Below, in pieces: positions 1 to 64,000 of a DNA stretch of 64,000 bases. The notes beneath the pieces were generated by a model, which had not been told where the DNA came from, ran no database searches, and worked only from the letters and a program-made list of their open reading frames with translations. The DNA is taken from contig NC_134677.1 in the NCBI RefSeq assembly GCF_024713945.1, positions 8,950,001 through 9,014,000 on the forward strand, in the 5' to 3' direction. Position numbers and translations under genes: made by a program. Positions within the stretch are counted from its first letter, which is position 1. Every line of letters begins with the position of its first letter. This DNA comes from Dermatophagoides farinae (Eukaryota > Arthropoda > Arachnida > Sarcoptiformes > Pyroglyphidae).

Positions 1-3000
1 ATTTTTTTTTACAAAAAAAAATTGGTTACCAATTAATCCATTGCTGCCAATTGTTTGTTTTATATTTGTGGATTATTAATCTCAATCACCAATCGAATAG
101 GCAAATTATTTTGTCATCATCATCGAACATTGATTTGATTGATTGATGTTTTCGGCAATAATAATCTCCATTATGGTATGCATTATTAAAATTTCAGATT
201 ATGGATAAAAACACAATACAGGATAACAAACAAACAAACAAACGAACAAACAAAAAACCAAACCTTATCTGTTTTCATTACATTTATAGAAAAAAAATCG
301 TTGATTCATTCATTCACATAAAAATTCATTCAAGCAGGAAAAAGTAATCAATTCACAATTGTCTCATTCAATGTTAATTGTTTTGATCGATCATAAGAAA
401 TAAGAAATGGTGATTTGATATTCATAACGAGTTTTTATTTGATTTTTTTTCTTCTTTTTCAATATGGAAAATTCAAATTTGAATGTTTGAAGATGGTTTC
501 GTATAAATCAATGTAGACATTGTATTTAATGTAAATGACCCTTTAGAATCATTGAATTTTGTTGTTGTTGTTGTTGTTGATTAATTTAAAGTTTATCATA
601 ATCAACAAATAATGATGGCTCATAATCTATCCATCCATTATTCAAGGCTATTTTACATTCTTTTTTTTCCAATGACCCAATTGTAATTTATATTTTATAT
701 TTTCATTTAAATTTCAGTCTGTTTTACACATTGAATAAACTCTTTGATTCCGAGAATTTTTTTCTGTTGTTGTTGTTGTTGTTGAATTATGAAAAATCAT
801 TTCATGATCAAACATTTTGTCCGTTGGTAGTCTATAACATTTGTCAGTTGTTTTTTTTTTGTTGAAAAAAAAATCTAAATACTTGACGTGGTTATTCACT
901 TTTGACTGAAAAGTCAAGTTTAATAATACACATAAACACTGCAGCAACAACGGTCAAAACCATTGTCCATTTATTCAGATTGAATATTTAAATTTTTCTT
1001 TTTTTTTCGTTTTATCACATTAATTAGATCATTCAATATATTTAAATTTAATGTGAAAAACACGTGTTGATGAAAAATATTATTACGTTTTATGGTCATT
1101 ATCATTATATCGATCAAATTGATTGATCTTTTGAATAAAATGATTGCTTTAATTGATGTGAACAACAACAACAACAACGAAAAGAGAAAAAAAACATCCA
1201 AATCTTCAACACTATTTTTCATAGCGAAAATATATAAATCATATCAAATTATGTGTGATGTGTGTGTGTGTGTGTTGATGATTGTTGTTCACATTCGGTA
1301 AACGATGTCCAGACCTATTTATCATTTTAGTTGATTGAACACAACAACGAAGGTTTTTTCTTTCTTTCAATCTTTTGGAAAAAATTTTCTTCATTTTTTG
1401 GATGTCATTCAAATTGAATTTGATTCGCCAATTATTCAATCGCAAAATGAAATTTAACTTTCTTTTCTCTTCAATAAAGCGAATCATTGAGTGGAAAAAA
1501 ATGAAACTTTTTGAATGAGCCAGATTTATTCAAAAAAAAAAAAAAAAACGAAAACATTGACTGAATGCTGAATTGTGAATCAGTGAAACAGTGTTTTGAT
1601 CTCATCATATGATTGGTGATGATTGAATCGAAAAAAAAACAAAAATCAATTATCACATCTATTGTGGAATGGCAAAGGAATGGATGCGTTTTAATTTGGA
1701 TCAACAAAATGACCAAGTCGTGTGTGTAACTATGGTAGTAGTAGCAGCAGCAGCAGTAACTTGTTCAGTAAGTTCTAAACTTTCTGCATGCATGCATGCA
1801 AATGAATAACAAACAAACTGTGAAGAAAAAAAAATAAAAAAAATTGATGATCGAAAATGAATTGAAGCCAATTCTTTTTTTTTCTTTCAATTTCTTGGGC
1901 CACTTTTTTTACGCTAACAAAAAAAACTAAAATTATACATACATACAGAGAAAAAAAAATGAAACTGATTTTTTTTTAGAGTGAATGAATGAACTAAAAC
2001 GCGCTCACACCTAAATCACATTGTCATGTTTTTTTTTCTCTCGTTGTATGTGCGTATTTTTTTATAATATATTTAATTTGAAACTTGAACAACACAACGA
2101 ATGTTCGTTTTCTTTTTTCATTTCATTTCATCCCCTAAATGAAAAGTTTTAACCTTCGACCATCCAAGCAAACAGCAACAACAATATATCTATGGACAAT
2201 GGCTATTTTCTGGAACAATTGCGATACAATTAAAATATGGCAAAGAAAAATTGAAAATTCTAGGTTAATCTCAATTCATTCATTCATTCATTTGTTTTGT
2301 TTTGTTTTGATTTTGATGTTTTTTTAATAAAAACGCAGAAAATCAGCATTTTTTTTATGGCGCTCAATTTTAAAAATTTTAATCACAAAATTGGTGACAA
2401 TCACAAATTTTTCTACATCAATCAGATGTATTGATTTTGATGATAAAATGATGGAAAACTTGGATTAAAAGTGTAAAGTTTCTAGTTTATTCGATAAAGA
2501 TGTTACGGTGACAAAATGTGATTCTTATCAATGATAATCAATTGATGCCATCTTTGTGTAATTTAAAATTGTACAGAGAAAAAAAAACATGATGATGATG
2601 ATGTGGCTATATGGTGGTCATAATCATCATATGAAATGAAATGAAAAAAAAAATTATTTCAATTTTAAGCATATAATATTGATGATGATGATGATCGTAA
2701 ACATCATCATGATAATGGTCAAATTTAAATGATACAAAAAAAATCCGATTATATGGATTAGATTTGTTTAACCTTGGTTATAGATTGAAATCAAGTGAAA
2801 GATTTGTATCAAAGTTGAAATATATAATTTATTTTCCGTGTAATAATCATTTTATTATATTTGATTCGATTTGCTTACGATGCGTTGATATTGTGGTCAA
2901 ACACACATTCATGTGACCAATGTGAAAAAAAAACATTTGACATTTTTTTTTCTTCCATTTTCACACCATCATCATTGTTATTGTTTATGAATTTTGAATT

Positions 3001-4298
3001 TTTGTTTTCTATTGTTCTACATTCACAAACACCACACACGCATTCATTTTAATCTGTTTTTTTTTTGTTTTTTGATTTTAGCATCTCATTATTCATTGAA
3101 TTGTTTTGGGGCATTAGAATGCAATATATGCAAATGCAAATTGAAAGGGTTTTTTTTATTTGGCAAATGATGAATAATCCTTTCATGTTTTTTTTCTCAT
3201 TTAAATGATGATGATGATGATTACCTTGATGAGACACCTCGTAAAATAACAAAAAACAAAAAAAAAGATTAATATATCAGAAAACAATTATCCAAATTTC
3301 CAAATTAAGACATAATTATAAACATTGAATGGATATTTATGTGTGTGTGTGTGTGTGTGTGTGTATGAGTAGGTTGTTCTTTAATTTCAGTGTCAAAGGT
3401 TGGCAAAGAAATTAATTATGATATATATCTTTGTGTATCTGTAATTGTTTCTTGTTCTGTATTTTTTTCGCATCTTCAAAATGATTAGCCCTTAAATAGC
3501 TACAAAAATCAAACACTACTTTATTATTCATCATCATCATCAATAGCAACGTATATGTAGAGAGAAAATTATCATTTATCTCACTTCAAGTTCAACGTAA
3601 AAAATTATTCAAAATTATTCAAATTATTGAAGGATTGATCAATGATACGGATGATCAGTATCATCATGGGAAAAAAAATCAAACAACCAAGCACGACATT
3701 TTTTTCCATGTCACGAACATTGTGATTAATGCAAAAAAAAACAAAAACGGTAACGTAACAATAAAAAAAACGGATTAAAAATTCACAAAATTGCCACATC
3801 AAATATTAAAAGTCGCACGCAGTGGAAGCAAATTAAAGTGAAAACCATTTTTTTTCATCATTCCTTTAACATTTAGTGTATGTGGGAAACTCATCTTTTA
3901 TGATGATAATCATGGATGATCTGAATGTCATTCAAATTCATCCAATTTAAATTTCTTCCAACTAATTTTCTGATTAATAATTTGTACACAACATTTGCAC
4001 GATAAAAAATCATGTTTTTCGTTTTATTTTGATTGCTGACAAAAATTTTTTTTTTTGATGATTGAATAGAATTCCGAGGTGTGAAATTCAATTCCTTTAC
4101 AATCGATGATTATGATCACAGAAAAAGACTGCGAATAAGCTTTATTCATTGATAATGTTATCACCATTGTGAATGGTATCAATGATAAGATTTTTTTTAT
4201 TGTTGATCATTATCGGAAAAAGGAAATGAATCTCAATCGAATCATCAATCAATAAAAATAATCGATCAGAAATTTTCCAGATACTTGTTGACACATAC
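1..4298. other. Non-coding AT-rich stretch with microsatellites
   Basis: I see no supportable gene here. The open frames are short, low in complexity and overlap on both strands. The stretch holds many A/T homopolymers, GAT/ATC and GTT runs, a TGCATGCATGCATGCA palindromic run near 1786-1801, and a GT run at 3341-3364. It lies downstream of the small minus-strand gene at 4299-5078, so part of it may be that gene's 3' UTR. Confidence 0.6.
3341..3364. repeat. (GT)12 microsatellite
   Basis: This is an uninterrupted GT dinucleotide run of about 24 bp in non-coding DNA. Similar CA/GT runs recur through the window, for example near 7143, 21840, 24366, 25038, 45486 and 50298. Confidence 0.9.
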
Positions 4299-5078
4299 TC
4301 AATGGTCTTCCAAACTGCCGGTGCTGGAAAAATAGACAACTGTTTGATCAACTCGATCATTGATCTTTTTTTTCTTGAAATCAACGTATGTTTGTCGATA
4401 TACAAGATAATTAACCGAAAAAAAATGTTACTGGAAATTGTAAATCAAAATCTTTTGATAAAAATCAATCGATCGATCTATCAATTTGATTTGGCAATAA
4501 AAAAAAATAAAAAATGAACAAAGTTCAAACAACAATCATCGATTGTTGTAAAGTAAAGTAATTAACAAACAGAAATAAATAAAAACAATCGATACAAAAT
4601 CATCGATTATTATTATTATTATTGCTCACCTGGTATCTGAACTGGTATTGAAACTATCTTGGCTATCATAGCTGATTTTCACTTTTGTACGGCCACTATT
4701 TGGAACTAAATTATTATTATTATTGATGGCCAACAATGAAATCATACTGGTCGAATGAATTTTACGTAATTTTTTGGCATCTTTTTTATTATTATTTCCA
4801 TTTCCTTTGCTGTTGTTGTTGTTGTTATTGTTGTTGTTGACATTGATAATTGATTGATCAGTTGATAGTTGTTGTGGTTTAAATAATTTATTTGCATTAC
4901 TATATAACGATAGATTTGGATTGATAATAGTTCTGTTATTGATTGAATCATGGTTGTTGTTCATTGAATTATTGTTGTGGTTGTTGTTAATATTGTTGGC
5001 CGCACGCAATACACTGGGTCCATCACATTTTTTTGATGGTGGTCGACTTGGAAATAGATTCCGTTGTATGAGTGGCAT
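4299..5078 (-). CDS. Unrecognised small Asn-rich protein, two exons
   Basis: I do not recognise this gene. Exon 1 is 4630-5078: it starts MPLIQRNLFPSRPPSKK, runs through long Asn tracts, and then has a basic stretch (KKDAKKLRKIHSTS) followed by a Ser/Asp-rich stretch (SYDSQDSFNTSSDT). It ends on a good donor (CAG|GTGAGC) at reading phase 2. The best continuation I find is a terminal micro-exon of 25 bp at 4299-4323, after a strong acceptor (CTATTTTTCCAG). This keeps the frame and ends STGSLEDH-stop, giving about 157 residues with a 306-bp intron. The start at 5078 is preferred because the upstream in-frame ATG at 5129 only adds a low-complexity extension. There is no signal peptide or membrane segment, so a nuclear or cytosolic protein is likely. 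The exon 1 frame is well supported; the terminal exon is tentative, and other exons further left are possible. Confidence 0.45.
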
Positions 5079-8000
5079 TATTTTTTTTTTGGTTATTTCA
5101 AAGGAAACGGAAACAAATTTTCGATGCAATCAAAACCTCATATTTTTTTTTGTTGACATTCACTGAATTTGATGAATTTTTTTTTGTTGTTGTTCGTTTA
5201 TTAAATTCTAGAAAAACAGCCACATATTTGTTAAACACATTCGCACACAACGACTACGATATATCAATGTCGATTGATTTCTATGAACACGTACTGACAA
5301 CTGTAACACACACACACACACGCAAGCAAATCAGATTGAGACATGAAAATTCCAATCACCACTCATACACTCATACACACATGTTCTTAGGAAAGAAAAA
5401 AAAAATTTTTCTTCTTAAAAATTACTTTTCTCTCTTTTTATTCCCCCCTCTCTTTAATTCATTTTATATTTTAGTGTATTTAGAGAGAACTGGAATGAGA
5501 GATAGATTTGTTTTAAATTCAAAAAAAAGAGAGATAGATTGAAAATGAACAACAACAAAACACACAAGTACGAAAAAAAAACGAATGAATGAATTACATT
5601 GACAAATCAATATCAGGAACAAAACTACAGTGTTAAACTTTCTATAATACTATTCTTATATATACGTGTGCAGGCAAATTATTGAATCGATTTTAAAGGT
5701 GGTTCATTTTTTTTCATCTATCTCTCTTTTTATTATTCCAAATTCATTATGATCATTTGTTGTTACCACTTTCACATATGATATTGAAATTAATGATTTC
5801 GTTTTTTTTTCCTTTACAATTCCAAATTGGATTCATAGAGATTATATTTGTTTGATTTGTTGCAGTCCAAATACAATTTGGAAAGAAAGGGGCAATTTTC
5901 TGTGGATGTGAAATGAATAATTTTCATCCGATCTGCGCACATGTGCGTATGTGTGTGTGTATGAATTGGATTTTTGAATTTTTAATCAATTGAAAATGAT
6001 GAAAATCGATCAAATCAATGTATGTAGTGATAGATTGATTATCAATCAATCAAAATTGACGAAAAAAAAGAATCAATTTACAACATACGGAAACATGTGT
6101 TTTTCTGTTGTTGCTGTTGTTGTTGTTTCGACTTGTTGAACACCAGAAAATAAAACAACAATAATCATTGGTCCGTAAGATTTATTTTATTTATATTTAT
6201 TGATTTCAATCTCAATCATATAGTGACAAACAAACAAGCAAAACAAAACAACATGGTTCGACATTTTGTTCCAGATTTTTTTATTGTTGAATAAATTTAA
6301 AATGAAAGAATGAAAAAATTAAAATCGTAATAATAAGTAAATGATTTTTCATTATTCGTCTTTGTCATTGTGGTGGTGGTGGTGGCGGTGATGATGATGT
6401 CCTGGTGCCAAAGTGTTGTTGTTTTTTGTTTGTTTTTTGTTGTTGTTGTTGTTATTTGATTATCGGTGACGCCCAATCAATCGATTCGATAGATTTTTGG
6501 AATTTTTTTTCTGTCTGTCACATATATTGTTTTTTTGTGATCCAATTGGTGGTGCGCCAATTGGTATGTTTGTCTGTCTGTGTGTGTGTGTAAGGTCGTC
6601 GAGCGACAAGAAGATTGGATTTAACAATTTTTTCTGTTTTATTTTGTTTCTGGAACAGACAATAAACGCACACAAACACACACACACATCAAACTTTTAC
6701 ATTTATTACATGTTACATGTTTTATATCATTGTATTTTTTTCCCCATCAATTGTATGATCCACTGATGAGGATTGTGTAATAATGAAAACGAATCATTTA
6801 AATAGTAATGAAATCTATTATTAATTTTGAACTTTCAATCGTTTAATAATGATTTTTATTTTGCTACAAATTCATCATTTGTCTTGATACACATTTTGAC
6901 ACCAATTAACGATTCAACAACAAGTGAACAAAAGTATTTGAAATCAATCGATTGATCGATCGATCAAGTATGAAGTAATTTGATCGTTAATATGTCTGTT
7001 TGTTTGCTTAATCTAGTACTTGTGTTGAAAAAAAGTTATTTTTAAAACAGAAAAAAAAATTCAATGTCCATGTCCGGAGCAAATTTATTCATCATCATCA
7101 TTATTAAAACGGTTTTTAAATTGTTTCACAAATATTGATTGGGTGTGTGTGTGTGTGCATGTGTATGTAGGGGGCATATCTAGCTCAATTAGCTTCATAG
7201 TGACACATTTATATATGGCGGTTGTGGTGGTGGTGGCGGTGCTGGAAATTTTTTTCCATTCTTGATCAATCAATTTATTGATTGATTGATTGATATTTTA
7301 TTTTCAATCGCAACAGAAAAACAATGTGAATAATTAGCTTTTTTTTTCTTTGGCTAAAAACAAATAGTAAAAGTATATTCGAGGCGTTGTCCATATACCA
7401 ATCTGTAATGAAGAACAAAAAAAAAAAAAATAGATTTTCCAATTATATTTAATGTAATTCTTCTAGATTGAGAAAAAAAACTCATTTACACAAATACATT
7501 GAATTGCCATTATTATTATCATTTCATGGCTATGATGATGTAATGTTTTTTTTTAAATTTTTAAGTAGTAAAAAATAGGAAAAACAAACAATAAATATCG
7601 ATATCACTTATTGATTGATTTTTTTTGTTGTTGTTGTTGTTGTTCATTTTTTTCAATCATTAATTCCATTTCCTATGACAATGTGAATCAGAATGTTAAA
7701 AAATGAAATGAATGAGTGTGTTTGTGACCATGTCATAGATATCAAAAATGGAAAAATTATTCATTCAATTTTCTTCTTTTTTTTTGAAGGAAGAAAAAAT
7801 TTAATTTAATTTTTGTTGTTGTTGTTGACAAAAAACAGATTTCTGGCACTTTTAAAACCTGATCAAGAAACAAACCATTGGTTTTTACATTGGCCACAAT
7901 CATCACATTATTATAGAAGACAGATAGAAAAACATTTGCATTTCACCTTGCTGTCTGTGTTTTGGATGGTTCAATGATTCGAATTTTTTTTTCATTTCAA

Positions 8001-8518
8001 AGTACTGCCATCTTTTAACAGACCAAAGAACTATATTTCAATTTCACCAATTTTTTTTTTCAATAATCATTGAAAAAATCATTTTTTTTCACTTTGTTTT
8101 TTATTTATTTTATTTATTATCAGACAGATGATTCACAAATGAACTCATTGGAAATGAAAATAAGTAAAACAAAAATGAATACAGCAATAAGATTGATGAT
8201 AAAAGAAAAATTTAAATTCAACATGATGACATTTATCTATGATGATTGTGTTTGGGTGCCAAACATTTATATGGAGCTTGTGAAAATAAAAAATGAATGT
8301 GAATGACAATCAAAAAAGCATTCAAGATGAATATCAAGATCATCCATTTGAAATGTGAATCGTGTGGTTGTATACAAAGAAAAAAAAGGAAATAAAAAAA
8401 AATTACATTGATGTGATCAAAATGAGATCTACACTTGTTCTCAACACAATGTCGACATAGGATACACAATAGCAAACAAAAATTTTTTTTGTGGCCAAGT
8501 ATAAAAAAAATTTTCCGC
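5079..8518. other. Intergenic region, no gene seen
   Basis: This lies between the start of the small minus-strand gene and the 3' end of AQR. It holds homopolymers and GT/CA runs (5310, 5950, 6580, 7143), GTT runs (6100, 6436, 7630) and two copies of the palindrome CCAATTGG at about 6542-6564. Open frames here are short and low in complexity. The promoter of the 4299-5078 gene should lie just above 5079, but I see no clear TATA box. Confidence 0.6.
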
Positions 8519-11500
8519 TCAATTTTTTTCTTTTTCTTCTTCTTCTTGTTTCTTATCTTCAGATTGTGGAGATTGTGGTTTATTATTAACATTATCATCA
8601 TCCATATCGACATCCATCGACTCATCGATCTCATCATCATCATCATCATCATTCATACCAGTATCCTCTTCAGTAATTTTTTCAAATGGTAAATCTTCAT
8701 TATTTTCATTGATTCCATCATCATCTACATCTTGTTCAGGCTCATCATCATCATCATCTTTTTGTTGTTGTTGTCGATTCGGATTAACAATTGATTCGAA
8801 CAATTCAGGATCTTGTTCACGTATTGTTTGTACTTGTTTTTTATAGAAATCAAATACAAATTGTACCATTTTAGGCATATCATCAATGATAATAGTTTCT
8901 TTTTTCATCGAATCATTACGTATGATTGAAAATCTTTTTGAATAATTTTCATTCGGTATCAATTGTAATTGATTCGGATATTTACTTAACAAAGCAAATG
9001 TTTGTTGTAATTCCAGACATGATGTAAATAGATTTTGACGACAAAATACATAAAATCCAAGACGAGCACGAGACATTGCCACTATTAAACGACGAACATC
9101 TCTAATATGGCCAACAGTTTTTGTTCGTACCAATGATAAAAGAATATAATCATTCTGTTGTCCTTGAAATTTATCAACAGTGGTCACTTTATTCGGCCTT
9201 CCAATGAATGGATTTTTGGCACAACGTTGTTCAACAACATCACGTATAAGATGTTTTTGTCCATTATATGTGGTCAATATTGTAATCTTATCCGATGGAT
9301 ATCCTAATAAACGCATATACATGAATGTTGCCACAACAAATTCAGCTTCAGCTAAATTCTAAATAATGAAAAACAATCAATATAATCCAATTGAAATATT
9401 TTCAAAATCAATCGACATACCTGATAAAAGTATGGTAATGGTTCAGATTCGCCAATATTATTGAAATCTTCCACATTAATCAATTGATATTCATTGAGAA
9501 AACCTAATGGAAAAAATTGTTAAATGACAAACAAAATCCACACACAAAAAACAACTTACCTGGATTTGGAAATTGATATTCCGGTAATTCATTGATATGT
9601 TTGAGATCTTTAAGATTTTTATATTTCCAACTGTATAGTCGACATATTGATGGTCGTGCACGTCCTTGTGAATCCAAATAAATGGTTGGTACACCAAGCC
9701 TCACAAATCGGGCAAATAATGATTGTTCCATGTTGCTAAATTTTTGAAAACTAATATTTTTAATTACAGGTGGTAACTGTAAATGATCACCAATCATAAT
9801 CCAACGTTTTAAACGATTATGACCAAGATCGGGATTTTGTAATAATAATGGTATGAATGTTTCAATCTCGAGTATTTGTGCCGCTTCTTCCATCATAACA
9901 TTATCATATTGAAACATCAGATTTACTAATTCTTTACGTTTCAATGCTGCATGTGTACAGGTCATGGCAATAATTTTTGCTTCTCTTACCAAAAGGTAAT
10001 TAGCACGATCACTACCTGAACGCATTATTTCAAATGCACGGAATTCATCCAATTGTGTGAAGATTTTTTTCAAATAACGAAAACAACCTTTTGCAATTTC
10101 GAAATCTTCTTCAAATGATTTGCCATGAAATAAACATTGAACATTGGAGAAAAATTTATGAAATGGAAATGTTTCTTCAATAATTTTTGCTGATCGATTA
10201 TCATTAGTAGTTGAATCATTATGGCCTAATTTGGTTGGATCATTAATTTCGTATAGGAAAGCTTCCCATTTGGATAATACATGATAAAGATAGAAATAAC
10301 GAGCCGTTTCACAAGTATATGCAACATCATCAGCAAGATCTAATGATTGGGCCAATTTTGCAACCATATCCAACAATTGCAAACGTTTCCCAAGTACATA
10401 ATTAACACGACCATATCGGCTAAAATCTTTTTCCGTTTCCAATGTTTCTTCACCATGACCAAGTCGTAATAGATGTCTTTCATCAATATCGAGTGCCATT
10501 ATTTTCTCAAACATAGCATTTAATGCTTGATTCGAATGTGTTACAATCAATGTCCGTTGTTCCGGATGATTATGATATAGATTATTGATAATCTGTACGG
10601 CTAGATCGGTTTTACCGGACCCAGGTGGTCCAACAACCATGGTTAAACCATGCTGAATTCCTGAACGAATAGCTTCAACTTGTGTGGATGTAAATCGTAT
10701 ACGATTCCATTTAGGCTGTTCTTCTACATATGGTCCACGACTTGGAATCTTGTATGGCAATACAGATATTTTCTTTGCTTCATCATCAATAGATAGCCTA
10801 AACGGTGGTGCAGCGTTGGTTGAATGAGAATCTTCTCCATTGACAGTGATTTGATATGATGGAAAACATTCATTGATATGATCATAATCCAGAAATGTAT
10901 CGAAAAAATCTAATCGCTTAAATTGATTATTATTCGTAGCAATATTGGAATAATAAGCAGCATTTGGATCACCATAACCAAGAAGTATATCATGTAACCA
11001 TTCTGGCACTACACATTTGGTATTCATTAAATCACGTATTGTTTCCAATACAGCTTTAAAATTATTCTCTTTTGGTTTACGTCGTACCAAAATATTGAAT
11101 GAATCATAAATATCATTGAATTTATTACTGTCTTGATTATCGATTTTAAACTGATTTGTATCGAGTAAAACACGATATGTACGATAATCGGTATCGAATT
11201 GTGGACGTTCACCAAGTGTTTCATCCACTAATCTTCCTTGTACATCGAGCATTCCTTCAATTTCACAACCACGTACATATGTAAGGCCAACTTGTGGAAT
11301 GAATGGTTCATTGTAATTATATGGTGTTCCTGGTTTAGTTTCTGGCCGAACAGATATCAAAAAACAAACATCATGCTTACGAAGTGATTCCCATTCAGCT
11401 TTAATTGATTTTTTAACATTTAAATTGACTATAATTTCACCACGTACACGGCTTGGTTTATCTTCACCGATTCTGGCTGAGCCAATTTCAGTAATATGAA

Positions 11501-12989
11501 ATGAATCAATAGGAATGGCCATTCGTGACCAACCGCCAAACATAACATCGCCATCTTCTGTTTTCCATGGTTTCAGATGTGCAACAGCATTTTCAATATC
11601 TTGACGTATTTCGTATGTTGATTCTAGACGAAATAGACGAAAATTTCTTAGCAAATAATCATGTAGAGTGAGGAATTGTATATTCAATTTAGGTAAAGCT
11701 AAACAATAATCGCCAGAATAATATTTAGATGGAACAAGATTCTCATCCCAAATAATTTCTTCACTTGGATATAATGGCATCTGGTTTAATGATTTCATTT
11801 GTGAATCATGCCGTTGATAACGATCAACCAATATTTCTAGCAATATATCTCTTCGAGTTAGATTATGAAAATAATTGCAAATCTTATCGATTTGTTCATT
11901 GTTATCTAAGCCGATTTCCAAATGATGACAAAGCGTGATCAATCGTTCTTCATTAATTAGTGAAAAATATTCCAATAATTTTTTTCGATTATCAATTGAT
12001 GCTACACTGGCCAAGAATAGCGGTCGATATTCATCAATATCGGTGAATAATTTGAAAATTTTTTTCTGTAAATTGGTCAATTTTTCAAAATGTTGTGATG
12101 CAATCTTTGCATCAGTCAATGCTTCGCCAGTGACATCATCGATTTCGAATTTGACATAAAATCGTAATATATCCAATAATTGATTGAATAATCGACCTTC
12201 GTTTGGTCGTTTAGCCAACATTGATAATCGTGCCACAGTGATGACATGTAAATCATCGATGACAGCATTAAAAAATCGTCTTGTTGGTAATAATGATTCA
12301 ATGTCGATCAAAAATTCCAAGAATCGTTCCGAATAACGTATTAAATCCATTTCTTGTCGATTTAGTTTCGGTTTAATTTCCACTGGCGGAATTTCATTTA
12401 GACATTTATAGAAATCATATATAAGATTATAGAGAAATTTTCTTTCAAACATTACTTGTTCACGTTCTTGTTCTGATAAACTTTGATCAGATTTTTCAAT
12501 TTTTTTCCAAAATTTTTTCAATTTCGGCACTTTTTTGAATTCATATTCTAAACGAGCCGATGATAAACAGGACCAAATGGGCATTGAAATATATTTTTGT
12601 ATCGAACATCGTATCAGTTCCACTTCGATACTGTTGAAACATCGAATCAAAAAAACCATCAAGGCAATCTTTTCTCGAGATGTTAGCGAGCATTCTGTAT
12701 TGAGCATCAAACGAGCAGTATGTCGAAAAAATAGTGGAAAATGAGCGGGATTTTGTTCGAACGTTTGCCATGATCCAACACCTTCACGAAATTTTTGATT
12801 AACCATGGCAACAATCGACATGATTAATTCTTTACAATCACAATTTGATTCATCATATTCTGGCCATAATCGGTTTTCAAGATATTGATCAATTTCAAGT
12901 TTACTAACGATGGATGGTGAAAAAGATGATGCAGAAATCTGTTCAACATAAGTATGGCGAATTTGATCCAAAAAATTATCTGGAGTCAT
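8519..12989 (-). CDS. AQR: Intron-binding protein Aquarius (spliceosomal RNA helicase)
   Basis: This is an SF1 (Upf1-like) RNA helicase of the spliceosome. By family knowledge it binds introns upstream of the branch site within the intron-binding complex and links splicing to snoRNP biogenesis. Exons are 9560-12989, 9421-9503 and 8519-9358, with introns of 56 and 62 bp. The donors, acceptors and phases all agree and give 1450 residues; human AQR is of similar size, about 1,485. The N-terminal ~400 residues match the ARM-repeat region. The helicase motifs are Walker [10 protein letters not shown] near residue 790, motif [21 protein letters not shown] near 1030, [19 protein letters not shown], then [33 protein letters not shown] and [12 protein letters not shown] in exon 3. 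The C-terminus is a long Asp/Glu-rich tail with little family similarity, encoded by GAT/GAA repeats. The gene starts 216 bp from TYMS, head to head. Identification is secure. Confidence 0.97.
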
Positions 12990-14251
<1,262 letters not shown>

Positions 14252-15143
14252 CCATGATTCATTGACCTTGTCCTCATCGAATGTTTTGAATCGTCAATGT
14301 TTCTTTTCACATATGTTTGTCACGCATTTAATTATGATAATCAAAAATAAATTTTTTTTTATATCAGTCCCTTTTTATTTCATTTCATTTTAATAATAAT
14401 GATCATGATGATGATGATGATTTCAGATAAGATTTTTTTTATTTACTTTTTTCTTCTTCTATTTGTTCATTATCATTAATTTTCGCATAAGAAACGCGCA
14501 CACACTCACATTACGATAAGCAAATCTTTGTGTTTATAACTCTAAACGTTCGAATTTCATTCCTCGATCAATCGGTCGGTTGGAAAACCAAACTAAATGG
14601 AATAAACTGCTTGCCAATTTTTTTTTCTTTTTTTTGAACAAAGATCTCATTCAATTATAATTATGAAATTGTTTTGTCCATCGTTATTTTTATTGAAATG
14701 ATAATTCAAAATAAGATTGGCAATGCACATTCTATATACACACATACACGCACATTGACTGGTGATATGAATGAATAGTTTTATTTTTAGCTGTTTTTTT
14801 TTTGTTTTATTTTCGAACGATTGAATCAAATGTCATCTCATATTGCAATTGTTGATATGCAAAAACTCAACATTGAAAATTTTTTTCGTATATCAGTCCA
14901 CCATGATTATATATTCATCACCATCATCGTCCATATAATCATCAAAGTGCAAAAAAAAATCACCATAGAACAATTGATATATAAATCATTTGATTGATTC
15001 ATCCAAGTTATTAATGTTCAAAAAAATTTTAAAAAACATTTTCTATGATGTTGATGAATGTATCAACAACATTGAATCATCTTTAGAATTGTCATCCTTT
15101 TTTAGTGTTTTGTTATTGTTTGCCAAGTGAAAACAAGAAAAAA
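14252..15143. other. Intergenic region between TYMS and the P450
   Basis: This holds the TYMS 3' UTR and the promoter region of the P450. No gene is visible. A polypyrimidine tract ending in TAG at about 15104, 40 bp before the P450 ATG, could be the acceptor of a 5' UTR intron. Confidence 0.5.
14346..14351 (+). terminator. TYMS poly(A) signal AATAAA
   Basis: A canonical AATAAA lies 95 nt after the TYMS stop codon and is followed by a T-rich stretch. This is the most plausible 3' end of the TYMS transcript. Confidence 0.6.
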
Positions 15144-16907
15144 ATGTCATCCATAATGAAAGAAGATAAGAATGAGTCGAATAAGGTGGATACTGGTGAA
15201 CAACAAATAAAACCATTTTCAATGATACCAGGACCATGGCCATCATTACCATTCATTGGTACTGGATGGTATAATTTATATTGTTCATTAAGTATGTTTA
15301 TTATTTATGTTGTTGATTATTGATTATTTACTGTAATAACCATCATTTATTCATTCAATATATTCAGTTGGTCGTTATGATCTCAATAAATTACATGAAA
15401 TTTATATTGAAAAATATCGTACATATGGTCCAATATTTCGCGAAGAATATCAAAGACATCGACCAATTGTTCATATATTTGATCCAGCTGATTTTGAAAC
15501 AGTCTTCAAATATCAAGGACGTTGCCCGATACGACCACCAAGTGAATTTGTTTCATGTTTTCGCCGTTCACGTCCGGATCGTTATCCAAATGTTGGTCTA
15601 GCTAATCTTAATGGTGATGAATGGCTTGACCAACGTAATAAGCTTGCGCCTGCCATCATGAAATTGTCAACAATCAATGAAAATATGTTGAATCAAAATG
15701 AAATTTGCAATGATTTCATTGAATATCTTTCCAATATTAAAGATCCTGTAACAAATGTTGTAGATAATATTCAAGAAGCTACCTATCGATTAGCTCTTGA
15801 ATCTATTTGTATGCTTTGTCTTGACACTAGAATTGGTGCATTTCAAACGACGACAACAACAAAGCAACAACAACAGCTACCAGAAACAACACCATCCGAT
15901 GCTGAAATATTGATTGAATCAACAAAACTTTTATTCGATACATTCAACAAACTTTATTATGGTTATCCATGGTGGAAATTAATGAAAACAAGTGTTTACA
16001 GTGATTTAGAGCGAGCTGAATCAATGATTTATGATGTAGCATCAAAACACGTACAAAAAGCAATAGATGATCAATTGAATGGTATGAAATTAGCTCAATT
16101 TTCATAAAGACATTTTAAATGATTTAATCTCAATTTTTTTTTGCAGAAATATCCGATCGACAAACAGTGTTACAAACATTGTTAAAAACTGAACAATTGA
16201 GCAATGAAGAAATCAAATTGACAATCATTGATTTTATAATTGGAGGCATTTTCACTGTATCGAATACGTTTGCCTATCTATTCTATCATCTGGCTTCAAA
16301 TCAGCGTGTACAAGATAAACTTTATACTGAAATTCAATCGGTTAAAGATGATAATGCCTTCACAGATGATTTTACACCCAAACATCTGGCTAAAATGCCC
16401 TACCTCAAAGCTTGTGTTCAAGAATGTTTCCGACTTAATTGTCCTGTTCCCGGTATAATGAGAATAACGATCAAACCCACAATATTATCAGGATATGAAA
16501 TTCCAGCCAATGTAATATGATTAGTATTGTTTTTTTTCAATCCAAATAATCGATTTTTATTTGCTTTATTAATCCATTAGACAATTGTCTTTTCTCATCT
16601 AATGGCTACATGTCGTTTGCCAGACTATTTTCAAAATCCTGATCAATTTCTTCCAGAAAGATGGTTAGATCCAATAGAAAAAAGTACGATTCATCCATTT
16701 TCATTGTTACCATTCGGTTATGGTAATCGAATGTGTTTGGGCAAAAGATTTTCTGAATCAGAATTGTATTTATCTGTTGCCCGACTTATTCAAGCTTTTC
16801 AATTAAATTTAATCGATAGCCATGAACAACAACAACAATTGGAATTGAAACATGCATTCATTGTGATACCAGCTCATCCAATCTCTTTACAATTAACACC
16901 AAGATGA
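15144..16907 (+). CDS. CYP314A1: Cytochrome P450, mitochondrial clan, CYP314A1 (Shade)-like
   Basis: If the assignment is right, this is the ecdysone 20-monooxygenase that makes the active moulting hormone 20-hydroxyecdysone. Exons are 15144-15291, 15368-16081, 16147-16511 and 16581-16907, with introns of 65 to 76 bp and all phases consistent. The product has 517 residues. P450 landmarks are the Pro-rich hinge IPGPWPSLPFIGTGW, helix C region DEWLDQRNKLAP, the K-helix ExxR in CVQECFRL, FLPERWLD, and the haem-binding PFGYGNRMCLGKRF. The run RCPIRPPSEFVSCFRRSRPD followed by RYPNVGLANLNG resembles what I remember of arthropod Shade proteins more than other mitochondrial-clan members. That basis makes the subfamily call probable, not certain. 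The I-helix reads IIGGIFTVSNTF, without the usual acidic residue before the Thr. The N-terminus is acidic and does not look like a mitochondrial presequence, so an upstream exon may be missing. It is convergent with the DEG/ENaC gene, stop to stop in 116 bp. Confidence 0.8.
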
Positions 16908-16973
16908 TATTAAAACGACACAATGAACAAATTAATAATAATCAATGATCAATGATTTTAATTACTACAAAGA

Positions 16974-16979
16974 AATAAA
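16974..16979 (+). terminator. P450 poly(A) signal AATAAA
   Basis: AATAAA lies 67 nt after the P450 stop codon and only 45 nt before the stop codon of the convergent DEG/ENaC gene on the other strand. The two transcripts are therefore expected to meet or overlap at their 3' ends. Confidence 0.6.
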
Positions 16980-17023
16980 AATTAAAACAAACAAACAAAC
17001 ATCATTAATACATTTTGTTGTAA

Positions 17024-19678
17024 TTATTTTTTCCTTTTATTAACACCACTACCACCACCACCATGTTTAATATGGTCAACATGATTTTCATTATTGAAAT
17101 TATTCACTTTTCTTGGTTTTTTATGTTTCATTGCCAATGTTGCTGTAATGGCATGTACGGCTGCACGAAAACGGACATTTTTCTTCGTTACAATATACCA
17201 GAATCTTCGTCCAAATATTTCAAGAATTTCAAATAATGATAGAAAACTGAAACCAACATACATTCCAAGAATACCGCCCAATGATGAGAATAATTTCGCC
17301 GTTGTATATGCCTTTTCCTGTCGTACTTCTTGGCAGGTCATTGTTTGAAAATATACGGTCACTTTAGCTAGATTCTGAAAATTCATATCCACTTTACCAC
17401 GATCGAATGTAACACGATCCTCTCGGGTTGGCCATTTTGTCATTGAAACTGTTTTTTCATAATTAATTACCTGACAACGTGGTGGACATTTACATGTGCT
17501 AACTTTCTCTTCAGCTTGAAACATAACCTCTTCAACACAGTTTCTGGTTACTTTACGGCGAGTGTCACAGATTTTCAATGTAGAATTCAATTCCAATTGA
17601 GGTAATTGAGCACTTTGACATTGACAACGTGTATGAATGGTTCGTTGAAGACAAATTTTGAGGCATGCTTGCTGTGAATAGGATGCATTCTGTGTTAGCC
17701 GCCCAACTAATCCGGCTGGCCAATGATCAATACATTCTTCTGGGAATGGTTTCGGTAATCGACTTATGTTGACCATTTTCATTCCAATATAAGTGGATTG
17801 TTTAGGCGCAACAAATATGGCTTCCGAAGCAGCATTACCGATTTCATCGGGATGTTGTATCATAACAATAGCACCAATCTGTGCTGTACCAATAAGATAT
17901 TCACTGATTTCAAGATTTAGTACCAATTCTAAACCATAATTAACGCCAGCAATAGATGTTTCATCTTTGATACGCTCCAGATTGGTTTTACGTAGATTTT
18001 GTGATTTGAAAGTAAAACAATTTCCTTCGGTTGGCGTGAAAAAATGTTCAAAACTATTTGCATGTGCACAATTCGTTGAACGTATCGTACAACGAAGCAC
18101 TAAATCTTCGAATTGATGGCCAATTTGTTTGGAAATTTTTTCATTTGAATTATAAATAACAGCCAACCAATTGGTTAGATTTTCCTGCAGTTCTTTTTCT
18201 TCTCTTTCGGATAATTCAATGTTATCGAAATAGGCTGGTGGTTCTTTTGTTGTTGCTGATTGTTTTTGATTACCCGATTGATTATCCTGTGCATTGGTTG
18301 CATTGTTTTTATCATCAGTTGCTTTAACTTTTCGTTTTGGTCGATCCAATTGAATATCGATTGGTCCAGCAATATCATTAGGTATATCATCTGGTAATGG
18401 TTTTAATGTAGTCGTCGTAGTTGTCGTTGTCGTTATATTCCATTCAACATCACCGTCAACAGTATCGGTTTCATTAAGTGATGATGTATCATTAGTACCA
18501 GAATCACTAAAATTACTGGCTACACCATAAGTATTGATATCGTCCATTCCATCATTTGAATCTGAATTTGATGGTAATTGTGTTGTTGTCACCGTTGTTG
18601 TTCGTATTGATATTTTTGTCGATGTTTTAGGTGTTTTATTCGATGGACCTCGTGGTTTAGTTGTACGAGTAGTAGGTAAAACAGTTGTTGTCGGTTTTCC
18701 TGTTGTTACCGTCATTGGTGCTGGTGTTGTTGTTGGAATCATTGATAAATCAATGGATACCGGCGGTTGAATACCACATAATTTTTCACGTAAATCTCTC
18801 GGTATCATTGAATCTTTAATAACTGAAGAATTGTTCATACAAAGTGCAGAATAACGCACAATATTCATATTGCAAACAGTGACAGCGGGAAATTGTAAAC
18901 GTCGACTATCACGTAATCGTACATCCACTGTAATTGGATATGTATAATATTCGGATACCAATTGCGATATATCACGTAAAGCAAGAAATCCAAAGAAAAA
19001 AAATGAACAAATCCAAAACATTCGTCGTACGAATGATTGTGATAATGCTATATCACGAACACCTGGTACTGATGATTCACCGAATAATCTTATTAGATTT
19101 GATGGTGGCATATAATCGAAACCATTTAGGCCAGAGGCACGCATTTTTCTACGATTATTATTACCACCATTATTGTTATGCAATGTTGATGGTCGTATCC
19201 GATACAATACACGATAAGGAAGATTTCTGGTAATCCTTGGAATTGGTTTCGAAGATGTTTGCTGTTGTTGTTGTTGTTGTTGTTCATCAGCATCCTGATG
19301 ATTGATACCACTATCTTTTGGATCATTTGATGAAGGCGGAAATTGAACACAATCTGTTCGATCATCATTACTATAACGAGTATTGAAATCAGTATTAAAA
19401 TTTGTTCCAAATGTGAATGGATCCATTTCGGATCCTATTCGATCTGGTTCTGATTCCGATGGTTGTTGTTGCTGTTTACGCCAATGGCCATTTTTATTTT
19501 GTGTCGTCATTAACACTTGGCTAAAACCAGGTTTTTTTCTGGTGTGAATCGTGGCAGTTCTTGAATCGGTAACACGATATGATTTTCGTTGCTGTTGTTT
19601 TTCGACATTATTTAAACCATCATAGATCATCATTGTAGAATCACAAAGATCAGATGTAATTTTATCACGTTTAGACAT
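17024..19678 (-). CDS. Degenerin/ENaC-family sodium channel subunit (pickpocket-like)
   Basis: This is a trimeric amiloride-sensitive-type cation channel subunit of the plasma membrane. It has 884 residues in a single coding exon. The start at 19678 (MSKRDKITSD) was chosen because the upstream in-frame extension crosses a 5' UTR intron (19694-19754, donor GTAAGT, acceptor TTTGTCAG). The cytosolic N-terminus is long (about 218 residues). TM1 is at about 219-240 (MFWICSFFFFGFLALRDISQ), followed by the post-TM1 motif QFPAVTVCNMN. A large extracellular loop includes a Thr/Pro-rich insertion of about 100 residues and a furin-type RPKR near residue 445. The Cys-rich domain follows (CLKICLQRTIHTRCQCQS, CKCPPRCQVINYEKTVS). 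TM2 at about 796-821 carries the selectivity-filter region GMYVGFSFLSLFE, with the family GxS. The residue before the conserved N-terminal Gly (family His-Gly) is Pro here (SSVPGVRDIA). The family is certain; the subfamily is not resolved. Confidence 0.93.
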   Translation of the reverse strand: MSKRDKITSDLCDSTMMIYDGLNNVEKQQQRKSYRVTDSRTATIHTRKKPGFSQVLMTTQNKNGHWRKQQQQPSESEPDRIGSEMDPFTFGTNFNTDFNTRYSNDDRTDCVQFPPSSNDPKDSGINHQDADEQQQQQQQQTSSKPIPRITRNLPYRVLYRIRPSTLHNNNGGNNNRRKMRASGLNGFDYMPPSNLIRLFGESSVPGVRDIALSQSFVRRMFWICSFFFFGFLALRDISQLVSEYYTYPITVDVRLRDSRRLQFPAVTVCNMNIVRYSALCMNNSSVIKDSMIPRDLREKLCGIQPPVSIDLSMIPTTTPAPMTVTTGKPTTTVLPTTRTTKPRGPSNKTPKTSTKISIRTTTVTTTQLPSNSDSNDGMDDINTYGVASNFSDSGTNDTSSLNETDTVDGDVEWNITTTTTTTTTLKPLPDDIPNDIAGPIDIQLDRPKRKVKATDDKNNATNAQDNQSGNQKQSATTKEPPAYFDNIELSEREEKELQENLTNWLAVIYNSNEKISKQIGHQFEDLVLRCTIRSTNCAHANSFEHFFTPTEGNCFTFKSQNLRKTNLERIKDETSIAGVNYGLELVLNLEISEYLIGTAQIGAIVMIQHPDEIGNAASEAIFVAPKQSTYIGMKMVNISRLPKPFPEECIDHWPAGLVGRLTQNASYSQQACLKICLQRTIHTRCQCQSAQLPQLELNSTLKICDTRRKVTRNCVEEVMFQAEEKVSTCKCPPRCQVINYEKTVSMTKWPTREDRVTFDRGKVDMNFQNLAKVTVYFQTMTCQEVRQEKAYTTAKLFSSLGGILGMYVGFSFLSLFEILEIFGRRFWYIVTKKNVRFRAAVHAITATLAMKHKKPRKVNNFNNENHVDHIKHGGGGSGVNKRKK
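17036..17041 (-). terminator. AATAAA inside the last codons of the DEG/ENaC gene
   Basis: On the minus strand AATAAA spans the codons for Asn-Lys, 10 nt before the stop codon. A variant ATTAAA lies at 16957-16962, about 60 nt after the stop, and is the safer candidate for the functional signal. Which of the two is used cannot be told from sequence. Confidence 0.3.
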
Positions 19679-19693
19679 GATGATGATGATGAC

Positions 19694-19754
19694 CTGACAA
19701 AGCAACAATGATGATCATCCATATTTTTCACATTGTTTTTAAGGCAATACTTAC
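19694..19754 (-). other. 5' UTR intron of the DEG/ENaC gene
   Basis: A GTAAGT donor (minus strand, 19749-19754) and a TTTGTCAG acceptor ending at 19694 delimit a 61-bp intron, a size typical of this genome. It ends 15 nt before the ATG. This would remove the alternative upstream start. Confidence 0.55.
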
Positions 19755-19993
19755 GTCAAAAACTTTTTTATTTGTTGCTGTTCTTGGATCACACAAATGG
19801 ATCTATTTCGTGTGATGACCATTGTTGATGACCCAAAAAAAAATAAAACCAGAGAAAAAATATTTACTTAATAATCAAAATGACAGGTGATTCATTAAGC
19901 CATCAAATTTGGTTGGTCATTTTCGATTTTCAATTATCTTAATTGAAATAATAAATAGGGCGACCAAAAAAAACGTGTAATATCGATTGTCAA

Positions 19994-20050
19994 CAATAAT
20001 TGTCGCAATGTTTGTAAATTTCAAACATTGATCAATCATCGCAATTATTG
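19994..20050. repeat. Two-step inverted repeat (hairpin)
   Basis: The outer arms CAATAATTG (19994-20002) and CAATTATTG (20042-20050) and the inner arms CAATGTTTG (20006-20014) and CAAACATTG (20022-20030) are perfect 9-bp complements. They nest around a 7-nt loop with an asymmetric bulge. It lies upstream of the DEG/ENaC gene. Its function is unknown. Confidence 0.55.
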
Positions 20051-23000
20051 AGAGAAAGAAAAAAATTCTATATGAGAGACATAATAATTCACGAATTAAT
20101 TAATTAATTCATTGAATGACCACCAAATAAGAATATTTTTTTTTTATTATTCATAAATTCCATTATCGTTTTTTCCAATATCCCACTGATCGATCGATGA
20201 TGAAATGTTCAAAAAAAAAAATTGTTGATTTATCCATTAATGATCATCTGATCGAATGATGACTATTCATTTTTTTTATTATAATTGTGGGCTGTCATCG
20301 AATGTGTCTAATTAATGCAAGAAAGAAAAAAAAAATGAAAACTTTCATGATTGCTCATCACCGGAATTTTTTCATATTTGTTGTGATTGCATTTGTTTTT
20401 CTGTTTGCCGTATATCATCATCACCAATCATGGATCAAGGACAATGTTTTCCAATTCAAATGGATAATTCTTCATCATTGATGACAAGTTATGGAAAAAA
20501 CTTTCACAGATATGAATTTGGTAAGTCCCCAATTATAAAATATTTGATTAATAAGTGACATTCATTTGATTAGATTCACATTGATTACACACACACACAC
20601 ACAGAAATAATTAGCATTTCTTCATAATCATCTTTTTCTTTGTCTTCGAAATAGATATAGTATTCTTAATCCAATAGCTAATAAATCATCACTTTTCTCT
20701 GTTTGTTCATCATTTTCAAAAATCTCCATTTTTTCTCTGTTTTGACAGATGTTTATAGACAGACATTCTCCTTTAACTTGAACTTCAATCAATGTCATTT
20801 CCATATTTCTGTTGGTTATTGAATATATCGAAATCGAATGTGTCCATGAAATAATGTCGATGAAAGCAACCAATAAGTCACGATGTTTTCATCATCATCA
20901 TCATTACATTCGATATATCCGCGATTCGATACAGTATATGGCCGACGATTGACAGCCAGATTCTTATTTCATATTTCAACAGCATCATCATTATCAATTT
21001 TTTTTATTTGTTTACAATTGATCATCATCATCTAATCAAAATTGGTTGGTTACCTTCAATGTTTGTTTGATGAAAATTTAATAATTTTTTTTATTCATAG
21101 GATTCATTTTCATTTTTACGATGTTGATGATGATTTTGATGACACGACAAAGTTATCAGTATAATATGAAATTTTCAACAATTGTTTTTTGTTTTTTTTT
21201 GTTTTGTTTCATTTCTTCAATCATCATCGTCATCGTATGGATGTCATTGATCATGATAATGTGCGAATGAATCGATATGTATGGTGAATACTGTTGTTGA
21301 TTTTCCGATTGTTTTGGACCAGTTGTCGACGATATAAACGATGATGATAAAGAAAGAAAGATGCTCATCATCGTTCATTGTTTAACATTATTCGTTTCTG
21401 TTCGACGACCGGCATTCACTAGACACAAAGATCATTTGCCTAATTAGAAAATATATATTGAAATTACCAACCATCATGATGATGGTCAATGGTCTTTCCT
21501 GATGACTATCTTTATTGTTCCAATCATTTATGTTGGCCATCATTATATTGACTTTAGAAGGCAAAAAAAAGAAGAAAAAAAAATTTATTGATCCTGTAAT
21601 GATGGGCCATTCAAATAGTTATCATTTTTTTTTTGTTGTTATTTTGCAAATGACAATAAGTTAATGAGGGTTTTCGTTTTCGTTCGTTTGTTTTCTCTTG
21701 CCACATTATCATATCTCATATAATCATTGTTATCATTTGGGATCATAAAATAACACGCATTTCCATTGTCATATTGTTACAATCAAATGACCAAGTTCCA
21801 AAAACGACAATAATAATAATTCACACAATATACCCTATGTGTGTGTGTGTGTGTGTATGTTGTCTATATTTGGACTTTTTGGAACTTTTGTTTTCTGAAC
21901 CTTTATTTTCAAATTTTTTAAATAAAAAAAAAATTTCCAATTAGCTAATTGGATACATTGGTTGTTCGGACACAAATGTTGAAAATCAATTCCAATAGTA
22001 TCATTGTGTCGATAAGTAAATTTAGCAAAATTATCGATTTACCAAATTATTGTTGATAATAATTGGATTTCTTGGATTTGCATAATTGCATTTTTGTTTG
22101 AGAGATAAATATTCATGATTTTATGTTCAATCACGTGCAAAAAAACTTCAACAAAAACAAAAACAAAAAAAAAACCTTTCGCGTAACGCTCAAGATCATC
22201 GTCTCTCTATTATTTCTTCAAACATTTTTTTTTTAATTAATTTATAGTGATTCTCTAACACTAGTAAAAATAGAAAGCCATCAACAAGCCATTATTTTTG
22301 GTATCTTCTTGAATAATTTTCATTTTTATTTTCGGTAGATTATATGATGACGATCGATCGATGATATGACCGACCTTGATTGATGTCCGGATGCAGCTAA
22401 TCATAATAAATAATAATAATTTTTAAATGCTGAATGATGATGTGCAATCGAATTGCGTTTTTTTTTCATTTATTTGCATTTTTGTTGTTTTTGTTGTTGT
22501 TTAACATCTCAGACATTAATCCCATCATCAGACTAGTGTGTCCATTAAACCTGGAAATCTCAAATATATTGATTCAATATACTAGAAAAAAAAGTATTGA
22601 TCATCATCTTCGGGTTTTTTCTTTTTTTTCCATTGGAAAACCAAATAATTGATGATGATGATGATGATGAATCAAATATTTCTATACAGTATGGGTGCGG
22701 CTTACTTGTAATTTTTTTTCTGAATTGTCAATTATGTTAATCCAAAACCAAAAAAAAAAAAAAAAATCCAAAATTCAAATGATGATCAAACCTGAGTAGG
22801 AAAGAAAAAAAAAATTCCATTGTTTTTGATGTTCAAGTGTAAATTGAAATCGTCATATCGTCATTAGAATGTGACTTATGTCTCTGTTTGTCTTGACTTT
22901 CAAAATCTACATTTTTTTCATAATAATTAAATACCAATAATCTTCGATAATAATCATCATCATGATTGGAATAAAGTGTTTGCACTAATAAACTGTACTT

Positions 23001-23581
23001 TCTTTATATATTAAATCCTATCCTATGATGATCATCACTTGGATTGTTTGCCTTGAAAGTCAAAAAAATTTATAGTAGTAGAAAAGATATTCCTACTACT
23101 AAATAAATTCAATAGAAATGACGATAATGATGAAATTATCCACCATTTGGTTGCTGTAGTTAAAACTAGTTATTTTCTCTCGTTTTCGCTTATATACACA
23201 ACAACAGCTTTTCTAATTCGTATTTTTTTTTAATGATTTATCACAAATATTCATACGCACACACACACTTCAAATGTCTTATGTAATTAATTACTTTTCA
23301 TCATTTCACTTTATGGCTACTTATATAATTGTTTTTTTTTGATTTTGCTGCTTTTTCCTATTCCCAATGACACATTTGAGGAAGAATGACAACAAACATT
23401 CCTGAAATGCTTATGAGATACTCGTGAATTTTTGTTTTTCTTTTTTTTCCATTTATTCATTCATTCATTTGTTTTGTTTTGTTTTGATTCGAAATTTCAA
23501 CTGCATGACAAATTATCATGAATTTCCGTTATCAGGAAACTGATGATGGATTTTGAATCGATGTTATCGACATGTTTCCGC

Positions 23582-23609
23582 TGTTGTTGTTGTTGTTGTT
23601 GTTGTTGTT
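23582..23609. repeat. (GTT)n trinucleotide repeat
   Basis: About nine GTT units in non-coding DNA. The same CAA/GTT motif underlies the Gln and Asn tracts of the coding genes in this window. Confidence 0.85.
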
Positions 23610-24192
23610 TTGATCTGATCATTGCGATCAGATAACAAAATGTTTTTTTCTTTACTATAAATAGAAAATCACAAGATTTACAAGAAAATTCTGGTTTTTT
23701 TCCTTTTTTACATTAAATATAACTAAAATGATAATTTTTTTTAAGAGAAAAAAACACTACATTTCTTCATGTGAATATCATTATCATCATCATTCATGAT
23801 TATTGATGGTTGTGTGATTGTAACTGTAATTCAATTCAAATGAACATTTTGTAAATATTTTTTTTTTGGCGGGAAATTTTTCTATTCGTTCTTGATTGAA
23901 AATATAATAATAAATTTGGCAAAAGAAAGAAAAAAAATGGACAATAATTCATCAGAAAAAAAATGATCAAGTCGAATTGTTTCGAATTTCACTTTCAAAA
24001 TTTAAAGACCTTGAATGAATTGATGTTCCGTATTGATTGGTATTCAGCAATATTGTTCTTTCAGGATGTTTTGTATTTGAGATACTATGTTGACAATCGA
24101 TTGTTTCTGTGTGTGTGTGAATGCAAAAAGAAATAAAAAGCCATTTGTTTGTGTATGGCAAATCAACAAGAAAATCATTTCAAACCGGACGA

Positions 24193-24236
24193 GATTTCAC
24201 CCAAATAATCAAGAATGATTTTTTTTGGGTGAAATC
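24193..24236. repeat. 13-bp inverted repeat (hairpin)
   Basis: The arms GATTTCACCCAAA (24193-24205) and TTTGGGTGAAATC (24224-24236) are perfect complements around an 18-nt spacer, which itself contains a 4-bp AATC/GATT pairing. It is intergenic and no coding frame uses it. Confidence 0.7.
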
Positions 24237-25710
24237 CCAAAAAAAAATTATAATTTAAAATCAATTAATTGCCAGAAAAAAAGCGAGGGTAATCATTCAT
24301 CATCAAGTGAGGAAGCGATTCAATTCCAATTGATGACCAGTCAACAACAGAAACACAGTCATACACACACACACACACATTGAATCATTGTCAATAGTCA
24401 TTATTTTGACATCATCATCATCATTACCAAGTGCAATGATGATGATCTGAAAATTTTCTTTTTTTTCTCATCATCAAATCATTTTTTTTTGAATGATAGT
24501 AAATAATTGAGTGAGAAAAAAATGAACGAAAAAGAAAGTGAATGTGAAAAGTGAACAACATAGCAACTTAGTAAGTAAGTAAGTAAAAAAAAAAGAATAG
24601 AAAATCTTAGCCTTTAAATGTTTTTTTTTTCATTTCAGACAATGACTCAATTATCTTTTTTTTTCTTGACACCTTGAAACAATCTAATATCTTTTGATAG
24701 GTCATTATCATTTTTTTTCTTTTGTTTCTTTAAAATTTTACTCTCTGTATAATTTGTAGAAAGGATTTTGTTTACATTTTTGTTTTTGAAACGGTAGATC
24801 CAATAACAACACACTGAATTGAGCTTTATGAAAATTTTTCGGATTTTTTTTCTATAGAAACTCTTGAATAATATCATGTAATAATATCTACTAATTAGTA
24901 TTTTTCAGTAATTTTGAAATTTACACTTTGGATGATAAAATGGCAAAAAAAATCACTTGACACAATGCGTTAACATACTAAAGAAAATTTTCTTTTTTCA
25001 ATAACAGAAGAATCTGCATGTTTTTTTTAATATCTAATGTGTGTGTGTGTGTGTGAATAAATGTCATTGAAAAACATAAATATTTTCTTTATTTTTAGTT
25101 TCTTTTTCAATGTTTTGATGAATAAAAATTTTTCATCGTTTTCGTACTAAAAACACTTAATAATAATATATATACTATATACAGGTGCTTAATGCATGTA
25201 CTTTATCATCATCATCAAGGGTTGAATGATGTTGATGAAGATGATGATGATGATGATGATGAATTGATGGATGCTACTAGATGATTATTTTGAAAACACA
25301 CAGAAAGAATGCGAGAGACCATATCATCACGTTCATCATTAGGTGTTCCAAACTACATTGCATTTATTATTATTGAATGGATTTTTGTTGTTTGCACGCG
25401 CCCACTTCCGCCACGCATTCCTTAATAATTCTATATGTGTGACAGCAACCAGTAGAATGATGAGTAGCTAGCGTGTTGTTGTACTTTATGTCTCTCTCTC
25501 TCTGTGTGTGTGTTTGTGAATCCAAAAAATAGGAGTTCCATTATCGATCATTATCATCATATTGGAAATGGGTTGGCATTTCCAAATTTATTCTCCAAAA
25601 TCAACAACAGCAACAACATTGATCATTGATGTATATGATCGTCGTAATCATCTTTTTGACCCTCCTGATATTCCGATGATTTTATTTGATTTCCTTCCGA
25701 TTTTTTAACG

Positions 25711-25718
25711 ATATATAA
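25711..25718 (+). promoter_or_regulatory. TATA box of the chitin-binding protein gene
   Basis: ATATATAAAAGGC is a strong TATA element, about 275 bp upstream of the start codon at 25985. Transcription would start near 25740, leaving a 5' leader of roughly 240 nt. That length suggests either a long UTR or a 5' UTR intron. Confidence 0.5.
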
Positions 25719-25984
25719 AAGGCTAATGTTTATGGAATTTATCGTTTTTTTTCTCTCATTCCATTTCGATTATCGATAATCAATCAATCAAAGAAAAAAC
25801 AAGAATCTAGAAATTTTTTTTGAAATATTAATGACGAATGAATCAATCGAAAGAATCGGATTCACCTACCGCCATTGTCATCATGATGTTTTCCGTTCTT
25901 CGTTGATTGATTAGATGTTACTGATTTTTTTGTTTTTTTATTTTTTTTTTTATTTTTTTTCGCTTTCCTCTTCGACCAAACAAA

Positions 25985-28900
25985 ATGGCCAATTTCAAAT
26001 ATATCGTGTGTTCATTATTTGAATTTTTATTAATACTAACCATTATAGTGAATTTTATTCGAGCTCAAGATATTGATCGTAAGTCGTATTCATAATGATC
26101 ATTTTTGATAAAAATTAATCCAAATTCTCGTTCCACATATGTAGGTGAAAATAGATGTTCATCCGAAGGTTTTTTTCGTGATCCAAATGATTGTGTAAAA
26201 TTTTATCGTTGTACTCGTGATGAAGGTGCAGATTTTTTTCGTGTTTACGAATTTGCTTGTGGTCCTGGAACAGTATTTGATCCAACTATAAGTGTTTGTA
26301 ATCATCCTGGTTCATCACCACCATGTGAGAATAATGGCCAACAACAACAACAACAACTGCCAGAATATAATGCTGCCAATCAACCACAACAACCTGAACA
26401 GTATTCATCACAACCACAACAACAAGTTCCATCCACCTCCTCTGATTCCTATCCTAATCAACAAACATCACCGAATAATTATTATGAACAACCTAGTATT
26501 ATTGCGGCTCCATATCCACAATCTCAACCGTCCGAACAACAACAATCGCCAAATAATGCAGGCTATCCTTCATCACAACAACCCGGATCTACATATAATC
26601 AACAGCCAAATAATTATAATCCAGATGAATGGTCATCTGCTTACGGTCAGCCATATTCATCCGACCAATCGCCAACAAATCAATACCCTGATCATCGTGA
26701 TTACCTACCTGAACAATTTGGTGATCCACCAAGTCAACAAGAACAACAACAACCAGAATCACCAGCACCACAACAACAACAACCAGAATCACCAGCACCA
26801 CAACAACAACAACCGGAATCACCAGCACCACAACAACAACAACAGCACCACAACAACAACAACCGGAATCACCAGCACCACAACAACAACAACCGGAATC
26901 ACCAGCGCCACAACAACAACAACCAGAATCACCAGTACCACAACAACAACTACCAGATCAGCCCGAAGACGATGTTGAACAACAATTAACAAATATGGAT
27001 GAAGATGAAATTACACCCGAAGATGAGGATTGTAATTGTAAACCAGTATCATCTGTGTTCCAATGTAAACAAGAAGGTCGATTTGCTGATCGAAAGAATT
27101 GTAAAAATTTCTATAGATGTACCAATGATGGTGGTGGATTCATTGCCGATCAATTTGAATGTGATATGGGTAGTGCATTCGATGAAGATACGGGAAAATG
27201 TGTTCCAGAATCGCAATCAAAATGCAAATCAGGTTTGTTGAATGTATAATTATATTTTAAAGTATTACTTTTAATAAAAATGAATAATTAGATGCGGGTA
27301 AACCATTACCAAATGGCACAAAATCAAAATCAAAAACATCACCACAAAAAGAAAGCATTTCGGAAGGTGTGTACGATTGAAATGATTATTTGAGTTTTGA
27401 TTTTTTTTGATTGAAAATTGCAGAACCAGAACCAGTAGAAAAATCATCTGATGATCAAACAACTACTGCAGCAACATCTGATGAAACGGAAGCCACTACT
27501 ACTCCAGCCAGTGTCGATGATGATACTAAACCGACGGAACCAAGTGAAGATTCCAGTGAATCAACTGAATCAAGTACAGATTCAACTGAATCAATGGATA
27601 AAACTGAACCTACAACCGAGTCATCAACAAGTGAACAAACAGATGCTACAACTGAATCAAGTGAAAAAACTGAATCTACAGAAGAGCCATCAACCAAACC
27701 GACTACTGAATCGGCTGATAAAACTGAATCAACAACCCCGTCTGCTGATAAAAGTGACGAAACAACAACTCAACCATCTACCGATAAAACAGAGGCAACA
27801 ACCGAACCAAGTGATAAAACTGAATCAACTGAAGAATCCACTGAAAAGACTGAATCGACAACCAAACCCAGTGAAATGAATACGGAAACGACGGAACCAT
27901 CAAGTGATGAAACTGAAGCCACAACCGAACCTTCGAGCGATAAAACCGAATCAACTGAATCTAATGAAACGGAAAGTACGACTACTCCATCTTCAGATGA
28001 TAAATCAACCGAATCTACAACCATGGAACCAGATGCTGAACAGCAATCTACTCCAGAATCAACAGAAAAAACATCAGATTTGATGGAATCACCTGATGAA
28101 CAAAAATCTGAGCAAGCACCGGATGAGGAGGAAGAAAAACCAGAAGATCAAACGGAACAAGCACCAGAATCTGAAGAATCTCCACAAGAACCGCAGCAAC
28201 CAGAACAAGAAGCTGCTCAGGAACAACAACCAGAAGAAATGCCCGAATCTGAGGACTCCCCTATCGAACAAGAATCACAAGATGTTCCAGCTGATGAACA
28301 AATAGAACCAAGAGCTCAATCACCAACCACAAAAACACCGGCCAATGACGATGATTTACAACAGCCTATCGAACAAGAATCGGAAACCAATTATCCAAAT
28401 GAACCACAATATCCACAAACAAGTAACGATCCATCATACATGGATCGTGTTCAACAACAACAACCAATCGAACAATCAATAACTGATGATAATTCTCTTG
28501 GTGGAAATATAAATCCACAATATAATCAACCTGTTCAACAACAACCACAACAGCCATTACCACAGGAAAATGAAAATTTCAATGAAAATGATCCATATAG
28601 TGGTGGTGAGGCAGCAAATCAATTCTATCCACAGCCACCATCATCTGATGGAATTCAGTGCACGAAAGATGGATTTTTCCGCCATCCAAATAATTGTGCG
28701 GCATTCTATCGTTGTCATGAAGGTACAAGATTCGATTTCCAATGTGGACCGGGAACTTATTTCGATGAACGTTATAGTGTTTGTAATTGGCCTAATCAAG
28801 CCTATCCACCTTGTCCAAGTGATGGTGGTCAAGGAGATGCACCACCCACTGATCAAGATCAATCACAACAATTAGGTCAATTTCCACCACAATCCGATCC

Positions 28901-30509
28901 GAATCAATATTCTTCAGATAGTCCTTTTCCATATCCACCACAAGAACCAACTCAACAACAAAAAGAAGAACAACCATCACAAAATGATTATCCAAATCAA
29001 GCCGAACCAATCGAACAACAGAAACAGGAAATACAAAATGATTATCCACCCCCAGAAAATTATGGTGGTCAACAACAACCTCAACAGCAACAGCAGCCTG
29101 AACAATTTCAGCCAATGATACAACCACCTACCAAAAATCCATATCCACAGGAACAACAACAGCAACAGCAGCCTGAACAATTTCAGCCTATGATTCAACC
29201 ACCTACCAAAAATCCATATCCACAGGAACAACAACAGCAACAGCAGCCTGAACAATTTCAGCCTATGATTCAACCACCTACCAAAAATCCATATCCACAG
29301 GAACAACAATCTCAACCTCAAGAACAGCCTGAACAATTTCAGCCAATGATACAACCACCTACCAAAAATCCATATCCACAGGAACAACAACAGCAACAGC
29401 AGCCTGAACAATTTCAGCCAATGATACAACCACCTACCAAAAATCCATATCCACAGGAACAACAACAGCAACAGCAGCCTGAACAATTTCAGCCTATGAT
29501 TCAACCACCTACCAAAAATCCATATCCACAGGAACAACAATTTCAACCTCAAGAACAGTCATTACCACCACCACCACCGCCACCACCACAGCAACCGATA
29601 AAAAGTCCCAGTCAGCCACAACAACCTTCTCCAGTCAAAAGTCCGGCTAAAAGTCCTTCGCAACCAGTAAAAAGCCCAAATCAATCTCAAGCACCTGCTC
29701 CTGTTAAAAGTCCAAAACCATCCCCTCTTAAATCTGCTCCGTTGAAAGCAACACCCAAAGCTCAAGCTAAATCGCCCACTAAATCCCAAAAAAGATCACC
29801 AGCTAAATCGCCTGCAAAACCACAAGGTAAAACGCCTCCAAAGTCTCAAGCTCCTAAAAAATCTCCCGTAAAATCTGCCCCTTTGAAACAAGCACGACCA
29901 CCAAAACCAAAGTCACCAGCTAAACAGCCGGCTAAACCGAAAAGCCCACCAAAATCTCCCGCCAAATCAGCGCCTATAAAACAATCTCCAAAACCAAAAT
30001 CACCAGCTAAAAGTCCCAAAAGTAGTCCATTGAAACAGAATCCGAAAAAGAATTCTCCATCTCCTAAGTCTCAACAATCTAGACCACCACAAAAGCCAAA
30101 ATCTCAAGCATCACCGCCAAAGGCAAAGCCTAAACCACAGCCAAAATCACCGATTTCCCCTGCCAAAAAAGCACGTTTACAAAATGAGAAACCAAAATCC
30201 GAACAACAAATATCTCAGCAACGTAAACGACAAGTATCACCTGCCCGAGTTTTACCATTAAAGCCATTTGCAAAGCCAAAACCAAATCAATTGCGAAGAC
30301 AGCCAAAACAAATATATAATCAACCAACAATGTTCCAATGTCCAACTGCCAATGGATTTTTCGCCGATCCAAGTGATTGTTCAATGTTTTATCGATGCGC
30401 CGATTATCGACGATTCCATTTTGCCTGTCCTCAAGGCCTATTTTATGATGCATCATTAGAAAGCTGTAATTGGCCCAATAAAATTCAACCACCGTGTCGT
30501 AATCGATAA
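25985..30509 (+). CDS. Secreted peritrophin-type protein: four CBM14 chitin-binding domains, mucin-like and repeat regions
   Basis: This is probably a structural component of the peritrophic matrix or cuticle that binds chitin. Exons are 25985-26078 (signal peptide MANFKYIVCSLFEFLLILTI), 26145-27232, 27292-27366 and 27424-30509, with GT-AG ends. In order it has CBM14-1 (CSSEGFFRDPNDCVKFYRC), a Q/P region with 10-residue QPESPAPQQQ repeats, CBM14-2 (CKQEGRFADRKNCKNFYRC), a Thr/Glu/Ser-rich acidic mucin-like segment, CBM14-3 (CTKDGFFRHPNNCAAFYRC), and six copies of PEQFQPMIQPPTKNPYPQE. A Lys-rich KSP/AKSP segment and CBM14-4 (CPTANGFFADPSDCSMFYRC) close the protein. All four domains keep six cysteines. 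The reading frame is broken in the QPESPAPQQQ array near 26840: one unit is 10 bp short, so the frame that enters ends at 26989 while all downstream exons splice correctly in the shifted frame. An assembly error or a null allele is possible. With the frame intact the protein would be about 1,450 residues. Confidence 0.88.
26750..26956 (+). repeat. 30-bp tandem repeat encoding QPESPAPQQQ
   Basis: About seven units of 30 bp (CAACCAGAATCACCAGCACC plus CACAACAACA) lie inside exon 2 of the chitin-binding protein. Units differ only by CCA/CCG, GCA/GTA and GCA/GCG changes, which points to recent expansion. The unit at about 26838-26850 lacks the 10 bp CGGAATCACC, so the array changes frame there. 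Confidence 0.85.
29097..29540 (+). repeat. Six-copy 75-81-bp tandem repeat with higher-order structure
   Basis: Six copies encode PEQFQPMIQPPTKNPYPQE, separated by Gln runs or by an (S/F)QPQEQ spacer after copies 3 and 6. Silent differences define two versions: A (GCCAATGATACAA) and B (GCCTATGATTCAA). Their order is A-B-B-spacer-A-A-B-spacer. The array is therefore best read as a duplicated triplet. Confidence 0.85.
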
Positions 30510-30578
30510 TCGACAATAATAATAAGATTTACCGAAACCAACAACTATTCAGATAGCAGATAATTTATTACATGAGAA

Positions 30579-30584
30579 AATAAA
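30579..30584 (+). terminator. Poly(A) signal of the chitin-binding protein gene
   Basis: AATAAA lies 70 nt after the stop codon at 30509, inside the 310-bp convergent gap shared with the multi-CUB gene. Confidence 0.55.
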
Positions 30585-30704
30585 AATGATTTAACAACTA
30601 AAATTTTCAAATTCAGAAATCGTTCAATAATTTACACTTTTTTTGAAAACGAAAAAAATAAAAATAAAGTCCATTTTTTCAAAAAAGATGATAGGATCCA
30701 ATAA

Positions 30705-30710
30705 TTTATT
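30705..30710 (-). terminator. Poly(A) signal of the multi-CUB gene
   Basis: AATAAA on the minus strand lies about 110 nt after the stop codon at 30820. Together with the opposing signal at 30579 it makes overlapping 3' UTRs possible. Confidence 0.45.
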
Positions 30711-30819
30711 TGAACAGACGGAATTGATAAAAAAATACAAGTTCCTAAAAATAAAATTTCTTATTAAGAAATAAAAACATGTAAATTTTGCATATTTGAA
30801 TAATTTACGATTATTATAT

Positions 30820-33800
30820 TTACAAAGTAACATCATCCATTGTAACAGATGGTTCCGTAGTGATCATAGAATTCGAAGAATTTTCAGTTGAATCTTCTGA
30901 ATTTGTTGACATCGTTGTTGTGAATATGACCATATTCTCTGGTATACTAGTGATGGTCGTTGTTATCATCGATGACATAGTCATGTTATCGTCATTGTCT
31001 AAACTGCTCATCGTTGTCAACATGTTTATCTTTGGCTCTTCTGCTGCTCCTTTTTGATTGATTTTCATTTTCATCTGCTCTTGTTCAGCCATCAACATCA
31101 TTTTGATAAATTCTTTACGATCCATTGTTTTGAGCATATGCGCTTTCGATACATAATTCGGTGGATAATGCGGACGCATTGATGATGGCGAAGAACCACC
31201 AGATGATGGTGATGATGAATACGGATCACCTTTAACCAGCTTTATTTGTGGTGGCCTAAATCCTTTCTGTCCAGGACTGATTAAATTTGTTTTCATTTTT
31301 TCCGATACACATAATTCCTTTAATAAAGAATGAATTTAACAAAAAAAAAAAAAAATTGATTAGATTTTCTTCAAAGATTTGATTGAAAATACATACCTGT
31401 TTATATTCAATATCAAATCCTCGTCCATTACCAAATGCATCGGATGTGAATTTGATCTGAGCAACTTTATGTCCATTATGCATTTCGAATGGTATCGTAT
31501 CTGTTTCACAGTGGAATATATTTCATCATTAATATCAAAGAATATATTTTCTTTTTCTCAGAAAACACTTACATTCATTTTGTTCATCCATTTTATTGCC
31601 ACATAATTTTTGTGTATCCACTTGTAACCAATCTTTTTCACATTTAACCGTTCCTCCATGGCTATCCGACGATGATAATTCAATATCCAAATCTCGAATT
31701 CTAAGTTTCACATTACAATATTCATGACCAATAGCTTGGATTCTATACACACATTTTGTATAGTCACCATATGGGGCTGGATAATTAGGACTTTTAATAT
31801 GGCCACGATAATTTCGTACGGATATATCACAAACAGTGGGCATAGTCAATGTTGGTTCTATGATATATGGTATATGGTAGTGGTGGACAAAACATAAAAT
31901 AAACAACAATCATTAATTCAATGAACCATGTGTGAAATAAAATCAAACTCACTTTGTGTTGGAGTAGGTTTGTCACAATCAGTATCAATCTGTTTAACAT
32001 CCAATCGAAAATCACCGCGAGTATTTAATGATTTACTCGATATAAAATGTATAACTTTCTCATATTCATTCGGCATAAAATGATAACGGCCTATTTGAAA
32101 TTGAAAAGTTCAAATTAGATTTTTTTTTTTTTTGATAAGATCATCATAAGATTTTTTTTATCATACGTTCATGACCAACAGGGAATGCTCCACATATTCT
32201 ACTAGAATCAATTTCCAAATATTCTCGTTCACATTTCATTGCTTCATTCAATTGAAACATTTGAAATTTTAAATCGATTGCGCATACATTATCGTTAGCT
32301 TTACGGATCGTATAACGGCAACGAGTGATGGTAGAATCATCACGTGGACTTTCAATCTGAAAATTCATTTCATTTTCAATCAGATCACAATATGGATCAT
32401 ATGATGTTTCGGATGATGAATATGGCTTTTGTTGCTGTTGTTCTGGTCTATTTGTATCAGCATCCATCGGATGATTATGTTGTTGTTCAATCATTGGTAT
32501 TCGAAACTGTTTCATCTCATATGTTTGCATTTTGTATTCATTTGGTTTATTATTATTGTTGTTGTTGTCATTATAATGATGATGATGATGATTATCGTAT
32601 AATTGTTGTTCATCGATTTGTTGTACAATATCGCTGACTTGTTTAAATCGACTTTTTATTGATTGTTGTTGTCCTTTTATCGGAAAATGATTATCTGAAT
32701 TTTCATTTTGTCTTTGCATTGGCCGTGATGATGGATGATGATGACCATGATCAACATTAGTAGCACATTCAACTTGTCGTACTTTAATTTCAAATGTATC
32801 ATCATCGATTGGACCAATATCCATTAGATTGACAAATAGATAAAGTTCTGGTCGTTGAAACCAGAATCTTTTTGTAGTTGTTTCATGAATATGTCCACAG
32901 ATTTTTTCACCATCAACCGATAGATATTGATGACCACAGCTACTATCATTGAGATTATATTTCATAAACATTATGTCCAATTGACAAACGTTTGTTTTTG
33001 CTTTTCGTATATGTAGATGACATATGGCACCACCACCATTCATTCTTGTCATTTGTAGATCTGTACTTTTTAATTCGAAAAAGATTTTATCCACAAACGT
33101 TTGTTCACATAGTTTCTGTGTATTAGGTGGATCATATTTTTGTTGTTGTTGTTGTTGTGGTTGTTGTGTCATTGGTGCCGTTGTCACCGTTATATAATCA
33201 TGTCCATCATCTAAATGACGTTGTTGTGATGGGCTAGATGTTGTCGTCATCATCATCATTGACAATGGCTGTATTTTTGGTTTATCTTCATTAATCACTG
33301 TTATATTTCGACTATAATATCGTATTGGAATTTTACGTTGCTGTTCTTCACGTTGCTGTGTTGGAAATGTTGTTGGATTTGGTTTATTTGAATCTTCATA
33401 TATAACATGTGGTTCAACTTCCATTGTAGCTTTGTTTCTGGTATCGAATTCAGAGATTATTTCATCATCATCATAATCGAATGGATTTTTAGTCATTATC
33501 GGTTTTCGATTTGGTGATTTTAATTTTTTCGGATTAGTTTTCGAACCAGAATAATCAGTTATGGATTTCTGCTCATCGGTTGTTGTTTTTGAATGCTTTT
33601 GATGTGGCATAGCTGGCCTGCCGGGAATGCAATCCACTTGTTCTAATGCCAAATGAAATCCATTGGCCGTTTGTTGTTGATTCGTATGGAAATGTAATAA
33701 AAGTTTTTCCTGTAAAAATGGTATCTCTTCTGAATGCGAAAAAAATGAAATATTTAAATGAAAATCTTTTTGATTAATGATGAAAATAAACTTACTAGAT

Positions 33801-36800
33801 GTATATCGATCCAAAATACCACAAAAACGTGTACTGAAAATATCCAGATAATCACCACGACAATTACCATCTTCGCCAACTACATTGAAATATGTGAATG
33901 TAACTTTTAATCGGCAAACATTGGCACTATTTTTCCGTATCAGATATGAACAATCTAAACCATCAAAATAACGATATGGATAACCAGGTGATTTGATTTC
34001 AAACATTTTATCATCAAATGTTTGATCACAATAAATGGCTTCATTGTGGACAATCATCGGTGTTGGTATTGGATGCAATGTTTGCGGATTTTCTACAGCA
34101 ATAGATTTGGTTGCCGGTTGAATATGAGGTATCTGATTCGATATTGATGGCGATGGTGTTTGTGTATCTAAACACGGCAATTGTATATAACTTGCTCGAA
34201 ATCCTTTGAATGATGGTTTGACCATAGCTCCACGACTGCTGGTCACCATACGTATGGTTAAATCATCTTTTCGCTTATTCATCAAAATCATTGAAACATC
34301 TTTCAATTGATGGCCACAATAACGTATACCATTGATTTCTAAATAATCCTGATTACATTCAGGTGAATAATCAAAATCAAATTCAACAAAACGTAATTGA
34401 ACCATACAATTATCTGGTAATGGTGTTATACGATATGTACAATTAACATTTGGTGGATAAAAATTTGGATAATCATATGATTGAATATTGCCAGTCACTT
34501 CAGTCACACAAATCTCACAAATCGATGGTAATGATGGTAAAAATATAAACTTATTATTATTATTATCAGCTGATGAACTTGAAATCGGTAATTGTTGTCG
34601 ATTTTGTTTTACATCATAATTTTTTGGTTCCAAAATCAATGTATCACAATCAATTTGACGTGCTTGTATCATAAATCCTTTACGTGGCCGAAATAAAACA
34701 CTACGAAAATAAATTCGTTTTTCCGGTTCATAAAATGGTATCTGAATTATTGATTCGGGTCGATTCGTATTACAATATTTAACATTATCAATAAGTAAAT
34801 AATCTTCTGTACATTTTGTCGATGGTTCAATATCGAAATCGGTAAAATATAATTCCAGTTTACAAAAACGACTATGGCGCCGTTGTATGGTGTAAACACA
34901 GCTGAGGCTAGGCAAATAATATTGTGGATAATTGGGACTTTCAAATTCAAAATATGTCGAACCAAATGTTTGTTGACATATTTGGTTAGCATGATAGATT
35001 TGGTATGGTGAAAATGGATCATCTTTCATTATTAATGATGATGACGATGATGGTGGTTTTATTATACGTTTAGCACCATGATCATTGTGGCCGGTTTGTG
35101 GACATTCATTTTGACGAATTTTAAGAAAAAATCCACGACCACTAATCAATGGATCAGCAAAAAAGCTTATCGTAAATTCATTATCATAAAATGGAAATAG
35201 CCGCACACTATCTTTCGCTATCGATCCACATTGTTTAATACCGTTGAAGCTTACATAATCCTTATTACAATCAGTACTTGATTGTAGATCAAATTCGATG
35301 AAATGAACTTCAAGAAAACAGACATTCACACCGGGTGCTTTAAATTTCACTATGCGATAATCACAATATGAATTTGATGGATATGGTGATGGATATAGTG
35401 GACTTTGTATATCGAATGATGAACTCATTAATATTCGGCTACAATGATTCTGTTGTTGTTGTGGTTTTTGTTGCTTAACCGGTAATTTATTCGGTTGATT
35501 CAATAATGATGAACATTCTATTTGACGAACATATAGTCTAAACCCTTTATCAAATGATGTACGAAAAGAATCTGAATGAAAATGAATAAAAAATGTTTCA
35601 TTCCTACGAAATGAATAGATTCGTGATTGTGTTTCGGTCATTTTTCCACAAAATTGTTCCTTATTATCAAAATCAAGAAAATCCGATTTAAGACAATTTT
35701 TCTCAAAATCATATGGTTGTAATTCGAATGAATCAAAATTGATTTCAATTTTACAAACATCCAAGCTATACGGTACGATCATGAAAAGACAATCTAGATC
35801 TGGTGGATAATTATCAGGAAAGTTGGGACTATCAATAAAAAATTCTTTTTGTCGAAATGTTTTTGAACAAAGAAGACTACTGCTACTGCTGCTTGGATTT
35901 TGCAAATATTTCCACTCGGGAATTGTTGGATCAAATTCCGATGTTTGATGAACGAAATTTTCTTGCTGCTGTAATAATTGTGTATCATTTGTTGGTTGTA
36001 TATAATGTTGTTGTTGTTCGAATTTATATTGTTCTAAACTTTGTAGACCTTCATTCGGTTCTTCATGATGATGATGATGATGATGATGATCATAATGTTC
36101 ACGAATAATACGATCACCTTGACATTCAAGCTGTTCGGTATGTATCCGATAACCTTTACGTTCATTCGTTGAATCTGTATGAAAATTTATAATCATTTCT
36201 GGTTTATCAAACACATAGATACGACTTGTTTCTTGATTTAGTGTTCCACACAGACGTACGGCACTGCCAATCTCCATATAATCATATTGACAATCTTGGC
36301 TGGCTTCTAGATCGAACATTTTGAAATGCATTTCTAGATAGCAAACTTTATCTGAATATTTTTTAATTGTAAAATGGCAATCTAGATATTTTTTAAAAAA
36401 TAGAAAACAACAAATTCAAATTTTTATCAAATGAAAAAAACAAAAATATTTCCCATACTTTGATTATCCTTATAATGTCCATCAATTGTATCGCTAATAA
36501 GATCAAATTTTTTATCTCGATATATTTTTACACATGGTTCCGTATGAATACTGTTTTCATCATGCATCATTTTCGACAATGATTCTGCTGGATTCATCAT
36601 GACAACATTATCTTCCATTTGTTTGGTACATGGTATTTGTGTATAATTCAATAAGAACCCTTGTCCATTTTCTGTGCTGTCACTTTTGAATAGAAATCTT
36701 ATATAACCATCTGGATTGAATGGAATTATTTTCCGTTCATTTCGTAATGAATGGCCACAATAACGTTCATTTTGAATTTCGAAAAAATCACCACTACAAT

Positions 36801-39800
36801 CACGAGTATTTTGTAGATCAAAATCAATAAAATTCATTTCAATACTACAATAATGGCCATGTGGATTCCGTTCAATAGTATAGGCACAAAGTAAATCGTT
36901 TGGATATGGGTCCGGATATTTCAATGTACCCAGCTTTCCTTCACGTTCATGCCATAAAATACTGCATTTTTGTTGTCGACCTTGATTACCACCACGAATA
37001 TTACCCGATGCTGGTGCAGGTGTTTCAATTGGCATAAATGCATTTCGACAATCATTTATCTGTCGTATTTTGATATGAAAACCAGGCCCATTCACTTGGC
37101 TGTCAGTTTGAAATGAGATCGATTTGACAGCCGTATCAAAATGGAAAATATTTCTTGAACCATTCGGTAGACGGCCACAGAAATTTTCACCATCAATTTC
37201 AAAAAAATCATATGCACATCCTTCAGATTCTTCAATATCAAAATGAATAAATTTCAATTCTAAGCCGCATACATTTTCCGATTTCCTGATAACATAATGT
37301 ACACAATCAAGATTATTACTATAATTTTTTGGATAATTAGCACTTTTAATCTCAAATTCCATTTCAGTATGTCGTTTTTCACAATAACTTGAACTCGGTA
37401 AACTTGATGCCAACATTTCCACTGGATCCACTATTGAATGATCATTATTGTTATTATTGGTATTAGAATTCTCGTATTTCGATTTCTCCAATTTTTTTGC
37501 CGTCAATTTATCACAGGTATCAAATAACGGTTTATATTTAATGTTGAAACCGCTCGAATGTACAACTCTATCAAGCACAAGTCTGTTGTTTGTGTAGATA
37601 TTTGAAAATTAAAACTAATTATTATAATAACAGAATGATAAGAATATTATACTTACCTAAAAACAAAATCTTTTTCATAATTCGGATCAATATCAACCAC
37701 ATCCATACGATTATTCCAATCACGGTGGCAATAACGTTTCCGGTTATTAAATTCAAGATAATTATCTACGCAGCTATTACGATTGGCTGATAATTGTGCA
37801 AATTCTTTTTCCACTGCTTGTCTTTGTTCAGCATCTTTATGTTTCTGTTCACTACGCATATCGGTCACATCAAAATCATTGAAATGTAATTCAACACTGC
37901 ATACAGTTGGATTAAGCGGTGTAATGCGATAAACACAATTAACACTTTGAGATGGATCGCCAAAACTGGTTAAATTTCCTTCATTTGACACAAGCCAAAA
38001 TTCACATTTATTTGTCGATGAAGTTGTTGCTGTTTTTGTATTCGGGACATCAGCTACAACATTACCTACTAATCCGGAATCATTGATCAATTATTCTTAT
38101 ATCATCACTTTTATTCACTGATTTAAAATTATTTTTATTTCATTTGTTGATCCGAAAATATAATTAAACATCTTGTGGCCACAAGATAATTAGAAAATTG
38201 ATTAAATTTCTTTCTCTCTGTTTTTTTGTTGTGAAAATTATCGATACAATCGGATTTTCCTCTCTCACTCTCATTCTCTCGCTAATGATTCAAACATAAC
38301 AAGCTTGATTTATTGTTTAGTATAACTAGAAAATTGTCAATTCCAAACATGAAGAAAAAAAAATTTAATGTTAAATGAATATCTTTCAATTCACCAATTA
38401 ACAATCATTTCAATCTTTCATCAAAAAAAAAAAAAAAATTTAAATATTCAACACACATATTACCATTGACCGACTTTATTATTATAAGAAGATGGAACAG
38501 AAAAAAAATTACGGAATTCAAAGAAAATATCCTTCAAAGTTGTTATCATATATATTGTGGTCAAATGACAATAACAATGACAACAACAACAACAAAAGTA
38601 AAAGTAAAAGTCCAACCAAATAACCTCGACAATGAAAATTACTAAATGCAAAAAAAAGTGGCTGATTTTCAGTATATAATACTGTAATCAAAGTCCAAGT
38701 TAAACTATTCAAACTAATTAGCATGATGATATCAAGTAATCAAGTAACTTTAAGATTCAGATGACTGCTATAAAATGTCTATATATATTATAAAAGTGTG
38801 TGGTTAATACTTGCATGCATGCATGCATCTTGTAATCTTCAAAATGTCTTTTCTATTTTCTTTTTTTTTTTGCTGTTACTTGTTAATTTTTTAACATTTT
38901 TTTTTGTTTCTATTCCATCTAATACATCCCTGGATCTGTATAATTCATTCATTTATATTCAGGTGTAATTAGTTAATTACGTAACAAAATAAAATGAAAT
39001 CTATTTGGACACATACAGAGAGCGAGAGATAGCCGATATGGTATATTGTCAAAGCATCCATCCATATGTTCGTGTTTGTTAATGGATAAACAAAAAAAAA
39101 AAAAAGATGTGTCAAATGGTCAGTCCTTTTTTTTCTAATGACAATTAATGGAAACTTTTATACATTTGGATAATTAAATTCGTTTGTTTTGATTTTCATT
39201 TCATTCATTTTATATTGTACACATGTATGCATTGTAGAAAAGCAGAAAACACACACACACACACACATCAATTCATCAAAATGTTTTGAATGAAAACAAA
39301 AAACAATGGTCTGTGGCTATAACATGATTATCGCATTAATTTTTTTTTTTTTTTGGCCAAAAAACAAAAATTGTCTCTAATTTGAGTTTTGTTGAATTAG
39401 AAAAAAAATCAAATCAAATCTATAATGATTCTGATCAACATTTCTTACATAATACTTGGTGACAAATTTTTTTTTTTTACTTTTTGACAAATTATTTTAT
39501 TACTGAAACAAATTGTATGGTTCGTGCGTGTCCATACGGTATTTATTTTTTATATTCATTCATTATTTCATTTTTTTTCACATACAAAACACGTGCACAC
39601 ACATACACATACACTATTTTGACATTGACATTTGATTGGTGTGATGAATGAATGATGATGATGATGATGATGATGACATAAATCTTTCATATATATAGAA
39701 AAATGAATTTCTTAATGAATTAAATTAAAGAAAAAAAAGTAAAATATTTCTACAACTTTTATGTAATCATCATAGTCATAATGAATATTATTACCTATTG

Positions 39801-40366
39801 TCAACAACAAATGAAAGCAAGCAAGAAAAAATTGCCGATTTCGTAATGTAAAGAATTTCATAATCATACCTTTATCATCGTTATTATTATTGTACGTATC
39901 GATTATTAATGATGATGATTCAGTAGTAGTTGGATGATTGAAAAAGGAATCTTTTTTCTATTTATTATTATGATAATTTTAAATTTAAAAAAAAATTAGA
40001 TTCGATATAAGTAAAGAAATTGAATAGTAAATGATTGATAATTCAATGTTATTTATTATTCATCAAATTTTCAGTATTAATAATACTTACAGGATATTGA
40101 ATTGTTTCATCATCCGGTTTCAATGTTGTTATTTGCTGTGTTGGCGTTGTTTGTTGTTGTTGTTGTGAATATAAACTATTGAAATTCTCTGTCAATATAA
40201 ATGATGGATGTTGTTGTTGATTGAATGAAATTGGTTGATGATTCGATGAATAATGATGATGCTGATGATTTTCAATTTGTTGTTGTTGTTGACATAATCC
40301 GGGTTCAATTTGTAAATATAAAAATGTTACTAAGAGTCTTGCTGTAAATGTCAATAATTTTGCCAT
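30820..40366 (-). CDS. Very large secreted protein with twelve CUB domains
   Basis: Ten exons, by splice signals and phase: 40091-40366, 39870-39957, 37657-38068, 36459-37582, 33796-36381, 32167-33729, 31953-32090, 31573-31857, 31397-31500 and 30820-31317. Every junction keeps the frame, giving 2,357 residues. The protein begins with a signal peptide (MAKLLTFTARLLVTFLYLQI). A Gln/His-rich stretch is followed by twelve CUB domains with the pattern C..F.I.SP.YP..Y....C.Y.I, VC.L...F..FD...., C..DYL.I.....CG and GF.....Q..C. His-, Gln- and Pro-rich linkers separate the later domains, and the C-terminal ~150 residues are Met/Thr/Ser-rich. No EGF, LDL-A, protease or membrane segment is seen, so it is neither tolloid nor cubilin in layout. 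CUB domains usually mediate protein-protein or carbohydrate contacts outside the cell, so a matrix or cuticle scaffold role is inferred. It is convergent with the CBM14 gene. I do not recognise a named orthologue. Confidence 0.88.
33730..33795 (-). other. In-frame 66-bp intron within CUB domain 9
   Basis: On the minus strand the GTAAGT donor (after TACATCTA) and a TTTTTTCGCATTCAG acceptor bracket 66 bp with no stop. The long open frame therefore runs straight through it. The 22 residues it would encode are Phe/Ile-rich and interrupt the CUB pattern. Splicing restores RYTSKEIPFLQEK. Confidence 0.75.
38069..39869 (-). other. Intron 2 of the multi-CUB gene
   Basis: At 1.8 kb this is unusually long for this gene. 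It holds a GCATGCATGCATGCAT run (about 38814-38828), CA runs near 39250, and a GAT run at 39652-39676. I see no exon or RNA gene in it. Confidence 0.6.
39652..39676. repeat. (GAT)n trinucleotide repeat
   Basis: About eight GAT units in the intron of the multi-CUB gene, one of many GAT/ATC tracts here. Confidence 0.85.
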
Positions 40367-42276
40367 CTTAGTGTTTTAGAGATTTTATTATTATTTTTCA
40401 TAGAGAAATAAATAGAGAAAAAAAATCAATCAATTCACATTATGAAATGGGCGATAATTTTCAGTGTATATTTTTTTTTGAAGAAAAATTTAAAATTTTA
40501 CACAAAAAAATACTTGTTGTAATGATGACGATGAATGGAATGGATGACCATTACTAACGACGAATTAAAATTTTTTTTTAAAAAAATGTCTATGATTATT
40601 GTATGCCACGAGCTAACTCACGCGAGACCAACAATAAATAATGATTATGATGACCACCAAACACCATTGGCGAATGATAATAATGGTGATGAATCTTTAA
40701 AAAAAAAAATTAAAACAGTAAGTGAAAGTAAAGTAAAAGCGACGACGACGGCAACAACAACAACAAAAAATGGCCATCAAACACGTTGAGAAAAGATGAT
40801 ATCAGAAAAAAAGAACTAAAAAAAACGACATTCATTGTTTTGTTCATTGGAATAATAATAATAATGTCCCAACAACATTCAGACACTTTCTCTCGTTCAA
40901 AAATTTCTTCTCTCATCCTTTTTTTTGTTATTACAATTGTGTCAACTCTCTTCTGCCCATGTGTGTATTTGATTCTTTTTTTCAATTCTTTTCTATTGTC
41001 TCATTCATTATCAGATTTTGAATGATTTTTTTTGTTGTTGTTGTTGTTGTCAATGAATAATCATCACCAATCGATGAGAATCAACAAAAAACAAAAAAAA
41101 AAATTATCGTGTCATATGTTGCTCATTGTGTTTGTGTGTGAATTTTATTGTTTTCACGCCCAAAAGGTCGACGAAAAAATTCATTGTCAACAACATTAAT
41201 CATAATTATCATATATGACAAATAATCTTTTTTTTAAAGAAAAAAAATGACTTTGGATTAAGGTTAAATTATAATAAAAACACATACATACATGTGATTG
41301 AATATGCTGACATTTGTTTCGTTCTTTGTATATGACAACCCAATTGTTTATGTGGTGACAAATCAGATTTTCCTGCATATATGCATTCAATTCACCACAG
41401 AAACAAAATAACTGAAAAAAATGGATTCTATTTAGTTTTTAGGGACAAATGTGTGTGTGTTTAAATGTTAAAAGGACTCAACTCAATTTACATAATATTA
41501 GAATTATAATTGTAATTTTAAATTCAAAAAAAAAACTACTTGAACTTCGTAAACAGACAACGATGATGAACTTTTTATCATATCACACATATATAAATAC
41601 TAAGGACAGAAAAAAATTCAAATTTTGAAAAATTTCATAAAAGAAATTCTCATTGGATTCCCAAAAATGGTCATTCCAGCATCCGGTGATGATGATACCT
41701 ACCTTTTGATTGTTGGTATTTCAATTTTTTTTACATCATTCATTCATTGTGAATGAGAAATAGAGGCAGATATTTCATCAACCGAAACGAAGTAAAATCA
41801 TTTAAAAAAAGGTATTACAAACACACACACGCATACACACATCATTGTTCATAGGTAATTTTTATTCTTTTTCAAATAATAAAAAAGATTTATAACTCCA
41901 CTGACCACCAATTGTGGATGATAATTTTCATCATTCAAAATTTTTAAAAAAATGCTTCAGGTCAAAAGTGATAATCTAATGTCCACACGCACACACATAC
42001 ACACAAACAAACAATTGTCATTAGATTTATGGATTCAATTTGTTTTGTTTTGTTTTGTTTTTTTTTCAAAAAATTCAATATTTATTATTTTTCCACTTAC
42101 ACAATGAGATAAGATCACAAGGAAAAAAAACAATAATCTGAAAAGCATGTCATCATAAAACAATGAATTTATGAGAAATATTACAACATTTGAAATTATG
42201 AAATGAAGCTTTTTTTTTTGATCACAAGACATATATCCATACGAAGAAAATAGTTTCCGATAAATAGATTCCATGA
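40367..42276. other. Intergenic region upstream of the multi-CUB gene
   Basis: This contains the multi-CUB promoter just above 40366 and the 3' UTR of the RPP14-like gene just below 42277. Open frames are short and low in complexity. A CA run lies near 41820. I see no gene. Confidence 0.6.
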
Positions 42277-43116
42277 TTATGATGACGAAATTGATTCACA
42301 TTCATCGAGCACTGTGACCAAATTATCTTCAATAGAATCGGATACAACAATGGATGCTAAACAATGTGATGTCTATATTGTGGAATGATTCAATTTTAAA
42401 ATGAAATGAATAATTTAAAGAAAATTATTATTATTATATATTACAGACCTTGTGGATTATAAATTGACAACGTGAATCTTTCCATTCGTTCAACAATGAA
42501 AGACATAGATGAAATTTTACATAGTCTCTGTTGGAAAATAATTGAAGAAAAGAAAAAAAAATAAACATAAAAATGCTAATTAGACATGATTCGTGTTTGA
42601 TTTTTTTCTCTAAAATAGAAAATAAATTGAGATTCACGAAATGAGAAAAAAAGAAAAGAAAATCACAATAAAATTGAATTGACGAAAGCAAACAAATCTA
42701 CATTGCTTAAAATGATGAATGAGGATCGAATTATATTTTTGGCACAAACGGAAAAAAATTCAATTTATTTTCAATTGATATTTGTTGGCAAAAATTTATT
42801 TCTCTTTTCTCACCTTGCCAATAGACGTATTAATGCACGACAATCGTTGTTACGATACTTGAGAATATCAAATTGGATTTTCGAACCAATTTCGCCTAAA
42901 AGTGAATCGATAGCATTCATAATTATCAATTTAAATTCTCGAACTTCGATCACGGTAGCTTGTTTGATCGTAAAACATCTGAAAATTGGAAAAAAAATGT
43001 TTGTTTTTGTTGACAATTTGAAAATATAGACAGAATAAAAACACTTACAGCTCGATATCAAGATAGACGAATTTATTTTCAAATGTTCGTATTGAACGAA
43101 ATTTTTGTGATGACAT
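42277..43116 (-). CDS. RPP14: RNase P/MRP protein subunit, Rpp14/Pop5 family
   Basis: This is a small protein subunit of nuclear RNase P, which matures tRNA 5' ends, and probably of RNase MRP. Four exons are 43049-43116, 42814-42978, 42449-42527 and 42277-42372, with all phases consistent, giving 135 residues. It starts MSSQKFRSIRTFENKFVYLD. The core EFKLIIMNAIDSLLGEIGSK, then IQFDILKYRNNDCRALIRLL, DYVKFHLCLSLLNEWKDSRC and QFIIHK follows human Rpp14 (ISAVKDLFGEV, LPLDILTY, LSAILRICSSGLVKLWSSLT, KCAFRVIQV) in order and spacing. The third donor is weak (AAG|GTCTGT). If it is not used, the protein would stop a few residues later. The last exon (LASIVVSDSIEDNLVTVLDE) is therefore less certain than the first three. 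Pop5 is the main alternative. The length and the lack of the long Pop5 C-terminus favour Rpp14. Confidence 0.8.
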
Positions 43117-43995
43117 TTTTAAAAAGGGAATTCTGAAAATTTTTAAATCTTGAATTTGTTTTCCAATTCGAGAATCATGTGACATGATTTATTGGCACTG
43201 TTCATATACAATGTAATTTTTTTCTGAAATTCTTGAAATTGTTCCATTTTTAGAATGAAGAAAAAAATAATGATCATTAAGGATCTATTTTTGGGACAAC
43301 AACAATAACAACAAAAAAAATCAATATGATCCGTTTATTCGAACGATGCGTGATTGGATTACATTTCATATTCCGGATCGTTATTTTCCAACGAACAAGC
43401 AGAGATATTGATCATTTTCTTGACATTTAAACAAATCTGATTGAAAGATTATTAGACACACAAACACATAAGCGGATTCAAGATAAATTCTATTGCATTC
43501 ATCCAAAGATAGAATTTTTTTTCAATTTAATTATCATAATGCAATCATTCCAATGATGAACGAATGTGAATTGAAATATGAATTGATTGATTGATTGATT
43601 GGAATAGGAATTGAATTGAAAAAATGGGAAATTTTTAAGAAAATTAAAAAAAAAAATTCTTTTTACTCAAAAAAAATCCATTTTAATTTCGGCTTTTGCA
43701 TAAGATCATCATCCATATTTTATAAATCATAATTAATCGACCAGTATTAGTTTGTATGGGTGTGGTAAACAATTGTGGAAAATATTTTCATTCAGTATTG
43801 TGGATCTGGAGAATTTGATGATCAAAATCAAAATCAAAATAAAAAGAAAAAAATGTGATTTTGGAATTCAATGTGATCAATATCATCATCAGGAGTGCAC
43901 AATGAGTATATATAAAAAAAAACAAAATAAATAAAAAAAAGAATCAATTTCTGGGTGCCAATGGATAATCCCATTAATGACAAAAAATAATGATG

Positions 43996-44019
43996 ATTAT
44001 CAATTATTAAATTGATAAT
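43996..44019. repeat. 10-bp perfect inverted repeat with 4-nt loop
   Basis: ATTATCAATT and AATTGATAAT flank ATTA. It is short and AT-only apart from the C/G pair, so chance is possible in this composition. Confidence 0.5.
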
Positions 44020-45000
44020 TAGGAGAAAAATGAAATGAAATGAATGTGAATAAAATTATTTTACAACCACAATACTGTGAAAACTAAACAAAAATTCATC
44101 TTTTGATCTTCAGTTGATTGATTGATATTTACAAAATTTGTGTGTGTGTGTGTGTTTGTGCAAGAAAAAAAACAAAACAAAACAAAAGAATTGAAAATAT
44201 CAAAATATCAATATTATTCACAAAATGACATTATTCCAGCGTATTTATTATGTATACATACAACATTTATATAAATAAAAAAAAAGAGAGAAATTTCATT
44301 CCGGTGTCAATGATTATAATTTTGAAAATGATGAAAAGAACGAAATCTGATCAAAAATTAACAAAAAAAAAAATAAAAATTGAATTATCTTTCATTCAGT
44401 GTGTCTGTGTTTATGTGATCATTGTACAGAATTTATTGTGAAGAGAGAAAGAAAGAAATTGATGAAAGAATTCAAAGAATTTCATTGTCTTTTAAGAATT
44501 TTCAATTTTCACATTCATGTGTTTTGTGCAATTTTAAAATCTTCTTTTTTTTCAAGTGGCAATGACTTGAAATTGAATAGTTTCCGTTTTTCGTTGTTGT
44601 TGTTGTTGTTGTTGTTGTCGTTGTTGTTGTTGGAAACGAAAAATAAAAAGATCAAAATCTTTTAGAAATGTAGCCAAAATGAAAGAGAGAGCGAGTGAGA
44701 TGTTGGAATTGGATTTCCGTGCATTTAAATGTGTGTGTATATAGGTGTTACTGATTTTCATTTCAAGTGAAAAAAAAATCTTGTCATCTAAAATAACAAT
44801 CGTTGATTCATTTTATCCACAAAAACTGACCAAAAAGAGAGAGAAAAAGCGGAGAAACGGATCGACAAAGACCAGATTTCTTTTTGGCTGACTTTTTTCC
44901 ATTACTTATTTGTTCCGTTTTTACATCTGGTAGTTTTGAGTGGTGTTGAAATAATGAACAAACAAAAAGAAAAATTGAATCTAGACACAAATATCACAAT

Positions 45001-45031
<31 letters not shown>

Positions 45032-45331
45032 GGTGGCCGAAATGTTGTGAATGTTTTTGTGTTTCCATTCCATATAATATCATTCATAGAATATATGGGT
45101 CAGCCATTCATTCAATTCAATTCATTTATTTTTGAAATAAAAATGAAAAAAAAACTTGAGTACAAAGAATACATCACAGGCAGAGACTTTCCTTTGTTCG
45201 TGGCCGAATCATAATGTCTTATGCTGTCATCATTTTTTTTTCTTGATTTGTTGAAAAAAAATTCTGAAAATTTTTCTTCGACATTTTGACATTTTTTTTC
45301 CACCAAAAACAACAAATACAATTATAACAAA

Positions 45332-45332
45332 C

Positions 45333-45363
<31 letters not shown>
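45332..45363. repeat. (GAT)10 trinucleotide repeat
   Basis: One of the longest pure GAT runs in the window, in non-coding DNA. Confidence 0.9.
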
Positions 45364-47149
45364 GGCTCATTCACATGTTGGATGTTAGAAGTTTAGAAAT
45401 CAATTCGCTTTTCATTTATCATTATTCTTGATTTCATTCATTTTTTATCGTCAATGTGTGTAGAGAGAATGAAAATTCCATCCAGACACATACACACACA
45501 CACACACACACAGAATTATATTATTATAAGAATCGATTTCTTTATAAGAATTGCCATCATCATAAATTATTTTGTTTTTTTTTCTGTTGAATTTTGCTTT
45601 ACAATGCAATGCTGGTGATAATGATGATGCGAGGAAATGAGCTGAATGAATAAAAATGTGTCAAACGATAAGAAAGAAGAAAAAAATGAAGAGATTAATC
45701 TACAGAAAACGACTATCGAATCCATTCGATAATATCGATATTGGTTTTTTTCTTGCTATTTTGTGTGATTATTTTGATGCAAAAATATTCAACAAAAATG
45801 TTTATGGTGATGGTGATGAGGAATTTTTTTTTTCTTCTTCTCTTTTTGTTCTTCATAATTTTTTTCGTTTATTTGCTTCTTGTTTTTTTTCTTCTTCTTC
45901 AAGATGATGATGATGATGATGATGGATGACAATTGGATGTTGAAGGCGTTGATTGTAATGAACACGATTGATCTGTTTGATGTGTTTGTGTGTATGTTGA
46001 GCCAGTCAAAATGGAAAGAAAAAAACCATTACCAAACCATCGATTAACCATATTCGATTAATAAGAATGATGACGATGACAGGATCACATGAAATAGAAA
46101 AGAAAAAAAAACAAATAAAGAATCGATTAATATGGTTGTTTCTTTTGATCTTGTGATATTTTTGTTTTCTTTCTCTCTCTCTCTCTCTGTCTCTTTTGGC
46201 CTAAATTCGATATGCATTCATTTAAGGGTTTTGTTATTTTCGAAACGAGCATGTAATTAGTCAACCACCACCAACAACAACAGCGACAAAAATGAATGAC
46301 AATAACATTTCTGAGACACAAAATATTCAGTTTTTTTTGTTTACTTTCACTTTTCAATGTTTTTTTTTCAGTTTGTTTGCTGATGAAAATGATAATTGGA
46401 TGGTACCCATTTATATATCAAATAAAATCATTGAGCCAAAATGATTTAAACACAAGCCAGAAACATACACATACACCACATATACAATTCCATTTACTCT
46501 TTTTTTTTTTTTTGGTTAAATATTTGTCACACACATATATAAACATTTTGACATTATGTCATATTCGATTTGGACATATACAATTACAAACACCACCACC
46601 ACCACCACTACTACTACTATCATCAACCATTGACCATTAACAAACAAACAAACAGATCACAAGATCAAACAAACAGAAACAATAATAATTTTTTTTTTGG
46701 ATAAGAAATGACCATCAACCATCAATCAAAAAAAAAACTCAAGTTTAATTCTTTCTTTCTTTGTTTTTTTTTATTGGATGAATTTGAGACATTATATGGC
46801 ATCTGGTTTTTTTCCAAACAAGCACTGGTGATCGTTCATTCATTCATTCTTTTTTTCTTATTGTCGAAAGAGATAAAACAAACAATTTGTAACTTGGCAT
46901 ATGTGAAAACATCTAAATCGTTCGAGAAAAGAAAGAAAACAATTTTTTATAAATTCAAAACAAGACTGGAATTGAAAATTTGACAATTCAACCATGACCA
47001 CATATACATATAAAGATTCATTTTATCATACACATTCATATACATAACATAAATCAATAAATCAATTTCAAACCTAATTTATCGGACAAAAAGATTCCAA
47101 ACATGCAAAATTGCCCATTGGCCATTGAAGTAAAAAAAATGAATTCAAT

Positions 47150-47893
47150 TTAATTCTTAACAAATTTACCTTTTACTAGTTTGACAATATAACGATTTTT
47201 ATATTTTTCTAACATACAAGGTATGTGTAATACAATACTAAAGCAAGTATTTGGAATGTTGTATAGTAAAAGTAAAACAGCAAAGAAAATACCGAAAATA
47301 AAAACCGAGAATTTCGGTATGCAATAAGATCGAGATTGTACATGTTTTTTCACTATACAGAATCCATTCCATTGGGAGTATGGAAACAGACACCAAAAAA
47401 AAAAAAAAATAACGGAAAAAAATCTTTATATTCAGTAACGAACGATTTGAATTGAATTCCAGATGTCGCTACACACATAGAGTGGTTTTTTAGCCTATAA
47501 TAATTAACCAATCAAATTGACAAGTGTTGTAAAAATTGAGTCAAAATCGATAAGCAACACTCGTGTGTGTATACAACTACTATTTAAGCTGATCAAATTA
47601 AGCATAATTGATTGATGATATGATATAGATGGAAATAAAAACGTTACTGATAAAAATATATTGGTTATTTTTTTCACGAAGAAATGATTCAAAAAGGAAA
47701 ACATCTTATATCGATTCACAAACAAAATTGTTGACAAAATTAATAGATCAATAATGATGAATGATCCAGTCATCCTTAAATCATTACCTAGGTATGGTGA
47801 GATAGTGATCAAGGTTTCCATATCATCATCATCACCGGGATAAAAATAGCTTAGATTTTCATTTTGAATCCAAGGGAAAATGAAAAAAAGCAT
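47150..47893 (-). CDS. Possible membrane-protein gene, unrecognised
   Basis: Two adjacent minus-strand frames are longer and less repetitive than their surroundings. They can be joined by one intron (47353-47508, donor GTTAAT, acceptor CTGTATAG) in matching phase, giving 195 residues. The first part has hydrophobic stretches (SFIIIDLLILSTILFVNRY and ITNIFLSVTFLFPSI). The second has SVFIFGIFFAVLLLLYNI and ends KYKNRYIVKLVKGKFVKN. Several predicted membrane segments joined by short loops resemble a chemoreceptor fragment, but no family motif is visible. AT-rich DNA readily encodes Phe/Ile-rich frames, so this may not be a gene. The donor is weak, and upstream and downstream exons would probably be needed. 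Confidence 0.22.
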
Positions 47894-49155
47894 TCCGGTT
47901 TAATTAACCTATACTTCGTACACATTGCCATTCATTATTATTATTATTGCAGAATTAGGCATTTTTTTTAATGACCATCTTGAAATGATTTGTAACCAAG
48001 CTAGTAACGACAAGTTTGTTCCAGAATTTTTTTTTAATTTACAGAATCTTCTGCACAAAACAAATAGAAAAAAGAAATTTTCATTTCATTTATACGACCA
48101 TAATTGATTTGCTTTTTTTTGGTTATTACCAATGACTAATGATAAATTATTTTATGATAGATACGGAAACAAAAATTCAGGAATTAAAGAGAAAGAAAAA
48201 CCCGATTCCAGTCAATTGCGAATGAGACGTTTTTATGATAAAAAAATTTTTTTTTTTTTATTATTAGAGCAAAAATAAAACAAGACAATCACGGTAGATC
48301 GACAACAACAACAACGACGACGATGAATCATTATTATCATTCAAGATTCGATATATAAAAATAAAATGAACAATCATGATATTGTAAATTAAACTTTCGT
48401 CTCTCTATAAACTAAAGCCAAAACTTGACAAATCAATCTTGTGTGCGTGTGTAATAAACAGAATAATGATAATAATAATAATAAACGATACATACTTGGT
48501 TGATACTGAAAAGAATTTCATTCAAATAAACAAACAAACAAACAACAAAAAGTGAACATAATTTTGGATCAAATCAAGCACTTTGTTGTTATTGATCTTT
48601 AATGATAAACTTTTCACTTCTCTCTTGTTCAAATACATTCTATTGTTCAAGGGTTAAGAATTTCAACAATACTAATATATTCTAGCTATCGGAATATATT
48701 ATTATTGACATGCATTAAATTCTGAATTGAACAGCTGTTTTTTTTGGACAAATAAACAATCGGATAAACCAAAACAAAAAACAAAAAAAAAACGATTCAT
48801 GTTCGCTTTACTTTCAAGAGTTCAAAACAATAACAATCAGACAAAATCAGTCAAACAACAACAAACGAGACAAAATATTGAGCCACTCAAGTAAACTTGA
48901 CACACATAAAACTTTCGCCAAAAAAAAACTACTAATGGAAGCCAATTAATCAAATTATTATTATTATTATCATCACTTTTTAATGGTCTCATCATTTCTC
49001 AGGTGTTTTGTTTCCTGTTTACTACTACTGTTGTTACCGTATAATAATGATAAATAATGCTCATGTCAAAAAAAGGTGTGAAAAAACAAATATATAACAC
49101 AGCAGGAAATGTCTGTGTCTGTAAGTGTGTGTGTGTGTGCGTATGGGAAAAATTC
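47894..49155. other. Non-coding stretch downstream of PKI
   Basis: No gene is seen. It may contain the 3' part of the PKI gene. A second good acceptor (AAATTCTTTTCAG, near 48507) is also present, so the PKI 3' structure is not settled. Confidence 0.5.
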
Positions 49156-49722
49156 TCACCACATATATACCGCTAGAAAGAAAAAGAATAAACAAACAAT
49201 TTTCTTTGAAAGAAATGATTGAGAAATGACTTTTTTTTCATTATTCTATTCATATATTGTAGCATATTATAGCAGTATAATATAATTGAAATTGTTCTAA
49301 ATTTCTTTTTGTATTTGTGTTTGTGGGTTTTAATTTCAATTTGAAATTAGCTTATCTAGTTGTTATTTTGTTATTATTATTACTAATAAAAACAATGTGA
49401 AAGCAAACACTATGCATGAACAACTAAAAAAAAACAATCACGATAACTTACCGGATTCAAATGACAATGATGAAAGTTGATCGGGTAATTCAGCCGTTGT
49501 TAGATATGCAGAATTTTCATCCAATATATCGCCTAAAGCATTCCGTCTACCAGTACGACCAGTATTGAGAAATTCATCTACACCTACCACATGACGTGCA
49601 TCTATAGCAGTATTTGATGCCATTACATTAGTAGTATCACTTGATTCGGCTGTTGTTGTTGTTGTTGTTGTTGGATCAATCTTTATACCCGAAGTTGATG
49701 GCTGTTGTTGTGGATCACCCAT
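49156..49722 (-). CDS. PKI: cAMP-dependent protein kinase inhibitor (PKI)
   Basis: This is a small heat-stable inhibitor that binds the catalytic subunit of PKA as a pseudosubstrate and exports it from the nucleus. Exon 1 (49452-49722) encodes 90 residues from MGDPQQQPSTSG. The hallmark is GRTGRRNAL at residues 55-63, nearly identical to vertebrate PKI (GRTGRRNAI). It has the arginines that mimic the PKA site and Ala62 in place of the phosphorylated Ser, preceded by Phe51. Leucines at 79, 83 and 86 with Phe88 have exactly the spacing of the PKI nuclear-export signal (LxxxLxxLxI). A GTAAGT donor follows at phase 1. The terminal exon is uncertain. A strong acceptor (TTCTTTTTCTTTCTAG) would add 17 bp at 49156-49172, ending AVYMW-stop. 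All functional parts are already in exon 1. The long N-terminal Thr-rich stretch is unlike vertebrate PKI. Confidence 0.85.
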
Positions 49723-52700
49723 TCGTCGTTATTATTCGATTTTTCAACAATAACAACGATGATGATGATAATATTAATATTGATAATGATGATGACGATG
49801 GTAAGAGTGATGAAGATGGTGAAATGAATTCACTGATGATACTTGATAATGACATCGGATAAAATTGATTTTTTTTCTGCTTTTTATTCTTGCTATTGGT
49901 CAATTATGATTAATGGCGATGATTTCAAAAGATTATATTGTGCCCATCATTTTTTTTTGCTAGCAAAGAAACAATCCGAAAATAATGGAAATTAGTCAAC
50001 ATAGAATTAATCAGAATTTTAATCATTATTCTCATTATTTTTACAGAAATAGCGATCGCACATCATTACAATATGAACAACAATGGTAATCTTTTTTTCT
50101 TTGTTACACACTTGACAACAAAATTTTCGTAGTCATTCCATTTGACTTGTATTTGTTTTGATATGATAATCATGGAGTGACACATATATAAAATATATAG
50201 AGATAAAAAAAACCATTTTTTTGATGTTTATATATGATTAGGCAAAAAATAAATATCGGTTATCGGTTGTCAACAGCACAAACAAACAAACAAACACACA
50301 CACACACACACATTAACAACAAAATTGGAAAAAAACAAACAAAGAATTTCATCAAAATATAAAATCTCTAGAATAAATTGCGAATTTCAATAATCATCAT
50401 CATTATTCATAGAGAAGTGAATAACAAATTCATTCACATTCAGTGATGTTGTTGTTGTTATGAATCTCATTTACATAAATAAAAATGTGAAAAAAAAATT
50501 CTTTTTCCCAATAATAATTATATTTAAAACATATTATAATGAATCATTCACAGAGTCAAAGATGCACCATTTTCGTTTCCAAATTTGACTAAATAATGAG
50601 AAAAAAAAATTCAAAAGAAAAAAAACTGTCTACACAGCTTCTTGTTTGATGTATTAAAAAATGATGATGATGATGATGACGAATATTTTCCATTATTTAA
50701 CCAGAATCATCAATATCATCATCAAAATGCTTGAAAATTTCATTGTTTTGATTCATTTTCAATATATATGAAAATAGTGAATCATCATAATCATTATAAC
50801 AATAACAATTTCTTTCTATCACTCTCTCTCTCTCTATTGTATAACGTGCTTAATTCCATTCCAAGTATTACGTGTCCATAGACAAACATGATTCATAGAT
50901 GGATGGATGGATGGATGGGTACATTGAAATGCATTACGGTGAAGCAAACATTTTTGTTCAGCATACACTTATTTGCCAACATGTTTTCTAATTCTTTTTG
51001 CATCTAGATATTTTTCTACAAAATTAAAATCCATTCATTCATTCATTATTGTTGTATTCAAATCCATCAAAAAAAAGAAGAAAAAACTTTAATGTGGGAT
51101 AATATCAACGGAAGAAAAGAATGTTTCTAGATTTAATGTGATTACCGTGCGACAACAACGACAGCATTATCATTGTTTAAGATTAAATCATCTTGGCTTA
51201 TTTATTTTTTATTTTTTTTGCTCTCTAATGAGCAACTACCATTACAACATGTAGACATAAAAAGTAAACATTGAATATTTCATCACCATAATCATCATCA
51301 TCATATAATACGTCAAACACAAAATATTTAACAAGGAAAAATCCGTATTTTTTTCATACGTAAGTCATTACCATTACCATTACCATCATCATCATCATTG
51401 AGAATTGCCACTGTATTACACACCATCATCATTTCTCATAAATTCATTAATAAAGATCCGTTTATTTTTTGTAGAGAAAAAAAAGTTTAACAATTAAATA
51501 GTTACCTTTTATTTACAAAAAAAAAAATTAGACAGAAAATAGAAAAAAAGTTTCAGCACACATACAAAAAAAAATCAACAAACATGTTGTGCTAATAGGA
51601 AACGGAAACGCAATGTTCGTAGGATTTTGTTGAAGCCTAAAACAAAACAAAATTAAATCACCAAGCAAACCATGTGGTGGACGTGCAAATTTAATTGAGA
51701 AATTGAAAACACACAAAATGAGAAAAATGGAAATCAATCATCAACAACGTTGTTGCAACACCAGTGAAAAAATGAAAGAAAGAAACAAAAATGCAATCCA
51801 ATTCGAATCGAATATATGGACATATAAACGACGCTGATAACAGATTGATGAAGAAAAAAAAATTATTTCATTCTTTTTTGAATGACGTAGTTTTTGTTGT
51901 TTCATAATGATGATGATCATCATCATCATTCAACAGAAATGAAATCAATGAAAAAAAAACAATAATGATCATTATGATTGAAATTATTATTATTATTTGT
52001 ACACACAGACAATAATTGCAATTGGGAACAGAACAGAACAAAACAACACAACAAGAAAAATCAAATACCCCAGATCTGAATCGTGATTTGGAATATGATT
52101 TTTATGATGATGATGATGATGAAAAAATAAATTGATATAAAATCCAATGAAATAATCAAGCAAAATCATAAACATAAAACAAAACAAAACAAAAAAAGCT
52201 GATAATGAATGAATCATTCGAATTGAATTATGAATTGAAATTATCAAAATCAAATTTTTCAAGCTGCATGATTGATTTTTTTTTGTTTGAAAATAGATGC
52301 AAAAAAATAAAACTCACACACATACATGGATAAAAACAAAAATGATGAAACCATGATGATGATTCGTTGAGTTTTTTGTTATCAAATTTTGAAAATTATT
52401 TTTTTTCTGTTTTAAATTTTTAAGATGAAAATTTCACTAAATTTTAAATTTATATATTTGCATCATGTTCATCACGATCATCATATATATATAGATAGAT
52501 AGATAGTTTTCATATTTATCAATTTACGCGCTTTAGGTCGATATATACAACACACTTGAATATATTTATTATTATGATGATGATGATGATGATCAATGAT
52601 AAGAATTTCAACGACGACGATGACGACAGAGAGAAAAAGAAAAAACAAAAATACCGCCGAGTTATCCAAGCGTCTGTACAAAACACACACATAAGCAATG

Positions 52701-55107
52701 CACAGACAAACACTGAATGCATAAACCAGAAAAGAAACAAAAAAAAAAATTCTGGTAACAGTAAAATACAAAAAGAATTTTGACATTTTTCATGTTGCCA
52801 GTTTGTTACTACCACTACTACTACTATTACTACTACTACAAGAAACGACGATGGCCAATGCGGACCAAGAAGAAAAAAATCATATAATTCTCTGATATAG
52901 TCATTTGTGAATATCGAAATCTGGTATATGTGGATACAATTCTTATAGAGATTTGTTACCCTCTCCAACAACCAAAAAAAAAACACATACATTCTTATTG
53001 TCTCTGCATTCTGATGATGATTATTTTTTTCCAAGTTCGATCAAGTCGTTATAATGAATGATTCTCAAAAAACAACAATGACGATTACGAAAAAAGCAGA
53101 AGTATTAGGAAAAAAAGGAAATTTTGGTAAATAAAATGTCAGAGTGCGCAAATTCACTACTATTTACAAAATCAAATTCACTATTTGGTTTTCACTATAT
53201 ATACTCGTTTCTTTTGTATTCTATTCTTCTCAACAAACGAAGAATCTGGCCTTCTGATGATCATTTGATGACGTCATCCTGATTGATGATGATAATGAAA
53301 TTGCTAACAGAAAATTTATTTTTTTTTTGCTCTTTCTTTTTGATAAACATTTATTTTACCATTCGATTTGGTGGCCATCATATTAGGCATAAAAAAATAA
53401 GACTATTGTCATCATCATTTGTTATTGTCAATTTGGTTTGTTTCAGGTGCAAACAAATATTCAAAAAAAAATTCAGAATTTTGTTATTCTATCTACATTA
53501 TTATACAACACACACTTACTAATAATGATTGATTGATTGATTAACTATCTTGATTCTTTTCGTGTGTGTATGTGTGTTCGAATGTTGTATAATATTTATT
53601 TTACGATAAAAATAAAATACAAACAATGAAACAGAATATAACGAAACAATGTTATAATCAATACAAACACACATACATTATCAATTCAGCTTATTCGAGT
53701 TGATTTTGATAATCGATGAAAGCGTTTCACTTTTCGATTGCCAATTTAATATGTTAATAATGATGATGATGATTGGGAACAAACCAAATGACAAATCCCA
53801 TTGTTATGATGATGATGATTGTTCACAATGAACATCCATAATCGAATATTATAAATAGCATTACAATAATTATCATATATAGAGAATACAACCAGGAAAC
53901 AATAGTCATTCATTTCAATAAGAATAACGATTCATTGATGATGATGATAAGATCTATGCGAGAAATCTAATTTGGTTAATGGCAAATGTATTATGCAGAC
54001 TAAATCATATGATCGTCAATAATGGTAATAAAGTTTATTATGGCCAACGTTTTCCATTGCAAATGTTAAATTTTATGTCATAATTATTTATATTATATGA
54101 ATTTGAATCTTTTTCTTGATTGTTTTCCATCCAAAGATTTAGTGATGATTTGAATTTCGAAAATGTTGTACAAATAGAATAATATTTTCACTTACTGTGA
54201 ATGATTGACAATGATTGTCAGTCGAATAAAAATAAAAATAAAATTTAGAAACGGAATTAATTTTTGAATTTAGAGCGCGCATATAAAAATCGATGAGCAT
54301 GAAACAAGAAATCACATGTTAGATACAACATTTTGCTGTTGTTCAGTACATATATTATATTGTGGCGCCATCTTTTCAGTGTAAAAAAAATCATAATAAC
54401 TAATTGCCAAGATAATAGATGTCGCCAAAGAATTTTTTTGAATTTTTTTTTCATTTTCATGAAAAATCAAAACACGGAAGTAATTTAATCAACACAAAAT
54501 ATGAGATGAAATTCTTTTCGAAAAAAACAAAACAAAAAAAGTTTCATATTTCAGTATTTATTATTATTATGAAGAAGAGGAGCAAAAAAAAAGCAGGCCA
54601 GCAAGCAAAATAGAAATAGAAATAGTTAATAATGTGAATCAATAATGATTTAATCATTAAATCAGAGAAAAAAAAAATAAAGATTTGTACAAATCGAAAA
54701 ACAATATATATGACATATATAGCCAAATTAGCCATTTACTCATTTAACAATCATCATTATTATATAATGGATAGACTCTTTTTATCAGTCATCAACGTCT
54801 TTTTTCTTCTTTTCACCCATCTACATTCATTGTGTGCGTTGTCGTTTTTAAAAATATGATTAACAAAAAAAAAAATGATCCATGTGTCCAAAAATTCGAA
54901 GACAACAACAAAAAAAATTATGTAATGAGATACGAATGTAGTAATTGATCATCATCATACATTCATTAATCGAAAAATAAATTGAGAGAAAGAGAAAAAA
55001 ATGAGCTTGCAAAATATCAGACAAAATATAGCCAGATTGTGTGATTAATCAAATGTGTTAATTTTTGTTTGATTTCGAAACAAAATTATCATTATTACTA
55101 ATCCATT
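49723..55107. other. Intergenic gap, no gene seen
   Basis: This lies upstream of PKI and downstream of the LRAT-domain gene. Open frames up to 171 codons (52519-53034) are made of GAT/GTT/TAC microsatellite translations and are not credible. It holds a CA run (about 50298-50312), GGAT repeats near 50900 and many GAT tracts. Confidence 0.6.
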
Positions 55108-58100
55108 TCAAAAGAATGAAAGTTCCGTTTGGCAATTATCGGCTGTATTATTGAATGATTCGGATAACATTGTCGTCGTCGTTGTCGTTGTTGCTGCTGT
55201 TGTTGTTGTTGTTGTTATTGGTAAATGATTAGTGGCCATCAAATTTATTGATGGTGGTGATGTAGATGCAGTAGATCCACAGCCACAACCACCACTACCA
55301 GATGATAATGATTCACTGATCGATATTGAACGATTTCGATCATAACTATTTATCTGTATGGGTTTACTATTTGTAGTGGACAATGTTGGACTTGCCAATT
55401 GACTACTGGCGCCATTTGAACCATGTGATATAGCTGGACTATTTAGTACTTCATTGAGCGTATTAACAAATACATTATGACTTTCAGATATTGAATTTGT
55501 ATGCTGTAATCGTAATGCTTTGAATGAATGCAATGATACTTGTGCCTATTATTAATAAATTCAAAAAAAGAAAAGAAAAAAAATAATTTAAGGATTATGA
55601 TTAAAACAAACATGATATGATATATATAGACGAATAGAATAGAATAGAATATTCAGGAATATGTCTTGAAATGATCACAAACACACAACCATCATGTGTG
55701 GTTCATTGTACATTTGATTTGAAATATGATTTCATTTGGCACAAGAGAAAATACTTCCTTGACGATGATTATATCTTTTCTATGGTTAGAAAAAAAATAA
55801 CCACGAAAAACAAACAATCATTATAAAGAAAAAAAAAGAATAACAACGACCTGAGAAATAATGTAGTTCATCAACCGACTTGTATTTATATCATTCTGCG
55901 GTTTATTGTTGTAAAAAACAACGGTTATATAATCATCATCATTTGGAAAACTCCCAACCATTGAATGTATTAGAATCTAAGAATAACTTATAGATCATCA
56001 ACAGGAAAAAAGGTCATTAAATTCATTAATTTTTTATGGAATACCAAACAAACAAACAAAATTCCATTGAAATTATGTTCTATTACCACTACATACGATT
56101 ATGAAATTTTCATCAGATAAATAAATACAACCGACACACACACAATCGATATTTAGAAGTTGAAAATTTTCAAAAACAAAAAAAACGATGTAAATGACAA
56201 ACAATCAACCAGTGAAAACCAAAAAATCACCACAGAACAAACAAAACAAAACAAAAACAACACCACATTTAATCTAATCTCAATATTTAATTCAATACAC
56301 ACACACACGAATCTGGTAAATGAGTCAAATTCATTCAAATCAGTTATGTCCATTATATGTGTGTGTACTGTGTACAGCCATTGTCGGCATTATAATCATC
56401 ATCATCATCATTATTAATCAGCAATCAATGTGATATGTCAATGATTTCTCTCTTTTTTTCCACACCGTTTATCTCAAGTGTTGTAGATCACACAAACACA
56501 TGCAACAAAAAAAAAATCTAAACTTTACTAAATCTTATTATTATTGGAAATCTAATACAGAAATGTATGTGTATTTGTACAGCCAAAAAAAAAAACATTG
56601 TACATCTTATCATTATCATCATCATCATCATCACTTTGTGTGTGTGATTTGACAATTGAGACTCTAAATGATGATATGTGTGACAGATGTGAGAAAAATA
56701 TAAACTTGTCAAATACAAATATATGCAGATCAAATCATCATGATCGTAAACTGACTGAAAAAAATTTAACACTTTCGCTTGAACATTTCTGTTTATTTTG
56801 TTGTTGTTGCCAACGAAATCTCTTTATGTATAATGTAAAGTTTTTTTTTGGTTCGTAAGAATTCCGATTACAGATTCTCACAGAGCTTTTTTGTTATATT
56901 CAATGCAATGTACAAGATTCCTATGCAGAATAAATGGTACATTGCATTGAATGTAATGTAAGATGCTGGAATTAAATAACAATTAAAAATTAATGAAAAT
57001 AAACATCAAAAATGAATGAATGACAAAACTAAATCAAATGACAACGATAAATACTTTATATCAAGGCCATCATCAATAGAATGTAGTATTCTGACAATAT
57101 TGCACATATACAAAAATACAAAAAATAAAATATTCATGGTCATGGTCATATCTAATAACAAACATTTCGATGTATGATAGATAGTGTCGAACCAAATCGA
57201 TCGACTGATCGATTGATTGATTATACGTAATATATTTTATTTTATTTATATAAATACTCAGTTTTCATGCGTGCGACAATTTTTTTTCCAAGAAACAAGA
57301 ATATGAATTACCCCTACCCCACTATCAGCAGCAGAAACCGAATGAAAAAGAAAATTCAATTCAATATTATGGCCTAGCCTATACGTTTAATTTGATTTGA
57401 TCGATAATCGAGTAATCTATTAAATTGATTGGCAGACCACTCCCAACAGAATTTCTTTCTTTGAAGAGAAAAAAAAATTCTTTTTTTTTGTTTACAAGTT
57501 TCCATCATTGAATGAAACAAAAAAATATTCCATTTAATTATTTATTTTTCGCAGAGACAAAGAATTTTAATGATTTTTTTTTTTGAAAAAACAACAGCTA
57601 TTTCCATACAGAATAAAATGTAAACAACAATCTGAAAAAAAGGCTGAAACAATGAAAGATGATGATGATGATGATGATGACAAGTTGAAAATATCATTAT
57701 TACTTGAAAGTGAAAAAAAGAAAACATCAAACAAACACAAACAATGTTTGTTTATAAAATACAAAAATTAGCTAACCATCAAACAAGCTATGTCTGAAAT
57801 TCAAAATCAAATCTGTTCCAACAATAATGATGATGATAAAGTTTTATTTAAATGATCGACAAAAAAAACGATCACTGCCAAATGAAATCCATCATCAATT
57901 AACAATTGTGATAAATCAATCATTCAAAACTGTGTGTGAAAAAACAAAATTGATCCAATCAATGATAAAATCAAACACATAACAATCAAATATGTCTCAA
58001 TTGATCAATTTCTTTTTTTAGAATTCAATGGATAAAAATGATTATTATTAATATATCGCCTACCTGATCACTCCATCGTTGTCCATATTTCCATTCGGTT

Positions 58101-61100
58101 ACATAATGTTCTGTATTACATTGTAATGCATTATATGGTACGGTTGTGCCAACCTGAAAACAGGTGATAAAAAACAAATTAAAAATAACTACAATAAAAA
58201 AGATAATTGAATTTGGAAAAAAAAATTTACAACAAAAAACAAAAAAAAATCCAAATGCTTAACAACAGGTTTATTATTATTGCATTATCTTTTTTCTGTC
58301 ATTTTGATTGATTATGATCATTATTATCGTTGTGGTTGATTGTTTTTTTTTCATTATTTTTAAACTTTTGAACTTTCACACACAGTTTTGGCATAATTTA
58401 TTCTTTATAATACGTATCAATAACAAGTTTTTCTCTCTTATTTTTCCGACTAATTGATTATAAAATCATCTAGATGAAAAGTAAGTCCGTTGTCAATATT
58501 ATTTAAAGAATAAAATGTACATTTTTATTTCTTTAATTTTTCCTTATTACGTCTGTCGTGTGTGTGTGTGTGTGTGTGTGTGTGTTTAACGATTACGATA
58601 TTTATTCCAAACTTGGCTATCTTCATCACCATCATCATCATCATCATGTGATCATAGATGTTGTCATTACCGTCGTCGTTTATTGGCATTGGTTGTTTAG
58701 CTGGCTGGCTGTTGCCAAGAAACAAACCTCGTTTTTGAAAATTATCGGCATTATGATGATGTTGATGATAGCAAAACAAATGCAATGATGATGAAATCGA
58801 TATTTCAAATTCAAATCAAACAACAACAACAACAAATAATAATTTCAATTCAAAATGAGATAGAATTATTTTTTTTTCATTGATAAAATCGATTCTCATA
58901 ATTATCGACAAAAAAAACATTGATGTTTTAGATAAAAATGCATTCTCATCATCATTATCTGGTGCAATGATCGATCTATAACAATGATCATTGATCATTA
59001 ACAACGACAATGAGAATTTTATAATGGATCAAATTCTAAGAAAATATCTTTATGGTTAATTTACATTTTATAAATAAATAAATTCCACACTGCTGAAAAT
59101 AGATAACAACACCATCTAAAGATAACCGAGGCCAAAGTCATCTTCGATATATCAATATAATTTACACTTATTCATTCATGACAAATCAAGGTTTTTTTGT
59201 GCGGGCAAAAAAAAATAAAATAACTGTTGGCACGTGCATAATCATGATGATGATGATGATGACGCAGATGACTGAAAATAAAGAATTTATATATCGCTAA
59301 TCAAGCAAAAATTCTTGGCGAATGTTGTTGCTAAATGTGACAACGTTCTTTCCATCATTATCATCTTTTTATACTGAATATATCTCAAGTTCATTTTAGT
59401 TCAGTTCTATAATAAAGTTAATAATAATCACAAATCAGAGAAATTTGTAGCGAAAAAAAAATTCTGTTCAATGTAAAGCGAAAAATTAATGATAGGCACA
59501 AATTTCGCCTGTCATTTTTTTTACTTTCTTTTTTTTCTCTTTTTTTAAATTCTCATTTATTGGTATAGGAATTGTTATTTTTACTGAATAACATGAATGA
59601 ATGAGCCTGTCATTCTGTTTTTTTTTCATCAACGATTCTTGTTGATTTGATGAATGATTGATTGGATTCACAAGTATACAACCATTGACAACAATTCCGT
59701 TAAAAATCGTCAATCTAATCAGATGTGTGTGTGTGTGTGTGTGATGTCAATCGACTTAAGCTACAAATTGGGAAAAATTTGAATTTGGAAAAATAAAAAA
59801 TTCCAATCAAACAAACAATAATCATCTGATTTAAACAAACAAACAGACAGAAAAACCTGGTTACGTCACGTAATATTCATATGGTTCATAAACTTTGAAA
59901 CCAAAAAGTGAAGAAAAAATATCAGATTTCTTTTTTCTGAACCATCAACCAGAATCGACCAGAAACAACATCACAAATACATACAACCAACAAAACCATT
60001 TCATTCCATAACACGTGTATGCGTGTTGCAGTCGTCGTTTTTTGGGTTGAATTTTTGTTTCGAAAGCAAAAAAAAGTGTGCCACAATCTCTTCTCACTAT
60101 AGTTTTGTATGTGTGTGTATGAAAACGAACAAAAAAAAGACCTTGAGAATTTTGTCAGAGATTCAGTCCTTCAAATACACGCACACACACACACACACTA
60201 AATTCACTTGTATATATGATGTGCAAGTTAATGTATGAAGCTATACTGCCAAAGTGACTGAGCATTGAAAATTGAAACACTAAAATGAAATCGATAAGTT
60301 CTGAACAAAAAAAAAGAGCGAAGAACTGTGTATGCGTATGTGTATATATAGTGAAGATTTACAAGACGAAAAATTGAATGAAATAACATCAGAAACAACA
60401 ACAATAATAAAAATAAAAATAAAAAATCTTTCATGTATCCGTTCCAGCAATAGCAATAGCAACAACAACAACAACAACAACAAATAGAAAAAAACATGGC
60501 CATCATGTGACCTTAAATATGGTTCCTGCGTGTTTGGAAATATTGAAGCTTTCATATTCGAATAAAAAAAAGAATTGGATTGAATGATGATGATGATGAT
60601 GATGGAACGGTAAAGTTTTTTTTCTCAATAAAAATAATATGGTCCTGGAACATTCCAAATGATTATTTCTGATGTATGTGTAAAAAAGAGAGAGAGAGAG
60701 AGAGAGGGGGAATTGATTGGAAAATTTCAAATCGTATCACAAACACATACCTTGGAAAGAGCTTTTCGCACGACAATTTCATTATTAAAAGGCAAAAGAT
60801 TACGTTCTTTAGCACGATGTAATTTATTATTAACACGACAATAATGATCACCAGCAACAATGGTTAATGGTACAAGTTCAACATGAGCAATTTCTGAATC
60901 TGGTACCATTTGTATGGCATCATTGCCAACAATAACGACAACATCACCATCACCAACATAAATACCCCATTGTGAGAATAATGTACGATCAAATTCAATT
61001 ATATCACCAGGTTCTGGATGTAATTCAGATGCTGGACGAAATGAATGTAGATCAATTTTTAATGTATTCGGTGGTACTTCAATTGCAATCGTTTGATTCT

Positions 61101-61467
61101 GATCAATTATAATTAATTCATTTGGTTGCTGTGAATGTAGACAATTTTCCAGGTCAAGACTTGTCGATTTGATTGCCGAATTTAATATAGGATTCGATGA
61201 TGATAATTCTGTTGATGCTGCTGCTGCTGCTGCTGCTGTTGTTGTAGATGGACATGAAGAAAAACTTCTTAATGTTTTTACACGTGGTGTTATTGTATCA
61301 GATGTTCCGGTTGTCGCTGTAGTTGTTGTAACCATTTTTATTATTGAATTTGGTGATGTTGATACTTTCGTTTCATCATGATGATAATCAGATTTTGTTG
61401 AATTTGTCGTCACTGTAGACGTATTAGACAAATTTATTATCGGTGTTGATAGCTTCATTCTCATCAT
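55108..61467 (-). CDS. LRAT/PLAAT-domain protein lacking the catalytic residues
   Basis: It has an NlpC/P60-like thiol-hydrolase fold of the LRAT family (phospholipase A/acyltransferase PLAAT, H-REV107). Exons are 60751-61467, 58064-58153 and 55108-55545, all phase 0, with introns of about 2.5 and 2.6 kb; the product has 414 residues. Residues 1-150 are Thr/Ser/Ala-rich and low in complexity. The domain runs from about 151 to 270: PEPGDIIEFDRTLFSQWGIY, VGDGDVVVIVG, HYCRVNNK, VVRKALSKVGTTVPYNALQ, CNTEHYVTEWKYGQRWSDQ. It parallels H-REV107 (GDLIEIFRP, HWAIYVGDGYVVH, VNNK, NCEHFVNELRYG, RSDQ). The three catalytic positions differ: HWA is QWG (Gln166), VVH is VVV (Val178), and NCEHF is NTEHY (Thr253). 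A Cys sits two residues earlier (Cys251). The C-terminal membrane helix of PLAATs is replaced by a Ser/Thr-rich tail. A non-enzymatic, LRATD-like role is inferred. Confidence 0.85.
55546..58063 (-). other. Intron 2 of the LRAT-domain gene
   Basis: This is a 2.5-kb intron between exons 2 and 3. Apart from CA, GAT and homopolymer runs, it holds a long hairpin at 56893-56957. No other coding exon is evident. Confidence 0.65.
56893..56957. repeat. Intronic hairpin, 16-bp perfect stem extendable to about 21 bp
   Basis: ATTCAATGCAATGTAC (56898-56913) and GTACATTGCATTGAAT (56937-56952) are perfect complements around a 23-nt loop. Five more pairs outside, two of them G-U on the plus strand, lengthen the stem to about 21 bp. 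Size and loop fit a pre-miRNA; it could also be a remnant of a small inverted-repeat element. It lies in an intron transcribed from the minus strand. Confidence 0.7.
58154..60750 (-). other. Intron 1 of the LRAT-domain gene
   Basis: A 2.6-kb intron. It holds a GT run (58558-58585), GAT/ATC tracts, CA runs near 60181, a CAA run near 60461 and a GA run near 60688. I see no exon or RNA gene. Confidence 0.65.
58558..58585. repeat. (GT)14 microsatellite
   Basis: The longest pure GT run noticed in the window, inside intron 1 of the LRAT-domain gene. Confidence 0.9.
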
Positions 61468-64000
61468 TCAGTCGTTTTGAAAAAAAAAAAATTTTTTGAC
61501 ACAACACAAAAATGAATTCACCAAAAATTCACAAAAATAAATGTGAGACAACAGAAAAAAAAACAATTATAAAAATAAAACAGGCAAAAAAATTTTGTTA
61601 ATTAATTTATTTTTGGTTTGATAATATGATAGCACCGCTGTTTTGATCAAACGGAAATTGTTATCAAACCAAAAAAATAAATAGATTCTATTCACAGAAA
61701 TGAAAATAGGATTTCGAATTTTTTGTTTTCCATCGGATGGTTCGATTCGATGTCGATTTTCTACATTTACGATTTTCGGTTTGATCTTGTATAATTTGTG
61801 TGTGCTGTGCTGTATGCATATATTTTTTTTTGTTGGACACAAAGTTTTTTGTTTGTTTGTTGCCTGCACATATACACAATATCGTTAGCTATATGAGTGT
61901 TTACCATGTACCTCTGTTTCATACCACCATCATCACAATAGTAACAGACGATTGAAGAATATGATGTGTTTGGATGATTATAAATTGTAAATGTATGACG
62001 CCGATGATGATGGTTCGATGGATAAAATAATATCCAGTGAGAACTTTTCACTTTTTATTATTATTATGCGTTTGTTTTATAAATATAGCGCAAACGCAAA
62101 CGTAAATTTTTTTCTTTGCAATTTGATTATGATTTTTTTTGTTATGATTTGATTGCGATTGATGATGCTACCACACACACATATATACACCATATATATA
62201 GATGATGGAGGCGTTATTATGATGATCGTGATAATGATGATGATGAGGGAAAGTAATATATATTCATCATTGGATAAATATGTGATGTTTCAGGCCATCA
62301 ACACCACCACCACCACCACCATATAATCCTCAATGGTAGTCGATTGTTGGAATTTTTTTTTGACAAAGTTATTTTCCATGGTAAACTAAAAATGTAGATG
62401 TTACAATTGGATTTCCCATTATGAATTGGATTCAATTTCCGAAAAATGATTTTGTCTATTTGTTAATCAAGTTAGATGTACTTTCAGTTCGTTTTACGTT
62501 TGGTTTAGATGTAGTTGACCTGATTTTTCCTTGTTTTTTGAATCATTTCTCTAGAATATTCTGTGATTATTTTTTTTTATTTGATTCGAAGACCAATAAT
62601 GTTTATCATTGCGCATTTTCATTGTTTGGATGCGTTTGCGTAATCGAGAAAAAAAGTAATTTCGAATAACAAAAACAAAAACAAAAAAAAATTAAGATCC
62701 GGGTATGAAGCAAGTTTTTTGGTGGAATTTCAGGTTTCTCGAATAGCTCAACATTTTCATTCTATAAACAACAAAGCAAAAAAAAAAAAAAAAACAGCAA
62801 CAATATAAATTGAGATAAATCAATTTCGACAGAAAAAAGGTACATCTGTTTCTTTTGTTAGGTACACATCATTATCATTCTCATCATCATGGATCATAAC
62901 ATCAGAGATACCAGAGAGCTAAATATAACAACACAATTAAAAAAGAATCGAAATTCGGAATTTATTTTTTTTCTCTTTTCAGTGCATTGCATTGTTTTCG
63001 TTGTTTCGTTTCATTGAATTTGAATTTGAAAGGATTTTCTTTTCGTACATCTTAAATAATCTTTTCGATTCGAATTTTGATGATCATCAAAAATAAATCA
63101 TTGTTCAGATTCTTAGAAAGTGTGATGTGTTTAAAGTGCTTTTTGGTTGGTAAACAAACATTATGATTAGTTGATTTGGTTGTCTGTGTCTGGTTATTTA
63201 TTTTTATTTTTATTTTTTTTTTTTTGTTGCATTTGTATGATGACGTTAGTGTTAAACATTGAAACAAAACAAAACAAAAAATCCAGATTTGATTAGAAAA
63301 TCACTTTTAACAAAGGTCACAAAAAGGGCTATTCTTTACATTCAAATGAATGGTTGAACACATCATTCATTTCGCTTTCATTTCAAGGACAAACATCAAA
63401 AAAAAAAAAAAATGATATCAATGATAACAATCATTGCGTGTGTGTGTGTATGCGTAGGGCTCCATCCATGATGGATTGATGAATATGATAACCAGTGTGA
63501 CCAGTTTTTTGTGCTTTTGGGCTACAAACTTGATTCAGAATGAATTGAAAATGAATTGTTTTTTTTCGAATTTTACACGAAAAAAGTTTATTTTTCATAC
63601 AGAAAATCCTCAGAATAATAATAAAAAAATGATTTCCGTTTAGAATTAGATGAATCAATACCGCAAAAGCAAAACACATAATGATGAAATGGCGAATCGC
63701 TAAAAATACAACTCCTTACAAGTTGAACACACACACAAAAAAAAATTAAAATTTAACCAATGTAAATGATAATTAAAATTTTTATTATACAATTTTATCA
63801 TCATCATTACACCGGCATTTAGAACCTGATTCATTGATTACTAACCATTTATGATCATTGATGATTAGATAATAATGAAGAGAAAATTATTCTAATACAG
63901 AAAAAACGGCACATCTTTCACATTTGATGATAAAATAAAATTTTACAATGGCCACTTTTAATACTGATGACTAATAAAATATCCTTGACAATTGTTGTTG
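61468..64000. other. Upstream of the LRAT-domain gene, no gene seen
   Basis: The LRAT-gene promoter should lie just above 61467. A plus-strand frame at 62421-62669 (82 codons, Phe-rich) and minus-strand frames near 61567-62051 and 63431-63679 are short and have no recognisable motif. ACC, GAT and CA runs are present. Confidence 0.55.

Follow-up and report, generated by a model that had tools for sequence, protein, structure and literature searches.

A minus-strand gene at positions 55108-61467 of the window (the whole stretch of Dermatophagoides farinae DNA that was analysed, 64,000 nucleotides) raises the question of what a protein does that keeps the LRAT/PLAAT domain and its motifs and carries other residues at the positions where the enzymes of this family have their catalytic His and Cys.

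Gene structure and domain architecture

The gene was modelled as three exons with GT-AG borders, all joined in phase 0, encoding a protein of 414 aa with 55108 as the last base of the stop codon.

60751..61467, minus strand: exon 1, residues 1-239, disordered Ser/Thr-rich N-terminus, then the LRAT domain's first half (ATG immediately after a stop, open frame, GT donor at 60750, Pfam LRAT match)
58064..58153, minus strand: exon 2, residues 240-269, with Tyr246, Cys251, the NTEHYV block, YG and SDQ (AG acceptor and GT donor, phase 0, aligned to PLAAT2/3)
55108..55545, minus strand: exon 3, residues 270-414 and the stop codon, mostly a Ser/Thr/Gly/Asn-rich tail without a membrane helix (AG acceptor, phase 0, hydropathy, composition)

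This model was chosen among 16 splice-site combinations, each of which was translated. Four produced frames of 409-416 aa, the remaining 12 terminating at 247-302 aa, and SDQ was retained in two of the long frames, namely the 414-aa model and a 416-aa variant in which the exon 1 donor lies six bases later and two residues are added. When aligned to PLAATs the 414-aa model contained no extra residues; the 416-aa variant is a possible alternative. The coordinates and residue numbers given in the original prediction match this translated model. Elsewhere in the window, frames were observed matching Aquarius, an intron-binding protein, together with its AAA helicase part (8522-13010, minus strand), thymidylate synthase (13203-13712, plus), cytochrome P450 (15340-16104, plus), an amiloride-sensitive sodium channel (ASC; 17027-19714, minus) and chitin-binding peritrophin-A (CBM_14; 26099-30506, plus), together with long CUB-domain frames (32147-37608, minus).

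A Pfam search identified residues 151-264 as LRAT (PF04970, E 1.6e-19) with a score of 70.8 bits, exceeding the curated cut-off of 24.3 bits, whilst a second match, to CbiK, was insignificant (0.12). All nine matches to solved structures were PLAAT/HRASLS chains (including one LRAT chimera), and the best solved relative was human HRASLS2/PLAAT2 (4dpz, E 5.7e-14). Identity to human PLAAT2 was 36-41% depending on the alignment, and none of 300 shuffles reached the score of the mite protein against it. The motifs predicted to be retained (GDIIE, WGIYVGDGDVV, VNNK, NTEHYV, YG and SDQ) were all found. Composition was consistent with the predicted addition of a disordered N-terminus, S/T/A/G/P/N/Q making up 60% of residues 1-115, and reaching 70% in residues 311-414. 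The C-terminal membrane helix typical of PLAAT enzymes (all but HRASLS5) was not found by hydropathy, the mean over 19 residues being at most 0.38 for every segment starting after residue 265, and its predicted absence was thus confirmed. Since HRASLS5 is also described as lacking this helix (PMC4624172), its absence from the mite protein is nothing special.

Residues at the catalytic positions

The catalytic triad of HRASLS3 is described as Cys113-His23-His35, with His23 as the base (PMC4624172). Gap-free motif alignment of PLAAT with the mite protein placed HWAIYVGDGYVVH against QWGIYVGDGDVVV and NCEHFV against NTEHYV, and the following codons are at issue.

60970..60972, minus strand: Gln166, replacing the base His (alignments)
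58112..58114, minus strand: Thr253, replacing the nucleophile Cys (alignments)
60934..60936, minus strand: Val178, third triad position in three alignments, contradicted by one and a gap in another
60910..60912, minus strand: Gln186, alternative third triad position (MAFFT alignment including the contig C9 relative described below)
58118..58120, minus strand: Cys251, two positions ahead of the catalytic one (alignments)

All three triad residues had been predicted to be replaced, by Gln166, Val178 and Thr253. In every PLAAT alignment made, Gln166 lay opposite the base His and Thr253 opposite the nucleophile Cys, so that this part of the claim stood and the mite protein carries neither the catalytic Cys nor the base His of a PLAAT enzyme. 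The assignment of Val178 depended on the alignment, and inclusion of the C9 relative in the MAFFT alignment opened an insertion that moved the second His opposite Gln186. This third position is the weakest element of the claimed loss and is treated as unsettled, because its assignment varies by alignment and bacterial relatives often have Gln there; human HRASLS1 is reported to have Asn at it (PMC4624172). The loss spans two exons approximately 2.6 kb apart, as had been claimed, with Gln166 in exon 1, Thr253 in exon 2 and an intron 1 of 2,597 bases between them. As base and nucleophile are both gone, no thiol chemistry is expected of the mite protein, and a single C113S change has been reported to render PLAAT3 lipase-dead (PMC9338259). 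Tyr246 is retained, as is His255 in the NxEH block.

To place these replacements among more distant relatives, a bacterial and archaeal genome collection was scanned with two short patterns, in which the first position could be H or Q and the nucleophile C or T. The 97 matching stretches gave 61 relatives, a biased set in that each locus was required to match one of the two patterns. The nucleophile was Cys in 61/61 and the residue seven positions before it (mite Tyr246) was Tyr in 61/61, whilst the first His was His in all 56 alignable relatives (five uncovered). At the third position pairwise alignment gave Q 35, gap 7, H 6, A 5, E 2 and D 1 with five uncovered, and multiple alignment gave Q 36, A 12, H 4, E 2, D 1 and L 1; the multiple alignment and column counts covered 56 loci, five of the 61 having been left out for want of an aligned N-terminal part. 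Fifteen columns were widely shared, that is, common to human PLAAT2, PLAAT3 and at least 80% of these 56 relatives. The mite protein kept 11 of them, had a similar residue at one (Phe to Tyr) and lost three (the His, the Cys and one Asn), so that 12 of the 13 columns other than the catalytic pair were identical or similar. The chance that both catalytic columns fall among three random losses of 15 is 6/210 (approximately 3%), or 12/210 (approximately 6%) if the similar column is also counted as lost. In this pattern-biased bacterial set, the concentration of losses on the catalytic columns is suggestive, not strong.

Two other accounts of the catalytic loss can be set against these data. The gene might be a former enzyme in decay without a selected function, as loss of both catalytic residues would suggest, but the intact frame and splice sites, the conservation of the shared columns outside the catalytic pair and the identity to PLAAT2 that persists make this unlikely. 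The protein might alternatively be an active enzyme with a rearranged site, in which Cys251 or Thr253 serves as nucleophile with another base. Tyr246, invariant in the bacterial relatives, and His255 are still present, Cys251 lies near the catalytic position in sequence and Gln186 could act as third residue if the MAFFT alignment with the C9 relative is followed. Such an enzyme is nevertheless highly improbable, as the base His is replaced by Gln166 with no other His at an aligned catalytic position, and Cys251 lies opposite an acidic residue (Asp or Glu) two positions N-terminal to the PLAAT2/3 Cys. The new catalytic arrangement through Cys251 that had been suggested found no support: with Gln at the first His no general base is evident for it, and Cys251 as a substitute nucleophile was rejected on that account.

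LRAT-family genes in the genome and the last intron

The group-2 allergen gene of this genome agrees with Der f 2 (chain 1ahk) at 119/120 residues, in keeping with D. farinae as the host. Searches of the D. farinae genome with PF04970 found only this gene, and with human PLAAT2 only its exon 1. When the window protein itself was used as query, a further gene was found on contig C9 (E 3.5e-4), with 40% identity over 60 residues around NxEHYVT-WKYG.

C9:2612990-2610855, minus strand: divergent LRAT-like protein encoded by a single frame of 711 aa that begins MGVPVSK

The C9 protein contains NSEHYVTLWKYG, which places Ser at the nucleophile position, and its start presumably suits N-myristoylation. 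The reverse search with this protein returned exon 2 of the window gene (E 0.012) and one weaker place (0.39); Pfam gave no match in it, and a PDB search with it gave no LRAT-family match. None of 300 shuffles reached the score of its C-terminal part against the window protein, nor against PLAAT2, whereas 125/300 did so against LRATD2 and 253/300 against LRATD1, both LRATD sequences here and below being provisional. For its first residues the corresponding counts were 4/300 (LRATD2) and 129/300 (LRATD1), and a possible link of the C9 protein to LRATD is a lead only. The C9 relative and the window protein are thus alike in the 60-residue stretch and in lacking the nucleophile Cys, and differ in the Ser at this position, the MGVPVSK start and the lack of a Pfam match. 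A Cys-bearing LRAT-family gene was not found in D. farinae by the profile, PLAAT2, window-protein or C9-protein searches, and the absence of an active PLAAT is provisional, because exon-by-exon searches could miss a diverged or split enzyme. It is conceivable, though we put it forward tentatively, that the LRAT/PLAAT family survives in D. farinae only in non-catalytic form, as the window protein and a possibly myristoylated Ser-bearing relative, and that its lasting role in such arthropods is binding and not lipid chemistry. An animal with no detectable Cys-bearing LRAT-family protein would provide a clean setting in which to study the fold without the chemistry.

The last intron of human LRAT is reported at c.540/541, leaving 153 coding bases for the final exon (PMC6033202), and therefore lies in phase 0 after codon 180, 19 residues after the catalytic Cys161 (PMC2656461). 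Mite intron 2 is in phase 0 after residue 269, 16 residues after Thr253. In LRAT the intron probably follows SDK, and in the mite protein it follows SDQ. If these intron positions correspond, the disordered tail of the mite protein would sit at an ancient junction, in the place of LRAT's membrane segment. A last intron in such an apparently LRAT-like place makes alternative last exons conceivable, and intron 2 contains two hydrophobic candidate segments in phase 0, from which another transcript might supply the membrane helix or, with other exons, the missing residues. We consider this very unlikely. Hydrophobic candidates in intron 2 are equally common in phase 1 (two) and phase 0 (two), and an alternative membrane exon was rejected on the ground that they are no more frequent in the correct phase. 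When the whole window was scanned for the motifs in six frames, six matches appeared, two of them the gene's own and four isolated and distant (1571, 17283, 28347 and 42276), and the PLAAT2 genome search returned no part of the window beyond exon 1.

A probable binding protein and its known counterparts

We consider it probable, at roughly 70%, that the product of the gene is an intact LRAT/PLAAT-fold protein without catalytic function, which works through binding. Gene structure, fold family, the loss of His and Cys and the lack of a hydrophobic C-terminal helix were read from the sequence; its absence of activity, its binding role and the kind of partner are inferred. The pseudoenzyme reading of the original prediction is the best supported, although loss of the nucleophile is not unique to this protein, since LRATD2 is described as lacking the Cys (PMC7140883) and the C9 relative has Ser. 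What is unusual in the mite protein is that the base His is gone as well. Nor are hydroxyl forms universally taken as inactive, because the legend of one review refers to a 'catalytic Cys/Ser' in human LRAT-like proteins (PMC5133064).

In the binding protein proposed here, the fold would have been retained and the base-nucleophile pair for thiol acyl chemistry lost. The LRAT core may recognise either a partner protein or a lipid of the membrane, and sites for kinases or binding partners may lie in the flexible tails rich in Ser/Thr. The protein would then serve as an adaptor or regulator, perhaps at membranes, by analogy with the role proposed for human LRATD2. LRATD2 is reported to be vesicle-associated, to co-precipitate, once cross-linked, with AP1 gamma 1 and Sec23A/B, and to support ER-to-Golgi transport of EGFR (PMC8536394), and solved permuted NlpC/P60 proteins are described as having a hydrophobic S1 pocket (PMC3142127); it is because of this precedent and this pocket that lipid or protein binding is proposed. 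The loss of His and Cys could be recent or private to the D. farinae genome. If Gln166 and Thr253 prove common to other mites, a non-catalytic role would be old and selected. In the literature collection searched, no paper named both Dermatophagoides farinae and LRAT, and the LRAT domain was absent among the matches listed for pseudoenzymes.

Human LRATD1 and LRATD2 (FAM84A/B) are little-understood LRAT-domain proteins, the latter linked to cancer, and LRATD1 carries Ser at the nucleophile position. With PLAAT/HRASLS (H-REV107) the mite protein shares domain order, motifs and the Tyr, Glu-His and YG/SDQ residues, and it differs in its long disordered tails and in lacking the base His, the nucleophile Cys and the C-terminal membrane helix. 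The score of the mite domain and tail was 163 against PLAAT2, 101 against LRATD2 and 52 against LRATD1, each above 300/300 shuffles; for the tail alone, shuffles reached the score in 17/300 (LRATD2), 293/300 (LRATD1) and 250/300 (C9 protein). The mite protein thus appears nearest to PLAAT by alignment score, yet lacks the defining features of a PLAAT enzyme. Like LRATD1 and LRATD2 it has extended ends and an LRAT domain without the nucleophile Cys. However, LRATD2 is reported to keep both His (PMC7140883), whereas the first His of the mite protein is Gln166, and the Gly2 at which LRATD1/2 are reported to be N-myristoylated (PMC8689648) is absent from its MMRMK start. On the question of whether the loss is shared with LRATD1/2, then, that of the Cys is common to LRATD2 and that of the base His is not. 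With the first His and Gly2 absent and a higher domain score against PLAAT2, membership of LRATD1/2 was rejected, and the LRATD analogy may not be orthology. By description only, the mite protein can also be likened to C. elegans EGL-26, a developmental regulator reported to have the same permuted NlpC/P60 domain (PMC3142127). Non-catalytic LRAT relatives are already known in humans, and the mite variant loses the base His too.
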